Assembly: GCA_004212075.1 (NCBI GenBank)
Contig: RXIF01000002.1
Location: 124,001 to 188,000, forward strand
Origin: Candidatus Methanoliparum thermophilum
Lineage (GTDB): Archaea > Halobacteriota > Methanoliparia > Methanoliparales > Methanoliparaceae
Length of the DNA: 64,000 nt
Direction of reading: 5' to 3'
Shown: piece after piece, positions 1-64,000 of the stretch
How positions within the stretch are numbered: position 1 is the stretch's first letter
Layout: every line of letters begins with the position of its first letter
Position numbers and translations under genes: made by a program
The notes under the pieces: model-generated
The model's input: only the letters and a program-made list of their open reading frames with translations
The model's database searches: none
Told to the model about the DNA's origin: nothing

Positions 1-1340
1 TTTACGCCGTCAAGTTTCTGATCAATCTGCTCTGCTTTTTGTTTTAATATTTGTGCTAAATCGTTTACATCTTTGTTTCTTATTTCTTTAACAAGAGTGT
101 ACATTGTATATCGTATCGAGCTTTGGGAATAGTTTTTATAATTTACCGACCGAAATACTGTGAACATCTCAAGATACATAGCTACCAAAGAGAATTTTTT
201 CTTTATTGTTTCTGGATTATCCTGTAGTGTTATCGGCGCCATAAGAAGAGGGTAAAATATAGATGGTGCAAGCCTTCTTTCATTGATATAAAAAATATTT
301 TCCAGTTCTTTATTGAATTCGTTTGCTGCTTTGTTAATTTCCACATAAACATCTACAAAAAAACTCATATTTTTCTCAACAAAATCACGGAAACTTTGCT
401 CGTTTATTAACCCTACTTTATTTTTATTATCTCTAACCCACTGATGAAACCTAGTTCCAATCTTTTCAAAATCTTCGTTAGCTGCACCTTCTCTTCCAGG
501 TCTAATAGTTTCAGCATATTTTGCCCTTAGCCATGCTTTACAAAATTCTAAATCCTCGTCTTTTGATATAGCTCTAAGTTCACCTATTTTCTTTTTCCAA
601 AGCACATTCAACTTTTGCTTTTGTGTATTATCCGACAAATTTGAAAGAAGGTAACCTTTAAGCATTTCCGTAGGGGTTAGATTTAGCCCTCTATCATTCA
701 TTGTCTCAAAGATGATATAGGCATCGTCATCAGAACAAGTTGTAACTTCAACAAAAACTACATTATCAACAAGCCAGTCAATAAAGTAAGGCAATGCTTT
801 ACCTTTTAAATCTTCAGGGAATAATTCTTGAATATCATTGTATCTCTCCATAAGATTTTGCACAGATTCATCTTTTTCTATAGCCTTATAATTCTCTCCG
901 TTTCCATTATATAAAGCCTCAAGACATTCTTTTCTCTCTGGAACTTGGAGGTTAAATGATTTTTCACCATATCTTTCAGAAAAAATAAGATCTGGTATAG
1001 TTGTTACTTTATCTTGATCTTGCCTGATCTTTTGTAAGTTATTCAGGTAAATAAGTAATAAAGTTATTGAAGTTAATCTTTGCTGACCATCAATTATTGA
1101 GTTTCCATCTTCCTTTGAACTTATAATAATGGGACCTAGATAATATTGTGGATAGTTTTGCACCTTTTTTCTGTCATCTGTTTCTTTATGATCTGCAAAA
1201 AATTTTGTTGTAAGATCACTTATTAATTGTTCTATTTGTTTCCTTTCCCACTTATATTCCCTCTGGAAAAAATCAATAAAATACTTTTTTTTGTCTAAAA
1301 CCTCTCTTACGCTCTTAAGTTTAGCATCAATATTGTTCAT
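1..1340 (-). CDS. DUF262 (GmrSD-like) protein, cut by window edge
   Basis: The reverse strand is open from an ATG at 1338-1340 to the window edge, about 446 codons, so the C-terminus is missing. The N-terminus carries the DUF262 signature: FQREYKW near residues 25-31 and the ParB-like DGQQRLTS at 84-91. IFETMNDRGLNLTPTEMLK follows near residue 220. DUF262 proteins include the nucleotide-dependent GmrS half of type IV restriction enzymes and are common in defence islands. The start overlaps the hsdS stop by four bases, so it is the third gene of an hsdM-hsdS operon. It probably acts in defence with or beside the type I system; its exact role is inferred. Confidence 0.85.
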   Translation of the reverse strand, partial: MNNIDAKLKSVREVLDKKKYFIDFFQREYKWERKQIEQLISDLTTKFFADHKETDDRKKVQNYPQYYLGPIIISSKEDGNSIIDGQQRLTSITLLLIYLNNLQKIRQDQDKVTTIPDLIFSERYGEKSFNLQVPERKECLEALYNGNGENYKAIEKDESVQNLMERYNDIQELFPEDLKGKALPYFIDWLVDNVVFVEVTTCSDDDAYIIFETMNDRGLNLTPTEMLKGYLLSNLSDNTQKQKLNVLWKKKIGELRAISKDEDLEFCKAWLRAKYAETIRPGREGAANEDFEKIGTRFHQWVRDNKNKVGLINEQSFRDFVEKNMSFFVDVYVEINKAANEFNKELENIFYINERRLAPSIFYPLLMAPITLQDNPETIKKKFSLVAMYLEMFTVFRSVNYKNYSQSSIRYTMYTLVKEIRNKDVNDLAQILKQKAEQIDQKLDGV

Positions 1341-2620
1341 GTTGGCACCTCTTTTTCCTTAGTTTTGTCATTTTCTTCTATCAAATGGTTAACCCTGATT
1401 TTGCCAGTAAGCAAGTCCTCCATCAAGCCCTGCTTTATTCTTTCAAGTTTCTCTTTATATCTTTCTTCTTTTTCTATTATTTCGTCTATCTGGGAGAGGA
1501 TTAAAGCGATGCGGTGTTGTTCGGGGAGGGGAGGAAGAGGAAATTCATGAGTTTTTAAGATATTCCAACTTGTTCTCGGCATTTTAGTTCCGAAAATTTT
1601 TGACTCTGCTAATTTTAAAAATTGTTCGGATTGAATCACTAAATACAAAAAATCCCTGATTATTTCAGGGCTATTAGGCATTATTACATATATTTCTGTT
1701 GAGCACCAGCCATCAAACCTGGCATACCAATATTTTCTTAAGTTAGGTCTCAACTTGCCAAATAAAATATCTCCCTTCTTGAACACACTTGCATTTCCTT
1801 TTATTTTTTCAGATGGAGTAAATCCACTGACATATCCACCTTCTTTTTCTATATTTTCAAGTCCGATATATTTCTGGTTGTTTGGTGGGAACATTTTTTT
1901 ATTTCTCAATTTGACAACATCTCCCAACTTCACCACCCCCCACTCCTCTGGTATCTTGCCAAGTGGTGAGTCCTTGAACCTGTGCGTCTCCTCACTCCTT
2001 AACTGCCCGTTTTCATCTATGCCTTTTGTGAGCAGATCCTGCATTAAGCCCTGTTTTATGTGCTTGTATTTCTCTATGATTCTGTCAGTCTTTTCCATGG
2101 CATTGTCAACGGTTTCAAGGATTTCTGCGATTTTGCGCTGCTCGGAGAAGGGAGGAATTAAAATAGCCAACTTGACCAAAGCTGGTGGTCTAATTTCGCT
2201 AAAACTTGTTCCTTGGGAAAATCTAATAAGTAGATTCTTATTATGTAGAAGGAAGTACCTAAAAAAGGTGTTGAAAACCTTATGCTCGTCCAATACAATA
2301 CCTGTAATGCCTTGTTTAGTTGCGGCAGGAATCCTTGTAATTCCTACTTCACCTATTGTTGCTCCTGTAGAGACTATCACTGAACCTCGAGGCCATAGTT
2401 TTGCACTAGATTTTTTCAAACCCTTCCTACTGAGTGTTTCCTTGGTTTTTTCGATGTAGGGTCTAATATCATCAATAACGACCCAAGGAATACCTCCATT
2501 GAAATTGTCAGCATCATTTCTTGAAGGAGTGCCACCATCACCTAATTCTTTTATAACCTCCCCCAACCTTGCCTTTTTCCATCCCTTTGGAAGTTCTCCC
2601 ACTTCTTTAGCTTCAGACAT
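1337..2620 (-). CDS. hsdS: Type I restriction-modification specificity subunit HsdS
   Basis: A 427-residue DNA-recognition subunit. It has the standard two-half layout: a target recognition domain (about residues 10-165), a conserved helical spacer with KHIKQGLMQDLL (about 190-200), a second recognition domain (about 225-375) and a second spacer with RIKQGLMEDLL. PLPPLPEQHRIA and the related LIPPFSEQRKIA mark the ends of the two recognition domains. The two halves differ, so the target is expected to be asymmetric and bipartite. The ATG lies inside the end of hsdM (8-base overlap), indicating translational coupling. Length is normal and no frameshift is seen. Confidence 0.95.
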   Translation of the reverse strand: MSEAKEVGELPKGWKKARLGEVIKELGDGGTPSRNDADNFNGGIPWVVIDDIRPYIEKTKETLSRKGLKKSSAKLWPRGSVIVSTGATIGEVGITRIPAATKQGITGIVLDEHKVFNTFFRYFLLHNKNLLIRFSQGTSFSEIRPPALVKLAILIPPFSEQRKIAEILETVDNAMEKTDRIIEKYKHIKQGLMQDLLTKGIDENGQLRSEETHRFKDSPLGKIPEEWGVVKLGDVVKLRNKKMFPPNNQKYIGLENIEKEGGYVSGFTPSEKIKGNASVFKKGDILFGKLRPNLRKYWYARFDGWCSTEIYVIMPNSPEIIRDFLYLVIQSEQFLKLAESKIFGTKMPRTSWNILKTHEFPLPPLPEQHRIALILSQIDEIIEKEERYKEKLERIKQGLMEDLLTGKIRVNHLIEENDKTKEKEVPT

Positions 2621-5054
2621 AGTAATATCCCAATTCTTTCAAAAATCCATCCAACTTTTTGACTTCCTCATCCCTTTCCTGCGTCAATTCCTCTAAGGAA
2701 ACTTTATACTTATCCCACAGGTTTTCAAAAATCTTTATGAGATCTTTTTTCTCTGCATTCAGATATTTATTGAGTTGTTCATCAATGATTCCATAAAATT
2801 TCTCAAGAAGCAACTCCTTTACTTCTTCCTCACTTAGCGATTTTCTTTTATACTGTATCTTTCTCTCAAGCTCATTTTTTATATCTCTCAATGCCTTCTT
2901 GAACTTCTTCAATTCTTTTTCTTTCTTTTCAATCCTTGAGACTAAATTCTCCCATTTTGCGGCTTCTTGTAATGCTGACTCACTCCAGCTTGCTCTTAAA
3001 TCCTTAACAATCTCTTTTAAGTGCTTCCTTACCTTATTTGCCGTTTTATTACCCTGTTCCTCCTCATCCCAGTCTTCAACCTCTTCTAAAAACTCGTTTA
3101 GTTCTCCTTCAATCTCTGCTACTTTGCTTTCCAGCTTTTCAATTTCTTCCAATTCTGCCCTGAAAAACCTCTCTTTTATCCTCTCATCCTCAATCAGGTT
3201 TTTACTCCAGCCGGTAGAAACTATGGTTTTAAAATCATATCTAAGCTCTTCCCACCAGTTCACAAATATGCCAGAGATCTTAAACTCATCAAGCAAGTTA
3301 AGAGGTAGAAATCTCTCCTTTAACTGTTTCATAGCCCTGTTTCTGAAGTCCCAGAGATCGTTGTTGCCGTGAAATCCCTCAATCTCAGGCTTTACCTCAT
3401 CCCACCATTTCCTTAGTTTTTCTCTGTGCTTTGAGATTGTGGCTTTTACATTATTATCGCTCTCAATAATTTCTCCTAGCATGCTTCTTTCCTCAATATT
3501 ATCATTAAACTCCAAATAATTCTTATCTTTTTCTTTCAGGAGATGGTTAAGTGAAAGATTAAACCTCTGGAATTGTTCTTTATAAAGGTCAACCTCCCTC
3601 TTTGGAACACCACCGACAAGATGAGCATGAACATCCTCAATCTCAGGGTCTGGAGAGTTGTCCACATACCTCCTGATGTTCAGATTAAAATCATTATCTT
3701 CAATTTCCCTAATATCTACGAGCCTCGAGTATTTTGGTATCTCCTTTTTCTCGGTAAATACCGTTACAATCTTCTCGATGTCTTCTGGTCTTAGATAATT
3801 CTGATTCCGTCCCTCTCCATATTCCCTGTCTGCATTGATGAATAAAATCTTGTCTTTCATATGTTCTGGCTTATTTTTGTTGATAACAACCACGCAGGCT
3901 GGAATACTTACGTTGTAAAAGAGTTTGGAGGGTAAACCAATAATAGCCTCAATTAAATCATCTCTAACTATCCCTTCTCTAATAATCTTTTCCTGCCCAC
4001 CTCTGAACAATATACCATGAGGCATAACAGTTGCCATAATGCCATCATTTTTTAAGCTGGCAATCATATGTTGCAAAAACATTAAATCCGCTTTTTTACC
4101 TGTTTCGGGAGTAAAACCGTATTTAAATCTCTCAGGAAATTGCATGTTTGTACGGGTATAATTCTGAGAAAATGGAGGATTGGCTAGAACCCTGTCAAAA
4201 TGCTTTATGTATCCATTTTCTACAAACATAGGGGTTGTTAAAGTATCTTCATTTTCTATATGTGCATCTGGAATACCGTGGAGGATCATATTCATCTTAC
4301 ATATTGACCATGTCAATCCGTTAAGCTCCTGCCCATAAAGAGCTATATTTCTGGTATTCTGCCCCTGCTCTTCAATATAATGTCTTGATTCTATAAGGAA
4401 CCCTCCCGAGCCAACTGTAGGATCATAGATTGTCATGCCTTCTTGTGGTTTAACAAGTCTGACCATTAGTTTCTTTACATGCGTAGGAGTGTAAAATTCA
4501 CCGCCCTTTTTACCTGCCGAGTCAGCAAATTCTTTAAGAAGATACTCGTAGGCAGCGCCAAGCAAATCTGGAAACTCAAAGTCATCGTTTGTGAGTCTGT
4601 ATTTATTAAAGTGGTGAATCAGGTCAATGAGTTGCTGGTCTTTAAGACGAGTTTTTCCTTTTATGGCATTAAAATCAATATGCTTTAAAACACCATCAAG
4701 CTCTGAACTCTTTTCCTCTACTGCAGCTAATGCTTTATTTAAGTGATTGCCCACGTTTTCCTTCAGGTTAAGAATATTTTGCCATCTTGCTCTCTCTGGA
4801 ACAAAGAAGGTATCTCCATATAAATTAGGATCTTCCAAAAGCTCATTAATCTGTTTATCAGAAAACCCCTGAGCTTTTAATCCATCTCTTAATTCTGCTC
4901 TTTTTGCTTCAAAAACATCCGAAGCACGCTTTAAAAAGAGCATACCAAAAATATATTCCTTATACTCAGAGGCATCCATCTTCCCCCTGAGAATATCTGC
5001 AGCTTTAAAAAGATGAGTCTCAAGCTGTCTTAGGGTTATCTTACCATTATTCAT
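2613..5054 (-). CDS. hsdM: Type I restriction-modification DNA methyltransferase HsdM
   Basis: N6-adenine methyltransferase subunit. Starting at 5054 it has 813 residues. An HsdM N-terminal helical domain comes first, then the methyltransferase core with AdoMet motif DPTVGSGGFLIES and catalytic ANPPFSQNY. About 300 Lys/Glu-rich residues follow, probably coiled coil, so it is longer than a typical 500-residue HsdM. I chose ATG 5052-5054 because AAGGATGAT lies just upstream and the family N-terminus begins there. The longer frame from 5123 would start inside the attC-like site. No hsdR is in the window; it may lie beyond position 1 or be absent. Confidence 0.93.
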   Translation of the reverse strand: MNNGKITLRQLETHLFKAADILRGKMDASEYKEYIFGMLFLKRASDVFEAKRAELRDGLKAQGFSDKQINELLEDPNLYGDTFFVPERARWQNILNLKENVGNHLNKALAAVEEKSSELDGVLKHIDFNAIKGKTRLKDQQLIDLIHHFNKYRLTNDDFEFPDLLGAAYEYLLKEFADSAGKKGGEFYTPTHVKKLMVRLVKPQEGMTIYDPTVGSGGFLIESRHYIEEQGQNTRNIALYGQELNGLTWSICKMNMILHGIPDAHIENEDTLTTPMFVENGYIKHFDRVLANPPFSQNYTRTNMQFPERFKYGFTPETGKKADLMFLQHMIASLKNDGIMATVMPHGILFRGGQEKIIREGIVRDDLIEAIIGLPSKLFYNVSIPACVVVINKNKPEHMKDKILFINADREYGEGRNQNYLRPEDIEKIVTVFTEKKEIPKYSRLVDIREIEDNDFNLNIRRYVDNSPDPEIEDVHAHLVGGVPKREVDLYKEQFQRFNLSLNHLLKEKDKNYLEFNDNIEERSMLGEIIESDNNVKATISKHREKLRKWWDEVKPEIEGFHGNNDLWDFRNRAMKQLKERFLPLNLLDEFKISGIFVNWWEELRYDFKTIVSTGWSKNLIEDERIKERFFRAELEEIEKLESKVAEIEGELNEFLEEVEDWDEEEQGNKTANKVRKHLKEIVKDLRASWSESALQEAAKWENLVSRIEKKEKELKKFKKALRDIKNELERKIQYKRKSLSEEEVKELLLEKFYGIIDEQLNKYLNAEKKDLIKIFENLWDKYKVSLEELTQERDEEVKKLDGFLKELGYYYV

Positions 5055-5120
5055 AGCATCATCCTTCAATAATATTGTATTCCTCATTTTTAAGTATTTC
5101 CAAGACATGTTTAGGTATTT

Positions 5121-5209
5121 CATATAACGTCCGGAGCTTAAAAGAAGTTTTTGCGAAGCAAAAATTTGAGTGAGTGCCGTAAAACACGAACCTTTTATGC
5201 TGTGTTATA
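5121..5209 (-). repeat. attC-like recombination site A
   Basis: On the minus strand this 89-base segment starts with TATAAC and ends with GTTATATG. Inside are nearly complementary arms (AGCATAAAAG and CTTTTAAGCT, one mismatch), followed by a variable centre. The ends match R''- and R'-like boxes of integron attC sites. It shares TATAAC, ATAAAAGG, TCAAATT, AACTTCTTTTA and ACGTTATATGAAAT with the sites at 6668 and 8585 but points the opposite way. A gene fragment ends 20 bases before it and hsdM begins just after it, as expected for a cassette junction. No integrase is visible. Confidence 0.65.
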
Positions 5210-5228
5210 CGCCGTCCGCTTATTTCAC

Positions 5229-5354
5229 TCATTTGTAGGTTGTTTTTACCCATTCCCGTAACCACCATCCATTCCCCTCCATACCTTTAATACATTTCAT
5301 TTCTTCTAAGTCTTTCAATATATCCCCAGCTCTTTTTCGTTCATCATTGAGCGG
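5229..5354 (-). pseudogene. C-terminal remnant of an unidentified protein
   Basis: A 41-residue reverse-strand reading (LNDERKRAGDILKDLEEMK... ending VKTTYK) looks coding, with a TGA at 5229-5231. It is cut upstream by an in-frame TAA at 5355-5357. The composition resembles the end of a winged-helix or small helical protein, but I do not recognise the family. It ends directly before attC-like site A, the position of a cassette gene relative to its own recombination site. Confidence 0.4.
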
Positions 5355-5466
5355 TTATATATAATTTTTATGATGTTGAAAGCAGTAAAAAAGATAAAAA
5401 ATACATTATAGAGGAAATAATAGAACCGCATTCTATTTGGTTGTGTTCTTGTATGAGATTTTTAGT

Positions 5467-5494
5467 GTTTAGAATACCTATAAGGGATTGAAAT
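5467..5494 (+). repeat. Solitary CRISPR-repeat-like sequence
   Basis: The 28 bases GTTTAGAATACC-TATAAGGGATTGAAAT have the form of a type I CRISPR repeat: GTTT start, ATTGAAAT end and a TATAAGGG middle. There is no second copy at a spacer-sized distance, so this is not an array. The last half recurs at 43454-43470 and 43572-43588 in reverse orientation. Confidence 0.4.
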
Positions 5495-5668
5495 CCTTCT
5501 GGTGTTGATGGCAGAACCATTAGAGGTATTACTTCTCATATGATTATATTTGATGAGGCAGCATTTATGCCAGACATTATATTTGATGTCGTTCTTCCAT
5601 CTATAATTGGTTCTACTAACCACAAAATAATCTTAAACAAAGTCCTGAAACAGACATTTCAAGATTAG
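5492..5668 (+). pseudogene. Fragment of a phage terminase large-subunit-like ATPase
   Basis: About 58 codons read GVDGRTIRGITSHMIIFDEAAFMPDI and onward. The run of hydrophobic residues ending in DEAAFMP is the Walker B region of a terminase large subunit, where the acidic pair coordinates Mg-ATP. An in-frame TGA precedes it and TAG ends it at 5666-5668. Walker A and the nuclease domain are missing. It is a decayed viral or proviral remnant beginning right after the CRISPR-like repeat. Confidence 0.55.
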
Positions 5669-5829
5669 ATTCATTATGCTTAATTTTTGGGATAGGATTA
5701 GTTTTATTCGACGTAAATGATCCAAACAATCCTAAATTTGAAATTAGAGTTAGACCAATTAAGCATGATCCTGATATTTTTTACACAAACAAATACCTAA
5801 AGTTGATTGATGATGAAATCTTTGGATGA
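5665..5829 (+). pseudogene. C-terminal gene remnant of unknown family
   Basis: In a frame shifted from the terminase-like fragment, about 54 codons read as plausible protein with FDVNDPNNPKFEIRVRPIKH in the middle, ending at TGA 5827-5829. No start or N-terminal domain is present. It may be the end of the same decayed gene after a frameshift or of another one; I cannot name the family. Confidence 0.35.
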
Positions 5830-5835
5830 TGTAAT

Positions 5836-6605
5836 ATGATAGTCAGACCAATCCTAGAATCAATAGTTGAAGATATTAAGTTCGAAGATTTACCTGCTAA
5901 CTGGAATTCGTTTGATTTGGATAATTTTTCAAAGAGTAAGAGACTTTGGGATTATCAAAAAGATGCTTTGAAAAACGCTATAAAGGTTTTGTGGAAGTAT
6001 TTTGAGGGCTTTGTTGATTACCAAGAGGGCGAAAAATTTAAGTAGCGAGCAATATTTTGAAAGCGGGCATAAGGAAATCAAAATCAAGTATATTGCCAAT
6101 CATTATTACATTCCACTTATCTTATCCCCTGATGAAAAGGTAGGTTATATCAAGCACATAATTAAAACTCAAAGCGAGGAAAGATTCATCAATGATTTGG
6201 AAGATCATTTAACCAAGGCTGATAACAAGTTCAAGGAATTTGATTGGTGGCTGTTCAGCAAATTGGATGAAAGTTTAGATGAAGTTTATATCCCCTACTA
6301 TAATCCCAATGCGAACAAATTTAGCCATTTCTATCCAGATTTTATTTTTTGGTTAAAGAGGGGGGAATAATTACTTTATTGTTTTTGTTGATCCAAAGGG
6401 AACTGAGCATACAAGCGCATACCGAAAAATTGATGGATATGCACAATTATTTGAAGAAAACGGAAAGGAAAAGGTTTTTAATTACAATGGATTTAAAGTC
6501 AGAATAAAATTGCTACTAAGACCAGAAGATGTTTCAAAAACTCTTAATGGGTATAGACAATATTGGTTTGATAATATTGAAAAGATGTTAGAAATGATAG
6601 TATAA
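5836..6605 (+). pseudogene. Broken type III-like restriction helicase/nuclease
   Basis: Three consecutive frames together resemble a helicase-endonuclease (Res-type) protein. The first (5836-6045) has LWDYQKDALKNAIKVLW, the Q-motif region at the start of such helicases. The second (from about 6002) has YYNPNANKFSHFYPDFIFWLK, and the third YFIVFVDPKGTEH, together forming a PD-(D/E)XK-like nuclease end that stops at 6603-6605. The helicase core is missing, so there is a large internal deletion plus at least two frameshifts. The gene is dead. It ends just before attC-like site B, in the place of a cassette gene. Confidence 0.65.
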
Positions 6606-6667
6606 TTAACAAAAGATTTTATGGCGTCGGGCATCTGCGATTGCTCGCAACCTTGCCATTCGGATTA

Positions 6668-6746
6668 TATAACAGCGGATAAAAGGGAAATCAAAGATTT
6701 CCTCAAATTGCCTCGTTAACTTCTTTTATCCGCAGAACGTTATATG
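6668..6746 (+). repeat. attC-like recombination site B
   Basis: Begins TATAAC and ends GTTATATG. The inner arms GCGGATAAAAG and CTTTTATCCGC are perfectly complementary, and the centre folds on GAAATC-AAA-GATTTC. The spacer next to the left box is one base and that next to the right box five (AGAAC), so the palindrome is asymmetric. Upstream GGTTGC/GCAACC-type sequence (about 6638-6665) is shared with site C. It lies between the broken restriction gene and the HARE-HTH gene block. Confidence 0.7.
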
Positions 6747-6774
6747 AAATCGTGGGCGAATAGCATTTTGATTA

Positions 6775-6993
6775 TCATTCCTTTGACAATAATAAATCCT
6801 TTCCATGTTTTTCATAACAAGATGAGCAATATATCTTGGCATGCAAGCTATGAAGGAATTTATCTTCAATATGTTCTCGATAGTAGGTCTCACCAGGCAA
6901 TATTTCCTTACCACAGTTGTAGCAAATATGCTGGGACCTAGCTTTGTTTTCTTTAAGATTTTTAGATGATTGTACTTCCCCATTGCTCAACAA
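6775..6993 (-). CDS. Small C2C2 zinc-binding protein
   Basis: A 72-residue protein with two CxxC pairs (CYNC near residue 24 and CSSC near residue 56), as in treble-clef or zinc-ribbon folds, and many charged residues. The start is a TTG at 6991-6993 (an alternative TTG is next to it), overlapping the last 7 bases of the HARE-HTH gene, with an AAGAAGG-like ribosome site inside that gene. Coupling suggests the two proteins act together, but the function is unknown. A plus-strand frame across the same bases looks like a shadow. Confidence 0.6.
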   Translation of the reverse strand: MLSNGEVQSSKNLKENKARSQHICYNCGKEILPGETYYREHIEDKFLHSLHAKIYCSSCYEKHGKDLLLSKE

Positions 6994-8474
6994 CCTTCTT
7001 TCCCTATATTCTTTTTAATCCATTCATCTATTTTTTCTATTGGAACATTTAGTTTATATTCGATGGGTCTCTTTGAACCAGTCCACTTAATTAATCCTTC
7101 TATTTCTAATATCCCTAAAGTCATTCTGATTTTGTATTCTTCTGGTTTTCCCTTAAAAGTCCTGTCAAGTGATAAGTTTTGCCCTTCAAGCATAGAGAAA
7201 ATTAGATCGGTATTGATCAGATTTTGACTTTTGAACCCTTCAATTATCTTTTCTAAAATAGTTTGAAAGTGATTTATAGGGCAATAGTGTTCATAAGGAT
7301 TATCTTTTCTTGCTATGGCAACAATGGAATGCCCTTTTATATACCATTTGAAATATTTTGAACCAAGTTCCTTTTCTGGTGTGGGCTTCTCTTCAATCTC
7401 TATAGTGGGGGTAGGTGGCACCTCTTCTTTTTCTCCAAGTCTAACAAGAAGATTAGAAATTTGTTGGAAGATGTTTGCTATATCTTTTGTTTTGATTGTT
7501 AGGATATACCTATTTTCAGAAATCTCTTTAACTCCATTTATAAACGGGAGCTTTAATAGGCTAATGATATATTCAATATCCTCAGGCTCTATTTCAAGTT
7601 CTTCTATCTTTTCTCTTCCTGCTAAACTATCAAAAGTAAAATAGCCCAATCTATCTTGTAAAGATTGCATTTCTTCAATAATTACTCCGAATTGTTCTAA
7701 TAAATTTCTTCTGGAAAGATTTTGAGTTAGTAAATCCTCCAGTTGGGAGCTTTTGTCACCTTTACCAGCAAACAAATCTTTTAATTCTGTTAAAGTAAAA
7801 GGAAATTTAGAATGTGCCTCTACAAGTTTTATTAAATCTTCTGTTTTTAGCAGGGAAACATCATACTCGTTTGCTCGTTCCTCCAAATTTCCCCCAGAAA
7901 AACTCGGACCTACTACAACTACAAAATCAGCTTTGTTTTTCTTTTTATGGTCTCTTAAAGAAATCCAATCTATATATCGATCTATAATTTTACCTGATTT
8001 ACTTGTTTTACCATCAACATTAACTTTGAATGACTCTTGGCCAATATTTGCTGTAAGAAGAACATCTGTATCTCCTTTACCTCCAATAAGTTCAGCTTCA
8101 AACCCCAAAAAATTAAAAGCGTCTTTTATTGCCTTTTCAAAATCTGTTGGAGAGTCACTCTTAGATTGTCTTTCTTTTAGGTATTTAATAATCAAATTTG
8201 CTCCCATAGAAATTTTTATCGTTTCGTCTTTTTCTTCATGAGTTTCTTCACCCCATTCTCTCAATCCAAACAATCCTCGTTTCACTTTCACAAATAAGGA
8301 TTTTTCTCCTTTTTGCTTTATATCGGTATAAATTACTGCACCCATTGTTGCATCTGGAGTCTTGCCGTCACTTGTAATTAACCTTTCCTTTAATGCAATT
8401 TTGGTAATCTCTCTTGCTGAAAGCGGTCTTTTCTTTTTTCCTAACACATGATATGCAGCTTCTTTGAATTTCAT
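6987..8474 (-). CDS. HARE-HTH / PD-(D/E)XK restriction endonuclease-like protein
   Basis: A 495-residue protein. Residues about 1-75 form a HARE-HTH winged helix (FKEAAYHVLGKKKRPLSARE, then ITKIALKERLI), a domain linked to restriction enzymes and chromatin factors and predicted to read modified DNA. Residues about 115-215 look like a nuclease core, with GGKGDTDVLL and VNVDGKTSKSG supplying the acidic and lysine residues of PD-(D/E)XK. A helical linker and a C-terminal domain of about 130 residues (SKYFKWYIKGHSIVAIAR...) follow. It lies between attC-like sites B and C, pointing against them. It is probably a modification-sensing restriction protein; the target is unknown. Confidence 0.72.
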   Translation of the reverse strand: MKFKEAAYHVLGKKKRPLSAREITKIALKERLITSDGKTPDATMGAVIYTDIKQKGEKSLFVKVKRGLFGLREWGEETHEEKDETIKISMGANLIIKYLKERQSKSDSPTDFEKAIKDAFNFLGFEAELIGGKGDTDVLLTANIGQESFKVNVDGKTSKSGKIIDRYIDWISLRDHKKKNKADFVVVVGPSFSGGNLEERANEYDVSLLKTEDLIKLVEAHSKFPFTLTELKDLFAGKGDKSSQLEDLLTQNLSRRNLLEQFGVIIEEMQSLQDRLGYFTFDSLAGREKIEELEIEPEDIEYIISLLKLPFINGVKEISENRYILTIKTKDIANIFQQISNLLVRLGEKEEVPPTPTIEIEEKPTPEKELGSKYFKWYIKGHSIVAIARKDNPYEHYCPINHFQTILEKIIEGFKSQNLINTDLIFSMLEGQNLSLDRTFKGKPEEYKIRMTLGILEIEGLIKWTGSKRPIEYKLNVPIEKIDEWIKKNIGKEGC

Positions 8475-8584
8475 ACTATATACCTCTATCTCTTAAGGGT
8501 TAATATTATTTGTGTCCCCTATGCGTTTAATAAGCCGTTCGCCCACGATTCTACGGTTGCTCCGCAACCTTGCCCTTCGGGACA

Positions 8585-8654
8585 TATAACAGCGGATAAA
8601 AGGCTTCGCCAAAATTGTCTTCGCCAACTTCTTTTATGCTAAGGACGTTATATG
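8585..8654 (+). repeat. attC-like recombination site C
   Basis: A 70-base site that begins TATAAC and ends GTTATATG, with arms GCGGATAAAAGG and CTTCTTTTATGC and inner CTTCGCC-type repeats. The left arm matches site B exactly; the right arm (ATGCTAAGGAC) is different, as expected of related but distinct cassette sites. It is preceded by GGTTGCTCCGCAACCTTGCC. A further dyad, AATTCGCTCGGCGAATT, follows at 8656-8672. Confidence 0.7.
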
Positions 8655-8784
8655 AAATTCGCTCGGCGAATTAACAAAGAATTTAAAAACTAACGAGATA
8701 ATACTATAATGAGGAGCTTGAAAATGGCAAAGAAAATATATATTAAACAGTTTTTGCATTTTATCCAATTAGAAAGTGATCAAG

Positions 8785-9336
8785 ATGAAGATTACAAAAC
8801 GGGAGATCGTCTTTGAAGGAAAACATTTAAGGCTTTTGAAGAAATATTTTAAACATTTGGGAAAAGAATATGTATGGGAGACAGTGGAGAGAAAAAATAT
8901 TTACAATAGCGGTGCAGTAGTAATCGTTGCTTTAACTAAAGAAAGAGAGCTAATTTTAGAAAAAAATTGGAGAGCTCCTTTAGAAAATTTTGTTATCCAA
9001 TTTCCTGCAGGTCTTACTGATATCGAAGGTGAAAGTGAGGAAGATACTGCCCGTAGAGAGCTTTTAGAGGAGACAGGCTATCGAGCAGAGGAACTTATCA
9101 ATATTATCTCGACACCACTATCTCCAGCTCTAACTCCTACCAGAGCCACCTATTTTTTTGCTCCAAGAGTAGAGTTTGTAGGAATAAGTAAGAAGGATAC
9201 TGCTGAGGTGATCGAGGTTTTGAAAGTCTCAGTTAATAAGATAGATGATTTTCTGATAAATCTCCCAAAAAATACTGAACTCGATCTTAGGGTTCCGGGT
9301 ATAATCTGGATTTTGGAGAAGAAAAAATTAATTTAG
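8785..9336 (+). CDS. Nudix hydrolase, ADP-ribose pyrophosphatase-like
   Basis: A protein of about 183 residues. A Nudix box is clear: AGLTDIEGESEEDTARREL followed by LEETGY. The REL.EETGY part with the metal-binding glutamates is intact, but there is one residue more than usual between the first glycine and the first glutamate. The layout resembles ADP-ribose or sugar-nucleotide pyrophosphatases. I chose ATG 8785 because GTGATC, matching the 16S 3' end, lies just before it; the same GTGATCAAG-ATG context precedes rpl2. A GTG at 8776 would add three residues. It converges on the MEMO gene. Confidence 0.85.
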   Translation: MKITKREIVFEGKHLRLLKKYFKHLGKEYVWETVERKNIYNSGAVVIVALTKERELILEKNWRAPLENFVIQFPAGLTDIEGESEEDTARRELLEETGYRAEELINIISTPLSPALTPTRATYFFAPRVEFVGISKKDTAEVIEVLKVSVNKIDDFLINLPKNTELDLRVPGIIWILEKKKLI

Positions 9337-9374
9337 AGATGATATGCCGCCTTTACCCTACCTTTGCTAAAGTA

Positions 9375-10202
9375 TCATATAACTATACTAGCATAACCAA
9401 CGACCTGCAATCTGTCGCCTGAAACATCTCCACTGGTAGAATATTTTAGAAATCGTCCTACTTTTGCACCAAATCTTTTAGATATATCCATTACAGTAGA
9501 AATACAACCGTATCCACATGCAGAGACGTTTTCTTCATATAAAACCTTATATAATCCAGGTACATCAAGATTTTCTATTTTATCTATCAATTTTTTATCT
9601 TTTTGATAAGCCACTTGTTCAGGCACATAATGAGAGAAATCGCTCGATGCAATAAACGTAATATTTTTGTTTAGTCCAGAAATAGCGTTTAAAATACTAT
9701 CCGCTACCTCTAACACTGTTTCTTGGTCTTGCATTCCTAATATTATCGGCACTATCTTAAAATTTCCGAATATATACTGTAAAAAAGGTAACTGTACCTC
9801 GATAGAATGCTCATAAATATGAGCAACCTCTGATCTATCAATAATAAGCGGTGGTATTTTCTTTATTATATCTAAATCTGGCTCTACTACTCCAAACGGT
9901 GTCCTCCATTTATCAGAGCTCACAGAGACCGGTGAACCCAACCCAGTATGGTTAGGACCAAACAAGATAAAAGTATCGGTATCTTTATTTAACCGCTCTA
10001 GCGCAGAATAAGTATACGCAGCCGTCTGGCCTGAATATATATATCCGGCATGAGGAGCAACACCACCATAAAGCTTATCTACCCCGTCTAATTTGGCATC
10101 AATAATTTTAGAATCTACGTTTGATAAAAAAGTAGATATCATATCTGCCAACTCATCCTTATTAGCAGGATAGAATTGATCCGCTACTGCTGGAGCTCTC
10201 AT
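9375..10202 (-). CDS. MEMO family protein
   Basis: A 275-residue MEMO1/AmmeMemoRadiSam family protein, related in fold to class III extradiol dioxygenases. Seen: ADQFYPA near the N-terminus, GGVAPHAGYIYSGQ (about residues 46-59), FGPNHTGLG, the EHSIEVQLPFLQ helix and SDFSHYVP, which carry the histidines lining the family's metal pocket. The ATG overlaps the rps2 stop by four bases, placing it at the 3' end of the S13-to-S2 group. A MEMO gene next to rps2 is a common archaeal arrangement. The biochemical role in archaea is unsettled. Confidence 0.9.
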   Translation of the reverse strand: MRAPAVADQFYPANKDELADMISTFLSNVDSKIIDAKLDGVDKLYGGVAPHAGYIYSGQTAAYTYSALERLNKDTDTFILFGPNHTGLGSPVSVSSDKWRTPFGVVEPDLDIIKKIPPLIIDRSEVAHIYEHSIEVQLPFLQYIFGNFKIVPIILGMQDQETVLEVADSILNAISGLNKNITFIASSDFSHYVPEQVAYQKDKKLIDKIENLDVPGLYKVLYEENVSACGYGCISTVMDISKRFGAKVGRFLKYSTSGDVSGDRLQVVGYASIVI

Positions 10203-10816
10203 ATCACAGCATCTTCGTATTCGAAGTCGGAAAGTTTGTAATCAAATTTGTCTATGCCTCTCTCCTTCAAGAGATTTTTGGATAGTAGATAATACACCAA
10301 TGCAAGAGCAGATTTTCCTTTGTTATTAGTAGGAATTACCAAATCGATATTTGATAAGTCATTATTTGTGTCACATAATGCAATAATAGGAATACCTATC
10401 TTCTTCGCTTCTTTAACCGCATTCTGGTCGGAAAAAGGATCGGTTACTATTAAAATATCCGGTTCGATATAATCAGACATAGAGAAGTTGGTAAGCGTTC
10501 CTGGAACAAACCGTCCTGTAATAGCTTTTGCATTTGTAGCTCTTGCAAACATCGCAACAGGTCTTTGTCCATATACTCTCATAGATACCGCCAATATTTT
10601 TGACGGGTCGTATCGTGCCAGTAACTTTGCAGCATCCTTTATCTTTTTATCGGTATAATGGACATCGATCAGGTATAAACCATCCGTTCTGACCTTATAA
10701 ACATATTTAACCATCTGTTTGGTCTTTTGCTGCGTACCAATATTCACAGCCGAGTTAAAATATTCCTCTATAGGAACGAGAAGCTCCTCTTCCACCATAC
10801 CATTACTTGAACTCAT
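10199..10816 (-). CDS. rps2: 30S ribosomal protein S2
   Basis: A 205-residue archaeal S2. Seen: an N-terminal IGTQQKTKQMVKYVYKVRTD, the RYDPSKILAVS strand, AITGRFVPGTLTN, and PDILIVTDPFSDQNAVKEA with IPIIALCDTNN, all standard S2 motifs. It sits downstream of tRNA-Pro and overlaps the MEMO start by four bases. Confidence 0.97.
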   Translation of the reverse strand: MSSSNGMVEEELLVPIEEYFNSAVNIGTQQKTKQMVKYVYKVRTDGLYLIDVHYTDKKIKDAAKLLARYDPSKILAVSMRVYGQRPVAMFARATNAKAITGRFVPGTLTNFSMSDYIEPDILIVTDPFSDQNAVKEAKKIGIPIIALCDTNNDLSNIDLVIPTNNKGKSALALVYYLLSKNLLKERGIDKFDYKLSDFEYEDAVI

Positions 10817-10843
10817 TTTTATCTCACCCTTGTTTATCTTACA

Positions 10844-10918
10844 TGGGGCCGCTGAGATTTGAACTCAGGTCACGGCGTCCCGAACGCCGAAGGATCGACC
10901 AGGCTACCCTACGACCCC
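10844..10918 (-). tRNA. tRNA-Pro (CGG)
   Basis: The reverse strand folds as a cloverleaf. The acceptor GGGGTCG pairs with CGGCCCC, with A as the discriminator base. The anticodon stem CGGCG/CGCCG encloses TTCGGGA, giving anticodon CGG. The T arm contains GTTCAAATC. No CCA is encoded. It lies between rpoN and rps2. Confidence 0.95.
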
Positions 10919-10964
10919 AATCATTATACATTATACACGGAATTTTATCATTCTGTTTTATCTG

Positions 10965-11150
10965 TCAATATTTAGATAAAAGATCTATCGTCTCTACATG
11001 AGAAAGAAAAATCCTTCTACAACAATATCTCTTTATGCCAAGATCGTCCAAAACATCTTTAGGTTTCTCACCTTTAGCTACTCTATCTTTATATTCTTCC
11101 CAATGCCGAGAGATTAAGCTTCCACACGTAAAACATCTGACTGGAAACAT
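10965..11150 (-). CDS. rpoN: RNA polymerase subunit N
   Basis: A 61-residue Rpb10 homologue. MFPVRCFTCG with CFTC near the start and GIKRYCCRRIFLSHV with the CC pair give the four zinc ligands of this family. In archaea rpoN usually follows rps9, as here. The usual rpoK is not found next to it. Confidence 0.98.
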   Translation of the reverse strand: MFPVRCFTCGSLISRHWEEYKDRVAKGEKPKDVLDDLGIKRYCCRRIFLSHVETIDLLSKY

Positions 11151-11161
11151 GATTCAACCAT

Positions 11162-11563
11162 TTATCTATACGACTTTTGCCTCTTGGCTCTTGCACCACG
11201 TCCACCAAACTTCTTCGTCTCCTTTTGCCTAGAGTCGTTAACCAAGAGAGAACGATCATACTTGTAGAGATACTCTTTAAGAGTATTATCTTCGGTCCAT
11301 TCTACTAATCCTCTTGCTATCGCTGTTCTAACTGCATCCGCCTGTCCTATAATTCCCCCACCAGAGACAACTACATCGATATCTACTCCATCTATAAAGT
11401 TTTTTGCAACTAATAGCGGCTCCAATATTTTATCTCTCACAATGACCGGCTCTATAATCTCTATCGGTTTTTTATTTACTCTAATTCTGCCTGTTCCTGC
11501 TCGGATAGTCGCTTTAGCTATCGCAGTTTTTCTTTTACCGCTAGTATTGACAATTTTATCCAT
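11162..11563 (-). CDS. rps9: 30S ribosomal protein S9
   Basis: A 133-residue protein with [14 protein letters not shown] at the start, [20 protein letters not shown] in the middle, and the basic C-terminal tail [12 protein letters not shown] that reaches the P-site tRNA. It follows rpl13 after 9 bases, the conserved L13-S9 pair. Confidence 0.98.
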
Positions 11564-11572
11564 TATAACACC

Positions 11573-11986
11573 TCAAAATCTTGATCCTAATCTTCTTGAT
11601 ATATCCTCTAAATGAACATATTTGATCGTACTAAGGTTTGACAAAGATATAGCAGGCATAGTCTCATAATCATTTATACCGTTAGGTACACCAACATATA
11701 CCTTTAAACGTCTATATGCCTCTTTACCTCGTGCTTTTTTGAACGGTAACATGCCTCTTATAGTCCTTCTCAATATCTTATCAGGTCTTTTTGGAAAATA
11801 AGGCCCTTTTTCTGGACTTCCGCGAGTTTGTTTAGTCTTATACAACGAGGTTAAAAATCTCTTAGATCCGGTAATAACACATTTTTCACTATTAACAATG
11901 ATTATTTCCTCTCCATTCAATAACTTTTTTGCCACCTCGCTTGCCAATCTACCCATTATTAAATTAGATGCATCTATCACAGTCAT
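11573..11986 (-). CDS. rpl13: 50S ribosomal protein L13
   Basis: A 137-residue archaeal L13. Seen: VIDASNLIMGRLASEVAKKL and GPYFPKRPDKILRRTIRGML with the basic loop of the family. It lies between rpl18e and rps9 with short gaps. Confidence 0.98.
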   Translation of the reverse strand: MTVIDASNLIMGRLASEVAKKLLNGEEIIIVNSEKCVITGSKRFLTSLYKTKQTRGSPEKGPYFPKRPDKILRRTIRGMLPFKKARGKEAYRRLKVYVGVPNGINDYETMPAISLSNLSTIKYVHLEDISRRLGSRF

Positions 11987-11995
11987 TTATATACC

Positions 11996-12358
11996 TCATT
12001 GTATTATAACAACATTTGATCCTTTTGGACGTTCTTTAACAAGTTCATCTATAGTTAAGCATCTACCACCGGAATCTATAATCTTTTTGTATGCTGTCTT
12101 ACTAAAATTTATAGATGATACAGTTACAGGATGATCAATAGTTCCAGAACCAAGCACTTTACCTGGAACAAGGACTATTTTATCCTTATCAGCATATCTG
12201 TTTATCTTACCGATATTTACAGCTATCATTGATCTTGTTGGACTGTTTAATCTTTGTGCGACATCTTTCCAAATCTTTGCATTTTCTTCTCTCGATTTGG
12301 TTAACAACTTGTTGATCTGATCAATGATCAAAGGGTTGCTTTTTTTTCTAATTTTCAT
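11996..12358 (-). CDS. rpl18e: 50S ribosomal protein L18e
   Basis: An archaeal/eukaryotic L18e with KSNPLIIDQINKLL, PTRSMIAVNIGKINRYA, LVPGKVLGSG and FSKTAYKKIIDSGG. I prefer ATG 12358 (about 120 residues) over the upstream GTG at 12370, because AGGTGA including that GTG forms a good ribosome site eight bases before the ATG. It lies downstream of tRNA-Leu. Confidence 0.97.
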   Translation of the reverse strand: MKIRKKSNPLIIDQINKLLTKSREENAKIWKDVAQRLNSPTRSMIAVNIGKINRYADKDKIVLVPGKVLGSGTIDHPVTVSSINFSKTAYKKIIDSGGRCLTIDELVKERPKGSNVVIIQ

Positions 12359-12422
12359 AATCTCTTTCACCTACTATCTATTAACTAAATATTATTTTCT
12401 GCAAAATTATAACACGGATAAA

Positions 12423-12507
12423 TGCGGGGGAGGGGATTTGAACCCCCGAATTCCTCTGAAACAGGATCTTAAGTCCTGCGCCTTTGACCAATCTCGGCAA
12501 CCCCCGC
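12423..12507 (-). tRNA. tRNA-Leu (TAA)
   Basis: The reverse strand shows a GCGGGGG acceptor paired with CCCCCGC, a D arm, the anticodon stem CAGGA/TCCTG around CTTAAGA (anticodon TAA), a long variable arm typical of leucine tRNA, and a T arm with GTTCAAATC. No CCA is encoded. The first 39 bases overlap the 3' end of rpoD. Confidence 0.95.
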
Positions 12508-13275
12508 TTTAAGGTTTATCAGTTTATTCTCGATCACATCTACCGCAGTATTTACAATATCCTTAACGTTAATGCTTCCATCCGACTCTATATTAAATAT
12601 AAATTGGTATTCGTCCAAACTTACTCGTATCGCATCTATCGAACAGGTACGTTCACATAACCTACATAGATTACAATCTAGTATATTTTTTACTCTCAAT
12701 TCTTTGTCTATATATAATAAACCTTTAGGGCACTCTTTTATACAATCTCCACAAAGATCACAATTTATGATATCAATCTTTGCCACGTTTCTATAAGCAC
12801 AGATCGTAGTAGCCTGCCATTTAGCATGGTTTTTTCCGATACCTAATTTAGCAATAGCCTCACAGATTACTCTTTGTCCCTCATAAAGCTTAACAATAGG
12901 AATATCCTGATATGCAGGATTGACCGATGAATCGGTTGAGACTAAATCAGACGAATAAACCATTTTCGGACCTTCTGCACTCAAAGACAGGATCGTCTGA
13001 CACGAGCTACAACCTTCTCCGTTGCACTCACACTCATTAGGCATCTTAAAAAATTCCAAATCATCCGTCTTTAAGGGTATTAAACCGATTCTTGATGCCA
13101 ACATCTCGTTGTATAAGGATGAAGAATTGTCATAAATTCTTATAAAATCAACGGCCAATTTTGGAATTTCAGACATGGCAACCCTACGAATAGCGTTTAT
13201 AAACGCTGTCGAAACACCTTTTATCAAGAATTTACCGTTTGTATCTATATAATCCAATATCTCTACATGGATCAT
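12469..13275 (-). CDS. rpoD: RNA polymerase subunit D
   Basis: The 268-residue archaeal alpha-like subunit that nucleates polymerase assembly. Two ferredoxin-type 4Fe-4S motifs lie in the inserted domain: [12 protein letters not shown] (about residue 175) and [11 protein letters not shown] (about 200). Both keep all four cysteines, whereas some archaea lose one or both. The stop at 12469-12471 lies inside the tRNA-Leu gene, so the last residues ([13 protein letters not shown]) are translated from tRNA sequence. Its start overlaps the rps11 stop. Confidence 0.96.
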
Positions 13276-13661
13276 ATTCTTTTTCCTCTTCTGCCTCCTT
13301 TAGCTTTACATCCATCATGTGGGATCGGTGTTACATCCTCTATCCTACCTATCTTTAATCCGGATCTTGCAAGTGCTCTTATTGCAGACTGAGCACCAGC
13401 ACCAGGACTTTTAGATTTATTGCCGCCAGGCGCTCTAACTTCTATATCTAAACCAACAATACCTTTCTCTTTTACTATTTCAGCCGCCTTTAACGCTAAC
13501 TGCATTGCAGCATAAGGAGATCCTTCATTCCTGCTTGCTTTTACTACCATACCACCAGATACTCGTGCAAGTGTCTCTGCTCCAGTTATATCCGTAATAG
13601 TTACGATTGTATTATTGAGTGATGCATATATATGAGCTATACCCCATTTCTCTTTAGGCAT
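13272..13661 (-). CDS. rps11: 30S ribosomal protein S11
   Basis: A 129-residue protein with [20 protein letters not shown], the [14 protein letters not shown] helix and a C-terminal [19 protein letters not shown], the normal S11 end. It lies two bases after rps4 and overlaps rpoD by four bases; S13-S4-S11-RpoD is the conserved archaeal order. Confidence 0.98.
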
Positions 13662-13663
13662 TT

Positions 13664-14182
13664 TTATCCAACCTCTCTATGTTTAAAAGGAGAATTTTCT
13701 GCAAAAGAGATCGTATCTTCCTCATCTTTTCCTACCAAGTAACTAGGTGAGGATATCCTTCTACCATTAACCGCAATATGACCATGGACGATCAGCTGTC
13801 TTGCACCTTTTGGCGTAGATGCTAAACCTTTTGTATAGACAATAGTCTGAAGCCTTCTTTCAAGGAATTTTTTCACATCTAAAGAAAGGATCTCATCAAG
13901 AGGATCAATTCCTCCTTTTAAAATGCCATATCGTACCAATTTATTCACAATATCATTTTTTCTCTTATTTACAATCTCGTTCTCTGGATTTAACGCAAGT
14001 TCTGCCAAAATAGCCCGAGCCTCTCTTCGATACTTCCTTAATTCTTCTTCTACTCTCCATAGCTCTCTCTTGTTTCGCAAACCATACGTGCATACTATCT
14101 CTCTCTCAGATACAAGCCTGGATTTTTGCCACGGATGAATCGGTTTTTTATATAATTTTTTTAATCTTTTAGGCTCTCCCAT
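13664..14182 (-). CDS. rps4: 30S ribosomal protein S4
   Basis: A 172-residue archaeal S4. The N-terminus has [20 protein letters not shown]. The S4 RNA-binding domain has [20 protein letters not shown] followed by [20 protein letters not shown]. It lies between rps13 and rps11 with a 6-base and a 2-base gap. Confidence 0.98.
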
Positions 14183-14188
14183 CTAATA

Positions 14189-14641
14189 TCATACCCTCTT
14201 TTTCTTTACTCCAACTACGGTAGATGTACGTCCAGTAGATTTTGTTCTTTGACCTCTGACTTTATATCCTTTTTCATGACGAATTCCACGATAACTACGT
14301 ATCTTCCTTAATCTATTTATATCGTCTTTTATTGTAAGATCTAGATCAGTTCCAATAAGATGTAGATCGTCCCCGCTATAATAATCATTCCTCCTGTTTA
14401 AAAGCCATGAAGGGATATCCGGATCTTTGCCAAAATTTTCAACCTCTTTTTTCAACAGATCTATATCATTATCGGATAAACTGCCGAGCAGGGCATAAGG
14501 ATCAATATTAACCCTTGTTGCTATTATTTTTGCCATTTTTCTACCTATGCCTTTTATCCTAGATAACGCAATGAATACCTGTTTATTACCATTCAAATCG
14601 GTATTTGCTATCCTTACAAGATGTTTTATCTCATTCTCCAT
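14189..14641 (-). CDS. rps13: 30S ribosomal protein S13
   Basis: A 150-residue archaeal S13. HLVRIANTDLNGNKQVFIAL and RIKGIGRKMAKIIATRV give the H2TH helix; RKIRSYRGIRHEKGYKVRGQ followed by RTKSTGRT gives the basic C-terminus. It starts just after the tRNA-Ser gene with GGGAG upstream. The 14645-14725 spacer carries a doubled AT-rich unit (TTATATTACATTATTATT). Confidence 0.98.
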   Translation of the reverse strand: MENEIKHLVRIANTDLNGNKQVFIALSRIKGIGRKMAKIIATRVNIDPYALLGSLSDNDIDLLKKEVENFGKDPDIPSWLLNRRNDYYSGDDLHLIGTDLDLTIKDDINRLRKIRSYRGIRHEKGYKVRGQRTKSTGRTSTVVGVKKKRV

Positions 14642-14727
14642 TAATCTCCCTCAAACCTATCTTATGATTTTAATTTTTATATTAATATTACATTATTATT
14701 TATATTACATTATTATTTATATTTAGA

Positions 14728-14811
14728 CGCCGGGGAAGGGATTCGAACCCTTGCGTCCCGAAAGAGACACAAGCTCTCCAGGCTTGCGCCTTACCACTCA
14801 GCCACCCCGGC
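14728..14811 (-). tRNA. tRNA-Ser (GGA)
   Basis: The reverse strand folds with a GCCGGGG/CCCCGGC acceptor, G discriminator, anticodon stem CAAGC/GCTTG around CTGGAGA (anticodon GGA), a long variable arm, and a T arm with GTTCGAATC. No CCA is encoded. Its first 21 bases overlap the end of cbf5. Confidence 0.95.
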
Positions 14812-15714
14812 TTTTTTCCAACATTTAGGATAAGTATCTGGTTGCATAATAACCCGCTTTGTATCCGCTATGATCCCTTTGGTATAAGAAACATCCCGTT
14901 TTATATCTCGCTTTGATATAGCAAGAGCAACCGCTTCTTCTTTTTTTGTATACAATACTATAAGATCTCCTGCTGAGATATCGTTAGTGATACCATCATC
15001 CACAATCCCTGGTGCGGCTAAGTCTGCTCCATGACAGATAGCATCAACTGTAGAATCTTTTATATAAATTTTTGGTATATGTTTGAGTGCATCTTCGATA
15101 GGTAATATCTTTTCTCTTAAATATTTTTCCTCATCACACTCCTTCCACAAAAAATACGAATCTACAAGATCATGCATCGTAACGCTATCAGATTCTACGA
15201 ACGGTTCTGACAAAGTTCTTCTTAATTCATACATACTTGCACCTACATTCAAGAATTTTCCTATATCATGACATAGTACTCGTATATAGACTCCAGATTC
15301 ACATTTAACTTTGAAAAGTACGTCTTTATCCTCTATTTCTAATAAAACCAGCTTATAAATTCGCCTCTTCCTAGTTATTCTTTTAACCGCAGATTTAAGT
15401 GGTGGTTTTTGGTATATTATACCTTCAAATCTGGAAAATGCTTTTAAAAGCTTTTTTTGAGATACCTTTTTGTGCAGTTTCATCAAACAGACATATTCTT
15501 TATTGGATGACAACAAGAAAGGAGTTATCTTCGTTGCATCCTCCAAGAGTATAGGTAAGACCCCTGTAGCCTGTGGATCAAGGGTACCACCATGCCCTAC
15601 TTTGTTTAAATTAAAAATTTTTCGTATCCATGCACTCACTTCATGACTGGTAGGTCCAGGTGGCTTATCAAGGTTTATTACCCCCCTCTTTAAATACTCT
15701 TCGATCCTTACCAT
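14791..15714 (-). CDS. cbf5: tRNA/rRNA pseudouridine synthase Cbf5
   Basis: A 307-residue catalytic subunit of the H/ACA guide RNP, related to TruB. The substrate-binding N-terminus VINLDKPPGPTSHEVSAW is followed by GHGGTLDPQATGVLP with the catalytic aspartate (about residue 47). A C-terminal PUA domain starts near residue 220 (KDSTVDAICHGADLAAPGIV). The start overlaps the end of cmk by 47 bases, unusually long. The stop lies inside tRNA-Ser, so the last residues (AGVAEW) come from tRNA sequence. Confidence 0.95.
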   Translation of the reverse strand: MVRIEEYLKRGVINLDKPPGPTSHEVSAWIRKIFNLNKVGHGGTLDPQATGVLPILLEDATKITPFLLSSNKEYVCLMKLHKKVSQKKLLKAFSRFEGIIYQKPPLKSAVKRITRKRRIYKLVLLEIEDKDVLFKVKCESGVYIRVLCHDIGKFLNVGASMYELRRTLSEPFVESDSVTMHDLVDSYFLWKECDEEKYLREKILPIEDALKHIPKIYIKDSTVDAICHGADLAAPGIVDDGITNDISAGDLIVLYTKKEEAVALAISKRDIKRDVSYTKGIIADTKRVIMQPDTYPKCWKKAGVAEW

Positions 15715-16234
15715 TCTTCAGTCGCTCCAATCCCTTAAGTATTATCTCACTAACACCAACTACATCCCATCTTTCGGAATTAATAACAAGGTCATATATT
15801 GAAAGATCGTCTATATCAATATTATAAAATTTTTTATATCTCTCTTTCTCTATTCTTTCACGAGATATCGTTTCTTTTAAGATATCTTCATAATCTCTAT
15901 TCTCTCTTTCTATAATTCTTCTGATTCTTGTCTCTATCGATGATCGTAACCATATTTTAATATCTGCTTCTATCATCCAGCCGGATAACCTTCCTTCTAT
16001 AATACAATCTCTGTATTTATTAGATAATTCTACTTGTTGTTCATCTATCAAAGAATCGATCTTCCTATTTTTTTCTGCAAATAGGCTAAATTCCTCTAAC
16101 GTCATATTAGCTTCTTTTGCTAAATCTCTAAAGATACTACCGACAGAAATAACCTTAAATCCAATATTTTTTGCCAACTCTTTTGAAACAGATGTTTTCC
16201 CACTTCCAGCATGACCACTTATTGTTATCTTCAT
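15668..16234 (-). CDS. cmk: Cytidylate kinase
   Basis: A 188-residue archaeal-type CMP kinase. The P-loop is ISGHAGSGKTSVSKELA (about residues 4-20). VISVGSIFRDLA and CIIEGRLSGWM give the nucleotide-binding region, and the IWLRSSIETRIRRI segment is the lid. The archaeal superoperon normally has cmk between the DUF106 gene and cbf5, as here. Confidence 0.93.
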   Translation of the reverse strand: MKITISGHAGSGKTSVSKELAKNIGFKVISVGSIFRDLAKEANMTLEEFSLFAEKNRKIDSLIDEQQVELSNKYRDCIIEGRLSGWMIEADIKIWLRSSIETRIRRIIERENRDYEDILKETISRERIEKERYKKFYNIDIDDLSIYDLVINSERWDVVGVSEIILKGLERLKNGKDRRVFKEGGNKP

Positions 16235-16246
16235 TTTAAAAAAGAT

Positions 16247-16924
16247 TTAATCCTTGTTAGTAGATACTGAAGTGGTACTCATCCCTGTATTTAACAATTT
16301 GCTAAATACTTGGCCAAGGAATATAGAACATACTAGATACCATAGAAACCACCATTGAAGGCCCCAGAAGAGTGGATCAACCATCATTCTTTCTCCTACA
16401 AAAGGAAATATAAAAAGTGGCCCATTTACAACATCGGTGAAAGTACCAAAACCAAAAACACCGTAAATATCCTTCAAATATATATACAACCACATTATAA
16501 TCGGAATAGTTATTATCGAGATGTACCCCATCGGTTTTAACTGCTGCATCTGCATAGATGCACTATCTTGCATAAGTTTTCTGCTTTCCTCGTTAAGCTT
16601 TTCTATCCTTTTTTTATCACCTGCTAGTTGAGCTGCCCTAAATTCGCTTTGTAATTTCTTCATACGTTCTTGAGACTCTTTCATACTCCCCCAATCGATC
16701 GTATATTTTTGAATAATTGTTGTAATTAAACCCGTAACCAAAGATAAGATTAGTAATAATATATGAAGGTTATTTTCAGTTAAAACATTTGCTAATGGTC
16801 TAAAAATAAGATCTACTGGCATAGCTACTAAATCTCTGAAACCCTGCCCACCGATCATTACTCCAAAAAGCAATGCAAAACCAAGAACCAATAATATCTT
16901 ACCGATCAAATCCTTCCAATTCAT
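16247..16924 (-). CDS. EMC3/TMCO1 (DUF106) membrane insertase
   Basis: A 225-residue membrane protein. TM segments: about residues 8-27, 48-70 and 133-150, with a hydrophobic region near 188-207; a charged coiled coil (about 80-120: KESQERMKKLQSEFRAAQLA) lies between TM2 and TM3. This is the YidC/Oxa1-superfamily layout of archaeal DUF106 insertases. Position next to secY supports a role in inserting membrane proteins. The adk gene often found between secY and DUF106 is absent. Confidence 0.88.
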   Translation of the reverse strand: MNWKDLIGKILLVLGFALLFGVMIGGQGFRDLVAMPVDLIFRPLANVLTENNLHILLLILSLVTGLITTIIQKYTIDWGSMKESQERMKKLQSEFRAAQLAGDKKRIEKLNEESRKLMQDSASMQMQQLKPMGYISIITIPIIMWLYIYLKDIYGVFGFGTFTDVVNGPLFIFPFVGERMMVDPLFWGLQWWFLWYLVCSIFLGQVFSKLLNTGMSTTSVSTNKD

Positions 16925-16930
16925 TTTAAA

Positions 16931-18424
16931 TCACTCCTCACCAAAAAATCCTCTCATAAACGGATACATTTCCATCATCTGTTGAGATGCCATCTCTTCA
17001 TATAATCTGTATGCGATACCTACCGCCAATAGCATACCAGTTCCGCTTACTCCTCCGATAAGTCCAAACAAGCTGGAGAAAAATGCAAGCCCACCAATTA
17101 ATGCACCACTCAATACGGTTATCTTAGGTATATAATTATCTAATCGTTTTTTTAACAGGAGAGGATCTCTTCTGAATCCTGGAATTTGTAGTCCCGATCT
17201 ATGTATTTGGTTAGCTACAGCTTCAGAATTCATATTGCTCACCTCTACCCAGAATATGGCAAATATTATACTCCCAATAATAAAGAAAGCAGCATTTATA
17301 ACGAATCTTAACACAATCTGCCATCCATCTGGAGGGATCGCTCCCAATATCTGAAATCTCTCTGCTACAAGAGATGGAACCCAATCGTATGGGGAATTTA
17401 TCGGATTTAGATAATACATCAGTCCACCGATAGGTTCTGTAGGCGAGACTTCAGAATACATCCCTATTAATGCATTATTTCCTATAAGAGGAATGCCTGA
17501 GTTCCATAACTGCATTCCCACCATCTGGATTACTACTTGTAACGTACTTACAAGAATTATAGGAAGAACACTTGCATATATAAGCTTAATAGGATACTTA
17601 CCACGAGCACCTCGTACCATCTGATGAGATAACGGTATTTCTACCCTTATCCCCTCAAAATATACCACAATACAGAAGACCAAGATGGTACTTATCAATG
17701 CAAGAACCTGGCCATCTATCATAACATTTTTAACACTCGTGATGGCACCTGTCTTGATCAATTCAATCCAAAGAGGGATAAAACCAGCTGGAAATCCTGT
17801 GAACGCACTTATTTGCCAATTAAATAGCCCAATAATCAAAGATTGAGCTACACCGGCTAATATAAACAAACTTATTCCCGACCCGATGCCCCATTTGGAT
17901 ACAACCTCATCCATATATAGTATCAAAATACCGCCTATGAACAATTGGACGAAGAGCAATAATAAGACGGTAGGTCTTCCTAAGATAGCAACGAGATCCG
18001 GATCAGGCATAATGACCCCACCAATCAATAATGGAAGGGACTCTAAGACTATCATCACAATAACTAAGATTCTCTGCAATCCCTGATAAAATCGTTGATC
18101 GTTTGGATCGCCAAGATTAAGGTTTATAATTTTAGCACCAACCAGCAACTGTAATATTATTGACGCCATTACTATAGGTCCGATACCAAGATGAATTATA
18201 GATCCGTTAGAACCTCCCATAATAGCTCTAAACGACCCAAAATAATCGATGCTTTCTGGACTTACCCCGATCATGGGAATCTCCATTAAAACGAAATAAA
18301 TAATAAGAATACCGATAGTCCAACCAAGCTTTGCTCTAAAATGGACGTGTTTAATAGGCTTCTTGACCGTGGGTATTATTCTAAAGAGAGAATCAACAGC
18401 AGATCTGAATCTCGTTTCAGGCAT
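16931..18424 (-). CDS. secY: Protein translocase subunit SecY
   Basis: The 497-residue channel subunit of the Sec translocon, with about ten TM segments. Seen: the plug region after TM1 (VSPESIDYFGSFRAIMGGSN), LGIGPIVMASIILQLLVG (TM2), YFEGIRVEIPLSHQMVRGAR with the cytosolic loop, and FWVEVSNMNSEAVANQIHRS near the C-terminus. It lies between rpl15 and the EMC3-like insertase. Confidence 0.98.
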   Translation of the reverse strand: MPETRFRSAVDSLFRIIPTVKKPIKHVHFRAKLGWTIGILIIYFVLMEIPMIGVSPESIDYFGSFRAIMGGSNGSIIHLGIGPIVMASIILQLLVGAKIINLNLGDPNDQRFYQGLQRILVIVMIVLESLPLLIGGVIMPDPDLVAILGRPTVLLLLFVQLFIGGILILYMDEVVSKWGIGSGISLFILAGVAQSLIIGLFNWQISAFTGFPAGFIPLWIELIKTGAITSVKNVMIDGQVLALISTILVFCIVVYFEGIRVEIPLSHQMVRGARGKYPIKLIYASVLPIILVSTLQVVIQMVGMQLWNSGIPLIGNNALIGMYSEVSPTEPIGGLMYYLNPINSPYDWVPSLVAERFQILGAIPPDGWQIVLRFVINAAFFIIGSIIFAIFWVEVSNMNSEAVANQIHRSGLQIPGFRRDPLLLKKRLDNYIPKITVLSGALIGGLAFFSSLFGLIGGVSGTGMLLAVGIAYRLYEEMASQQMMEMYPFMRGFFGEE

Positions 18425-18532
18425 AACAATCCATTTTTAATATGTTAAATAATTAAAAAATTTGCACAGAAAAAACTACGTTTAACGGTAGTACAGCTTT
18501 ATATCTTACCGGATTGAAAAACCTACGATCTC

Positions 18533-18976
18533 TCATCCTTCATCCAATATTACTTCTCCGCCAAGCTTCTTAATCTTCTCGACCGCTCTTTCTGAAAAAT
18601 TTTTTGCTATCACTCGTAGTTTCTTTTCAGAATATTTCAACTGTCCAGACCCTAATATTTTATCTACCGAAATAGTAGAAAGATCTATATGTAAGTAATC
18701 TCCTTCGTCTTTTATCAACCCTTTAGATAAAAGTTGAGGTATTAAATAATCCAAATCGCCAACATTAATGGTTTTTTCTTGGCTTACCTGGGAAGGCGGT
18801 CTTTTAAATCCGTATTTTCCAAATGTTAACCCCATTTTTTTGGCTCTTACCTTATGATGTTTGAAAGATCCTGCATTACCATGACCACCCCTGTTTCCTG
18901 CACCTCTTCCTCGTTTAGAATTACCACATCCACAGGTCCTTGATCCTCTATACTTGCTCGTTTTATTCTTTGACAT
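18533..18976 (-). CDS. rpl15: 50S ribosomal protein L15
   Basis: A 147-residue protein with the glycine-rich N-terminus KYRGSRTCGCGNSKRGRGAG and GKYGFKRP. CGCGNSKRG departs from the usual HGKGHRRGHG of other archaea. The bases 18721-18880 are copied almost exactly at 47195-47354 (see that entry). Confidence 0.97.
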   Translation of the reverse strand: MSKNKTSKYRGSRTCGCGNSKRGRGAGNRGGHGNAGSFKHHKVRAKKMGLTFGKYGFKRPPSQVSQEKTINVGDLDYLIPQLLSKGLIKDEGDYLHIDLSTISVDKILGSGQLKYSEKKLRVIAKNFSERAVEKIKKLGGEVILDEG

Positions 18977-18986
18977 AGATATAAAA

Positions 18987-19463
18987 TCACCTCATCTTTA
19001 ATAAGAGATCGTTTATCTTATCTCCATGGTATCCTAATTCTCCCCCATTTTTGAAACTCTTTTTAATTCCTTTATGCCCTTTTCTTGGCGGATGCAATCT
19101 AAAAACAGGTTTTAATGTAGGGATATCTTTAAAATTTGCCTTTCCAGATAATAAAGACTCTACAAACATATCTAACGATTCAAACGGGGTGTCTTCCAAG
19201 TCTTTTAATTTAGCATTATCGGCCAATCTTCCTCTTTCTTCTAATATAATCTTTAATGTCTCCTTATCAACCTCACCCCATGCTACGAAATCTTTAACCT
19301 TCTGGAGCATTCCTTTGTTATATTCGTTCTCCTCTAAAAAGACGCAGTGGTTTATCTTATACAATCTTAACATTTCTAACGTATCTTTTATCGGTTTTTT
19401 AACACCAACATGACTACGAAGCAGGATTGCTGCATACATTTCATCTTTCCTCTCTGTCTTCAA
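18987..19463 (-). CDS. rpl30: 50S ribosomal protein L30
   Basis: A 158-residue archaeal L30 (L7e-like length). MYAAILLRSHVGVKKPIKDT, LRLYKINHCVFLEENE and PRKGHKGIKKSFKNGGELGY are typical. The start may be the ATG eight codons in (MYAAILL). Confidence 0.97.
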   Translation of the reverse strand: MKTERKDEMYAAILLRSHVGVKKPIKDTLEMLRLYKINHCVFLEENEYNKGMLQKVKDFVAWGEVDKETLKIILEERGRLADNAKLKDLEDTPFESLDMFVESLLSGKANFKDIPTLKPVFRLHPPRKGHKGIKKSFKNGGELGYHGDKINDLLLKMR

Positions 19464-19466
19464 TAT

Positions 19467-20111
19467 TTATTGTTTTATTAAAGAAACTTGTTTAAGTGCG
19501 TTGTATGTCGCTTTGGCAAAATTAACACTTGTCCTAGTCTCTCCGTATGCCTGAGTCCATATATCTTTCACCCCAGACAGTTCTAATACCTTTCTTGCCG
19601 TCTCGCCTGCAACCAATCCCAAACCCTTCGGTGCAGGTATGATCACAATCTTAACACTGCCGGATTTGCCTTCTATTCTGTATGGAATAGAATGTGCCGT
19701 ATCACATTTACACTCCCAAGATCCACAGCCTCTTAATACTTTTATGATATTTAATTTTGCGTCTTTTGTACCTTTTCTGATTGCATTACCAACCTCAACA
19801 TCCTTACCGATACCAACACCAACATAACCTCTCCTATTACCGACCACGACTGTGGCATCAAATTTTACCCTTCTTCCAGAGTCTGTCATTCTTTGTACCA
19901 TATTAATATCGAGAACTTCCTCTACAAGATCGGGAAGCAATAAATCTACTACCTCTACTTCTTTTAAAGGATATTCTGACAACAAGACATCATCTATATC
20001 TTTTATCTCTTGATCTGCAACCAATCGGCCAAGTCTTGTTTTAGGTATCCATTCTTCTTCTTGAACAACTTTTTTCTGTCTCTTCTCTTTTTTTCCAGAT
20101 TGTTTGATCAT
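19467..20111 (-). CDS. rps5: 30S ribosomal protein S5
   Basis: An archaeal S5 of about 214 residues. [19 protein letters not shown]-type sequence and [20 protein letters not shown] give the double-stranded RNA-binding domain, and [20 protein letters not shown] the C-terminal domain. I chose ATG 20111 because GGAGG lies six bases upstream; the longer frame from 20147 lacks a ribosome site. Confidence 0.97.
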
Positions 20112-20176
20112 AAGCATCCTCCATCTTCGATTTATGATGTTTTTCACTCCTGTATAGCATAAAGCTACATCATAAA

Positions 20177-20214
20177 CTTTTGGTTTTATAATAATTTTAT
20201 GAATAAACCAAAAA
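20177..20214. other. Inverted repeat in the L18-S5 spacer
   Basis: CTTTTGGTTT (20177-20186) and AAACCAAAAA (20205-20214) can pair nine of ten bases around an AT-rich 18-base loop. The L18-S5 gap (about 175 bases) is the largest between adjacent protein genes within the superoperon. The hairpin would lie in the leader of the S5 part of the transcript; it could be a regulatory or processing site. Confidence 0.4.
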
Positions 20215-20287
20215 CCAGTAAGTTTTCAACCAGGTCCTATCTCTTAAACAGGAGCAAAGCTTTAAAAACCTTTAATAAATGATATTT

Positions 20288-20791
20288 TTATGTTATAGTT
20301 ATAATCTCTTTTTTAACTTTATCTACAATACTACTAAAACTCTTATCTATATGATTTCCCTTTATCAGATCATCATCAGGCAGAATCTCAGGACTATGCT
20401 TTACATAGAAACCAGAATCGATTATTCCTTTAAGTGCAGCATAGATTCTAGAACCTTTTATGGAAGTATTCAGACCAATATCTAATATAGCTTCGTCTAT
20501 ATCCATTTTTTTAACTTTCAAACCAAACAAAAATCCTGTTAGATATGCTGCAGGTATATTTCTTTTATTTTGGTTGTATCCATACAAACTTAGCTCGCTA
20601 CTCATTGCTGATGCCAAAACTATATCGCCCGTCGGATTATACTCAATTAATTGGATTATAATCTTCTTATTGGTCTTTCTAACTACAACTCTTGGTTTTT
20701 TTGATGATAATAGCTTTAATCGCTTGTGATAATTTGTCTTATTCTCTCTTCTTCTCCTAAAAGGAACCTTATATCTATATCCACCGGACAT
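20288..20791 (-). CDS. rpl18: 50S ribosomal protein L18
   Basis: A 167-residue archaeal L18 (5S rRNA binding). RYKVPFRRRRENKTNYHKRL at the start, RVVVRKTNKKIIIQLIEYNP and AAYLTGFLFGLKVKK are family motifs. The start follows rpl19e by three bases. Confidence 0.97.
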   Translation of the reverse strand: MSGGYRYKVPFRRRRENKTNYHKRLKLLSSKKPRVVVRKTNKKIIIQLIEYNPTGDIVLASAMSSELSLYGYNQNKRNIPAAYLTGFLFGLKVKKMDIDEAILDIGLNTSIKGSRIYAALKGIIDSGFYVKHSPEILPDDDLIKGNHIDKSFSSIVDKVKKEIITIT

Positions 20792-20794
20792 CTC

Positions 20795-21262
20795 TTATAC
20801 CTCCTCTTTATTCGTTGTAATAAGCTCCTTGCTTTTAATATAACTACTTAAAGAATTAACGTTCTTAAATTCGCCGCCTTTTGATTTTCTATAGAGCAAG
20901 CGATAAGTAGATCTTTCAATACATCCTTCATTTCTCAACTTTCTCAAGTATCTTCTTTGCGCACGTATATTCTTAATCCAATACGATTTTCTTGAATATC
21001 TTGCATTTTGTCCACCTTTTCTTCGACCATGCCCTTTTCTGTGACCATATCTTCTCTTCATATCTCTTTCTCTTGCTCTTGATCGGCTAATACCTTTCTT
21101 CGGATTTTTCTTGATGGCTCCCTCTTTTATCAAGTTTCTAATATCTTCTCTGGTAATAGCTACCGAGATATCCTCGCTACGCTCTGGATCCAGATATACT
21201 CTGCCTACACCTACATCCATAACCTTTGCTGCAAGTTTTTTTTGTTTTAAAAGATTTGTCAT
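20795..21262 (-). CDS. rpl19e: 50S ribosomal protein L19e
   Basis: A 155-residue archaeal/eukaryotic L19e: QKKLAAKVMDVGVGRVYLDP, the basic GISRSRARERDMKRRYGHRK and SYWIKNIRAQRRYLRKLRNE. The start overlaps the rpl32e stop. Confidence 0.98.
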   Translation of the reverse strand: MTNLLKQKKLAAKVMDVGVGRVYLDPERSEDISVAITREDIRNLIKEGAIKKNPKKGISRSRARERDMKRRYGHRKGHGRRKGGQNARYSRKSYWIKNIRAQRRYLRKLRNEGCIERSTYRLLYRKSKGGEFKNVNSLSSYIKSKELITTNKEEV

Positions 21263-21657
21263 ACCTCTTTCACCGTGTTAATAATATGTATACCAAGACT
21301 TTTTGCTTTCTCTTCTATCTCTAATCTCTTTTTTTTACCAACAGATCGACCAATTCTTACTATCTGCATTTTAGGATCGATAGAATCCAACTCGCCAACA
21401 TTAAACACAATTATTTCTTCATAGCCTGATGGATGAAGATATCTTACTAAAGAGGGCGAACCATATCCTGATTTTACAAGAGGAGGTTTTCCTTTTCGCA
21501 TAATTCTATGTTTACTCTGTGAACCTCTAGGTTTTCTCCAAGCACTCGTTACTCTCTTCTTATGTTTGTGCCCATATTTTTCAAAATCAGGTTTTTTAAG
21601 TTTCTGTTTTTTACGAACTTTCAATAGTCGCTCCTTTTCGCTATTTAAATCATCCAT
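21259..21657 (-). CDS. rpl32e: 50S ribosomal protein L32e
   Basis: An archaeal/eukaryotic L32e of about 132 residues: AWRKPRGSQSKHRIMRKGKP, KSGYGSPSLVRYLHPSGYEE. ATG 21657 is preferred because GTGAT just upstream is a ribosome site; a GTG at 21666 would add three residues. Confidence 0.97.
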   Translation of the reverse strand: MDDLNSEKERLLKVRKKQKLKKPDFEKYGHKHKKRVTSAWRKPRGSQSKHRIMRKGKPPLVKSGYGSPSLVRYLHPSGYEEIIVFNVGELDSIDPKMQIVRIGRSVGKKKRLEIEEKAKSLGIHIINTVKEV

Positions 21658-21662
21658 AAATA

Positions 21663-22190
21663 TCACTTACCCTTTTTTATAAGATAGATGCCATCCTGGA
21701 AGACCCTAGGATCCTTTCTTTTTATCTTGGTTGCAGCCTCAATATTGGCAGCGGTCTGGCCAACATCTTCTTTGTTTATTCCACTGATAGTTATAATATC
21801 TTTATCAATCTTTACCTTTGTATCTCCGACAAAATGTGCAACTCGTGGAGATTTCTCTCCAAGAAAATTGTTAATATATAAACTATTATTTTTAACCTCT
21901 AACTGGATTGGAAAGTGCGAATAAACCATTTTTAGATTGTATTCAAACCCTTTCGTAACCCCTATGATCATATTTGAAATATGACTTGCAAAGGTACCCA
22001 ACATGGCTTTCTGCTCTTTTCTGGTATATTTTTCATCGGATTCGACAACGATTTTTTTATCATCCCTAAAGACTTTCACATTTGGGTAATAGAATCTTCG
22101 TTCTAAAGATCCTCTTGGTCCATTAACCTTTACTATATCTCCATTAAGAGTAATATCAACCCCATCTGGTATATCTATCTCTCTTTTCAT
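21663..22190 (-). CDS. rpl6: 50S ribosomal protein L6
   Basis: An L6 of about 175 residues with MKREIDIPDGVDITLNGDIV at the start and two repeated L6 domains; the second has TISGINKEDVGQTAANIEAA and the conserved end RVFQDGIYLIKK. The longer frame begins at a TTG (22217) inside rps8 and is less likely. Confidence 0.96.
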   Translation of the reverse strand: MKREIDIPDGVDITLNGDIVKVNGPRGSLERRFYYPNVKVFRDDKKIVVESDEKYTRKEQKAMLGTFASHISNMIIGVTKGFEYNLKMVYSHFPIQLEVKNNSLYINNFLGEKSPRVAHFVGDTKVKIDKDIITISGINKEDVGQTAANIEAATKIKRKDPRVFQDGIYLIKKGK

Positions 22191-22206
22191 AGTAATCAAA
22201 GTCCTT

Positions 22207-22596
22207 TTAATATACAAATGCTATAAGCACGCCACCTGTATTCAGGTCTTCTGCCTCCTGATGTGAGATGATTCCTTTTGGAGTAGATACTATCATGCTA
22301 CCTACGTTCTTAGCAGGCAGATATTTTTCCTCCCATATATTAAACTTCTTCATCTTAACAGAAAATCTAGGTTTTATAACACCGCAATTGTTGATCTTTC
22401 CAACAAGCTTTACTTTAAATTTACCCCCATGCCCGTCTTCTATAAACTCAAATCCACCGATATATCCTTTTTTATAAAATACCTGCAGAGTATTAGCTAT
22501 TAATTTTGATGCAGGCTTTAAGATACATTCAGATTTACCACTCTTTTCTGCATTCTTGATTACAGATAACGCGTTTGCTAAAGGATCGAGTAACAT
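22207..22596 (-). CDS. rps8: 30S ribosomal protein S8
   Basis: A 129-residue S8 with DPLANALSVIKNAEKSGKSE at the N-terminus and the C-terminal GSMIVSTPKGIISHQEAEDL that binds 16S rRNA helix 21. It follows rps14 after 7 bases. Confidence 0.98.
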   Translation of the reverse strand: MLLDPLANALSVIKNAEKSGKSECILKPASKLIANTLQVFYKKGYIGGFEFIEDGHGGKFKVKLVGKINNCGVIKPRFSVKMKKFNIWEEKYLPAKNVGSMIVSTPKGIISHQEAEDLNTGGVLIAFVY

Positions 22597-22603
22597 TTTA
22601 AAA

Positions 22604-22768
22604 TCACCAATATTTTTTAAAACCCAATTCTCCCGCCAACTCTCTAAAACATTGTCTGCAGAGATATATGTTATATCTACGAATTAGTCCCTGTCTTCTT
22701 CCACATCTATAACATCTATTTGCACCACGTCCAAAAACCTTACCAGAATGTTTATTACTACTCTTCAA
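22604..22768 (-). CDS. rps14: 30S ribosomal protein S14, zinc type
   Basis: A 54-residue protein too short for many ORF finders. It has [20 protein letters not shown] and [23 protein letters not shown] and CRQC are the four zinc ligands of archaeal S14. The start is TTG at 22766-22768, preceded by AAGGTGATC, a near-perfect ribosome site. It sits between rpl5 and rps8 as in other archaea. Confidence 0.95.
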
Positions 22769-22769
22769 T

Positions 22770-23285
22770 TCAGATCACCTTAATCCCTAATTGATCTTTT
22801 GCAAAATTAATTGCTTCATCTTTATTAACTCTATGCGATCTTGGAATAGTTCCTTGTTTTATTCTTCTTTCTTTCACACGTATCCCAGGCCGTTCGATTG
22901 ATACAATGACATCCATTCCGAATATTCCAATAGCCGGATCGTACTTGATATTAGGAAATCCCAAATGTTCTACGATTCCAAATGAAAAATTACCTGTATC
23001 ATCAAATTGATCTTCGTATAACGTATAATTAATAAGACCTAACGCATTTTTCAAAAATTCATCCGCTCTCTTCTTACGAAGAGTAACCTTACACCCAATA
23101 GGCTCACCCTTTTTGATTCCAAACGCAGGCCTGGTCTTTTTAGCAAACGTTCTGGTTGGTTTTTGCCCGGTTATCATTTCTAAAACCTTCATTGCATTAG
23201 TGAGCTTAGTACCGCTCTCTCCTACGCCAATATGTACAACAACCTTATGCACACGAGGTATCCTCATCAAGTTCTCCTCAGTCAT
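22770..23285 (-). CDS. rpl5: 50S ribosomal protein L5
   Basis: A 171-residue archaeal L5 (5S rRNA, P-site tRNA contact): [40 protein letters not shown] and [17 protein letters not shown]. It overlaps the rps4e stop by four bases. Confidence 0.98.
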
Positions 23286-23980
23286 ATTAATCCATCCAAC
23301 TCTGGCTTTTCTTCTCCAATAACAAATACATAATCGTCTATCGTATCAAATATGCCTGTTTGTGACTCAATTGTAACCATATTAGGACTAGATCCCTCTT
23401 TCATCTCAATCTTTTTTATCTTTCCTATTGTTCCTATATGTTTACCACCAGTAACTATAACTAGCGATTCTTCTTCATACCTTAAATTCTTTAGAATCTT
23501 TTTATCAGGGATGGATAATAGTAAAGAATCTTTAGTTTTATAACTCTCGTTGAGATGCAGAGTCGTTCCATCATGTAGCCCTATCTGAATCGCTCCACCC
23601 TTCACCTTTTGTTTAGTATTTATTCTGCATAACTTTACATTGGCGTCTTCCACTTGTTTTAAAGTCAAATTACCTTTAGAGGTCAGCAGTACCCTATAAC
23701 TCAAACTTTCAGGTACAAGAGTTATAACATCGAATAAACCAACTGGAAATCGATATGCTTTACGCACCCTACCATCTACCAGTACCAAACCTTTTTCTAG
23801 TGCATATTTTGCCTCTTTTTTTGTGTCTACCTTTTTCAAAAAATCTCTAAGAAAGACCAATAAAGGAAGGCTCTTTTTATAAGAATGGGGACCTGGACTA
23901 GGTTTTACGACCCATTTATTGCTTTTTTTGCTGATAGGATATAAATTAGATACCGATAATCTCTTTTGATATGCTGTCAA
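23282..23980 (-). CDS. rps4e: 30S ribosomal protein S4e
   Basis: A 232-residue archaeal/eukaryotic protein. An S4-type RNA-binding segment (LEKGLVLVDGRVRKAYRFPV) is followed by a central domain and a KOW-like stretch (LVIVTGGKHIGTIGKI). It lies between rpl24 and rpl5. Confidence 0.97.
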   Translation of the reverse strand: MTAYQKRLSVSNLYPISKKSNKWVVKPSPGPHSYKKSLPLLVFLRDFLKKVDTKKEAKYALEKGLVLVDGRVRKAYRFPVGLFDVITLVPESLSYRVLLTSKGNLTLKQVEDANVKLCRINTKQKVKGGAIQIGLHDGTTLHLNESYKTKDSLLLSIPDKKILKNLRYEEESLVIVTGGKHIGTIGKIKKIEMKEGSSPNMVTIESQTGIFDTIDDYVFVIGEEKPELDGLI

Positions 23981-23981
23981 T

Positions 23982-24353
23982 CTATCTCCTCTCCAAAATT
24001 TTCCTTCTTTCTTCGTCTTCTAAATTTAATCTAGTTATGATTACGTTAGAAGGATGTATTGCTCTTGGAACCTCTGTTCCATCAGCTTTTGCCAACGAAA
24101 TACCCTCTATCCATATTTTTACTCTTTTAAGATCGACCTTTAAGACTTTTCCCTCCTTACCTTTATCATCGCCTCGTACCAGGAGAACTTTATCACCTTT
24201 TACTAAAGAGATACACCTTTTTCCATATTTTTCCCTTAACTCCTTGCTAAGGTGCGCACCTACAAATTTTTGTCTGATATGAAGCGGTGCAGTATAGAGG
24301 AACTTTCGTTGTTTTCTCGGCTGTTTAGATCTTGCATTAGTATTCTTAACCAT
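23982..24353 (-). CDS. rpl24: 50S ribosomal protein L24
   Basis: A 123-residue archaeal L24 (L26e-like). [20 protein letters not shown] at the N-terminus and a KOW motif, [20 protein letters not shown]. Twelve bases separate it from rpl14. Confidence 0.97.
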
Positions 24354-24364
24354 TTTTATACACC

Positions 24365-24763
24365 TTATATAATAATAGATGCTAAAGATGCAATCTTTGG
24401 AAATCTTTCAGCAGCCTCTTTAGCTGCAGGACCCTTTATTTCCGATGCTTTAGTTTCTCCTGATTCATCCATAAGAACGGCAGCATTATCTTCAAACTGT
24501 ATTGTAGAACCGTCTGGTCTTTTATATTCTTTTCTCTGTCTTATTATCACAGCGGTTGATACCTGCTTTCTCATCTCCGGGACACCTTTCTTTATGCTTA
24601 CTACCACAACATCCCCTATACCAGCTTTAGGATATCTCCGTTTAACACCCCTGTATCCTTTAACTGCAATTATCTCTAATAACGTAGCTCCGCTATTGTC
24701 CGCACAAATCAATCTAGACTTTTTTTGAAGAGCTTTTGAAACATTTGATCTTATTGCCCTCAT
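24365..24763 (-). CDS. rpl14: 50S ribosomal protein L14
   Basis: A 132-residue L14 with [40 protein letters not shown] and the C-terminal [16 protein letters not shown]. Standard position after rps17. Confidence 0.98.
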
Positions 24764-24793
24764 ATTAATCTCATCTTAAATTATTTTATAAAA

Positions 24794-25108
24794 TTATAAT
24801 TTTTCGATCACAACAAAAGATACCGTCTTGGAGATAGGTCTACATTCGGCTATTCTTACAGTATCTCCTTTATTCACCTTGATACATGGCGGATTATGTG
24901 CATGAATCTTGGATGTTCTTCGTTCATACCTCTTATACTTCTTTACATAATGGTTTCGTTCCCTCTTTACGACAATAGTTTTATCGCTCTGACTTACCGC
25001 CTTTCCCACAAAAACTTGTCCTCTTATCGACAAAATCCCATGAAAAGGACAGTTTTGATCTTTGCATTCTTCTTCCGGGATAGGAACATTATACCCAATC
25101 GCGCTCAT
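24794..25108 (-). CDS. rps17: 30S ribosomal protein S17
   Basis: A 104-residue archaeal S17. [40 protein letters not shown] and [20 protein letters not shown] are family motifs. The start overlaps the end of the RNase P component gene by 20 bases. Confidence 0.97.
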
Positions 25109-25409
25109 AATATTTACACCTTTTTAATGTCATTTTTTTAATTCGATCTTCAGGTCTACCTAACAATAATGCCCCATCTATGAGGATCTCGTTCCAAGAT
25201 TCGTTACATTTAGGATTCTTAAATACAAATTTTGTCCCTATCTTCGGAATTTTTTTAATAGACGCATCTTTTTGAAGTATAAACAAGTTTTTCGTCTCAT
25301 CTATTACTTTTCCACTCAATCCGATCAGATAAGGATTGACCGAATCTTTTATCTGGACATCTAATCCAATCAATTCGTGATATTGGATATTGTTAGGTTT
25401 TAATCTCAT
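25089..25409 (-). CDS. rnp1: RNase P protein component 1 (Rpp29)
   Basis: A 106-residue Rpp29/Pop4 homologue with a Sm-like barrel: [37 protein letters not shown] and [12 protein letters not shown]. It assists 5' maturation of tRNA. It has its usual place between L29 and S17, but the sui1 gene that often precedes it is missing and a twin-hairpin element takes up the spacer. Confidence 0.95.
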
Positions 25410-25452
25410 TTTACAGATTTATTTATATTTATCTTATTATGAAAACAAATGT

Positions 25453-25494
25453 TACGAAGCCTTGCTTCGTAGCTCACAAATCGAAGATTTGTGA
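25453..25494. repeat. Twin-hairpin palindromic element, copy 1
   Basis: Two adjacent hairpins: ACGAAGC-CTT-GCTTCGT (25454-25470) and TCACAAATC-GAA-GATTTGTGA (25474-25494), joined by a three-base linker. It lies in the L29-rnp1 spacer of the superoperon. The same two-hairpin plan occurs at 43494-43533 and 43597-43637, where differing stem bases are matched by complementary changes. Confidence 0.75.
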
Positions 25495-25524
25495 TGTTCT
25501 TCACTCTTGACTGTGCTTTATCAT

Positions 25525-25761
25525 TCACCAGGAGGTGCTACGAATCTTGGTTCTGCTTTGATTTCTTCCTTCTCTTCTAAGCTCATTCTCAACAGTCTTG
25601 ATACGTGCTATAGCCCTTTTTATCTCTTTTATCTCACCAGGATTTTTTAATGCGCCACCGCTTGATATCTCTCCTCTTCTCTTGATAAGATTATATTGAA
25701 GGTTTTTTAGAGTTTTTTCTCTCTTATCTTTATCCATCTCACGTATCTCACTCGCTTTCAT
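25525..25761 (-). CDS. rpl29: 50S ribosomal protein L29
   Basis: An L29 of about 78 residues: KASEIREMDKDKREKTLKNL then GEISSGGALKNPGEIKEIKR and AIARIKTVENELRR. The start at ATG 25761 lies within the last codons of rps3; the longer frame would overlap rps3 further. The tail after NELRREG differs from usual L29 ends. Confidence 0.93.
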   Translation of the reverse strand: MKASEIREMDKDKREKTLKNLQYNLIKRRGEISSGGALKNPGEIKEIKRAIARIKTVENELRREGRNQSRTKIRSTSW

Positions 25762-26383
25762 CACTGTCAACATTATCACCTCTGTCATCTGCATCTAAGA
25801 TATTATATTTATCAGGTAATTTTGCATCAGGCGGTATTATACGAACACATACACCGATAACCCCCAATTTTTTCTTGGCAATCGCAAAGCCTGTCTCTAC
25901 GATATCATATACGGGCTCTCCCGAATGGATTATGTAACCTTTAATGAATTTTTCCATTCTCGACCTGGGACCAGTAAGCTTACCTGAAATCTTTATCTCA
26001 CATCCTAAAGCGCCCTCACCCATTATCTCATTCAATATAGAATGACCTGCTCTTCTAAAATACCATCCGCGCTCAAGCAGAGTTGCAAGTTTATTTGCCA
26101 TAATCAAAGGGTTCAATCTTGTTTTTTTTGCCTCTAATACCTCTATTTGGGGATTATCAAATTTAAATTTTCGTTTAACCTCTTCTGTTATGCTTCTTAT
26201 ATTCTCTCCACCCTTACCAATGACCAAACCGGGTTTTTCTACATAAGTGATAATCTGAGTGCCTAATGGGGTTCGATTGATTTCTGAACCACCAAAACCA
26301 GCATTACTCAGAGATTTAGCAAGAAATTCACCCAGCCGAGCCCTCTCAATATATTCAGATATAAATTTACGTTCTATAGACAT
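25748..26383 (-). CDS. rps3: 30S ribosomal protein S3
   Basis: A 211-residue archaeal S3. The KH domain has KPGLVIGKGGENIRSITEEV (about residue 50); the C-terminal domain has RRAGHSILNEIMGEGALGCE and KISGKLTGPRS. It abuts rpl22 with no gap. Confidence 0.98.
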   Translation of the reverse strand: MSIERKFISEYIERARLGEFLAKSLSNAGFGGSEINRTPLGTQIITYVEKPGLVIGKGGENIRSITEEVKRKFKFDNPQIEVLEAKKTRLNPLIMANKLATLLERGWYFRRAGHSILNEIMGEGALGCEIKISGKLTGPRSRMEKFIKGYIIHSGEPVYDIVETGFAIAKKKLGVIGVCVRIIPPDAKLPDKYNILDADDRGDNVDSDESE

Positions 26384-26857
26384 TCATTCCTCACTTCCTA
26401 CCTCTTTTGCCAATAACTCTATATTTGTAGTAATTCTTCTTTTTGGTGTACTTCTACCCATTGCCCGTGGAAAATAACGCATTATGACACGTCCTTTACT
26501 TGCACTCGCATGTTTGATCACTAAGTTCTCCACATCAAGCCCTTTATATTCCGCATTCTTTTCCAGATTATTCAACAATCGTAATATTGCCATTGACGCC
26601 TTTTTAGGATATCTGCCTGCATCCCATCCTTCTATACGTTTATGTGCTACCTTCTTATTAAATCTCTTGAACGGTACCGCCCTTTTTAAAAGGATTACAT
26701 CATTTAAATAATTTTTAGCATCTTCTAAAGACATACCCTTTATCTCTCTACAAATCTCTATAGAATGTTTTAAAGAGATAGGTAATTCTCTTCCATAGGA
26801 TACAACATCATGTAACGGGTCTATCTCTTTTACTGCATATCTATGTCTACTAGGCAC
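26384..26857 (-). CDS. rpl22: 50S ribosomal protein L22
   Basis: A 157-residue archaeal L22 (exit tunnel). REIKGMSLEDAKNYLNDVIL, VAHKRIEGWDAGRYPKKASM and the tunnel hairpin MRYFPRAMGRSTPKRRITTN are seen. Confidence 0.98.
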   Translation of the reverse strand: MPSRHRYAVKEIDPLHDVVSYGRELPISLKHSIEICREIKGMSLEDAKNYLNDVILLKRAVPFKRFNKKVAHKRIEGWDAGRYPKKASMAILRLLNNLEKNAEYKGLDVENLVIKHASASKGRVIMRYFPRAMGRSTPKRRITTNIELLAKEVGSEE

Positions 26858-26867
26858 CTAAAACACC

Positions 26868-27275
26868 TCATTTTAATGGTATAAACTTACTCGATCTTGT
26901 AGCACCTAGACCAGCACTTCCATGTTTTACTTCTTTTCGCGTCAATGCAAACTCACCCAGATAATGCCCTATCATCTCAGGCTGAATCTCGACGGATATA
27001 AACTCTTTACCATTGTGTATCTTAACAGTCCTTCCAACCATCGATGGAAGTATGATCATATCTCTTAAATGTGTCCTGACGTTATTCTTCTCTTTCATCC
27101 TTTTTAATAATTTTTTTTCACTATCTCTAAATCCTCGATTAATCTTCCTTCTTATCCTTGAAGGTAAGATTGATGAAAGTGTGATAATATCCATCTTTCT
27201 TAACTCTTCTAAAGTATATCCTCTATAACTATATATCTTTTCTACTCTTTGAACCTTTCTATCTTTTTTTGCCAT
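26868..27275 (-). CDS. rps19: 30S ribosomal protein S19
   Basis: A 135-residue archaeal S19 with an N-terminal extension. Core: [40 protein letters not shown] and [20 protein letters not shown]. Confidence 0.98.
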
Positions 27276-27278
27276 CGT

Positions 27279-27989
27279 TTATCCCCTCTTACCCGTCTTT
27301 TTAGCACTGATGGAACCAACTTTTCTACCAGGTGGTGTATTCCTTGATACAGTTTTAGCTCTCCCTATATGTTTATGCCCACCACCACCAAAAGGATGAT
27401 CTACAGAATTCATCTTAACTGCACTCGTTCTCGGATATTTGGCAGCTTTACTCTTTAAAGAATGATACCTTTTTCCTGCCTTTACAAAAGGTTTTTCTTT
27501 TCTTCCTCCACCAGCTACGATACCAATAGTGGCTCTACATTTAGAATTTATTATTTTTCCTACACCACTAGGAAGCTCTAAATACGTTTTATCACCTTCA
27601 TGAGAGATTACTGTGGCATATGTACCTGTAGCTCTCACAAATTTACCACCATCTCCCGGTTTTGATTCAATATTACAAACCAAAGATCCATCAGGAATTT
27701 TAGATAAAGGGAGCGTGTTTCCAATGGTTGGCTCCACATTTTCTCCAAAAAAAATTTTCTGGCCAACATAATTACCTTCTACTGCCAAAATCGGTTTAAC
27801 AATCTTATTATTAATGGCTACTCTTGCAAAAACAGAATGTCTTGCAGGATCATGAACCAACTCTGTAATCTCTCCACAAAGAGTCTCTTCTGCTTTCGGA
27901 TGAATCAATGGCTCTTTACGTCTTTTAGGCGGAGCTCTATAGGTCGAGGTTCCCTTACCTCTATTCTGAGATATTATTCTTTTACCCAT
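27279..27989 (-). CDS. rpl2: 50S ribosomal protein L2
   Basis: A 236-residue L2 (peptidyl-transferase centre). GKGTSTYRAPPKRRKEP at the start, GGGRKEKPFVKAGKRYHSLK and SVDHPFGGGGHKHIGRAKT with the conserved histidine loop. ATG 27989 is preceded by GTGATCAAG, which also contains the rpl23 stop. Confidence 0.98.
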   Translation of the reverse strand: MGKRIISQNRGKGTSTYRAPPKRRKEPLIHPKAEETLCGEITELVHDPARHSVFARVAINNKIVKPILAVEGNYVGQKIFFGENVEPTIGNTLPLSKIPDGSLVCNIESKPGDGGKFVRATGTYATVISHEGDKTYLELPSGVGKIINSKCRATIGIVAGGGRKEKPFVKAGKRYHSLKSKAAKYPRTSAVKMNSVDHPFGGGGHKHIGRAKTVSRNTPPGRKVGSISAKKTGKRG

Positions 27990-27994
27990 CTTGA

Positions 27995-28243
27995 TCACAT
28001 AAACCCAAGTTTTATAGCAATATCTTCCGCATTAAATTCATCAGATATCTTTATTATAGCCTTTTTTTTACCATTAGGGGTCATCATAGTATTTATTTTA
28101 TCTACTTTTACCTCGTATGTCTCCTCAAACTCTTTTTTAATACGCTCCTTGTTAGACATGTTATCGACGATGAAACAGATAGTATTATTATTCTCCATGT
28201 ACAACATCGATTTTTCTGTTATAATCGGTCTTTTAAGAATCAT
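27995..28243 (-). CDS. rpl23: 50S ribosomal protein L23
   Basis: An 82-residue L23 with LKRPIITEKSMLYMENNNTI, KERIKKEFEETYEVKVDKIN and a C-terminal IAIKLGFM. Standard L4-L23-L2 order. Confidence 0.98.
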   Translation of the reverse strand: MILKRPIITEKSMLYMENNNTICFIVDNMSNKERIKKEFEETYEVKVDKINTMMTPNGKKKAIIKISDEFNAEDIAIKLGFM

Positions 28244-28245
28244 GA

Positions 28246-29007
28246 CTACCAGCTCCTCTCTTTTAATGATGATATTGCCGCCTCAGACCATACAACTAAC
28301 CTTCCAGCATCTGTCCCAGGTGCAAGCAACTCTACATTTAAACCATTTACCGTAGAAAAATCAGCACCAACCAAGTTTCTCGCCGCGTATCCAAGACCTT
28401 TATCTTCTTTAACAACAAAGAGAATACTTTTTTTGCCTTTATATCTTCTACCTCGCATCTTCCCTCTACCACTCCGTATTTTTATATCTTTAGCTCGTTC
28501 TATATCGGTATATACTCCAATCTTCTTTAATACATCTTCTAAATGCTTAGTCTTGTCGATCTCCTCTATTTTTCTCTCTATTACAAGAGGAAGGGCTAAA
28601 TCTCCTATACGATGCCCTCTTGATACGACTAGGTCTATATTAGCAGTAGCTGCAATAGCAGATTTAAGCGCTTTTTTCATCTCTTTTTTATTCATCTTCT
28701 CTTCAAAGATTTTATCTACTTTTGGAGGGTGCGCTCTTCTACCACCTACGGCACCTGGCGATCTAGCTGCCCTTCTTCCATTTTTAATCCTAGGTATTCT
28801 CGAAACTCCCCGCCCAACACCCCACGATTCTGCAGATGTATCGTATCCTGCATAAGGCTTTACACCATGCGGTTGATATCTTCGTGATTGAAGAGATAAT
28901 ACTGCCTTTTTGATTAGATCGGGCCTATACGGCTCATTGAATATATCAGGCAGATCAACCGTCTCTTTTATGCTTCCATCAATACTTAATATATTTATAT
29001 TAATCAT
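28246..29007 (-). CDS. rpl4: 50S ribosomal protein L4
   Basis: A 253-residue archaeal L4 (L1e type). Seen: RRYQPHGVKPYAGYDTSAES, the tunnel loop GRGVSRIPRIKNGRRAARSP with GAVGGRRAHPPK, and LLAPGTDAGRLVVWSEAAI. Confidence 0.98.
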   Translation of the reverse strand: MININILSIDGSIKETVDLPDIFNEPYRPDLIKKAVLSLQSRRYQPHGVKPYAGYDTSAESWGVGRGVSRIPRIKNGRRAARSPGAVGGRRAHPPKVDKIFEEKMNKKEMKKALKSAIAATANIDLVVSRGHRIGDLALPLVIERKIEEIDKTKHLEDVLKKIGVYTDIERAKDIKIRSGRGKMRGRRYKGKKSILFVVKEDKGLGYAARNLVGADFSTVNGLNVELLAPGTDAGRLVVWSEAAISSLKERSW

Positions 29008-29013
29008 AAAACA

Positions 29014-30018
29014 TCATTGCTGTGATTCTAGACTTATATATTCGATAGGAGAACCTAAATGGCTTTGTCTGTTTGGATTAATCCTTATCCCTTTTCTCAT
29101 CGCAATAAATCTCTTTTTTGGTCCAGGAATACTTCCTTTAACCATGATGTATGAATTGTTAACGATGCCATAATTAACGAATCCACCGGCAGGCGTAATT
29201 TCGCTTCCTTTATCACCTATCTTAAGAATTTCTTTGTTATATTCCGTCCGTTTATGATATCCCATCTGTCCAGCCATAGGAACAGTCCATCGTACTCTAG
29301 ACGGGAACCATGGCCCTAAATTTCCAGTATGTCTTTTTTTACCGCCTCTTCCTTGTTTCCTCTTCTGAAGGATTATACCCCATCGTTTTACTGCCCCTTG
29401 TATCCCTTTTCCTACTGTTACTGCAGAGACATCAATAAACTCTCCTTCAGAGAATATATCTCTTATATTTAAATCCTTTCCAAGGATCCTTTTAGAATAT
29501 TCGAGAATATCGTTAATGTCATCTCCACCAATCTTTATCTCCATAATATCAGGCGATTTTTTAGGGACGCCTTTGACTAAAAAGGGTTTCGTATAGATGA
29601 TTGCCCGAATTTCTGATATTATACCGATATTATCCTCTATTTTTGCAAAATCCTCTATATTTTTGTTTTTTGGAATTGGTATCCTCCTTCCAACATCTTC
29701 TTCCAAGTTTGTTGTACATACCTCGGTTAATGGTTTTAATCCATCATATGCCTTTGTATATGCTCTTATACCTGCTACCCTAATATTTGGTGTCTCTATT
29801 ATTGTTACAGGACAAAATACATTGCTACCAGCGGTTATACTGTTTTTTCGCTCATCATTAAATACTATATATGTCATTCCTGCTTTATATCCTGCAAAAC
29901 CTAATAATTTTGTCTCACTCGATTCTGGCCAGGTTTTAAAACCAACTCTCTCTTTTTTAGCCCGTTTTCTTGGACTAAATGCAAGTGACCCACGTTTTGG
30001 ACGATGTATCTTTGGCAT
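29014..30018 (-). CDS. rpl3: 50S ribosomal protein L3
   Basis: A 334-residue archaeal L3, first gene of the superoperon. RPKRGSLAFSPRKRAKKERV at the start, GLLGFAGYKAGMTYIV-like core, TVGKGIQGAVKRWGIILQKR and KKRHTGNLGPWFPSRVRWT. AGGAG six bases before the ATG is a good ribosome site. Confidence 0.98.
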   Translation of the reverse strand: MPKIHRPKRGSLAFSPRKRAKKERVGFKTWPESSETKLLGFAGYKAGMTYIVFNDERKNSITAGSNVFCPVTIIETPNIRVAGIRAYTKAYDGLKPLTEVCTTNLEEDVGRRIPIPKNKNIEDFAKIEDNIGIISEIRAIIYTKPFLVKGVPKKSPDIMEIKIGGDDINDILEYSKRILGKDLNIRDIFSEGEFIDVSAVTVGKGIQGAVKRWGIILQKRKQGRGGKKRHTGNLGPWFPSRVRWTVPMAGQMGYHKRTEYNKEILKIGDKGSEITPAGGFVNYGIVNNSYIMVKGSIPGPKKRFIAMRKGIRINPNRQSHLGSPIEYISLESQQ

Positions 30019-30127
30019 TTTTTTCTCCTGTTTTAAAATTTTATCCGAATAAACTTAGATTTGGTATTCTTGAATTTTATTGAGCTTCATGAAAGACCAT
30101 TTAAGTGATAGCTTTACAATATTCTTC

Positions 30128-30135
30128 TATATAAA
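30128..30135 (-). promoter_or_regulatory. Possible TATA box of the ribosomal superoperon
   Basis: Read on the minus strand this is TTTATATA, the best TATA-like sequence upstream of rpl3. Transcription from about 25 bases downstream would give a leader of roughly 85-90 bases. The rest of the 30019-30280 gap shows no gene. Confidence 0.4.
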
Positions 30136-30280
30136 TATATTGCCTTATTTGATATAATAGATGCAGATGATTATTTCTATCTTAAATAAGATCATTCATC
30201 CTGCATCCTTAACATCTTTCCCAAATAATCATCCAAGATATACACCACCTATGGATTAACTGTAACGTGAATCAGTTCTA

Positions 30281-31027
30281 TTATCTACTGCAAGGACAAC
30301 ATCTTGGTATGCCTAGAGCATGAGCAGGACCCGAAGCTGTGGTGCCATAGAGCAAGATCGGTTTATCACAAGCAAGAATATCACCGAACGTGTTATTAAC
30401 GAATATAGAACCTGTAGCAATTATTAAATCTGCCCATTCAGATAATTCAGGACCGATAACAGGATTTTCTATTATTATATTGTTGTTCCCTCCTAAGATC
30501 CTTTTTCCAATTTTGTTGATATCTCTATCGGTTACCCTCACGATAAAATTGTTAGACAAATTTTCTAATATTCTTGGCTGAGGCCCAACGAGCCATATAT
30601 TTTTAACGGTACAATACTTCTTTTTTATGCTTTTTGCGATTATTTTGCCACAATACTCCATCTCTTCATTTTTACAATGTATAGTATTATTTACAATTTT
30701 GAAAACTCTTAAAAGAGCGTTAAACGTCGCTATAAATACCGCCCGCTCATAATTATCTTTGAGTTTTAGTGATAAGACATCTCTCAAGGATCCATAGAAA
30801 TTTCCATAATGATCGGTGTATGCCTGACCTTTGGAACCCAATACATTAGCTTCCATGAGTTTTTCAACACCCCGTTGAAGCGGATAATCATTTTTAACCG
30901 GTGTCCCTATTGCATCTTTTACAGATAAAGGAGCAGCTATTACATTTACCTTTGTATTATCTCCTAATATCGTTGAAAATTCCGTAAAAACATTTTTCAT
31001 CCTTATAAATACATCTTCTGTATCCAT
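30281..31027 (-). CDS. DUF4213/DUF364 putative heavy-metal chelation protein
   Basis: A 248-residue protein with the two-part layout of this family: an N-terminal part (about 1-110, with PLQRGVEKLMEANVLGSKGQ) and a C-terminal Rossmann-like part (VGPQPRILENLS, IIATGSIFVNNTFGDIL, then LLYGTTASGPAHALGIPRCC). The final CCPC motif supplies three cysteines suited to metal binding. The family is called putative heavy-metal chelation; its biochemical function is not established. It stands alone between the ribosomal superoperon and proS. Confidence 0.7.
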   Translation of the reverse strand: MDTEDVFIRMKNVFTEFSTILGDNTKVNVIAAPLSVKDAIGTPVKNDYPLQRGVEKLMEANVLGSKGQAYTDHYGNFYGSLRDVLSLKLKDNYERAVFIATFNALLRVFKIVNNTIHCKNEEMEYCGKIIAKSIKKKYCTVKNIWLVGPQPRILENLSNNFIVRVTDRDINKIGKRILGGNNNIIIENPVIGPELSEWADLIIATGSIFVNNTFGDILACDKPILLYGTTASGPAHALGIPRCCPCSR

Positions 31028-31142
31028 TTTGCAATCCTATTATGTATCCTATCTGCATTATATAATTTTGTATAGGTGAAGTAGTTTATTTATGATATTA
31101 GGAAAATATTTAAAGAAAGATTAGATGGTGTAAAAATTGATC

Positions 31143-32558
31143 ATGGATAAAAAAGGTTCTTTTTCAGAGTGGTATAACGATATTCTCAGATTAGCCAGAA
31201 TAATCGATGTTAGATACCCGGTAAAAGGGTTGTATGTCTGGTGTCCTTTTGGGTTTAAGATACGAAAATACACTTACGATATATTAAGAGAGCTTTTAGA
31301 TAATACTGGTCATAAAGAGACGTATTTTCCGTTATTGATACCGGAACAAGAATTTATGAAAGAGGCAGAGCATATAAAAGGTTTTCAAAATGAGGTATAT
31401 TGGGTAACAAAAGGTGGTCTAGATGATCTCGACGTACCGTTGGCATTAAGACCAACATCAGAGACCGCAATATACCCTATATTCAAACTCTGGATAAGAA
31501 GCCATGCAGATCTACCTATATTGGTATATCAGATAGTAAATACTTATCGTTACGAGACAAAAGGAACCAAACCGCTCGTAAGAAACAGAGAGATATCATC
31601 TTTTAAAGAGGCGCATACTGCTCATGAAAATTACGAAGATGCCGAAAAACAGGTTAAAAAAGCCATTGAAATATATAAATCATTTTTTAAACGTCTTTGC
31701 ATCCCTGTAATGATAAACAAAAGGCCTGATTGGGACAAATTTGCCGGTGCGGATTATACTATTGCGATAGATACAATAATGCCCGATGGTAAGACGCTTC
31801 AGATAGGTACTATACATAACCTTAAAGATAACTTTGCCAGAACGTTTGGGATAACATACGAAGACAAGAACGGAAGACAGAATTATGTTAACCAGACTTG
31901 TTACGGCATATCTGAGCGGTGTATCGCAGCGATGATCTCGATACATGGTGATGATAAAGGACTGGTCATTCCGCCAGAGATTGCACCTATTCAGATAGTT
32001 ATAATCCCGATTATTAAGAAAGAACATGAATTACAAATTATAAAAAAATGTGAGAGTGTGTATGATAGATTGAAAACTCGATATAGAGTAAAACTTGATA
32101 AATCGGATGAAAGACCTGGAGCTAAATATTATAAATGGGAACTAAAAGGGGTACCTTTTAGAATAGAGATTGGACTGAGAGATATAGAGAAGGATTCTGT
32201 AATTATAAGCAGAAGAGATACAAACGAGAAGGTATCGATCAAAGAAAAAGATATTAATGGATGGATAGAGAAAGAAAGCAAGAAGATGGTCTATGATTTG
32301 TACAATAAAGCTGAGAGAGAGATGGTTAGTAGAATAGTCGAATATAATAATATTGAAAAATTAGCTGTTGCCGGTGAAACAAGGAAAAGATACGTTTATA
32401 AAGTAAGTTGGTGTGGTAAAGAATCTTGCGGAGAGGAGATAGAGAGGATGACAGGATTGAAAATATTAGGCGAGATCGTAGGTGAGAAAGAGGATGGTAG
32501 ATGTGTTTTGTGTGGAGATGATAGCAAGATAAAAGTATATCTTGCAAAGACGTATTAG
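31143..32558 (+). CDS. proS: Prolyl-tRNA synthetase, archaeal type
   Basis: A 471-residue class II synthetase. [20 protein letters not shown] holds motif 2 region residues, and [20 protein letters not shown] the ProS signature. [20 protein letters not shown] is motif 3 like. The C-terminal zinc domain has CGKESCGEE and CVLCGD. The bacterial editing insertion is absent, as in archaeal enzymes. A TTG at 31137 is an alternative start with GGTG seven bases upstream. First gene of a four-gene plus-strand cluster. Confidence 0.97.
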
Positions 32559-32568
32559 TGGGGTGTCA

Positions 32569-34026
32569 ATGAAAAGTTTTAAGAGAGGAATCGAGGGTTT
32601 TAAGGATATTGTAAATAATGGAGAGACGGAAGAGACTATATCCAAGTTAATAGACAAGATAAATAAAAGCAGATTAAATGCGTTTATAACTATTCGTAAA
32701 GAAGCGATAGAAGATGCTAAAAAGATTGATAAAGGGGAAGTAGAGAGAAAAGGAAGACTTCTAGGAGTGCCTATCGCGGTAAAAGATAATATATCTACCA
32801 AAGGGATCGAGACCACCTGTGCATCTAAGATGTTAAAAGGCTATATTCCACCGTTCGATGCGACGATTATTGAAAAATTAAAGAGAGAAGGGGGTATCAT
32901 AATTGGTAAGACCAATATGGACGAGTTTGCAATGGGCTCTACTACCGAGACAAGTTTTTTTGGCCCTACGTTAAATCCATGGAAGAATGATAGGGTTCCC
33001 GGGGGGTCATCTGGTGGCAGTGCTGCTGCTGTTGCTGCAGGAGAATGCATGGTGGCTTTAGGTACTGATACAGGTGGATCTGTCAGATGTCCTTCATCGT
33101 TTTGCGGGATTATTGGAATAAAACCTACGTATGGTCTGGTATCAAGATATGGATTGATAGCTTATGCAAGTTCTATAGAATGTATAGGAAGTATGGCTAC
33201 ATCGATAAAAGATGCAGAGACTGTTTTAAATATCATATCGGGTAAAGATCCAAAAGATTCTACTTCTATATCGTTGGAAGATAGAGAAAAGATTATAAAT
33301 AATCATAAGACTGATAAAAGTAAGAGAAAAAAAAGAATAGGAGTATTAACAACTCTTTTTAACGATAATAGTATAGATAAAGATGTTTTAAATAGTGTAT
33401 GGAATGCTATCTATAAATTAGATGATCTTGGAATAGAATATAAAGAGATAGATTTGCCCAATATAAGGTACGCTCTACCTTCTTATTATATAATATCAAT
33501 GAGCGAAGCATCATCCAATTTAGCAAGATTTGATGGGACTCATTATGGATTTAGCCTTGATGAAGAACTGAATTGGGATAGTACTTTTTCTAAAATTAGA
33601 AAGAAAGGATTTGGACGAGAGGTTAAGAGGAGAGTTCTTATGGGGACGTTTGCGCTTTCAGCAGGATATTATGGACGATACTATCTAAAAGCACTCAAGA
33701 TAAGGAGTATGATAATAGACGATTTTAACAATATTTTTGACAAAGAGAAACTTGACACAATAGTCACACCGACTATGCCTTATAAGCCATTTAGGTTGGG
33801 GGAAAAGATTGATGATCCGGTATCTATGTATTTATCAGATATATTTACGGTTCCAGTAAATTTGGCAGGTCTTCCATCTTTGAATATAACCTGTGGTTTT
33901 TCAGAAGGATTGCCTATAGGAATGCAGTTGATAGGTAAAGCCTTTTGTGAGCCTGATATAATAGATATAGCCAAGATTTATGAGTTAAATACAAATTACC
34001 AGAAAAAAGTATGGGAGTTGTTCTAA
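32569..34026 (+). CDS. gatA: Aspartyl/glutamyl-tRNA amidotransferase subunit A
   Basis: A 485-residue amidase-signature protein that releases ammonia from glutamine to amidate misacylated tRNA. The catalytic Lys lies in PIAVKDNISTKG and the serines in PGGSSGGSAAAVAAG and DTGGSVRCPSSFCG. ATG 32569 is preceded by GGGGTG; the longer frame starts at a TTG inside proS. The stop overlaps the gatB start (TAATG). GatC, usually about 90 residues, is not seen in the window. Confidence 0.96.
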   Translation: MKSFKRGIEGFKDIVNNGETEETISKLIDKINKSRLNAFITIRKEAIEDAKKIDKGEVERKGRLLGVPIAVKDNISTKGIETTCASKMLKGYIPPFDATIIEKLKREGGIIIGKTNMDEFAMGSTTETSFFGPTLNPWKNDRVPGGSSGGSAAAVAAGECMVALGTDTGGSVRCPSSFCGIIGIKPTYGLVSRYGLIAYASSIECIGSMATSIKDAETVLNIISGKDPKDSTSISLEDREKIINNHKTDKSKRKKRIGVLTTLFNDNSIDKDVLNSVWNAIYKLDDLGIEYKEIDLPNIRYALPSYYIISMSEASSNLARFDGTHYGFSLDEELNWDSTFSKIRKKGFGREVKRRVLMGTFALSAGYYGRYYLKALKIRSMIIDDFNNIFDKEKLDTIVTPTMPYKPFRLGEKIDDPVSMYLSDIFTVPVNLAGLPSLNITCGFSEGLPIGMQLIGKAFCEPDIIDIAKIYELNTNYQKKVWELF

Positions 34027-35528
34027 TGCATAATGATGAAAAACCACGCGTTTTTCAATCTTATCCAGAGATTGAAGATTTACCAATGCATGAAAATCCG
34101 CAACCAAATGAGATTAATCCAGATTCAGATGTTATAATAGGACTGGAAATTCACGTACAACTTAACAAACTTAAAAGCAAGCTTTTTTGCGGTTGTTCTA
34201 CATCTTATCATAATTCTGAACCTAACACGCATACTTGTCCTGTCTGTTTGGGATTGCCTGGTTCTTTACCAGCACTAAACAAAAAAGCGGTTGAGTTTGG
34301 AATAAAAGTGGCTTTAGCCTTGGAATGTAAGTTGTTAGATCAGACCTTATTTTATCGTAAGAACTATTTTTATCCGGATCTGCCAAAAGGTTATCAGATA
34401 TCACAGTACGATTTTCCACTTGCAAAAGATGGAAGGGTCACCATAACGACGGATGCCGGAGAGAAGGTTATAAGGATCAATAGAGTTCATATTGAAGAGG
34501 ATCCTGCCAAATTAATGCATATAGGCGGTATGGGACATTCCAAATATACGTTGGTAGATTATAATAGATCTGGTATGCCTTTATTGGAGATTGTTACAGA
34601 ACCAGATTTAAGAAGCCCTAAAGAGGCAAGAAGATTTTTAGATAAATTGAGAAGTATCCTAGATTATTTGGATGTGTTTGATGGTAACTTAGAAGGTGCC
34701 ATGCGAATTGACGCGAATATCTCTTTAAAAGGCGGGGGCAGAACCGAGGTAAAAAATATATCTTCTCATAAAGGTGTAGAAAAAGCATTACTCTACGAAA
34801 AAACACGACATAAAAACCTTAGAATGAAAAATATTCATATAAAGCGAGAGACAAGACATTATGATGAACAGAGGGGTATAACCATCCTGCTCAGAACGAA
34901 AGAGGAGGAGGAAGATTATAGATATTTTCCGGAACCGGATATTCCCTTGATGAATGTTAAAGAGTGGGAGACAAGACTCCGTAATGAGATACCAGAATTA
35001 CCTGATGCTAAACGACAGAGATTTATTAAGGAGTATGGAATAAAAGAAGAGCATGCAAGATCTTTAACGTCTGATATAGCTATTGCAAATTATTTTGAGA
35101 TCATATCCAAAGAGATAGATCCGAGCGTTGCGGCTAGCTGGATAGCGGATGTTGTCAAAGGTGAGTTAAACTATAGAGATATAAATATAAAAGAGTCAAA
35201 CCTGACTGCTGATAAGATGATACGGATCTTAAAAAAATTTGTATTAGGCGAGATAACCGATAGAAATATGGTAGAATTGATAAGAGAGATTATAGATAGC
35301 GGAAAAGACCCAGAAGAGATAATTAAAAAGAGAGGATTTGGAAAGGTTGGAGAAGATGAGGTATTGCTACTTGTCAAGAAGGTTATCGAAGAGAATCCGG
35401 ATGCTGTGAAAGATTATCGTAATAAAAATGATAAAGCATTGAACTATCTGGTTGGTAAGGTGATGGCTTTATCCAAAGGTAGAAGTGATCCAAAAGAGGT
35501 TATCAATCTATTGAGGAAATATATTTGA
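34026..35528 (+). CDS. gatB: Aspartyl/glutamyl-tRNA amidotransferase subunit B
   Basis: A 500-residue GatB. VIIGLEIHVQLNKLKSKLFC, CPVCLGLPGSLPALNKKAVE and FYRKNYFYPDLPKGYQISQY are signature stretches. CGCS and CPVC bind zinc. The C-terminal YqeY/GatB domain (about 350-500) binds tRNA. Translation is coupled to gatA by TAATG, and the stop overlaps the topA TTG. Confidence 0.97.
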   Translation: MHNDEKPRVFQSYPEIEDLPMHENPQPNEINPDSDVIIGLEIHVQLNKLKSKLFCGCSTSYHNSEPNTHTCPVCLGLPGSLPALNKKAVEFGIKVALALECKLLDQTLFYRKNYFYPDLPKGYQISQYDFPLAKDGRVTITTDAGEKVIRINRVHIEEDPAKLMHIGGMGHSKYTLVDYNRSGMPLLEIVTEPDLRSPKEARRFLDKLRSILDYLDVFDGNLEGAMRIDANISLKGGGRTEVKNISSHKGVEKALLYEKTRHKNLRMKNIHIKRETRHYDEQRGITILLRTKEEEEDYRYFPEPDIPLMNVKEWETRLRNEIPELPDAKRQRFIKEYGIKEEHARSLTSDIAIANYFEIISKEIDPSVAASWIADVVKGELNYRDINIKESNLTADKMIRILKKFVLGEITDRNMVELIREIIDSGKDPEEIIKKRGFGKVGEDEVLLLVKKVIEENPDAVKDYRNKNDKALNYLVGKVMALSKGRSDPKEVINLLRKYI

Positions 35529-37570
35529 ATCGCTTAATAATAACCGAGAAGAATAGCACCGCTAAAAGAATCACGGATATATTATCTAACAAAGATTATA
35601 AGACTAGAAGACTCGAAAATATAAATGTCTATTCGTTTTCTACAAAAGAAGGGTATAATGTAGATGTCATAGGTCTTAAAGGTCATATTCTAAGACTAAA
35701 ATTTCCTGATGACAAAAATAATTGGTCGGATATTCCACCAGAAGACCTTTTGTGGTCAGATATAGAAAAAAAGCCTATATCTGAAAAATATATAAAAGCA
35801 TTGCAAAAATTGGGTAAAGATGCCGATGAAGTTATTATTGCTACTGATTACGATAGAGAGGGGGAGTTGATCGGTGTTGAAGCATTAGATGTTATATTAG
35901 ACGTTAATAAAAATATCAGGATCAAAAGAGCAAAATATAGTGCAATAACGGAGGAAGAGATTATAAAAAGCTTCTCCAATCTTTTGGATATGGATTATAA
36001 TCTTGCAAATTCTGCTAATGTGAGAAGTATCATCGATCTGATATGGGGTGCAAGTCTGACCAGATTCTTATCTCTTTCGGCAAAGCGTTTAGGAAACAGT
36101 TATCTATCCGTAGGAAGAGTGCAGACACCAACTTTAGCTTTAATAAAAAGAAAAGATGATGAGATATATAATTTTGTGCCAGAACCATATTTGGAGATAT
36201 ATGCGGAATGCTTAAAAAATGGGGAGAAATTTCTTGCTAAACATAAAAAAAATCGGTTTAAAGATGAGAACGAGGCTAAAAAGATAGAAAAAGTTATAAC
36301 CAAAGTAAAAAAGGGTGTCGTAACAGAGATAGAAAAAAATATTATAAAGACCGATCCGCCGCTTCCTTTTAATACTACATCTTTCTTAAAAGCAGTGTCA
36401 TCAATAGGTTTTACGGTATCAAAAGCAATGGATATTGCAGAAAAACTATACAATCGTGGTTTGATATCCTATCCTCGAACCGATAATACTTCTTATGCTG
36501 GAATAGAGATTGAAAAGATATTAGGGATGTTATCTAAATCAGATGAGTTTTCCAGTTGTGCAAAAGAATTGTTAGATAAAAAAATAGATACTACACTGAT
36601 TAAAAGAGGTAAACAAACGAAAGATCATCCATCTATCCATCCTGTGAGATACGAAAGATTAAAGGATCAAGATTGGAAGATTTACGAGTTGATCACCAGA
36701 AGATTTTTGGCATCTTTATATGACAGATCTACGATGGAGAACACAAAGGTAGAGATAGATATAAATGGGGAAATATTCCGTGCCAACGGATCAAAATTTT
36801 TAGATAAAGGATGGAGATCTGTGTATTATTATAAAAACATACAAGAGGTCGTATTACCAAAATTAATCAAGAAAGACCGTGTTATTGTCTGCAATATCAA
36901 GTTAGAAAAGAAAAAGACAAATCCTCCACACAGGTATAGTCAAGGTAAGCTTATTCAAAAGATGGAGACGTTAGGGTTAGGGACAAAATCGACTAGGCAT
37001 GACATTATAAGAAAACTTTACACGAGGGGTTACGTTTATGACAATCCTCTTAAATCGACGAAAATAGCAAAGACTGTAATAGAAACACTCGAAAAATATG
37101 CTCCAGATATAACAAAGGTAGATATGACGAGTAAACTCGAAGAAGATATGTATTCTATCGCAGAAGGCAAGATCCCAGGAGAAGACGTGATAAACGAGTC
37201 CAGAGATTTGTTATCTGAGATATTCGAAAGATTGAGAGATAATGAGAAGGATATCTCAAAAGAATTGTACGATAAGATAAAAGGAGATAAAATAATAGGA
37301 CGATGCGAGAAGTGTGGTGGTGATTTAGTGATAATAAGATCACGGAGAGGTACGAGGTTTGTCGGTTGTTCAAGATACCCAGTTTGTGATTTTTCTCTGC
37401 CATTGCCTAAAAAAGGACGGTTGGTTATAACAAACGAACTATGCAAAGAACATGGAATAAAACTCTTAAAAGTGCTGTATAATAAAAAAATATGGAATTA
37501 TGGTTGTCCTTATTGTAACTATATAGAATGGATGAATAAGAACGAAGAATATTCTACAAATTTTATTTAA
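35525..37570 (+). CDS. topA: DNA topoisomerase I (type IA)
   Basis: A 681-residue type IA enzyme. A Toprim domain comes first (RLIITEKNSTAKRI, then DYDREGELIGVEA near residue 110). The active-site tyrosine lies in GLISYPRTDNTSYAGIEIEK, and LGLGTKSTRHDIIRKLYTRG is in domain 3. Two C-terminal zinc fingers contain CEKCGG...CSRYPVC and CKEH...CPYC. The start is a TTG that overlaps the gatB stop (TTGA). Confidence 0.95.
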   Translation: MNRLIITEKNSTAKRITDILSNKDYKTRRLENINVYSFSTKEGYNVDVIGLKGHILRLKFPDDKNNWSDIPPEDLLWSDIEKKPISEKYIKALQKLGKDADEVIIATDYDREGELIGVEALDVILDVNKNIRIKRAKYSAITEEEIIKSFSNLLDMDYNLANSANVRSIIDLIWGASLTRFLSLSAKRLGNSYLSVGRVQTPTLALIKRKDDEIYNFVPEPYLEIYAECLKNGEKFLAKHKKNRFKDENEAKKIEKVITKVKKGVVTEIEKNIIKTDPPLPFNTTSFLKAVSSIGFTVSKAMDIAEKLYNRGLISYPRTDNTSYAGIEIEKILGMLSKSDEFSSCAKELLDKKIDTTLIKRGKQTKDHPSIHPVRYERLKDQDWKIYELITRRFLASLYDRSTMENTKVEIDINGEIFRANGSKFLDKGWRSVYYYKNIQEVVLPKLIKKDRVIVCNIKLEKKKTNPPHRYSQGKLIQKMETLGLGTKSTRHDIIRKLYTRGYVYDNPLKSTKIAKTVIETLEKYAPDITKVDMTSKLEEDMYSIAEGKIPGEDVINESRDLLSEIFERLRDNEKDISKELYDKIKGDKIIGRCEKCGGDLVIIRSRRGTRFVGCSRYPVCDFSLPLPKKGRLVITNELCKEHGIKLLKVLYNKKIWNYGCPYCNYIEWMNKNEEYSTNFI

Positions 37571-38075
37571 GCAAGTCTAATAGGACTTCGCGTTCTAATA
37601 TAAGTCTTGGAAGCTTTTTCTCTCCGACTGCATCTATCTCTTCATTTGTTATATTATAAAAATCCATCACTTTATTTTTTTTTGATGAATCATACCGAAT
37701 TAAATCCTCGATATCGATCTGCTTGATGGCAAACCTTTCTTTTATATCTTGTTCTAATTTATCTGCATCTTCGTCGCAGATTACAAAGACTGCATAATTC
37801 TCTCCGTCTTTGATTCCCATCTCTATCGCTTTGTCTATGCTTCTTTTACCTGATAAATAAAGCAGAAACTCTATTGAGGGGTCGTTAGATATATTATTAC
37901 CCATATTGAACGATTCTATCGTTTTTCGCACAGCAAGATATATCTGATCGATGCTTATAAGATAACTTGTATCGACCACCTGTAAGATATATGGGTCGCC
38001 TATCTCTTTAAGCTCTTTTATGAAGACATTAACATCTTTAACTACAACTCTTCCACCAAAAATGTTAGTATTCAT
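37563..38075 (-). CDS. cgi121: KEOPS complex subunit Cgi121
   Basis: A 170-residue Cgi121/TPRKB-like protein. The motifs SIEFLLYLSGKRSIDKAIEM and GIKDGENYAVFVICDED are family signatures. KEOPS adds threonylcarbamoyl to A37 of ANN-decoding tRNA; Cgi121 recruits the tRNA. It overlaps the hel308 stop by 11 bases, an arrangement seen in other archaea, and converges on topA with an 8-base overlap. Confidence 0.88.
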   Translation of the reverse strand: MNTNIFGGRVVVKDVNVFIKELKEIGDPYILQVVDTSYLISIDQIYLAVRKTIESFNMGNNISNDPSIEFLLYLSGKRSIDKAIEMGIKDGENYAVFVICDEDADKLEQDIKERFAIKQIDIEDLIRYDSSKKNKVMDFYNITNEEIDAVGEKKLPRLILEREVLLDLLK

Positions 38076-40227
38076 CGTAATCCTCCAACTCTTTTAATAT
38101 GGATGATGCAAGCAAGACATTTATACCTTTTATTTTAGATAGATCTTCGACATTCGCTCTTTTCAGGTCTTCTATAGACCTATACCCTGCATTATACAAC
38201 CTTCTCGCTCGAACTCGTCCTATGTTTTTAAGCCTGACAAGCTCCATCAGTTCCCTTTTTGTCCCTTTACGTACCTGTATAGATAAATTTTTTATATCAT
38301 AATAATAAGGAAAGTTTAAATAATATGCAATGCTATACAACGCTCTTGTAAGCCATTCTGCCGTATCTATAATATTGGCAAGATCACCAGGACCTATATT
38401 ATATTTTTTGCATATAATTTTCTCTCTCTTTTCATCTATCCATTCTTTTATAATCAATGCCGTCTTTAAAGATGATAAAATCCAATCATCTATCTCATCT
38501 TGATCTAAATAATGTAACAATTCTTTATTTGATCTAACGAATTCGTAAAGCTTAATCTCTTCATTCTTTGTAAGATAGATCTTTTGCATATCGGGTGTCA
38601 TGCAGATAATATGAAGATAAGCTAGGTCTTTTTCTACATCTTCAAAATATTCTAAAGATTTTAACCTGTTTACCATTATACTTGCTGACAATGGATCTAT
38701 ATACAACCTTGAAACCAATCTTCCCAGATCAGTTGGATAGAATCTTCTTTCATCATTGCTGTCAAATTCGATGAATCCGTTCTCTTCCAAGAAAAATATG
38801 ATATTTCTAACTACTGAATCTATCTTCCAAAGATCGTTCTGATATGCAAAAAATGTGTTTGATAAAAAATCTAAAACCTCATCGCGGCTCTTGGCAAAAC
38901 TTATTATTGCAGATAGAATATGAGACCTTAAAGTATTCTCCGTACCCAACTTGCTCCATATCTCTTCAGGATCGGCAAATATATAGTTTTCAAATATAAA
39001 ATCAAGCTCGTTTTCACTCTTGCTTATAGCAATAGCCTCTCCAAACGGGTCTAAACCAGGCCTTCCAGCCCGACCAGCCATTTGCTTATAATCCAAGACT
39101 GGAATAGGAACGTTTCCAAAATCGGAGTTGTATCTTCTATAGCTGGATATTATCACTCTCCTTGCTGGTAGGTTCACCCCGGCCGATAATGTGGGTGTAG
39201 CTACTATAACCTTTAATATCCCGTCTTTAAAACCTTCCTCGATTATCTTTCTGTGGCTGTTAGATAGACCAGCATGATGAAATGCAACTCCAGAAGATAC
39301 TATCTTTGATAAAGATAGGCTAATATCTGTATCATCTATCTCTCGAATCTTTTTAGATAGATCTTTTATTCTTTCATCGGTATCGATCAGTCTCTCTGCT
39401 TTCAAATAATCGGATATCTTCTTTGCATACCTTTCAGAATTCTTTCTAGTGTTGGCAAAGACCAAAGATTGCCCGCCATTCTTGATCATGTCCTCTACTA
39501 AAAGAATTACATTATCCATACACCTGTTGTTGTTTATCTTTACTTCTCTATATTTGGATCTGTTATCTTTGAAATAGATGCTTCCATTCAAAAATACGCC
39601 ATTGAAAAGTTTTATTGGTCTCCAATCACTCAAAATAAGCTTAGAATTTAACCAATCTGCAATTTCTTCAGCATTACCTATCGTTGCACTTAATCCTATC
39701 GTCTGAATGTTTTTGTTCAATCTTTTAAGCCTATTAATTATTATCTCCAATGTGGGTCCTCTATTTGGATCGTTGATCAGGTGGATTTCATCTATCACCA
39801 TAACACTTAACTTATCTAACCATTTTGCATTATTTCTCATGAGAGAATCCACTTTTTCAGACGTTGCAACGATTATATCGTTATCTCCAAGATGTTCGTC
39901 GCTTATTTCGTAATCACCAAGTGATAAACCTATACTTAAACCGAATATCTCGAATTTTTTGAACTTTTCATATTTTTCGCTTGCTAATGCTCTTAAAGGA
40001 ACTATATAGATGGCTTTTCCACCATTTTTTATTGAGTTTAACATTGCCAGCTCTGCTATCATCGTCTTACCAGATGCGGTAGGTATCGCTATCACGAGGT
40101 TCTCACCATCAAGGACACCTGCATTTATGGCATCTTCCTGTGGAGGGTAAAGCTCTTTTATTCCGTCATTTATATAAAAATCAATAATCTCATCGGATAA
40201 CTTTTTTCTAAGCGAGTTCAAATCCAT
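38065..40227 (-). CDS. hel308: Ski2-like DNA helicase Hel308
   Basis: A 720-residue superfamily 2 helicase of stalled replication forks. Q motif YPPQEDAI; Walker A AIPTASGKTMIAELAM (about residues 47-62); DEIH box VMVIDEIHLIND; LSATIGNAEEIADWL; motif VI QMAGRAGRPGLDPFGEAI. A winged helix and ratchet follow, and the C-terminal helix-hairpin-helix NIGRVRARRLYNAGYRSIED closes the protein. Normal length and intact. Confidence 0.95.
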   Translation of the reverse strand: MDLNSLRKKLSDEIIDFYINDGIKELYPPQEDAINAGVLDGENLVIAIPTASGKTMIAELAMLNSIKNGGKAIYIVPLRALASEKYEKFKKFEIFGLSIGLSLGDYEISDEHLGDNDIIVATSEKVDSLMRNNAKWLDKLSVMVIDEIHLINDPNRGPTLEIIINRLKRLNKNIQTIGLSATIGNAEEIADWLNSKLILSDWRPIKLFNGVFLNGSIYFKDNRSKYREVKINNNRCMDNVILLVEDMIKNGGQSLVFANTRKNSERYAKKISDYLKAERLIDTDERIKDLSKKIREIDDTDISLSLSKIVSSGVAFHHAGLSNSHRKIIEEGFKDGILKVIVATPTLSAGVNLPARRVIISSYRRYNSDFGNVPIPVLDYKQMAGRAGRPGLDPFGEAIAISKSENELDFIFENYIFADPEEIWSKLGTENTLRSHILSAIISFAKSRDEVLDFLSNTFFAYQNDLWKIDSVVRNIIFFLEENGFIEFDSNDERRFYPTDLGRLVSRLYIDPLSASIMVNRLKSLEYFEDVEKDLAYLHIICMTPDMQKIYLTKNEEIKLYEFVRSNKELLHYLDQDEIDDWILSSLKTALIIKEWIDEKREKIICKKYNIGPGDLANIIDTAEWLTRALYSIAYYLNFPYYYDIKNLSIQVRKGTKRELMELVRLKNIGRVRARRLYNAGYRSIEDLKRANVEDLSKIKGINVLLASSILKELEDYDEY

Positions 40228-40248
40228 AATACAAATGAATATTTGGTT

Positions 40249-41067
40249 TTAACCTGATTTTGGTATAGAGTTCTTGATCAAAAAAACAAAAATAAATGCT
40301 ATAGATAATATAAGAACTATAGTCGCACTAGGGATTAAATCGAGCGCGTATGATATTAACAGACCGATTATCACTAAAATAGCACTTATTATGGACGAAG
40401 ATATCATCAAATTTCGGAGGTTATCAGAAATAAACTGTCTACTTATCAGAAAAGGTATAGTCAATAAAGCCATTAAAAGAATAATACCAACGACCCTTAT
40501 CAAGACAATTATACTCAACGCAATCATAGATAAAAGTAATAGATACAATGCATCTGTCGGAATTCCTATCACGGTAGAGAATTCTTCATCGAAAGATATG
40601 GACAAAAATTCCTTATAAAAAAGATAGACAATAGCAACGATGATCACATCCAATACGAACATCAGGATTAGATCAAAAGAAGTAACGGTAAGAATGCTTC
40701 CAAATAAATAACTGAAAAGGTCTGGAGCGTATCCCTGCTTTAAACTTATAAAGATAAGTCCTAATGCCATACCAACGCTCCATATTATTCCGATTATAGC
40801 ATCTTCATCTATTCTGGTTTTTTTATTTATGATACCAAGACCAATCGCGGATAAAACAGCAAAAGGAATTGCAGTTATCAAAGGATTAACCCCAATCAAA
40901 TACCCCAATCCAACACCACCAAAAGAGGCATGAGATATTCCCCCACTTATAAATACAATCTTTTTTATGACGATATATGTACCAGTAATTCCACAGACTA
41001 CGCTTGCTAGAATCGCAGCAATAAAAGCGTTTCTCATAAATTCGTATTGGAATAGTTCGAGCACCAT
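40249..41067 (-). CDS. Zinc/manganese-type ABC transporter permease
   Basis: A 272-residue ABC-3 family permease with about eight hydrophobic helices. KKIVFISGGISHASFGGVGL is the conserved cytosolic coupling segment. It abuts the ATPase gene with no gap. The metal cannot be assigned from sequence. Confidence 0.88.
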   Translation of the reverse strand: MVLELFQYEFMRNAFIAAILASVVCGITGTYIVIKKIVFISGGISHASFGGVGLGYLIGVNPLITAIPFAVLSAIGLGIINKKTRIDEDAIIGIIWSVGMALGLIFISLKQGYAPDLFSYLFGSILTVTSFDLILMFVLDVIIVAIVYLFYKEFLSISFDEEFSTVIGIPTDALYLLLLSMIALSIIVLIRVVGIILLMALLTIPFLISRQFISDNLRNLMISSSIISAILVIIGLLISYALDLIPSATIVLILSIAFIFVFLIKNSIPKSG

Positions 41068-41823
41068 TTATTTATGTTCTCCTAAAATTCTATATGGGGT
41101 ATCATGGAGTATCAATTCTACTGGTATCCCGTACATTTTCTTTATCTCACTTAACCCTCCCGTTTTAGGACCATGATAGTATAACCTCTGGTTTAGACAG
41201 GCAATCGTATCGATATACGAATAAACGAATCCGATGTCATGGGTTACTATAATGATGGTCATTTTTTCTCTAACCTTTAAAAGAAATTTATAAAAAGAGA
41301 TTTGTGTTTTCACATCTATACTTACCGTCGGTTCGTCGAGTAAAAGTAATTTTGGTTTTCTTGCCAAGGCTCTAGCCAATAATACACGTTGTAGTTCTCC
41401 ACCAGAGAGATTACTGATCTGTCGATCTTTATAATCCAACATACCAACACTCTTTAATACATCGATCACGATATTTTTATCCTCCTTAGAATATCTCTTA
41501 AAACCATTATATCTTGCGGTAAGAACCACGTTAAAGACGTTGATTGGGAAATTTCGGTCAAAAACAGAGTATTGAGGTAAATATCCAATTAAACTTCTTC
41601 CTTCTTTAGGATTTTTTCCAAAAACGTTGATAGTACCTTTATCTGGCTTTATCAATCCAAGTATTACCTTTAAAAGGGTTGTCTTCCCCCCACCGTTTGG
41701 CCCTATGATCATCAGAAAATCGTTCTCTTTAACGGATAGGTTTATCTTATCAAGAACAATGTTATTATTAAAAGATACTTGTATATCCTTTAATTCTAAT
41801 ACGGTCTTTTTTTGATCGTTCAT
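41068..41823 (-). CDS. Zinc/manganese-type ABC transporter ATPase
   Basis: A 251-residue nucleotide-binding subunit. Walker A IIGPNGGGKTTLLKVILGL; signature ISNLSGGELQRVLLARALAR; Walker B KLLLLDEPTVSID; switch histidine in VTHDIGFV. It partners with the permease and the TroA-like binding protein. Confidence 0.92.
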   Translation of the reverse strand: MNDQKKTVLELKDIQVSFNNNIVLDKINLSVKENDFLMIIGPNGGGKTTLLKVILGLIKPDKGTINVFGKNPKEGRSLIGYLPQYSVFDRNFPINVFNVVLTARYNGFKRYSKEDKNIVIDVLKSVGMLDYKDRQISNLSGGELQRVLLARALARKPKLLLLDEPTVSIDVKTQISFYKFLLKVREKMTIIIVTHDIGFVYSYIDTIACLNQRLYYHGPKTGGLSEIKKMYGIPVELILHDTPYRILGEHK

Positions 41824-41829
41824 ATATAT

Positions 41830-42705
41830 CTACTCAAACTCTAGAACAAGCATATCTGACAATTTTATCATGTTTTCTATATAATTTTCCGGAAGCGGAT
41901 CGATATAAACTATCTCACCACCGATCTCTTCCGCTATAGCTTCTGCGTATCTTTTAGGAAACTGAGGCTCTAAAAATATATAAAATATATTTAAATCCCT
42001 TGCAAGATCGACATATCGGCGAGTGCCCTGCGGTGTGGGTTCTTTTCCTTCTGATTCAACTGCAATCTGGACAAGATCGTAATCTTTTGCGAGATATCCA
42101 AAAGATGGGTGGTATGTAAGAAAGGCTCTATTTTCATATCGGCTAAACTTGTTTTTTAGTTCTTTATCCAGACCCATCAATCTTTCGACAAATTTATTTT
42201 TATTTTGTTCGTATAGGTCTTTACTAGCCGGATCTATCTTAATAAGTTCATTATAAAAATTTTCTGTCATCTTTATCGCATTTTGTGGCGATAACCAGAT
42301 ATGTGGGTCGTTGTCTATAATCTCTATACCTTTTGATCCGTCTATAATAACCATATCCGGATTCAAACTTTCTAACTTATCCATCCATGTTCTTTCAAAA
42401 TCTATACCAGATCCTACTTTGAAATAAATTTTTGCGTTGCTAATAGCCCTCATTTGGTTAGGAGACGGTTCGTATGTATGAGGATTGGCACCTGGTGGGG
42501 TCATAACAACTATATCTGCTTTATCTCCCATTATATTCCTTACAAAATCTGCCTGTGGTAGTATGGTTACACATACCACGATCTTATTATTACCTTCGAC
42601 CTTATTTTCGTTCTCTCCACGCATAGATAATATTGATGCTATTATGCAGAGAACCAAGGCTACTATTATACATATTAATAATATTCTTTTATTCTTATCA
42701 ATCAT
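41830..42705 (-). CDS. Zinc/manganese-type ABC substrate-binding protein
   Basis: A 291-residue TroA/ZnuA-family protein. Residues 8-28 form one hydrophobic segment that should anchor it in the membrane or serve as a signal. Likely metal ligands: His in TPPGANPHTYEPSPNQ, His in NDPHIWLSP and His in TYHPSFGYLA; an acidic residue near IVYIDPL may be the fourth. The His-rich loop of true ZnuA is absent, so zinc and manganese are both possible. It overlaps the end of the upstream pantoate gene by 8 bases. Confidence 0.9.
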   Translation of the reverse strand: MIDKNKRILLICIIVALVLCIIASILSMRGENENKVEGNNKIVVCVTILPQADFVRNIMGDKADIVVMTPPGANPHTYEPSPNQMRAISNAKIYFKVGSGIDFERTWMDKLESLNPDMVIIDGSKGIEIIDNDPHIWLSPQNAIKMTENFYNELIKIDPASKDLYEQNKNKFVERLMGLDKELKNKFSRYENRAFLTYHPSFGYLAKDYDLVQIAVESEGKEPTPQGTRRYVDLARDLNIFYIFLEPQFPKRYAEAIAEEIGGEIVYIDPLPENYIENMIKLSDMLVLEFE

Positions 42706-43453
42706 AGTTATTTATAAATTGTTCCAATCTTTCAACAAATATTTTTACCTGGCATCTCAAAATTTCTTTATTATCAAAATTTTTTACTATCTCATCTAAT
42801 TCTTCTCTCTTCATATTCTTCATCTGTTTAGCATAGCTTATCATAGCAGGGATCACATCAAGAACGTTGCCTACAATGGTTATAGACGCCATATTAGCAG
42901 TTCTAGAAAAAGGATTTAGATCTATAGCAATTATCTTTTTACCCATACTGATCAGTTTCTCTGCTCTATCGCCATCCTCTAATGCGACTAAGATAGTATC
43001 CGCTACCTTAATACCTCTCTCGTCTACCAACCCTCTTGCATGCTCTATCTCCTCCAATCTTACAGTTTGATCACCAGCTCCCAATACTACATCTGCTCCA
43101 TTTTTTTTGAGATATTCTACCACGTTTTTCACTCTTTCTTCGCTTCTGTAGAAGAGATTCACCTCTAACGGAGCATTTATCGTGTTGCTTAGTTCTATAA
43201 GTTCTTTAGGCACAATAACAGCGGTATTGCCATTGACCGAGATTACAGGATTCTTTGCTAATAGTAACTGTGCCACAGATACCTCTATAGATCGTATAGA
43301 ATGGATAGATAACCTTTTATTCATCAATATATCAAATATTTCGCCTCTACCCTCCGATAAAAGACCATTTACACTTGTGATCCCTTGTTTTACTCCATTT
43401 ATGATCTTTTCTTTCGTCTTCCTTGTATCCGTTGGATAAGGAATATATATCAT
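42698..43453 (-). CDS. 4-phosphopantoate-beta-alanine ligase (archaeal PPS, DUF137)
   Basis: A 251-residue protein of the archaeal coenzyme A pathway that joins 4-phosphopantoate and beta-alanine using ATP. IYIPYPTDTRKTKEK, GLLSEGRGEIFDIL and VLGAGDQTVRLEEIEHARGL are family motifs; IAIDLNPFSRTANMASITIV is the conserved C-terminal region. The partner pantoate kinase is not in the window. The ATG is directly preceded by a CRISPR-repeat-like AAGGGATTGAAAT, whose AAGGGA could serve as ribosome site. Confidence 0.88.
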   Translation of the reverse strand: MIYIPYPTDTRKTKEKIINGVKQGITSVNGLLSEGRGEIFDILMNKRLSIHSIRSIEVSVAQLLLAKNPVISVNGNTAVIVPKELIELSNTINAPLEVNLFYRSEERVKNVVEYLKKNGADVVLGAGDQTVRLEEIEHARGLVDERGIKVADTILVALEDGDRAEKLISMGKKIIAIDLNPFSRTANMASITIVGNVLDVIPAMISYAKQMKNMKREELDEIVKNFDNKEILRCQVKIFVERLEQFINNYD

Positions 43454-43470
43454 ATTTCAATCCCTTATGG
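43454..43470 (-). repeat. CRISPR-repeat-like half copy before the PPS gene
   Basis: On the minus strand CCATAAGGGATTGAAAT, matching the 3' half of the sequence at 5467-5494. It sits directly upstream of a start codon. A second copy is at 43572-43588, and a degenerate tandem copy (TATAAGGGGTTGAAA) adjoins that one. Confidence 0.4.
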
Positions 43471-43491
43471 GTAATCTCTCGTATTCGGATA

Positions 43492-44478
43492 TTACAAACC
43501 TTGGTTTGTAAACCACGAATCGGAGATTCGTGATAAATCTTCTATTTTTACACCATTTTTCAACCCCTTATATTTCAATCCCTTATAGATAGACGTACGA
43601 ATCAAAGATTCGTTGCTCACAAATCCTTGATTTGTGAACGTATCGATTTCTGATGGGTATAACGATATAAGGCAACCTCCACCGCCAGACCCTGTGATTT
43701 TTGCTCCTAACGCACCAGATTTTAGTGATTCATAAAATAAACTGGACAGCTTTGGAGTGGACACACCCAACGATTCCAACAAACCTTGGTTTATGCTCAT
43801 CAAATGTCCCAATCTTTCTTCATCACAGATCGAAGATTTAAATATACTTACTGCTTCTTCAGTTATCTCTTCGATAGAATCAAAAATTTTGGATACTATT
43901 TTTGGAAACTGTGTTTTTAGCCTAGCAACCTTTTTAACCATCTCTTTTGTAGATGAATTCTCTCCGGAATGTATTATCAAAAAATTCAATCTCGTATCAT
44001 CGATATTCAACCTCTGAAAATGACCATCCTTATAGTAGATAATACCGCCGTACGTAGATACAAAAGGGTCTAATCCAGATGAAAAACCCTGAACGTTACG
44101 CTCAACTTCCCAGCCCATCTTTGCTATATCTTCCTTGTTCAAATCCAATCCTAATAAGGAGGATAATGACTTTATCAAAGCAACGCTCAAAGCTCCCGAA
44201 CTACCAAGACCGCTTCTTATGGGCAATTCGTTCTTTATCTTAATGTCTATCTTTCTATCACAATCAATTCCCATTTCATCTGCTTTTTTTAGCACGATAT
44301 TAATTGATTGCTTTATATATTTGTCATCATAAATTGAAGATTTCGGAGCCGTAAGTTCAGCAAAATTAGTCTCCACATAAATCCGTTTATCTATCGCCAT
44401 AGCTATCGCCGGTTTACCGTACACTACAGCATGTTCTCCAAACAAGATAACTTTCCCCGGTGCAGATGCTATTACCAT
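43492..44478 (-). CDS. mvk: Mevalonate kinase with altered C-terminus
   Basis: A 328-residue GHMP kinase of the mevalonate (isoprenoid) pathway. SAPGKVILFGEHAVVYGKPA (about residues 4-23), IRSGLGSSGALSVALIKSLS with the ATP loop, and AKITGSGGGGCLISLYPSE near 270 are normal. After DTF the next 28 or so residues (NQGFVSNESLIRTS, YKGLKYKGLK) come from a twin-hairpin element plus two CRISPR-like half repeats. NGVKIEDLS, which resembles the family end, follows, and a second element then supplies the stop. The catalytic core is intact; the last strand and helix are changed. Confidence 0.88.
   Translation of the reverse strand: MVIASAPGKVILFGEHAVVYGKPAIAMAIDKRIYVETNFAELTAPKSSIYDDKYIKQSINIVLKKADEMGIDCDRKIDIKIKNELPIRSGLGSSGALSVALIKSLSSLLGLDLNKEDIAKMGWEVERNVQGFSSGLDPFVSTYGGIIYYKDGHFQRLNIDDTRLNFLIIHSGENSSTKEMVKKVARLKTQFPKIVSKIFDSIEEITEEAVSIFKSSICDEERLGHLMSINQGLLESLGVSTPKLSSLFYESLKSGALGAKITGSGGGGCLISLYPSEIDTFTNQGFVSNESLIRTSIYKGLKYKGLKNGVKIEDLSRISDSWFTNQGL
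43494..43533. repeat. Twin-hairpin palindromic element, copy 3
   Basis: Hairpins ACAAACC-TT-GGTTTGT (43494-43509) and CACGAATC-GGA-GATTCGTG (43514-43532). The mvk stop codon lies at its outer end. Stem bases differ from copies 1 and 2 but stay complementary. Confidence 0.7.
43597..43637. repeat. Twin-hairpin palindromic element, copy 2, inside mvk
   Basis: Hairpins ACGAATC-AAA-GATTCGT (43597-43613) and TCACAAATC-CTT-GATTTGTGA (43617-43637) with a TGC linker. The element is read in frame as part of the mevalonate kinase C-terminus without a stop. Confidence 0.75.
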
Positions 44479-44491
44479 AATAAAAATAATA

Positions 44492-44565
44492 TAGCCCGGG
44501 GCGGATTCGAACCGCCGTCGAAAGGTCCAGAGCCTTCCATGATTGACCAGCTACACTACCGGGCT
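44492..44565 (-). tRNA. tRNA-Gln (CTG)
   Basis: The reverse strand folds with acceptor AGCCCGG/CCGGGCT, discriminator A, anticodon stem GAAGG/CCTTT around CTCTGGA (anticodon CTG), and a T arm with GTTCGAATC. No CCA is encoded. It begins one base after the stop of the old-yellow-enzyme gene and precedes mvk. Confidence 0.93.
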
Positions 44566-44566
44566 A

Positions 44567-46450
44567 TCACAATTTATATGCGATCTCTGCCCCCTCTCTT
44601 ATAGCATCTAACGCTTTTCTCGGCTTTAAAGCGTCTCCTATTAGATATATATCTCCGAATTTATCTTTCATTTCAGATAAAGCGTTGTATAGCTCTTTGT
44701 TAGATGCCGTACCGACTGCCAGTACAACCATATCTCCTTTAACATTAATAGTTTTGCCCTCACACTCAGCCACCACGCCATCGTTTTCTATAGCTGTTAC
44801 TCTCGCTTTTGTTATCGTCTCAACATTCTTCTCTTTTAATTTGTTTTTTACAATCCATCTGGTGGTCCTTCCGATGTCATTCCCTATTTTATCTAGCATT
44901 TCCACAATAGTAACGTCTTTTCCTTTATTTCTTAAAAATAATGCAACATCACATCCTACACCTCCCCCACCTACTACTATAGCTTTATTTCCATTTATCT
45001 CCCTACCTTTGAGCAGATCAAATGCAGTACATACATTTTTATTATCAACACCGGGAACGTTCGGTATTATAGGTGATGCTCCTGTAGCCACAATAATCGC
45101 ATCAGGTTTCTGATCGATCAAAAAATCTGGTTTTATATCTACATTATAAACAATATCGACATCTTTAAGTTGGTTATTATAATATCTAGGTACATTGGCA
45201 AACTCCTCCATATCAGGGCATGCTGTTATCAAGTTTATCTGACCGCCTAATCTCCTATCTTTCTCGTATAATGAAACATTGTGCCCCCTCAAATGGGTAA
45301 CTCTTGCTGCCTCCATCCCGCCAGGCCCTCCCCCAACTATGATAACTTTTTTTGGAGTATCAACCGGTGTAATTTTAAATTCGCTCTCTCTACCAACAGC
45401 TGGATTTACAAGACAGGTTATAGGCAACCCTTCAAAGACCATATCAAAACAGGAGTTGCATGCTATACATGTTCTAATCTCATTAAACCTCCCCTCTTTT
45501 GCTTTTTTTGGAAGCTCAGGATCTGCTATAAGGGGTCTTGCCATAGCTACCATATCTGCCTTGCCTTCTTTGATAATATCATTAGCAAGAACAGGATCGT
45601 TTATTCTATGGGAAGCAATAACCGGAATATTGACTACTTCTTTTATTTTTGCCGCAAGATAGATAAACCCGCCTCTTGGTACCATCATAGACATCTGATC
45701 TATAGGCGACTCGTGCCAACCGACATTAACGTTAAGCGCATCGACACCGGCCTTTTCAAGCATTATAGCGATAGATTTCTGATCTTCTAAAGTATTTCCT
45801 CCTTCCACATATTCGTTGCCAGATATTCTACAAAGAATCGGAAAATCTTCGCCTACTTTATCTCTCGTCTTATCGATTATATTTAATAAGAACCTTGCCC
45901 TATTTTCTAAACTGCCCCCGTATTTATCAGTCCTTTTATTGGTTGCAGATGATAAAAATTGTGAGATCAGGTATCCGGTAGCTGCAGTAAACTCTACACA
46001 ATCAAACCCAGCCTTTTTTGTTCTTAAAGCACCATCGGCAAACTCATCTTCTAGATTTTCAATCTCTGGAATCGTTAAAGCTCTCGGTCTTTGTCTTGTA
46101 AAGATAGGTGCTGGGATATCAGATGCAGAGACTACATGATCTCCTGGAAAAGAAGAGTATCTACCAGGATGCCATAATTGTAATCCTACTCTGGAACCGT
46201 GCGCTTTTATCGATTCTGCAAGATCTCTCAGTTCAGGAATAAACTCATCGTTATACACATTTATATAGCTTGGATTGTCCTCATCTATCGCAGTAGGACC
46301 TATCACGATTAGTCCTACATTACCATCTGCACGCTCTATATAAAAATTCTTTAATTGTTCCCCTACGAAAAAACAGCCGATGCTTGGCATCACAATCCTA
46401 TTTTTTAAACCCATCTTCCTTATTTCAATAGGTTTGAATAAGTAATCCAT
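44567..46450 (-). CDS. NADH:flavin oxidoreductase, 2-enoate/dienoyl-CoA reductase type
   Basis: A 627-residue fusion of an old-yellow-enzyme TIM barrel and an FAD/NAD(P) domain. The barrel (about 1-345) has MPSIGCFFVGEQLKNFYIER, LQLWHPGRYSSFPGDH and TGYLISQFLSSATNKRTDKY. A 4Fe-4S site has CIACNSCFDM and a later TCLVNPAVGRE. VIIVGGGPGGMEAARVTHLR and AIVVGGGGVGCDVALFLRN bind FAD and NAD(P). It probably reduces an enoyl or dienoyl compound; the substrate is unknown. It is monocistronic, with tRNA-Gln next. Confidence 0.9.
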   Translation of the reverse strand: MDYLFKPIEIRKMGLKNRIVMPSIGCFFVGEQLKNFYIERADGNVGLIVIGPTAIDEDNPSYINVYNDEFIPELRDLAESIKAHGSRVGLQLWHPGRYSSFPGDHVVSASDIPAPIFTRQRPRALTIPEIENLEDEFADGALRTKKAGFDCVEFTAATGYLISQFLSSATNKRTDKYGGSLENRARFLLNIIDKTRDKVGEDFPILCRISGNEYVEGGNTLEDQKSIAIMLEKAGVDALNVNVGWHESPIDQMSMMVPRGGFIYLAAKIKEVVNIPVIASHRINDPVLANDIIKEGKADMVAMARPLIADPELPKKAKEGRFNEIRTCIACNSCFDMVFEGLPITCLVNPAVGRESEFKITPVDTPKKVIIVGGGPGGMEAARVTHLRGHNVSLYEKDRRLGGQINLITACPDMEEFANVPRYYNNQLKDVDIVYNVDIKPDFLIDQKPDAIIVATGASPIIPNVPGVDNKNVCTAFDLLKGREINGNKAIVVGGGGVGCDVALFLRNKGKDVTIVEMLDKIGNDIGRTTRWIVKNKLKEKNVETITKARVTAIENDGVVAECEGKTINVKGDMVVLAVGTASNKELYNALSEMKDKFGDIYLIGDALKPRKALDAIREGAEIAYKL

Positions 46451-46511
46451 CTTTTAGCCTCTTTAATCGGAAGAAGTATTTATCTTTTAAAAAGCATATT
46501 GTAATATATAT

Positions 46512-46547
46512 AGTTTTTGTTAATATTGTAGTTTTTGTTAATATTGT
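46512..46547. repeat. Two tandem 18-base repeats
   Basis: AGTTTTTGTTAATATTGT occurs twice back to back. It lies 60-100 bases upstream of the start of the reductase gene in an otherwise empty 249-base gap (46451-46699). It could be a paired regulator site. Confidence 0.45.
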
Positions 46548-46699
46548 TTATAAATATAACATAAAATTAATCGTATAATAATAGACTAAATTTATAGCCA
46601 AATACCAAACTTTTTAAAATAACAATGCCATCTCACAGAGATCAAAGGCATTCTGTTGATAAATTTTCTTACCGAAGCAACAGGTTATGAATATAAACA

Positions 46700-47107
46700 T
46701 CATCCAAGAATAATAAACGATGCATCGGCATCTGCGAGGGTAGTCATACCATCTGTTACGACCGCATGGGTAAAAACAATCTTTCTTCCTGGTTTTTTAA
46801 GTGTTGCGCGTGCAGTCAACTCATTACCTTTTGCAGGCTTGAAGAACCTGACAGTCATATCGATAGTTGCTATATTCGTTGTCCCTTCGAGATTAGCCAT
46901 GACAACATGCGCCATCGCTTCATCCATTAACGTTGAGAGTATTCCACCAGCAATAACACCGTTTCCTTGAGTAAGATCTTCGGATGTCGGAAGAGAGAAT
47001 ATCACCTCTTCAGAAGAAATCTTTATAATCTTTACGCCTAAAAACCTGAAGAGTCTATTCACCTGCTGATCTTCTTTCTGTACTAAATCTAGATATTTAT
47101 TTGTCAT
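46700..47107 (-). CDS. Hotdog-fold thioesterase, PaaI-like
   Basis: A 135-residue protein. GNGVIAGGILSTLMDEAMAH is the hotdog helix with the acidic catalytic residue (Asp/Glu in MDEA), and the MTVRFFKPAKGNELTARATL strand follows. Such enzymes hydrolyse acyl-CoA thioesters. It lies between the reductase and the L15 fragment; no operon is obvious. Confidence 0.85.
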   Translation of the reverse strand: MTNKYLDLVQKEDQQVNRLFRFLGVKIIKISSEEVIFSLPTSEDLTQGNGVIAGGILSTLMDEAMAHVVMANLEGTTNIATIDMTVRFFKPAKGNELTARATLKKPGRKIVFTHAVVTDGMTTLADADASFIILG

Positions 47108-47194
47108 TTTAGATCGAAAGTGTTATAAACGCATCTTTTCTATATATTAATCTTTTGCTTCTTAGCTTTAAATCATGAATACTATTTATGAATA

Positions 47195-47360
47195 CTTTAG
47201 ATAAAATTTGAGGTATTAAATAATCCAAATCGCCAACATTAATGGTTTTTTCTTGGCTTACCTGGGAAGGCGGTCTTTTAAATCCGTATTTTCCAAATGT
47301 TAACCCCATTTTTTTGGCTCTTACCTTATGATGTTTGAAAGATCCTGCATTACCCATGAC
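47195..47360 (-). pseudogene. Displaced fragment of the L15 gene
   Basis: About 160 bases copy rpl15 (18721-18880) with one substitution visible (TTGAGGT preceded by AAT instead of AAG); similarity ends after GCATTACC, where one base is inserted. The reading frame contains HKVRAKKMGLTFGKYGFKRP, then runs into about 25 unrelated residues. It lacks the L15 N-terminus and most of the C-terminal domain, so it cannot make a functional L15. Orientation is the same as the parent. It ends just before the promoter of the flavodoxin gene. Confidence 0.85.
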
Positions 47361-47366
47361 TAAAAA

Positions 47367-47374
47367 TTTATATA
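47367..47374 (+). promoter_or_regulatory. TATA box of the flavodoxin gene
   Basis: TTTATATA centred about 26 bases before the ATG at 47397. That spacing puts the transcription start at the start codon, so the mRNA is probably leaderless; no ribosome site is seen. Confidence 0.55.
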
Positions 47375-47396
47375 TATTATCATTATATCACCAACC

Positions 47397-47885
47397 ATGG
47401 TGCGTGTATTAATTGTTTATCATTCGAAAACGGGCAATACTGAAAAGATGGCTAAAGCGATAGCAGAAGGTGTAAATTTGTCAGGAGCAGAAGCAATACT
47501 TAAACGAGTGGAAGATGCTTCTATAGACGATCTTGATGATATAGATGGATTAATATTAGGATCACCGACGTATTTCGGAACAATGTCCGCCGAGATGAAG
47601 AGATTCATAGACCAATCCGTAAAGAAAAGAAAAAAATTAGAGAATAAGATTGGTGCAGCGTTTTCATCATCCAATTTTGTAAATGGTGGCAACGAGACGA
47701 CTATAATCTCGTTGATACAGGCATTATTGGTACATGGGATGGTTGTTGCAGGAGATCCTCTGGAGACGGGTGGTCATTTTGGGGTGGTATCTATAAAAGA
47801 TCCTGATGAGAAGACATTGGAGAGATGCAGAAAATTTGGAAAAAGAATCGGAGAGCTAGCCACTAGACTAACATCGAATCAATAA
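47397..47885 (+). CDS. Flavodoxin-family protein (WrbA/NQO-like)
   Basis: A 162-residue flavoprotein. VYHSKTGNTEKMAKAIAEG-type FMN phosphate loop at residues 7-24, GLILGSPTYFGTMSAEMKRF in the middle and AAFSSSNFVNGGNETTIISL next. It carries electrons or reduces quinones with FMN. Alone after a TATA box. Confidence 0.88.
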   Translation: MVRVLIVYHSKTGNTEKMAKAIAEGVNLSGAEAILKRVEDASIDDLDDIDGLILGSPTYFGTMSAEMKRFIDQSVKKRKKLENKIGAAFSSSNFVNGGNETTIISLIQALLVHGMVVAGDPLETGGHFGVVSIKDPDEKTLERCRKFGKRIGELATRLTSNQ

Positions 47886-48039
47886 TAATTTTATATTTAT
47901 TTAAATTTTAAAATATAAAAATAGAATAGAATAAAAGGTTGTAGTAAACTCGAGAGATAGCTATCCAGAACTATCTTATATTGATAACACTTGATTAAAG
48001 CATTATCAAAACCCCAAAACAAAGTAAAGAGCTTATTCT

Positions 48040-48302
48040 GACGATAGGAACATAGGGATATATTTTAGAATCAGTTAGAGAAAAGGTTAAACAAGTTGAA
48101 AAAGAGCTTAACAAGAGAATTATAACTCAGATAAAAGAGATCAAATAGAAGAGAGAAGAGTCTGAAACTGAGACCTTTCAAGGAAGGTAAGATAACGAAG
48201 AGTGAGGCATTAGAAATGCTCGATCAAGTCAGTAAAGGAAATCTGGCATAGAAAAAGAAGAAAAGATCGATAAAGAGGAACAGACGGATAATAATGGATA
48301 GC
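48040..48302 (+). pseudogene. Decayed gene for a charged helical protein
   Basis: The 47886-48351 gap has no intact frame, but three frames in turn read as coding: SVREKVKQVEKELNKRIITQ (ends TAG near 48148), then FKEGKITKSEALEMLDQVSK, then EKEEKIDKEEQTDNNG ending at 48300. Together they suggest a lysine/glutamate-rich coiled-coil protein broken by frameshifts. The family is not recognised. Confidence 0.3.
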
Positions 48303-48351
48303 AGAAGGGAAGCAGTAAGTTAAAACGTTAAAACATAAATCCAAATAATAG

Positions 48352-49299
48352 CTAGATCAGTATCGGTGCAAAAGGGTAATCTTCTATCTTAAGGATCTCA
48401 TTCCAGATCTCTCTACATTCGCAATCTAAATCTTCGATCAAGGTAGGATCGTTGTTAAGAGAAAAATCTTTTATCGCCTTGGTTATCTTCTGATCACATC
48501 GTCCACAGTTGTGTGGTCCCCTTCTGTTTCCAGCGCCGACGGGATCCATCTGTACAGGGAGATCGATAGATGTCAGACCTTTTAATACCTCCAGACAGCT
48601 CCATAGCCAGGGTGATCTATATTCTTTTTCAAACCATAACCGTTCTAGGTGCGTATTCTTTTGAATATTACACGGGTTGATAGACACGTAATCCGAACAC
48701 TCGCTGCATCTAATCCCTGAGTTGATCGTATCAGATATAGCATCTCGTTCGATCAAAAAAGGTGGTTTTAATAAGAGATAGGTCTTTACTCTCATTCCAA
48801 GCGAATGTATCAAGTTGCACGCTCTTTTATAATCTAAAAAACTGAATCCTTTGTTAATAATCTTATTTCGAATGTAATCATCCGCAGTCTCAAGACCTAT
48901 CGCTATTATGAATCTATCGTCGAGCAAAGAGAGGTTTTCTCTTGTTATAAACTCTGGCCTGCTCTCTACAATGATTTTGTTTATAGAATTCTTGTCTAAC
49001 TCTTCTATAATCTTTTTTTTAACGTTTATAGAGATCTCATTGGTATCGAGAAAACTACCTGATGTGTAGATCTTTATACATTCTACGTCTTTAGCATTAA
49101 TAGCATGGAACTGGTTTAATATATCTTCATCAGAGACAAGATTAGAAGAATCGGCTGAGAATCCACACATAACACATCTATTCCAAAAACAACCTCTCGT
49201 CTTTAAGATAACCGTCAACGTATCCATTATTCTTCCGTCGATATTATCTTTGCTTCTCCATACCGCAATAGGTTTATCTAAGGTGATCATCCTTTTCAT
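48352..49299 (-). CDS. Radical SAM protein, archaeosine synthase (RaSEA)-like
   Basis: A 315-residue radical SAM protein. TRGCFWNRCVMCGFS carries the iron-sulfur cysteines in a CX4CX2C spacing instead of the usual CX3CX2C, a spacing I associate with the TIGR01210/RaSEA group. IGLETADDYIRNKIINKGFS and MRVKTYLLLKPPF are barrel motifs; a cysteine-rich C-terminus (CGRCDQ, DCECRE) may bind another metal. RaSEA with ArcS makes archaeosine at tRNA position 15. Assignment rests on the overall pattern. Confidence 0.68.
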   Translation of the reverse strand: MKRMITLDKPIAVWRSKDNIDGRIMDTLTVILKTRGCFWNRCVMCGFSADSSNLVSDEDILNQFHAINAKDVECIKIYTSGSFLDTNEISINVKKKIIEELDKNSINKIIVESRPEFITRENLSLLDDRFIIAIGLETADDYIRNKIINKGFSFLDYKRACNLIHSLGMRVKTYLLLKPPFLIERDAISDTINSGIRCSECSDYVSINPCNIQKNTHLERLWFEKEYRSPWLWSCLEVLKGLTSIDLPVQMDPVGAGNRRGPHNCGRCDQKITKAIKDFSLNNDPTLIEDLDCECREIWNEILKIEDYPFAPILI

Positions 49300-49373
49300 T
49301 TTTGATCGAATGGTTATATAATATAAACATATTATTTAAATAAAAGTTTTTACTTAGGGCATGATACATAAAA

Positions 49374-50918
49374 ATGGTGTTTCCGATGGAGAAGAATATA
49401 AAACCACCCGAACAAGTTAAGATATTCGATACGACGCTAAGAGACGGGGAACAAACGCCAGGCGTCTCTTTCTCTGAGAACGTTAAAATAAAGATAGCAA
49501 GACAGTTGGATAAACTTGGCGTAGATATAATAGAGGCAGGATTTCCCTCATCTACCGAAGAAGAGAGAAATACTGTCAGAAAAATATCCTCTTTAGGTTT
49601 AAACAGCGAGATATGTGGATTAGCAAGGATTATTAAAGGTGATATAGATGCTTGTATCGATGCCGATGTGGATATAGTTCATCTATTCGTTTCTACGTCT
49701 GATGTGCAGATAAAAAGCACTATAAAGAAAGATAAAGATGAAATATTGAAGATATCACAAGATTTAGTCGAGTATGTAAAAGATCATGGAATAAAATGTT
49801 TGTTCAGTGCTATGGATGCAACAAGAACCGATAAAGATTATCTCATAGAGATATATAAGACCGTTGAAGATGTGGGCGTTGATATAATAAACGTTCCTGA
49901 TACAGTCGGCATAAGCACACCTTTTAAGATGTATGACCTTATTTTAGAGATTTCAAGCAAGATAAAGGTGCCTATCGATGTCCATTGCCATAACGATTTT
50001 GGATTGGCCATAGGAAATACCATAGCAGCAGTATTGGCTGGAGCAAAAGAAGTACAAGTTACCATCAACGGAATAGGAGAACGTGCGGGTAATGCAAGTG
50101 CTGCAGAAGTGATTATGGCATTGCATGCTATATATGGTATCAAAACAAATATAAAAACGAAATATTTATTTGAGACATCAAAGATGGTGGAATCGTTCAC
50201 TGGTATTAAAATACCTCCTAATTATCCAATAGTTGGTAACAATGCTTTTTCTCACGAATCTGGTATCCATGCACAGGGCATAATAGAAGATAGCAGATCT
50301 TTTGAGCCTGGTATCATCTCACCAGAGATGGTAGGACATAGACGAAGATTAGTTCTTGGAAAACATACCGGAAGGCATACGGTAAAGAAGATGTTAGAAG
50401 AGTATGGATTATATGTGGATGATAATGCTTTAAAAGAGATAACAAATATTATAAAAACTCTTAGCGAGAAAGGTAAAAAAATAAACGATACGGAGTTATT
50501 AGCCATAACAGAATCTGTTATAGGATCTTTACCAAAAGAGGAACAATATATTAAGATTGATGAGTTTTCAGTTATGACAGGAAACAAGATAACGCCTACT
50601 GCCGTATTAAAGGCTGTTGTAAACAATAAGATAAAAATCGGTGCTAATTTTGGCGTAGGACCTGTGGATGCGATACTTAAAGTCATACAAGAGATTATAG
50701 AATCCAACATAAGATTAAAAAACTTCAAGATAAATGCAATAACAGGTGGTTCAGATGCATTAGCGGAGGTTACTATAGAGGTAGAGGATGAAAGAGGATA
50801 CAACGTAACCACTACGTCCGCAAGAGAGGATATAGTTATGGCATCTGTAGATGCATATATATCTGCTATCAATCATCTCATGATAAAGAGAAAGATCGAT
50901 AAAAACTCCAATATTTGA
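49374..50918 (+). CDS. 2-isopropylmalate / citramalate synthase family
   Basis: A 514-residue acyl-CoA condensing enzyme. FDTTLRDGEQTPGVSFSENV (residues about 17-36) gives the metal-binding aspartate and catalytic arginine; VHCHNDFGLAIGNTIAA and FSHESGIHAQGI hold the metal histidines. A C-terminal allosteric LeuA dimer domain starts near residue 390. Active-site reading does not separate isopropylmalate synthase (leucine), citramalate synthase (isoleucine) and homocitrate-type AksA (coenzyme B). A second ATG at 49386 is an alternative start. It diverges from the radical SAM gene. Confidence 0.9.
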   Translation: MVFPMEKNIKPPEQVKIFDTTLRDGEQTPGVSFSENVKIKIARQLDKLGVDIIEAGFPSSTEEERNTVRKISSLGLNSEICGLARIIKGDIDACIDADVDIVHLFVSTSDVQIKSTIKKDKDEILKISQDLVEYVKDHGIKCLFSAMDATRTDKDYLIEIYKTVEDVGVDIINVPDTVGISTPFKMYDLILEISSKIKVPIDVHCHNDFGLAIGNTIAAVLAGAKEVQVTINGIGERAGNASAAEVIMALHAIYGIKTNIKTKYLFETSKMVESFTGIKIPPNYPIVGNNAFSHESGIHAQGIIEDSRSFEPGIISPEMVGHRRRLVLGKHTGRHTVKKMLEEYGLYVDDNALKEITNIIKTLSEKGKKINDTELLAITESVIGSLPKEEQYIKIDEFSVMTGNKITPTAVLKAVVNNKIKIGANFGVGPVDAILKVIQEIIESNIRLKNFKINAITGGSDALAEVTIEVEDERGYNVTTTSAREDIVMASVDAYISAINHLMIKRKIDKNSNI

Positions 50919-51007
50919 TTAATATCAAAAAGAATTGATATAGGATCTGTCTTATATTTTGTGGTTCTTCTTATCTCTCATTCTGAAGATATAATTAAAC
51001 TTAATCT

Positions 51008-51601
51008 TTACTTTAATACGACTATCGGTCTATCATGCCCAGGTATGATAATATCGGCAATCTTTGCTATCTTCTTCATACTCTCGATTGCCCCCTTCGA
51101 ATTGGAACAGATTCGTGGTGGTAGCCATTTATAATAATTGTTTCTTGTCGGTATGGCATCACCCGCTATAACAATATTCATACCCATCTCGTTTTTAAAG
51201 ATCACAGATATATGCCCAAGTACATGTCCTGGCGTCTCAATAATAGATATATCTTTAAGATTTAAAATATCAACAGAGTTGATACTATAACCCTCTGCTT
51301 GCAAAGGCTGAGCATATTTTTCTGCATTTATGAATATCTCATTACATCCTATATGATCGTTGTGTAGGTGGGTATTTATAACTATATCTACATCCTCTGG
51401 CGTATAACCAAGATGCTTCAAATTTTTCACTATTATATAGCAATCATCTCTTGCAGACGTATCGACGATGATAGTAAGGTCGCTCTCTATTAGAATAGAA
51501 CTTGATGATGCATGGATGATAACATTATCTCTATTTTTAATTAGTCTTCCATTATTCAGAATATGAAGATATTTACCAAGCAAATCAACCTCTTTACTCA
51601 A
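51008..51601 (-). CDS. Metallo-beta-lactamase-fold hydrolase
   Basis: A 197-residue protein with NTHLHNDHIGC (HxHxDH), TPGHVLGHISV, IAGDAIPT and GHDRPIVVL, the five metal-binding motifs of the fold. The substrate is unknown. It is last in the run after the AtwA-like ATPase, 56 bases downstream. Confidence 0.88.
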   Translation of the reverse strand: MSKEVDLLGKYLHILNNGRLIKNRDNVIIHASSSSILIESDLTIIVDTSARDDCYIIVKNLKHLGYTPEDVDIVINTHLHNDHIGCNEIFINAEKYAQPLQAEGYSINSVDILNLKDISIIETPGHVLGHISVIFKNEMGMNIVIAGDAIPTRNNYYKWLPPRICSNSKGAIESMKKIAKIADIIIPGHDRPIVVLK

Positions 51602-51657
51602 AAATAGCCCTCAAATCATACCTAAAAAATTAAAGATGATTGTGGAATTAGCATTTA

Positions 51658-53337
51658 TTAAACAGTAACATTTTCTGGATTTCCGACATATATGATCTCT
51701 CCATTATACAGTTGAATAGCTCTATGAGCCACTTCTTTGATAAAATCTATCTGATGACTTACCAAAACCATAGATATTCCAAGCTTATCATTTATCTCCT
51801 TCAAAGTATTACAGACGGTTCTTAATGTTACCACATCTAAATCTCCAAAAGGTTCGTCTAAAAAGAGTACCTTAGGTTTATTCAGTATCTCTATACCTAT
51901 AGCGACCCGTACTCTTTCCCCAACAGAGAGCTCATAAACCCTTCTTTGAAGAACATCTGTTGGTAAATACAGTAGATTAAAAATTAGATCTATCAAATCA
52001 TCTGCTTCCCATGGAGGTATGATAAATAAATCTTTAATCTTTTCTTCATCAAGACCTACATCTTTCATATCATTTAAAAATTCTGATGTGCTCGATTCCG
52101 AATTTATAAATTTTATAAAATATGGTTCTATCAAATCCCATTTTAGATCTAACTTGTTTGCTCTTTTTTTGGCAAATATTATCGTACGTTCTCCTATCAA
52201 TCCAAGTCTTGCATATGCCAAATCTTTAATATTAGCTGTATATGGAAGATCCAGCTCTTGAGGAATATAACCAATATTTCCAACGATCTTTAGTTTATCT
52301 TCTTTAATATTCATCTTTTTATCTTTAATAAAATAAATAATATCACCGTCAGTGGGTGTTTCCTCACCTGTAAGTAAATTGAGTAAAACACTCTTTCCTA
52401 CACCAGTTAAACCAACAATTGCCAAAATTTCTTTTTCATAAAGTTTAAAAGATATATTTTTAAGTTCAAAAGGTACAGAAAAGTATTTGTTATCTACCCC
52501 CGCAAAATGATACTCTTTTCTCAAATTTTTAACCTCTAAAACAATTTTATCAGTATGGGGCATTAAGGGAAGAGGTTCCTCCATCTGGTTAACAAAATTT
52601 TTTATGACCTCCTCCCCTCCGATATCTATTATTTTTCCATCCAAATGCATTATTCTATCTGCAGTTCCATAGAGTAGCTGTGGGTTATGAGATGTTATTA
52701 TCATAGATGTCTTATCCTTCATCTCTCTCATCCATTTTAATATCTTTTTACGTATATTTAAGTCGCTCATTGTAAGTGGTTCATCAATCAATGCTATTTT
52801 CCTAAATCCAATTGTTGCTAATTGGCGGGCCAGAACGACTCTCTGTTTTTCCCCTCCGCTCAGAGTAGCTACAGGATGATCTATCTTATGTTCTAACTCA
52901 ACAACTTTTAATAGATTTATTGCCGCTCTTTCCCATTTTTTATACTTTTTTTCTTCATACGCAAGAGGAAGAGTCTCATCTCCTGTGTCAAGTGCGATAA
53001 ACCTACGTATAATATTATCAAAAACAGTAGTATCCCAAAGAGATACAGAACGCTGTAAATGGATTGATGTCATATTCAACAACTTTTGTATCTCTTCTTC
53101 GGTAGAACTTGGTCTAATACAAATATGATCAATCTGAATTTCACCGCTATCAAAAGGCTCACTACCATGAATTATCCTTAAAAGAGTTGTCTTTCCACCA
53201 CCACTCGGTCCTATAATGCCTAAAATCTCATTATTATAAAGATCGAAAGAGATGTCTCTTAAAGCATTGATCTCTCCTCCATCTTCAAATGTATATCTTT
53301 TGTTGATATTAATAATACGTAGTATCGGTTGTTTCAT
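51658..53337 (-). CDS. Tandem ABC ATPase, MCR component A2 (AtwA)-like
   Basis: A 559-residue soluble protein with two nucleotide-binding domains and no membrane segment. Domain 1: IIGPSGGGKTTLLRII, LSGGEKQRVVLARQLA, ALIDEPLTMSD. Domain 2: IVGLTGVGKSVLLNLL, LSVGERVRVAIGIEIL, LFLDEPFGDLD. Order and length fit component A2, the ATP-dependent factor that activates methyl-coenzyme M reductase. AtwA-like paralogues also serve other systems, and no mcr gene is in the window. It lies downstream of the methyltransferase genes on the same strand. Confidence 0.78.
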   Translation of the reverse strand: MKQPILRIININKRYTFEDGGEINALRDISFDLYNNEILGIIGPSGGGKTTLLRIIHGSEPFDSGEIQIDHICIRPSSTEEEIQKLLNMTSIHLQRSVSLWDTTVFDNIIRRFIALDTGDETLPLAYEEKKYKKWERAAINLLKVVELEHKIDHPVATLSGGEKQRVVLARQLATIGFRKIALIDEPLTMSDLNIRKKILKWMREMKDKTSMIITSHNPQLLYGTADRIMHLDGKIIDIGGEEVIKNFVNQMEEPLPLMPHTDKIVLEVKNLRKEYHFAGVDNKYFSVPFELKNISFKLYEKEILAIVGLTGVGKSVLLNLLTGEETPTDGDIIYFIKDKKMNIKEDKLKIVGNIGYIPQELDLPYTANIKDLAYARLGLIGERTIIFAKKRANKLDLKWDLIEPYFIKFINSESSTSEFLNDMKDVGLDEEKIKDLFIIPPWEADDLIDLIFNLLYLPTDVLQRRVYELSVGERVRVAIGIEILNKPKVLFLDEPFGDLDVVTLRTVCNTLKEINDKLGISMVLVSHQIDFIKEVAHRAIQLYNGEIIYVGNPENVTV

Positions 53338-53428
53338 AATTTTACATATTAAATCCTTTTATTTAAAAGTTTTTATATAAGTTTAGGAGATTTCAACTTA
53401 AGAATATAATCGTTTCTTTATTACATTG

Positions 53429-54472
53429 TTATTTTATAGGATACTTCCCATATTTTTGAGACGCTAAAGCAAGCATCTGTACTTTTTTTAATGGCGTAGA
53501 TACTGGTAGATCACATCCCGAAAACAATATAAATCCACCACCTATTGCAGCCTGTTCTATTGCATCCCTTGCTTCGTTCTCAACATCTTTAGGCGTACCC
53601 ATCAACATAGTTCTTGTCTGGTCTATACCACCAAGCAGGCATACTCTATCTCCGAATCTATATTTTATATCTCTTAAACTATATCTTGTCCCTCTATCCC
53701 ACCAATTAATTCCCTTTACATGAGGATAATCAACTATCATATCTAAAAAAGGCTCTCTACCACACACATGTAGAATTACTGGAAGATTTATCCTGTTTAA
53801 AAGTTTTTCATCCCATCTTTTGGCAATAGTCTCATACTGTTTTCTTGTTAAAAGCTCACCTGTTGCTCTTGTTACGGCTAAAAATATTCCATCAGCACCA
53901 GCATCTTCTAATGCCATCTCTTCAGCTATCAATGATTCAGTAATTGTTTCTAATCCGATAGAAAGCAGATCAGGAGATCTTTTCACCTGTTTTAATACAT
54001 TCATCAAAGGAGCAATGTGCGTTGCTGATGTTATCGGGGAGAACATCACACCTAATATAAAAACCTCTTCCTCAAACCACTCTTTTAGAAGACGGATTGC
54101 CTTAACTATCGTCTTTACACCATCGATAGATTCGGGATCAAAAGGTTCTATCTTTTTCCAATCTTCATCCCTCTTTACAGCATATTCCGATATCACAGGA
54201 GAAGCATCTGCATCCATATATTGTACTCTGCTACCCCATCCTTCTGCTATCATACCAACGTGGGAGAAAGGAAAGAGTATATCAAATCCGCATTTCTCAA
54301 AGAGATAACGTTGGGCTATAGCCATCTTTTCCCCATCGGTAGCATAATCGATCACATTTATTCCAGCAAGTTTTCCTGCAACCTGAGTGGCAAAAGAGCC
54401 AACAGGTACCCTATCTGGCTCTTTTAGATTTAATGCTGTGAGAACTCTCTCTTTTGATGTCATACTATCCAT
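53429..54472 (-). CDS. UroD-type corrinoid methyltransferase (MtaA-like) 1
   Basis: A 347-residue uroporphyrinogen-decarboxylase-fold protein. LNLKEPDRVPVGSFA at the start, VILHVCGREPFLDMI (His and Cys zinc ligands) and FILFSGCDLPVSTP (second Cys) match the HxC...C zinc site of MtaA/MtbA/CmuA methyltransferases, which move methyl groups to or from a corrinoid protein. It overlaps the second UroD gene by 13 bases. Substrate unknown. Confidence 0.82.
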   Translation of the reverse strand: MDSMTSKERVLTALNLKEPDRVPVGSFATQVAGKLAGINVIDYATDGEKMAIAQRYLFEKCGFDILFPFSHVGMIAEGWGSRVQYMDADASPVISEYAVKRDEDWKKIEPFDPESIDGVKTIVKAIRLLKEWFEEEVFILGVMFSPITSATHIAPLMNVLKQVKRSPDLLSIGLETITESLIAEEMALEDAGADGIFLAVTRATGELLTRKQYETIAKRWDEKLLNRINLPVILHVCGREPFLDMIVDYPHVKGINWWDRGTRYSLRDIKYRFGDRVCLLGGIDQTRTMLMGTPKDVENEARDAIEQAAIGGGFILFSGCDLPVSTPLKKVQMLALASQKYGKYPIK

Positions 54473-55521
54473 CCTATTGGATACTTACCGTATCTCTTTG
54501 CTGTTTCCACTGCGGCAAGGATATTTTCAGGAGGTGTGATAGCACTAAGCTCACATCCACCAGATAATATAAATTCGCCATCTATTGCAACCTGTTCTAT
54601 TGCATCTCTTGCTTCGTTCTCAACATCTTTAGGTGTACCCATTATAAGAGTTTTATTTTGATCTAAACCTCCAACCAGGACTACTTTACTATTATATCTC
54701 TCTTTCATATCTCTACCATCTTTTAAACTATATTTTGTCCCTCTGTCCCACCAATTAACTGCTGAGAGTGGATATCTTTCAATTATGGTATCCAACATCG
54801 GATAATTCCCACAAACATGACCTATTACATAATTACTCTTTAAACTTTCTAAGACTTTTAGATCATAGGGAATTCCAAACTCTTTATATTGTTTATCGGT
54901 AAATAAATCTCTGCTAGCTCTAGTGATCGGCATAAAGAATATCTCTGTACCTAAAGAGATTTGTGCATCCACCATATCACGTTCTATATCTGTAATTATG
55001 TTTAATCCTTTATGTAATTCATCAGGATTCTTTCTAGTATCCCTTATCGTCTCTGCCATTCCTCTAATCCAAGTAGCAAGAGTAAGAGGACTAACCACGG
55101 TACCCATAACAGGAACCTCATTATTTGTTTCTTCACGAATGATCAAGGTCGCTTCAAGAGATGCACTTATGCCAGGGGTTATACTTAATTCCAATTTTTC
55201 CCAATCATCAGGTTTTTTTACTACAGTCTCACCTATGGCAGGAGTATCATACATAGTATCGTAATACTTTGTTTTTGTTCCAAACATCTCTGCTACTTCT
55301 GCTATACCTGATCCTGGTATAACTGCATCTACACCGTATCTTCTTAAATAATTTAATTGTCCTTCAGCCATTTTCTTCCCATCGGTAGAATATTCGAACA
55401 TCTTTATACCAGCTTCTCTTGCACCGATCGTCAATGCCCAAAATATTACAGGTACTCTATCAGGAATTTTATGGTTTAGAACAGCGGTCACTCTTTCCAT
55501 AGAACTCATTTCTTCCATCAA
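54460..55521 (-). CDS. UroD-type corrinoid methyltransferase (MtaA-like) 2
   Basis: A 353-residue paralogue of the next gene. LNHKIPDRVPVIFWALTIGA at the start; VIGHVCGNYPMLDTI and FILSGGCELSAITP hold the HxC...C zinc ligands. The stretch LIMGTPKDVENEARDAIEQV is nearly the same as in paralogue 1, also at nucleotide level. It begins seven bases after the corrinoid gene. One paralogue may load and the other unload the corrinoid; which does which cannot be told. Confidence 0.82.
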   Translation of the reverse strand: MMEEMSSMERVTAVLNHKIPDRVPVIFWALTIGAREAGIKMFEYSTDGKKMAEGQLNYLRRYGVDAVIPGSGIAEVAEMFGTKTKYYDTMYDTPAIGETVVKKPDDWEKLELSITPGISASLEATLIIREETNNEVPVMGTVVSPLTLATWIRGMAETIRDTRKNPDELHKGLNIITDIERDMVDAQISLGTEIFFMPITRASRDLFTDKQYKEFGIPYDLKVLESLKSNYVIGHVCGNYPMLDTIIERYPLSAVNWWDRGTKYSLKDGRDMKERYNSKVVLVGGLDQNKTLIMGTPKDVENEARDAIEQVAIDGEFILSGGCELSAITPPENILAAVETAKRYGKYPIGWIV

Positions 55522-55527
55522 ACCACC

Positions 55528-56175
55528 TTATTCTATTTTTAACAATTTTTTTGCAACTATTGTTGCTTCTATAGCATCTTTTCCATATCCATCCGCGCCT
55601 ATCTTATCTGCCCATTCCTGAGATACCGGTGCACCTCCTACAATTACTTTTACTCTATCTCTTATCCCCTCTTTTTTAAGAGCATCTATAACATCCTTCT
55701 GTTTAGGCATACTCGTTGTCATTAAAGCACTCAAACCCAAAATATCCGCATTAACCTCTTTTACTTTCTCTATAAACTTCTCATCAGGTACATCTCCTCC
55801 CATATCCCAACACTCAAATCCTTCTACCTCCATCATTGTTTTGACTAATTCATGCCCCAAAGTATGTATATCGTATTGTACAGTTCCTATAACTAACCTT
55901 CCAACTTTTTTTTCTGATTTTCTTTTAATTTTTGGTTTTATAATATCCATGCTTGCTTGGAAAGCATCGCCTGCAAGAATGAGTTCGGGTAATGCTATAT
56001 CTCTATCTTCATATCTTTTAGATACGATCTTCATACCTTTGTTTAATGCATCTATTATAATATAAGGGTCTATTCCAGTGTTCAATGCTTTTTTTGTTAT
56101 TTCTTTTATTTTTTCATCATCACCGTCTACAATTAATCGTGTTAATTCTTCTAAAATGTTATTTTCTTTAATCAT
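55528..56175 (-). CDS. Corrinoid (B12-binding) methyl-carrier protein
   Basis: A 215-residue MtaC/MtbC/MttC-like protein. Helical cap: about residues 1-85 (GIDPYIIIDALNKGMKIVSK). Rossmann B12 domain: GTVQYDIHTLGHELVKTMME, where DIHTLG is the DxHxxG motif whose histidine ligates cobalt, then LSALMTTSMPKQKDVIDALK and KVIVGGAPVSQEWADKIGAD. It is first in the operon with the two methyltransferases. Confidence 0.92.
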   Translation of the reverse strand: MIKENNILEELTRLIVDGDDEKIKEITKKALNTGIDPYIIIDALNKGMKIVSKRYEDRDIALPELILAGDAFQASMDIIKPKIKRKSEKKVGRLVIGTVQYDIHTLGHELVKTMMEVEGFECWDMGGDVPDEKFIEKVKEVNADILGLSALMTTSMPKQKDVIDALKKEGIRDRVKVIVGGAPVSQEWADKIGADGYGKDAIEATIVAKKLLKIE

Positions 56176-56198
56176 CTTCGTTATTTTTGCATCATTAA

Positions 56199-56206
56199 TA
56201 TATAAA
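56199..56206 (-). promoter_or_regulatory. TATA box of the corrinoid/methyltransferase operon
   Basis: TTTATATA on the minus strand, centred about 27 bases from the ATG at 56175, so a leaderless mRNA is likely. It shares an 81-base divergent region with the SCP2-like gene. Confidence 0.5.
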
Positions 56207-56226
56207 TAGTTTATGTTATAGAAAAG

Positions 56227-56234
56227 TTTATATT
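56227..56234 (+). promoter_or_regulatory. TATA box of the SCP2-like gene
   Basis: TTTATATT centred about 26 bases before ATG 56257; no ribosome site is seen, so the mRNA is probably leaderless. It faces away from the corrinoid operon promoter. Confidence 0.5.
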
Positions 56235-56256
56235 AAAAAAACAATAATTAATAATT

Positions 56257-56742
56257 ATGTCTGAAAAACAAAATAATGAGATAGATTTTAGTGGCCGCTG
56301 GTGGGAAGAATTACCATGGATGGAAGGATTGCTTGCTAAAGAAGAGCCAACAGCATTTCAAGTACTAAGTGCATTTGTATGTAACGTTATTTTGCAATCC
56401 AAAGATGGTGTAAAAATTGCAGGAGATCTGCCTCCGAGAGTTATATATTTTGTAACGAAGCATCCCAAAAGGGGAGAAGAGAAGTTGATACTGATGTTGA
56501 CACCTCTGGCTATAATTCAAGGAGAACCAAGTGCTGAACCAGATATAGCAATAAATATAGATTATTACGATTTTGTTAGAATGTTAGGAGGAAAAGAAGA
56601 TTTAATGGATATGGTATGGTCAGGGAAGATTGCACTTTCTGGTAACACAATCGTTGGTATGGACCTTAAGGATATTATCGATGCTTCTATGGGACTAATA
56701 CCAACAGGTAGACCAGCTGCATGGACTATTGGTGTCCCTTAA
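56257..56742 (+). CDS. SCP2-like protein 1
   Basis: A 161-residue protein. PDIAINIDYYDFVRMLGGKE followed by DLMDMVWSGKIALSGN is the end of an SCP2 (sterol-carrier) domain, which holds a hydrophobic ligand in a tunnel. The N-terminus has RWWEELPWMEGLLAKEEP. No signal or membrane segment is seen. It diverges from the corrinoid operon, suggesting a related role, perhaps binding a hydrophobic substrate. The family call rests on the pattern. Confidence 0.6.
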   Translation: MSEKQNNEIDFSGRWWEELPWMEGLLAKEEPTAFQVLSAFVCNVILQSKDGVKIAGDLPPRVIYFVTKHPKRGEEKLILMLTPLAIIQGEPSAEPDIAINIDYYDFVRMLGGKEDLMDMVWSGKIALSGNTIVGMDLKDIIDASMGLIPTGRPAAWTIGVP

Positions 56743-56758
56743 TCCATTGTAAAGATCA

Positions 56759-56806
56759 AGAAGAGGTAAGAAGCATTGTGGTTATCTAAGAAGTTTTACC
56801 TCTTCT
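56759..56806 (+). terminator. Hairpin after the SCP2-like gene
   Basis: AGAAGAGGTAA (56759-56769) pairs perfectly with TTACCTCTTCT (56796-56806) around a 26-base loop. It lies 17 bases after the stop codon and could stabilise or end the transcript. There is no long T run directly after it. Confidence 0.4.
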
Positions 56807-56893
56807 GAATGGTCTACATATATATAGGGGATGTTTTGGGTTTTAATCACAATAAGCTTTCTTGATGCATATTAATGATCCGTATAGATTAGA

Positions 56894-57229
56894 ATGAAGG
56901 TTTTATTAGATCTTGATGAAGGAGAAGTGGTAAATCTTGAAATGATTAATGATTTAGCGGAAGATTTGATGCTTAATAATGTAATAGGGATGCTATATCT
57001 CTATGTTAGAATTAAAGAACCTGTATATATCGTGTTATTATACACTACATCGGATGTTGCCACTCAAGATAAGGTAAAGATAAATATATTTGACTTTTTT
57101 TCAAGATTATTACCAGAAGGATTCCGGGTAAGAAAAAGCGTTATTAATAAAAATAATTTTACGATCGTTGCATCGGAAGATCAGCTCAAGGAAGAATGGC
57201 TTAAAAAAGCCCAGGAAATTAAAATTTAA
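56894..57229 (+). CDS. Conserved-looking protein of unknown function
   Basis: A 111-residue protein not recognised. LDLDEGEVVNLEMINDLAED and IGMLYLYVRIKEPVYIVLLY suggest a small alpha/beta fold; the C-terminus EEWLKKAQEIKI is charged. No cysteines and no signal are seen. It lies between the SCP2-like gene and the methanogenesis-marker gene, with which it converges (6-base gap). ATG start. Confidence 0.55.
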   Translation: MKVLLDLDEGEVVNLEMINDLAEDLMLNNVIGMLYLYVRIKEPVYIVLLYTTSDVATQDKVKINIFDFFSRLLPEGFRVRKSVINKNNFTIVASEDQLKEEWLKKAQEIKI

Positions 57230-57235
57230 TTTTTT

Positions 57236-58765
57236 TTACTTTTTTACTTCTATAAAATAGATTATATCTCCCCTTTTTTTATTTTTCAACTGGTTTATAC
57301 CTTTTTTAACCTTTCCAATAATATTTGTTGCTTCCAAATATTCACCTGTTGGACCGTACGTTGTATTTTCAGTAAGTCGTATTCCAATAGTTCCGCTACT
57401 CTTTTGTCTAAAGTTAGTTATACCAATAGTTCCCTTTTCTGATTTATGGCAGACATTTTCGAAAGGAAGAGGCATCTTTTTAACAATAGGACTGTCTAAG
57501 ATTATTTTATCTTTATCTATCTTTGAGATCATAAATTTACCAACGTTAGAAATCATATCAGCCGCACCTCTAAAATAAGATACGCTCTCAGGTGCATCGT
57601 TCTCCCATAACTCTATAAAACATAATTTTTCTGGATTTTCCGCAAGAGTAGTAATAAATCCTAAGGATTTAGCCTCTATCGTCGATCTTGGCCTTTGCTC
57701 TATAATTATGGAATCATCATCTTCTTCTTTAACCATTATATGTTTGATTCCTCTCGATGATAAAAATTCTCTTGCATCCTTATTCGTTTTTCCTACACAA
57801 ATCAGACTTTCTACGTCTCTCAACATAAGAATTTTATCGCCTATATCTGCTTTCTTTATAAGTTCCAATCCACTTTCTACCTCTCCAACGACGCTATGCG
57901 ACCTTGATGCAGGTATATTTTCTCTATATATATATATTCCACCGATTCTTCTTCCTTTATTTCTTACCGTAATCACACCTTTAGTTCTATAGATTGTATT
58001 CTCTTCTTTAAGGGTAGTATTAACTACGTTTTTAGAAGAAGACCCCCCATCGGAGATAAAAGTGGATGCAACATCTCTTACTTCGAATATCTCGTCTTTA
58101 GATAAGAAATATTCAACAGAGTTTGGTGCCTCTTCGAACAGATGTATAGATGCAAAAGTTAAGATAGCATCAGTGTTATCATCTAAGTAAATCGCTCTCG
58201 TTTGATCGATTTTATAGATCTCAATCTCTTTAATTATCGAATTATAACCTTCAATGTTCAAAATAGAATCTTTCTCATCCAATCTTGAAACGACTTTGAT
58301 ACAATCTTCTTTTATTTTTCCAATCTTTTCATATCCTTCTGGTATACCATACAGTCCTTCATGATCGTCCATGCTAAAACAAAGAAAAGAATTTTCTGTT
58401 TTAAATCCTCCAAAACTGATAAATATATCCCCTTTTTTATATTTATACTCGTCTTTTTTTGCTTTTAACTCTAAAAAAGATAGATCTATCGGACCGAAAG
58501 CAATAGAGCTTCTTGTTTTCCAACCACATTTTACCAAAAAATTTTTATAAAATCTCAGCCAGAGATCCAAAAATGATTCATCTATAGCCAGGATAAACTT
58601 TCCTTTAGATGTTTTAACCAAAAACTCATTTGTCTTTTTTTCTATCTTTTTAACAAGAGCAACTATGCAGTCATCTCTATAAATCTCGTTGGATTTCTTT
58701 ATCACATCGAGTATAGATAACCTATCCTCTAAATCTATCTCTTTTAAATTTATCTTTACTTTCAT
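57236..58765 (-). CDS. Methanogenesis marker protein 3-like (UPF0288)
   Basis: A 509-residue protein. KGVITVRNKGRRIGGIYIYR, ASRSHSVVGEVESGLELIKK and IGVR-type C-terminal sequence fit the UPF0288/methanogenesis marker 3 family, which tracks with methyl-coenzyme M reductase in genomes. The latter half resembles a cyclophilin-like fold (SSGTIGIRLTENTTYGPTGE). Function is unknown; a role in MCR maturation or post-translational modification has been supposed for the markers in general. It stands alone on its strand. Confidence 0.78.
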   Translation of the reverse strand: MKVKINLKEIDLEDRLSILDVIKKSNEIYRDDCIVALVKKIEKKTNEFLVKTSKGKFILAIDESFLDLWLRFYKNFLVKCGWKTRSSIAFGPIDLSFLELKAKKDEYKYKKGDIFISFGGFKTENSFLCFSMDDHEGLYGIPEGYEKIGKIKEDCIKVVSRLDEKDSILNIEGYNSIIKEIEIYKIDQTRAIYLDDNTDAILTFASIHLFEEAPNSVEYFLSKDEIFEVRDVASTFISDGGSSSKNVVNTTLKEENTIYRTKGVITVRNKGRRIGGIYIYRENIPASRSHSVVGEVESGLELIKKADIGDKILMLRDVESLICVGKTNKDAREFLSSRGIKHIMVKEEDDDSIIIEQRPRSTIEAKSLGFITTLAENPEKLCFIELWENDAPESVSYFRGAADMISNVGKFMISKIDKDKIILDSPIVKKMPLPFENVCHKSEKGTIGITNFRQKSSGTIGIRLTENTTYGPTGEYLEATNIIGKVKKGINQLKNKKRGDIIYFIEVKK

Positions 58766-59008
58766 ACTATGACGCTACTGATACAATCTCCTCGTTACTT
58801 ACTACCATTCGTGTTCATCACTCTTCATAATAAATTATAGATTTTAATAATAAGCTAAACACCATTACTTTTAGTTTCTGGCAACCGTAATATAGGTGGC
58901 ACAACACCTATAATTGATTTCAGCAAATCATTTAAACCTTTATTTTCGTCTATGTTTGGTCATTATGATTTCTACTATATAAAATTAACCATTATATTGA
59001 TGATCGAA

Positions 59009-59016
59009 AAGTATAA
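59009..59016 (+). promoter_or_regulatory. Possible TATA box of the GlcD-like gene
   Basis: TATAAATA about 30-35 bases before the start codon of the flavin oxidase. The remaining 58766-59043 gap shows no gene and separates two divergent genes. Confidence 0.4.
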
Positions 59017-59043
59017 ATAATGAATGAAACATCCTGATATAAT

Positions 59044-60702
59044 ATGATGAACGAACAAAAAAAATTCTCTAATGATCGTATATTTAAGCTATTATGCGAT
59101 GCGGTTGGAGAGGAGAATGTATCAAATGAGGATGCCATTTTGGCGGCGTATTCACGTGATAATCAATGGCCATTCATTCCTCCTCATTTGCCTGACTATA
59201 TTGTACGACCGATAACAACAGAAGAAGTTCAAAAGGTATTGAGAATTGCAAATAGATATCGTATACCAGTCATTCCAATGAGTAGCGGAATAAACGTCAG
59301 AGGATTATGTATTCCTACATATGGTGGTATTATTCTTGAATTAAAGAGAATGAAAAAATTAGAGATAGATGAAGATATGAGGACAGCAACAGTTCAGCCT
59401 GGTGTTACTATAGCACGATTGGTGGCAGAGTCTGCAAAAAAGGGGTTAAAACCTGCAGTTCCAGGTGCACCTGCCACTGTTTCACCAGTATCTAACTATA
59501 CATTAAGAGGTGTTTATCATCATATCACTTCAGAAGGGATGGATCAAGTATTGAGTGCGACGGTAGTTCTTCCAACAGGAGAGATATTACATACCGGTTC
59601 GAGAGCATTTCCTAAAGCAGATCCGAATTTTAGATATTTTGGACCTGATCTGTTTGGACTTTTTCAAGGGCAACCAGGAACTATGGGTGTAGTAACAGAG
59701 ATGACCGTAAGATTGTTTGAAAAACCTGAAAAGACGGAAGTAATGATGAACTTTTATGGAGATGTTAAAAAGGCGATCCAATTCTCTGATGAAGTGGCCA
59801 AAGCGGGGGTGGCATCTAGTCAAATATTGATGACATGGGGAGTTGGTTTAACAACGTTAGGATTCGTGAAAAGCAAGTTTACAAAAGAAGTTTTTTCGAT
59901 ACTGTTTTCTATGGCACCTTGGATGACACAAACAATAGTTGAAGGTGACGAAGATGCGGTAGAATATAAGAAAAATGTTGTAAACAAGATTGTTAAAAGA
60001 TTGAATATAGATTCAAAAGTTACTTATGATATGGTCCAACGATCGGATTTGCCAGATGGTGTAAAAAAAGTAGCTGGTGTAACTCCCTCTGTCTCGAAAA
60101 ATATTTTTGATATACTCACATCTGAGGAGGTCTTGTCAGAATTAGGCACTGGCAAAGATGAAGTGGCAGATACCGGTATTAATACTGAAAAAATGAGAGA
60201 TACCCTAGGTGTAGGAGAGTTTAGACCGGTTACTCCTGATACTATAGAATATGAATTTAGATATCCTAGAAAGATTGCCCATTGGTTCTCTTTAGGAGAT
60301 TATTGGGCTCTTGCTTGGTGGGGTCCATTAGATAAGGTGGATCTTTATTATGAAAAATCAAAAGACCTCTGGGTAAAATGTGGGTTGGATCCTGTTGATT
60401 TTTCTTTGGTTGCATATCCTGTCTATCCATATTCTGGAAAACCGGCTTATGTAGAGATAGATGCGTGGATGGATTTTGTATCGGATCCTTCATCGATAGA
60501 TAAAGTAAAGATGTTTACAAAAAAGGAGACGGATCTTTTGTTAAATGATGTAGGTATCTATGCATGGTTTAGGCCGTATAGAGATGTAATAAAACAATCG
60601 TTGCCACAGATAAAAGGATATTATATACCATTATGGAAAAAATTAAAAGAATTATTAGATCCAAACAATATAATGAATCCGGGAGCTTTGTTTGATGAAT
60701 AA
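59044..60702 (+). CDS. FAD-linked oxidase, GlcD/VAO family
   Basis: A 552-residue flavoprotein. The FAD-binding domain has IVRPITTEEVQKVLRIANRY, VIPMSSGINVRGLCIPTYGG and ATVQPGVTIARLVAESAKKG, and GLFGLFQGQPGTMGVVTEM-like sequence ends it. The C-terminal substrate domain ends in LLDPNNIMNPGALFD, typical of GlcD, D-lactate dehydrogenase and vanillyl-alcohol oxidase relatives. It oxidises a hydroxyacid, alcohol or similar substrate, here unknown. The SCP2-like gene follows after 20 bases, so they form an operon. Confidence 0.9.
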   Translation: MMNEQKKFSNDRIFKLLCDAVGEENVSNEDAILAAYSRDNQWPFIPPHLPDYIVRPITTEEVQKVLRIANRYRIPVIPMSSGINVRGLCIPTYGGIILELKRMKKLEIDEDMRTATVQPGVTIARLVAESAKKGLKPAVPGAPATVSPVSNYTLRGVYHHITSEGMDQVLSATVVLPTGEILHTGSRAFPKADPNFRYFGPDLFGLFQGQPGTMGVVTEMTVRLFEKPEKTEVMMNFYGDVKKAIQFSDEVAKAGVASSQILMTWGVGLTTLGFVKSKFTKEVFSILFSMAPWMTQTIVEGDEDAVEYKKNVVNKIVKRLNIDSKVTYDMVQRSDLPDGVKKVAGVTPSVSKNIFDILTSEEVLSELGTGKDEVADTGINTEKMRDTLGVGEFRPVTPDTIEYEFRYPRKIAHWFSLGDYWALAWWGPLDKVDLYYEKSKDLWVKCGLDPVDFSLVAYPVYPYSGKPAYVEIDAWMDFVSDPSSIDKVKMFTKKETDLLLNDVGIYAWFRPYRDVIKQSLPQIKGYYIPLWKKLKELLDPNNIMNPGALFDE

Positions 60703-60722
60703 ATAAAAAAGGAGGTATTAAA

Positions 60723-61454
60723 ATGTATAAAGTAGGTTCAGAAGAATGGAATGAGAAGATTAGAGAAATTGCAAAGATAGACATATTGCGTGGAGATTTA
60801 AAAGAGATAGAAAATTTGATGAATTCGATAGAGGTAGACGAGGAAAAAAACGTAATGAGAATAAATGGAGAGGAATACGAGATTCCTAAATATGGTACAC
60901 CAGAGTGGGAACAAGCATACAAGTTAATTCTTGATGAAAGGATCAAACTTCCTAAACCTTATCTATTGGGGCTTCCTGAATGGACTCATGAGTTCGAAAG
61001 GATGATTAATGAGGGGCCTCATTCTGAAGAGTATAAAGATGCTGCAAAAGACTGGGAAGGAGATATAGCTTTACATATACTTCCAGCGCCTGATTTGGGA
61101 TTAGATACGGATCTATACATTTATATGGGACTGTATCATGGGGAAGCCCGGCCTGGTTCTTTAAGACTTGTCTCCAAAGATGATGCTGAAAAAGCGGCAT
61201 ATGTGATTACTGGTACTTATGATCAATGGATAGACGTACAAAGGGGTAAAATAGGTGTTATAAAGGCGTTAATGAAGGGAGATATGACTTTAAAGGGTGA
61301 TTTAAAGAAACTGATGAAGCAGACAAAGCCTGCCAGATTATTGATAGATATGACGGAGGATGTAGGGTCAATTTCTTTTGATGAATTAGATGATGAGAGA
61401 TTCGAGCTTTTCAAGATATTTCTTAATAAGTTCAGACCTATCTTAGGATTTTAA
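60723..61454 (+). CDS. SCP2-like protein 2
   Basis: A 243-residue protein. AAYVITGTYDQWIDVQRGKI then GVIKALMKGDMTLKGDLKKL resembles the C-terminal SCP2 fold. The N-terminal 120 residues are charged and contain YGTPEWEQAYKLILDERI. GGAGG lies 7 bases before the ATG. It is translated right after the flavin oxidase, so it could hold a hydrophobic substrate for it. Confidence 0.65.
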   Translation: MYKVGSEEWNEKIREIAKIDILRGDLKEIENLMNSIEVDEEKNVMRINGEEYEIPKYGTPEWEQAYKLILDERIKLPKPYLLGLPEWTHEFERMINEGPHSEEYKDAAKDWEGDIALHILPAPDLGLDTDLYIYMGLYHGEARPGSLRLVSKDDAEKAAYVITGTYDQWIDVQRGKIGVIKALMKGDMTLKGDLKKLMKQTKPARLLIDMTEDVGSISFDELDDERFELFKIFLNKFRPILGF

Positions 61455-61543
61455 AGTTTTTGACAATCTTAAAATGGAGAAGATTGTTAAAATCTCTTTT
61501 ATTTTATTATTAAAATTTATTTTATTATTAAAAAGAAAAAAGA

Positions 61544-61880
61544 TTAGTCCACCTCCATCTTAAAGAAGGTATATGCGCCTAGCAACAAAAATACTACTGC
61601 CACAGCGATCAAGACAATGATATCGACCCATATTTGAATCCATACCATATACCGAAGACCGAGGCTACTCCGATCGTTATCAATGCTTGTAACATGCCAA
61701 CCGTCAACCCTCCAAAGGTACGTCGGGCTCTGACATAGTACCATCAAAAAGTAGTCATGGTAATGCTAACAACGCTAGAAATAAGACGGGTTGCACTATC
61801 GTACTTATAACTCTGGGTTTCATGTTAAAAAAACGTATGACCTCTCTCAACCACGGCTTTGTAGAAATGCTCTTATTTAG
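61544..61880 (-). pseudogene. Broken ABC-2 type transporter permease
   Basis: Three reverse-strand frames make sense only together: IRFFNMKPRVISTIVQPV (ending LALLALP and a TGA), then RARRTFGGLTVGMLQALITI, then IIVLIAVAVVFLLLGAYTFF to the stop at 61544. These are the N-terminus, the middle and the last helix of an ABC-2 exporter permease. A large internal deletion and frameshifts make it nonfunctional. No partner ATPase is nearby. Confidence 0.65.
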
Positions 61881-62011
61881 ACAAGATTGGGATACGGTTT
61901 AGGAATACTTAAGGAGCGGTATACTATAAGAGACTGTCAAGTTAAGAATATAGATTATTATCAGTTATATTGATGTGCTTATCTTGACAGTTTCTTGTAT
62001 CGAAACGTTAA

Positions 62012-62019
62012 TTATATAT
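62012..62019 (+). promoter_or_regulatory. Possible TATA box of the HdrD/GlcF-like gene
   Basis: TTATATAT centred about 28 bases before the preferred ATG at 62044; a leaderless or very short-leader mRNA is likely. Confidence 0.4.
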
Positions 62020-62043
62020 GTGAGAAAAATATGCCTTTTTATT

Positions 62044-63249
62044 ATGGAAATAAATTATAAAAAACCTGTAGAAAAATGGGGAGAAGTGATATACGATTGC
62101 GGACATTGCCGTATATGTTCACTTGCGGATTACCATAAGATAGGAGAAGCATTAACTATATGTCCAAGTGGTGAATATTTTGGATTTGAGGCATATTATC
62201 CACCTGGTAGAAATGAATTGGTAAGAGGGATAATAGAAGGATCCGTTAAGCCATCGAATAAAGCTTTAGAGGTAGCTTTTGCTTGCCAAGTTTGTAACGG
62301 ATGTAATGCAATGTGTAAACCACATACATATTTTGGTTTTTCTATAAAGGATCATTCTGCTTTGTACGAAGATTTACGAGAGGCACTTGTGTTAGCAGGT
62401 TATATCCCAGAAAAACATTTAGAATTTGGAGAATGGATAGAAAAAGATCATAATCCTTATTTTGAGACACACGAATCAAGGTTTGATTGGTTAGAAGAAG
62501 GACTGACAAGAAAAGATGCAGAAGTTTTATATTTTACTGGATGCACATCATCGTATAGGCAAAAAAATATTGCAAAAGCGACTGTTAATGCTTTAAATAA
62601 AGCAGGTGTATCGTTTGATGTTTTAAGGGAGGAAGAATGGTGCTGTGGATCTCCTTTACTGAGAACAGGACAGAGAGAAAAAGCTATAGAAGTTGCGAGA
62701 CATAATGTTGAGGCAATAAAGAAGAGAGGAATAAAGACTGTTGTTACTTCATGTGCAGGTTGTTATCGTACGTTGAAAGTCGATTATCCTATTTTATTAG
62801 GAAAGAGAAGCGTAAAGTTCGATGTTATACATACTTCTCAACTTTTTGTTTCTATGCTTGATGAGAAAAAAGTAAGTTTGGAAAATATGGGTTTAGATGT
62901 AACTTATCACGATCCTTGCCATCTTGGAAGACATATGGAAGTTTACGATAAAGCTGTATATGAAGAACCAAGAGATGTTTTAGGTCTTATAGCAAATATA
63001 CACGAGATGCCGAGAAACAGAGAAAACGCATGGTGTTGTGGATCTGGGGGTGGAGTGAAGTCTGCTTTTCCGGATTTTGCACTATGGACTGCTAATGAAA
63101 GGTTAAAAGAAGTAGAAAGCGTGGGTGTCGATACGGTAGTTACTGCCTGTCCTTTCTGTGTCCGTAATTTAGGAGATGCTAATGAGGTGTTTAATAAAAA
63201 ATTAAAGGTTGTAGACCTTATAGAGCTTGTCGAAAAGACGCTAAAGTGA
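62044..63249 (+). CDS. HdrD/GlcF-type iron-sulfur oxidoreductase
   Basis: A 401-residue protein. The N-terminus holds two cysteine groups (CGHCRICSL plus a later CPSG, and CQVCNGCNAMCKPH) for 4Fe-4S clusters. Two CCG domains follow: EEWCCGSPLLRTGQ with TSCAGCYRTLK, and NAWCCGSGGGVKSAFPD with TACPFCVRNLG. These bind the noncubane cluster of heterodisulfide reductase subunit D or the GlcF partner of GlcD. I chose ATG 62044; the longer frame from 61975 adds unlikely sequence upstream of the promoter. It probably passes electrons from the GlcD-like oxidase. Confidence 0.88.
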   Translation: MEINYKKPVEKWGEVIYDCGHCRICSLADYHKIGEALTICPSGEYFGFEAYYPPGRNELVRGIIEGSVKPSNKALEVAFACQVCNGCNAMCKPHTYFGFSIKDHSALYEDLREALVLAGYIPEKHLEFGEWIEKDHNPYFETHESRFDWLEEGLTRKDAEVLYFTGCTSSYRQKNIAKATVNALNKAGVSFDVLREEEWCCGSPLLRTGQREKAIEVARHNVEAIKKRGIKTVVTSCAGCYRTLKVDYPILLGKRSVKFDVIHTSQLFVSMLDEKKVSLENMGLDVTYHDPCHLGRHMEVYDKAVYEEPRDVLGLIANIHEMPRNRENAWCCGSGGGVKSAFPDFALWTANERLKEVESVGVDTVVTACPFCVRNLGDANEVFNKKLKVVDLIELVEKTLK

Positions 63250-63263
63250 GAAAGAACAATTAT

Positions 63264-63291
63264 CCTCTTTATTTTTTTAAAAAAAAAGAGG
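63264..63291 (+). promoter_or_regulatory. AT-rich hairpin covering a ribosome site
   Basis: CCTCTTTATTTTTT and the following A-run ending AAGAGG can fold into a long hairpin. Its right end, GAGG, is the core of the ribosome site for the TTG start at 63300, so the hairpin could block translation or act as a terminator of the gene before. Confidence 0.4.
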
Positions 63292-63299
63292 TAGATATA

Positions 63300-64000
63300 T
63301 TGGCAGAAAAGATCAAAGAAATAGGAGAGAAAGCTATTAAAGCGGATGTAGAAGAACTAAAGAAGATATTTCCTGATCTATTAGATACTATAAAAGACGC
63401 CGAAGTATCAGATTATATAAAAGTCCTTAAAGAATCTCCAGATCTTATAATAAGAGGAATACCTAAAGCAGGAGAGTTTATAAACAAAAGTAAACCGGAC
63501 GATGCACTTCCAGTCATAAGGGAGACGTTACCTCTTATATTTGACAAGGTTCAAAAGTACGGACTTGAGAAGTTTCTAACAGAAGTTCCCGATCTTGCAA
63601 AGATGATACCTGATATTTTCAGTAGTATGCAAAAACTTATGAAAGAGATTAATCCAGATAAACTAACAGAATTTGGACGAGATTTTGAAGATATCATGAA
63701 AAGCTTTTTCCCTTTAGTAAACGAAGGTTTTCCTATTGTTAAAAAGATTAACAAAGATATCGATGATATGTTTAATAAAATAAAAAGTGCAAAAGTAACA
63801 ACCGGTGTTAATCTGATAGATATGGGATGGGGATTCAGAATAAATTGGAATAATGGTGAGATAACACTCGATTCAAATACAGAATCTGATTTAACGTTAG
63901 AACTTCCTACTAAATCGTTATTTGATATGTTTGAGATAATGACAAGCGGTAGTTTATCTGCAGCACTGAAAGCGTTCACTACCGGAAAAATAAAGATAAA
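63300..64000 (+). CDS. SCP2-like protein 3, cut by window edge
   Basis: The frame is open from a TTG at 63300-63302, with AGAGGTAG upstream, to the window end (about 233 codons). LAEKIKEIGEKAIKADVEEL and following residues up to about 160 look helical; after that MGWGFRINWNNGEITLDSNT then LTLELPTKSLFDMFEIMTSG with SLSAALKAFTTGKIKI form an SCP2-like domain, the third in this region. The C-terminus lies outside the window. Confidence 0.65.
   Translation, partial: MAEKIKEIGEKAIKADVEELKKIFPDLLDTIKDAEVSDYIKVLKESPDLIIRGIPKAGEFINKSKPDDALPVIRETLPLIFDKVQKYGLEKFLTEVPDLAKMIPDIFSSMQKLMKEINPDKLTEFGRDFEDIMKSFFPLVNEGFPIVKKINKDIDDMFNKIKSAKVTTGVNLIDMGWGFRINWNNGEITLDSNTESDLTLELPTKSLFDMFEIMTSGSLSAALKAFTTGKIKI

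Follow-up and report, generated by a model that had tools for sequence, protein, structure and literature searches.

Three repeats in the 64,000-nucleotide stretch of DNA analysed here (the window) are, at odds of roughly nine in ten, the recombination sites that gene cassettes carry in an integron-like system whose integrase lineage and hairpin geometry are its own, as judged from sequence comparison. Integrons are treated as a single invention, defined by IntI and attC. The system described here is widespread among archaea, extends to a number of cultured bacteria and is apparently missed by standard definitions of integrons. It is probably a second integron lineage, with a non-IntI Xer-type recombinase, an attI and a site geometry of its own, which spans archaea and bacteria, reaches superintegron size and was overlooked since detection needs IntI and canonical attC; as such, it would explain at least some integrase-less archaeal clusters. 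If a separate recombinase lineage does run the same cassette economy with a different hairpin, this would reveal essential features of cassette capture. Anaerobic archaea and halophilic bacteria would also hold a far larger known pool of mobile cassettes, and cultured Halanaerobium strains would make it possible to test why archaeal clusters so often lack an integrase.

Sites in the window and their wider family

An earlier note, made from the sequence of the window, had proposed three attC-like sites here, and all three are borne out. The pattern AACTTC-N13-ACGTTATAYGAAAT matches at 5117-5149 (minus strand), 6718-6750 (plus) and 8626-8658 (plus), where shuffles expect 0.04 matches even with 3 mismatches. 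The exact 14-mer exit ACGTTATATGAAAT has 3 copies in the entire 1.26-Mb genome, all within this cluster. Each site is also recovered by R1, a covariance model of 66 sites from other genomes (the window's three sites were excluded from training), and the first one proved to extend to 5210:

5121..5210, minus strand: predicted recombination site 1 (R1 65.6 bits, E 3.7e-13; pattern match)
6667..6746, plus strand: predicted recombination site 2 (R1 73.2 bits, E 5.7e-15; bottom-strand fold z -5.2)
8584..8654, plus strand: predicted recombination site 3 (R1 53.4 bits, E 3.1e-10)

The two plus sites face the minus site. Site 1 is composed of R'' CGTATAAC, arms AGCATAAAAG and CTTTTAAGCT with one mismatch, an inner hairpin and R' GTTATATG. 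In site 2, R'' TATATAAC and R' GTTATATG enclose the arms GCGGATAAAAG and CTTTTATCCGC, which pair perfectly over 11 bp with no extrahelical base and are flanked by spacers of 1 nt on the left and 5 nt on the right. Site 3 has R'' CATATAAC, imperfect arms and R' GTTATATG. The complementary inner arms that had been described are therefore real in site 2 and mismatched in sites 1 and 3. Folding of the bottom strand, proposed earlier as a check, is far better than in shuffles for site 2 (z -5.2), with sites 1 and 3 at a z of about -2.1. No Rfam family was found for the sites, either in window positions 1-20000 (E up to 1) or in four site-bearing loci (gathering thresholds). The window covers C3:124001-188000 of the host genome (86% complete). 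When the same sites were sought elsewhere in this genome, nine more were found, which brings the R1 sites to 12; five of them form one same-strand array (C2:190486-198220).

We scanned 84,980 genomes with the skeleton common to all three window sites (AACTTC, 13 bases, ACGTTATATGAAAT, one base relaxed) and obtained 101 matching stretches. The matches belong to ANME-1 (Methanophagales), Methanosarcinales, Methanocellales, Altiarchaeales and other archaea, and to bacteria including Halanaerobium isolates. Most share one layout: NNNTAAC and 1 base precede an arm; a variable part, CCCAAATT, a small hairpin and AACTTC come next; and the complementary arm, some 5 bases and GTTANNYG close the site. 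In 92 of 128 sites the arms have spacers of 1 nt and 5 nt beside them, and conservation continues beyond R' (GTTAKRYGMMAT). The arms covary, with double compensatory changes in 10 of 12 pairs. Bases inside AAATT...AACTT pair above shuffles (2.9 of 4 versus 1.26), which argues for an inner hairpin on the folded strand. A conserved second hairpin is supported beside the right arm and unsupported beside the left one (1.76 observed versus 1.80 shuffled), and an alignment-wide consensus fold recovers only the inner arms.

In the phylum of the host, 96 of 394 genomes have sites at E 1e-4 or better. Sites also occur in 17 of 38 genomes from the bacterial order that includes H. salsuginis and the Halanaerobium isolates. 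A pattern scan of viral contigs gave one uninformative match, which has no R''. Many hosts are MAGs, so binning errors are possible; the system is also carried by single-contig genomes and Halanaerobium isolates, not by MAGs alone.

Cassettes and their junctions

In an integron, the start of the next cassette completes a site's last box. Hence, R'' is expected to be complementary to the start of its own cassette and not to the neighbouring R', and a comparison of the two is fair because R1 does not pair site ends. Among 56 informative neighbouring pairs of a first set, R'' fitted its own cassette start better in 46 cases and the neighbour better in 4 (6 tied), with 39 perfect matches to the own start (shuffled mean 11, maximum 22). 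A separate bacterial set, from the order of Halanaerobium, favoured the own start by 26 versus 5. Both sets combined give 72 versus 9 informative pairs (P-value 1e-13). Examples of such R''/start matches are GTTAGACG with CGTCTAAC (L093), GTTATCCG with CGGATAAC (L068) and GTTAAGTG with CACTTAAC (L025). The median length of 88 cassettes is 1083 bp, and the longest ORF lies on the site strand in 82 of them and on the opposite strand in 1 (82 of the 83 with an ORF). Homologous blocks in different genomes start within 1-3 bases of the G^TT junction, as seen between L111 and L237 and between L071, from another archaeon, and the host's array L189. Unless due to binning errors, homologies between bacterial and archaeal cassettes point to cross-domain exchange.

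Since the sites are intergenic hairpins with several copies per genome, one could also take them for a dispersed palindromic repeat (MITE, REP or terminator) that sits between genes by chance; dispersed repeats unrelated to cassette boundaries were likewise the outcome that the earlier note had set against its own proposal. We consider such a repeat extremely improbable. The sites are arrayed in tandem on one strand, roughly one gene lying between each two of them, R'' varies with its own cassette's start and not with the adjacent R', homology between genomes begins at the G^TT junction, and the sites are linked to an integrase (see below). The proposal itself, an integrase-less cluster of attC sites at cassette boundaries, holds with regard to cassette logic, G^TT junctions and array layout, all of which were found on the wider family, and fails in that the sites are not ordinary attC.

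The blocks around the window sites are the following:

1337..5123, minus strand: hsdM and hsdS of a type I restriction operon (Pfam, PADLOC, flanking DNA)
5211..6666, plus strand: degraded cassette that site 2 terminates (no family match for its remnant ORFs, 5836-6045 and 6002-6370)
6740..8647, plus strand: cassette between sites 2 and 3 (inferred G^TT junctions, G at 6739 and 8647)
6748..6769, plus strand: left arm of a 22-nt inverted repeat (repeat pair I17, 82% complementary)
6775..6993, minus strand: small cysteine-rich ORF of 72 aa, second gene of the 6740..8647 cassette (ORF; weak zinc-finger match)
6987..8474, minus strand: 495-aa protein with HARE-HTH and Mrr-type nuclease domains (Pfam PF05066 E 1.5e-22, PF04471 E 2.9e-4)
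8529..8550, plus strand: right arm of the 22-nt inverted repeat (repeat pair I17)

The start of the type I restriction operon abuts the R' end of site 1, and the operon runs past the window edge with hsdR; no second site was found at its far end. In the 6740..8647 cassette, the complement of site 3's R'' matches the start exactly, yet sites 2 and 3 have identical R', which leaves the junction test uninformative here. The 6987..8474 gene lies backwards in this cassette, the sole opposite-strand case among the 88. When the cassette interior is re-inverted in silico, the start codon comes to lie 84 bases past the junction and is preceded by an AGAGGT stretch, as in an ordinary cassette. The backward genes likely arose by recombination between the 22-nt repeat arms. 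Of the gene-cassette-like blocks noted earlier, the one between sites 2 and 3 is a cassette, albeit with its gene opposite to the strand of its sites, and 5211-6666 is degraded.

The blocks between the sites had also been described as mostly devoted to defence. This is true for the host genome; it was not upheld as a general rule on 70 cassette proteins checked, as the cassettes of the family are diverse. The cassettes of the host's C2:190486-198220 array encode an MjaI-type restriction-modification pair, transporter fragments, a GmrSD-type nuclease and an ATPase with a DUF1016 protein.

The window cluster is a decayed remnant: its genome (86% complete) has no member of the family integrase, the arms of sites 1 and 3 are imperfect, 5211-6666 is degraded and the sites face each other. 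A search for IntI outside the window, as suggested by the earlier note, gave none above cut-off in the same genome, consistent with an integrase-less cluster. A fragment of an Xer gene is present there.

A linked integrase and an attI-like region

Among 31 site-bearing genomes searched for IntI, one (Argoarchaeum) has a protein above the curated cut-off. Several recombinases in these genomes scored as two pieces, with a gap at the position expected for the IntI-specific domain, which lies near patch III in IntI, and the gapped recombinases are located upstream of site arrays on the same strand. The family integrase, a tyrosine recombinase of 350-370 aa, combines a short HARP-like segment at the N-terminus with a SAM-like domain and an Xer-type catalytic domain. 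It aligns best to the structures of IntI4 (2A3V) and XerA, with 16 residues replacing 56 of IntI4. Alignment with IntI1 and the Argoarchaeum IntI displays the same gap for the IntI-specific insert and retains the catalytic R, K and H-x-x-R positions. Among NCBIfam models it passes NF040815 (242.6 bits, cut-off 220), misses TIGR02249 (221.8, cut-off 265) and stays below the cut-off of NF011946. In the tree the family integrase is separate from IntI (support 94/97 for the family, 100/99 for IntI). One joint clade of the two is rejected (AU p 0.0009), and a joint clade of the family integrase with the Halanaerobium integrases is compatible with the AU test (p 0.27).

Integrase and sites are strongly associated. 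A close-family integrase occurs in 26 of 394 genomes of the phylum, and sites are present in 25 of these 26 versus 71 of the 368 without it (P-value 7e-16); the boundary between the close family and distant relatives is the analyst's choice, and all 35 integrase matches give a P-value of 7e-11. At 18 close-family loci, 27 of 28 site matches lie downstream of the integrase on the same strand, where the first batch of loci was chosen by sites seen on the same contig and the second mainly by integrase (three stretches partly by sites seen). Two relatives at 40-43% identity have no sites downstream. Many archaeal copies of the family integrase are frameshifted or truncated. Phage and plasmid records contain distant relatives only (below 60% identity), and viral contigs reach at most about 49%.

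The region behind the integrase is attI-like, as its junction match indicates: in 18 of 25 loci, the 300 nt that follow the integrase stop contain the complement of the first site's R'' (shuffles give 3.8 loci on average and 11 at most), though this is not so in the window's genome. Palindromes TATAYCGNA..TNCGGATATA, such as TATATCCGCAATACTGCGGATATA, often stand just before the G^TTA junction. In a Caldisericum locus (L120, on a contig shared with L054) the integrase is followed by 93 bases, GTTAGGCG, a 214-aa ORF and a site with R'' CGCCTAAC. The H. saccharolyticum locus L173 presents the integrase, GTTATATG, an ORF and a site with R'' CATATAAC, and the second cassette fits too. An array of roughly 100 kb is present in the single-contig genome G429 from the order of H. 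salsuginis, in which plus-strand sites follow the integrase (1543166-1544158) up to 1642115.

Due to the R''/R' logic and the G^TT junction, which are those of attC, one could see in these sites ordinary divergent attC served by a classical IntI, in trans or since lost, with the linked Xer-type recombinase as a passenger. Archaeal attC and IntI do exist, diverse archaeal attCs were recombined by IntI1 in E. coli (PMC9668308), and Argoarchaeum carries both IntI and family sites. Nevertheless, this scenario is unlikely. The Argoarchaeum contig with IntI has an attC-model match and no convincing family site, arrays whose attI junction matches are headed by the Xer-type gene and not by IntI, and site geometry and conserved motifs differ from attC. 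IntI acting in trans is ruled against by an IntI over the cut-off in only 1 of the 31 genomes. Less probable still is mobilisation by another enzyme, e.g. the host XerA or a hairpin-acting transposase of the IS200/IS605 type. The sites in 71 of 368 genomes without a close-family integrase and the Xer fragment of the host speak for it. Against it, arrays with a complete head end consistently start with one integrase family and a matching junction, and integrase-free clusters are common among classical integrons as well (PMC9024848).

We favour an integron-like system that uses an integrase of its own. In relatives, complete copies have four parts: an Xer-type tyrosine recombinase of 350-370 aa without the IntI-defining domain; an attI-like region behind it, towards which the integrase is transcribed; cassettes in tandem, around 1 kb in length and equipped with one gene and one site apiece; and sites in which R''/R' ends enclose two arms that pair over 11 bp, with 1 and 5 nt left unpaired beside them, and an inner hairpin framed by AAATT...AACTT. 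The integrase may act on these sites by cutting at G^TT within a folded single strand, as in integrons; the cassette would be excised as a circle and reinserted at attI, possibly to the present day. The window would hold a remnant of the system, a small cluster in a Methanollivieraceae-related archaeon, with one cassette later inverted internally.

Comparison with classical integrons and other known systems

The attC covariance-model check called for by the earlier note gave no match to family sites. The model, R2, was built from 12 attC sites of class 1 integrons on plasmids, hence is small and class 1-biased, and recognised no family site in 12 sources rich in them. R2 does detect one attC on the contig that carries the real archaeal IntI of Argoarchaeum. 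In the reverse search, R1 had no match on class 1 sites. Classical attC is built of R''-L''-L'-R' boxes with 5-6 nt spacers at either side; spacers are 5/5-6 in most class 1 sites measured versus 1/5 in the family, and the published definition of attC includes extrahelical bases and an unpaired central spacer (PMC2727003). The resemblance to attC is confirmed for the R''/R' logic and the G^TT junction; the unequal spacers (1/5) give a geometry unlike that of class 1. Given that the canonical model (12 class 1 sites) is blind to them, that the spacers differ and that the linked recombinase is Xer-type and not IntI, the sites are not ordinary attC.

No earlier description of this system was found in the open-access literature, preprints not covered. 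Like a classical integron (IntI, attI, attC), it has tandem cassettes with one site each, R''/R' ends, an inferred G^TT cut, and an integrase with attI at one end. It differs in that the integrase lacks the IntI-specific domain, stands apart from IntI in the tree (AU p 0.0009) and is transcribed in the cassette direction. Its sites are unlike classical attC in their spacers of 1 and 5 nt, the conserved AAATT/AACTT inner hairpin and the conservation past R'. The family integrase passes the cut-off of NCBIfam NF040815 (XerA_Arch, 'site-specific tyrosine recombinase/integron integrase'), which is a broad Xer-like model, and misses that of TIGR02249 (integron integrase).

The cluster in the window resembles a CALIN (cluster of attC sites lacking integron integrase) in that neighbouring sites, two or more in number, are separated by under 4 kb and the genome has no IntI. 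However, CALINs are called by the standard attC model, and the family sites are unrecognised by the canonical, class 1-biased model R2. No integrons were reported in the complete archaeal genomes examined (PMC9024848), and a standard-model survey found them in 75 of 6718 archaeal genomes (PMC9668308). The archaeal integrons of that survey (Ghaly et al. 2022) are a parallel, as they too are archaeal cassette arrays, mostly without IntI. Theirs were identified by standard attC/IntI models, and their IntIs possess the IntI-specific domain; the family described here is present in 96 of 394 genomes of one phylum, and the two sets may overlap.

Host type I operon and a CRISPR-like stretch

In the type I operon of the host genome, hsdS and hsdR are separated by a gene for a DUF262/GmrSD-like protein that matches PADLOC HEC-06. 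The degraded block separating sites 1 and 2 holds a lone CRISPR repeat-like stretch, possibly a relic or a chance likeness; it scores 28.3 bits against Rfam CRISPR-DR2, under the gathering score of 37.

L012 11478-13340 (G000:C3:123478-125340, host contig): DUF262/GmrSD-like protein
window 5465-5494 (-): CRISPR repeat-like stretch

Cassettes common to different genomes

The host cassette with an MTase and an MjaI-type restriction gene (L189 7577-9606, in the host's site array) has a homologue in another archaeon (L071), and the homology begins at the cassette junction. Cassettes at 78-91% nucleotide identity also occur both in assemblies with a bacterial label (Dehalococcoidia, Actinomycetota, Nealsonbacteria) and in ones labelled as archaeal (locus pairs L020/L247, L050/L160 and L111/L237), which could reflect cross-domain transfer or binning errors.

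Integrase damage and two systems in Argoarchaeum

Many archaeal copies of the linked new-type integrase, the Xer-type recombinase without the IntI-specific domain, are frameshifted, truncated or internally deleted (L161, L163, L165, L166, L167, L241, L249, L252), which suggests that the integrase is often lost once an array is assembled. A Halanaerobiales integrase gene (L351, genome G437, 8416-10698 (-)) is interrupted by ~1.26 kb of DNA that may be an inserted element or an intron.

An Argoarchaeum genome encodes a genuine IntI, with an attC-model match on the opposite strand and a second, Xer-like recombinase adjoining it (together at L170, G027:C41, 3449-4360, 4945-5829 and 8837-8967). Separately from this region, the same genome carries new-type sites and remnants of the new-type integrase. 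A single archaeon thus holds two integron-like systems.

Follow-up and report, generated by a model that had tools for sequence, protein, structure and literature searches.

The 64,000-nucleotide stretch of Candidatus Methanoliparum thermophilum DNA analysed here (the window) ends in an accessory island of alkyl-CoM reductase (ACR), which comprises SCP2a, ACR-type activation-complex genes and a flavoprotein-SCP2/HdrD-like module. Judged by sequence, SCP2a forms a family of its own, most of which Pfam does not detect, and it recurs in the ACR operons of distantly related archaea. It is a fairly likely candidate for a carrier that would bind alkyl-CoM or its products and hand them on. Read as a whole, the island may combine SCP2 carriage with oxidation of the alkyl carbon by the flavoprotein, whose electrons would pass to the HdrD-like partner; we favour this reading tentatively, at a little less than even confidence. 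Methanoliparia archaea produce methane from alkanes by means of ACR and MCR together (PMC6703427, PMC10811742). The 1.26 Mb genome that contains the window encodes both a canonical MCR and an ACR, with one canonical and one divergent McrA.

Gene content of the island and its conservation in the family

All of the open reading frames described in an earlier note on this DNA were recovered with identical coordinates. SCP2a (56257..56742, + strand, 161 aa), a member of the ACR-operon SCP2 family, scored 28.6-28.8 bits against the SCP2 Pfam model PF02036, for which the cut-off is 21.3 bits. Next to it lie a short homolog of Mmp17 from the MCR/ACR activation complex (56894..57229, + strand; PF09886 72.9 bits, TIGR03291 62 bits, below the cut-off of 67.1) and an ACR-type Mmp3, the second mmp3 copy of the genome (57236..58765, - strand; TIGR03268 336 bits). 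The flavoprotein (59044..60702, + strand, 552 aa) is followed after 20 bp by SCP2b (60723..61454, + strand, 243 aa; 32.4-33.8 bits), which carries an N-terminal extension ahead of its SCP2 domain and for which the PDB profile match was 2cx7, annotated as 'Sterol carrier protein 2' (5e-13). The HdrD-like iron-sulfur protein (62044..63249, + strand; PF02754 124 bits) overlaps SCP2c (63246..64000 and on to 64070 beyond the window, + strand) by 4 bp, provided that translation begins at the GTG at 63246. The SCP2 domain of SCP2c is C-terminal; the reading frame cut at the window end had no Pfam match, and only the full-length protein of 274 aa, read beyond the window, passed the cut-off (23.1-23.7 bits). 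The claims of three SCP2-like proteins within 8 kb, and of SCP2 genes directly behind the flavin oxidase and the iron-sulfur gene, were therefore borne out. Seven Pfam-detectable SCP2 domains were found in the genome, and the chance of three of the seven genes falling within 7.7 kb under random placement was p ~0.004.

The genes for A2, Mmp7, McrD and McrC lie directly past the window end. A second, ACR-type set of the MCR activation complex (McrC, Mmp3, Mmp7, Mmp17, A2) thus flanks the module, whereas SCP2a, the flavoprotein and the HdrD-like protein are not among the known components of that complex. Because the island also holds activation genes, the linkage may stem from the maturation of ACR and not from the handling of its substrate.

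The neighbourhood was partly conserved in the sister genus Methanolliviera, represented by contigs CABGHG010000031.1 (Ca. Methanolliviera sp. GoM_oil) and one matching RXIL01000175.1 (Ca. Methanolliviera hydrocarbonicum). One Methanolliviera contig presented the order acrB-acrG-acrA-SCP2a-V4R protein-mmp17-mmp3-mmp8-SCP2c-like-SCP2b, while on another SCP2b adjoins the C-terminus of the flavoprotein. The HdrD orthologs (66-67%) are located beside A2-mmp7-mcrD-mcrC, likewise away from the contig with acrBGA, and the short form of Mmp17 also occurs in this genus. Within the family, the second mmp3 copy is confined to members that bear ACR, and the full-length form of SCP2b was detected, among 394 genomes, only in the three ACR-bearing members. 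In the two family genomes in which no ACR was found (G001 and G003), SCP2a, SCP2b and the flavoprotein ortholog were likewise absent. Alone, this is weak evidence, since the two genomes are 84% and 91% complete and the genes in question are linked to one another. What the relatives did not keep is the adjacency of SCP2c and HdrD: the SCP2c orthologs (53%) adjoin TRM1 or chaperonin genes, and SCP2c was therefore rejected as a conserved partner of HdrD.

Upstream of SCP2a, the window holds a corrinoid protein (55528..56175, - strand; TIGR02370 217 bits) and two methyltransferases of the MtaA/UroD family (53429..55521, - strand; PF01208). Their membership in the module is unsupported, as the Methanolliviera SCP2a is flanked by the V4R protein and acrBGA, with tRNA synthetase genes beyond. 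The suggestion that these corrinoid methyltransferases handle a methyl group of the substrate consequently found no support.

The SCP2a family and its link to ACR

A profile was built from seven SCP2a copies, namely that of the window and six acr-linked ones, and run against 394 genomes from the phylum, of which 11 were counted as ACR genomes. The window copy, itself one of the seven model rows, matched at 206.6 bits (E 1.8e-61). Strong matches were found in 10 of the 11 ACR genomes and in none of the 383 others (Fisher p ~5e-19, a value that overstates the case, given the relatedness of the genomes and the use of ACR loci to seed the profile). Nine of the ten positive genomes encode an ACR-type acrA; in the tenth (G296), which was counted as an ACR genome, the SCP2a gene comes directly after an ACR-type acrB and acrG, and the contig, which closely resembles that of family f24, is possibly a bin contaminant. 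The one ACR genome with no SCP2a match (G117) is 86% complete.

In genomes other than that of the window, the SCP2a gene stands 5-145 bp behind acrA or acrG; up to seven GTDB families share this order, Methanolliviera's and up to six more. It lies behind acrA in f1, f15, f31 and f34, and behind acrG in f24, f28 and G296. The genome of the window differs, as acrBGA and SCP2a are located on different contigs (9 and 3) and SCP2a stands among accessory genes; its product nevertheless matches (59%) the Methanolliviera ortholog directly behind acrA. No SCP2a was seen adjoining the canonical mcr operons that were read (L090, L216), and in one genome (G155) the acr and canonical mcr operons occur on the same contig. 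The distances of acrA and SCP2a correlate (r=0.85, permutation p=4e-4), which would fit co-inheritance. The remote SCP2a copies tested fell mostly below the Pfam cut-off; the family has an invariant HPxRGxE motif and weak matches to the Pfam family Alkyl_sulf_C. An identification of the f15 enzyme as an ethyl-CoM reductase was considered and rejected. In the open-access literature, we found no sterol carrier protein linked with coenzyme M reductase and no SCP2 linked with alkyl-CoM; an earlier mention elsewhere is possible.

The AlphaFold2 model of SCP2a (pLDDT 85.6, 11 sequences in the alignment) adopts the SCP2 alpha/beta fold, with a Foldseek match of 1.2e-7 to 6ovp. The SCP2 fold thus holds by sequence for all three proteins and by predicted structure for SCP2a. 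At E<=0.001, every structural match was either an SCP2 protein or a protein of the alkylsulfatase type that contains this domain, and the alkylsulfatase complexes among them hold 1-decanesulfonate or dodecanol (2cfu with decanesulfonate; 2cfz). Alkyl-CoM (R-S-CH2CH2-SO3-) is an alkylthioethanesulfonate and a detergent-like amphiphile. The resemblance to the alkyl-chain-accepting domain of the alkylsulfatases is chemically suggestive because alkyl-CoM is itself an alkyl sulfonate amphiphile. SCP2a shares its fold with SCP2 proteins and the C-terminal domain of SdsA1-type alkylsulfatases (PF02036, PF14864), which bind hydrophobic chains in the known proteins, but it differs from these in being a stand-alone protein located in ACR operons with an invariant motif of its own.

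Other SCP2 genes also occur next to enzymes of alkyl-chain metabolism. SCP2d is located beside or near AOR and ferredoxin genes in three family genomes and adjoins a non-Pfam protein, X577, in three; SCP2e lies behind an NDP-forming acyl-CoA synthetase in the window genome; and 16 of the 17 loci with SCP2-domain genes in family f5 have an Fe-alcohol dehydrogenase gene alongside. Such gene contexts support a carrier role. With regard to the lipid-like or alkyl substrate proposed in the earlier note, the ACR linkage provides the alkyl context, and the substrate can now be named, as a hypothesis, as alkyl-CoM or its alcohol or aldehyde.

The flavoprotein and its HdrD-like partner

The flavoprotein contains a PCMH-type FAD-binding domain (PF01565 92 bits), and to this extent its description as a GlcD-type oxidase stood. 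The label proved too narrow: the HxGDGNxH metal motif, which most other GlcDs of the phylum carry, is absent from the window protein and from the whole HdrD-paired clade, and the protein did not reach the curated GlcD score (TIGR00387, 110 of 568 bits). Oxidation of glycolate or lactate was rejected on these two observations. The best full-length PDB match of the clade profile was p-cresol methylhydroxylase (1dii, 1.9e-48 over the full profile), with D-lactate dehydrogenase close behind; Foldseek agreed and likewise ranked 1dii first (TM 0.68-0.73), although the model is only moderate (pLDDT 74.6). On these sequence grounds, the protein is best described as a VAO/PCMH-like enzyme and no hydroxyacid dehydrogenase, the 'GlcD' name resting on the FAD domain. 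Despite this best match in profile and fold, it is only 18% identical to members of the p-cresol methylhydroxylase/vanillyl-alcohol oxidase family, and it is paired with an HdrD-like protein where that family uses cytochrome c or O2.

The nearest relatives outside the family were found in two ACR genomes (G117, G218), in GlcD-HdrD-orf-AOR clusters. The flavoprotein-HdrD pair was missing or only distant in two further ACR genomes (G146, G081). The wider clade also occurs in family f6, which is presumably ANME-1 and is without ACR; the clade therefore cannot consist solely of alkyl-CoM enzymes. A scan of genome contigs with the flavoprotein, and scans of viral contigs, returned no relatives. The possibility that the non-Pfam protein encoded between the HdrD/GlcD genes and AOR (L215, L216) is a hidden SCP2 protein found no support in alignment or Pfam.

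A motif scan of the partner identified two complete C-x-CC-x-CxxC (CCG) motifs and two 4Fe-4S motifs, in keeping with its description as HdrD/GlcF-type. It reached no NCBIfam equivalog cut-off, the best being TfrB (216 of 385 bits), and is therefore filed as HdrD-like; no HdrE-like ORF was recognised among the flanking ORFs read. Pairs of hdrD and glcD are known and have been interpreted as thiol-cycling complexes (PMC6474303, PMC6783470). The window pair resembles those of Verstraetearchaeota, Polytropus and Bathyarchaeia in that a flavoprotein stands beside an HdrD-like protein, but it differs in adjoining SCP2 and ACR-type genes, in an insertion of ~80 residues in the flavoprotein that is missing from its paralogs, and in the lack of the hydroxyacid metal motif.

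The pair may be a CoM-SH/CoB-SH:heterodisulfide oxidoreductase that does no more than balance the thiol cofactors for ACR and MCR, the SCP2 proteins being unrelated or serving ACR alone. We regard this as rather unlikely. In its favour are the presence of both CCG motifs, the same role proposed for the pairs of other Mcr archaea, and the occurrence of relatives in non-ACR archaea. Thiol balancing leaves unexplained why an SCP2 gene stands so closely behind the flavoprotein and is retained there in Methanolliviera, why the flavoprotein is PCMH-like, and why AOR or ALDH genes lie beside related pairs.

A possible route for alkyl-CoM and its alternatives

Under the favoured combination of SCP2 carriage and alkyl-carbon oxidation, SCP2a would bind the hydrophobic ACR substrate or, more likely, its detergent-like product alkyl-CoM, and pass the ligand on. 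SCP2b would serve the flavoprotein in this way, a part that other SCP2 proteins of the family seem to play for AOR, Fe-alcohol dehydrogenase and acyl-CoA ligases. The flavoprotein would take a hydride from the alkyl carbon adjoining the sulfur, water would add, and the thiohemiacetal would break into an aldehyde and HS-CoM, as in prenylcysteine oxidase. Electrons would move through the HdrD-like partner to the CoM-S-S-CoB produced by the methanogenic MCR, and acyl-CoA for beta-oxidation would be formed in the next steps by AOR and a CoA ligase. Prenylcysteine oxidase, which is O2-dependent and belongs to a different flavoprotein family, is a functional analogue only, and no homology to the window flavoprotein is claimed. 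It provides a precedent for the oxidation of a lipid thioether, with hydride abstraction by FAD leading to aldehyde and thiol (PMC11530802). By this analogy, oxidation of the thioether carbon by the flavoprotein is speculative. In its most specific form, the pair and the SCP2 proteins would constitute an alkyl-CoM dehydrogenase, that is, an anaerobic flavin-dependent thioether oxidase that converts long-chain alkyl-CoM to aldehyde and coenzyme M with heterodisulfide as the acceptor and is fed by an ACR-dedicated SCP2; we consider this decidedly improbable.

The flavoprotein could instead oxidise a free long-chain or lipophilic alcohol to the aldehyde once alkyl-CoM has been cleaved, for instance by an X430-family protein or a corrinoid alkyltransferase, with SCP2 proteins delivering the alcohol. 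This, too, is unlikely, even though it agrees with VAO-family chemistry, with the SCP2 genes beside Fe-alcohol dehydrogenase in f5 and with the alcohol intermediates proposed by Laso-Perez 2019. Outside Methanoliparia, X430 adjoins acr genes in all of the tested ACR genomes except G296, and a distant homolog in Methanoliparia stands beside SCP2d or AOR; X430 and X577 adjoin acrA, or SCP2d and AOR. As a conserved acr-operon protein, X430 may be an equally good or better candidate for the processing of alkyl-CoM. Against alcohol oxidation, an Fe-alcohol dehydrogenase is already available for that step, and free alcohols are putative intermediates.

Equally unlikely is that SCP2a helps to assemble or activate ACR and has the SCP2 fold without carrying substrate, in a position comparable to that of McrC or McrD, a proposal compatible with any reading of the flavoprotein. 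The invariant HPxRGxE motif would agree with such a factor, as would the f28 and f31 operons, in which SCP2a is tightly linked to acr subunits and mmp3, whereas the similarity to alkylsulfatases and the fact that canonical MCRs work without SCP2a would not; to our knowledge, SCP2 folds bind lipid in all characterised cases. It is very improbable that the module, acting with Mmp3, Mmp17, Mmp7, A2 and McrC, supplies electrons to the ATP-dependent step in which ACR is activated by reduction of Ni(II) to Ni(I). Its genes are interleaved with ACR-type activation-complex genes in two genera, but flavin and heterodisulfide-type clusters have potentials too positive to form Ni(I), and in the acr loci of f28 and f31 that were read, Mmp3 and Mmp7 occur with no module alongside.

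The route from alkyl-CoM to acyl-CoA in alkane-degrading archaea has been stated to be unknown (PMC10322722, PMC10811742). The SCP2-fold protein of the acr operons, which is conserved and seems to have gone unremarked, and the flavoprotein-HdrD-SCP2 module of the same island provide specific proteins and substrates to test. SCP2 carriage, if true, would explain how the cell handles a detergent-like intermediate, and SCP2a is a concrete candidate carrier of this greasy intermediate in an archaeon that converts long oil hydrocarbons to methane.

A protein family adjoining the acr genes

In every tested ACR (alkyl-CoM reductase) genome outside Methanoliparia but G296, the acr genes were adjoined by genes of the X430 family, whose members span 375-450 aa and had no match in Pfam or NCBIfam. 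Members of this family (alignment A8) were located at L220:3229-4530, L228:5833-6957, L226:4956-6098, L225:1064-2242 and L227:11447-12601, in several cases a 120-180 aa protein was encoded alongside, and contigs of genome G302 held as many as three copies each. G296 is a fragmented genome of family f5, and its acrB-acrG-SCP2a contig (L253, G296:C207) closely resembles an f24 contig; contamination or transfer is possible. A distant homolog of 577 aa was identified in Methanoliparia (L091:4463-6196; L081:8263-9855), adjoining either the SCP2-fold gene SCP2d or AOR.

Flavoprotein and SCP2 neighbourhoods

In two distantly related ACR genomes, genes for a flavoprotein and HdrD cluster with AOR and with a gene whose 216-228 aa product has no Pfam match (L215:7021-12518; L216:14721-19901). 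An iron-containing alcohol dehydrogenase adjoined the SCP2 gene, whose product measures 135-158 aa, in 16 of the 17 f5 loci (L258-L274), and the same pair was observed in G001:C35 and G002:C4. Separately, an NADPH-dependent FMN reductase domain is fused to an SCP2 domain in the sister genus Methanolliviera (L073:1603-2709).

Further genes of the window genome

The second gene after acrA encodes a reductive-dehalogenase/QueG-like 4Fe-4S protein (L011:6326-7162), and a RamA/AcsV-type corrinoid activator lies ∼4 kb beyond it. The Mmp17 homolog in the window (56894-57229) comprises 111 aa against a profile of 183-185 positions; as Methanolliviera copies are equally short, it represents a short form and not a broken gene.
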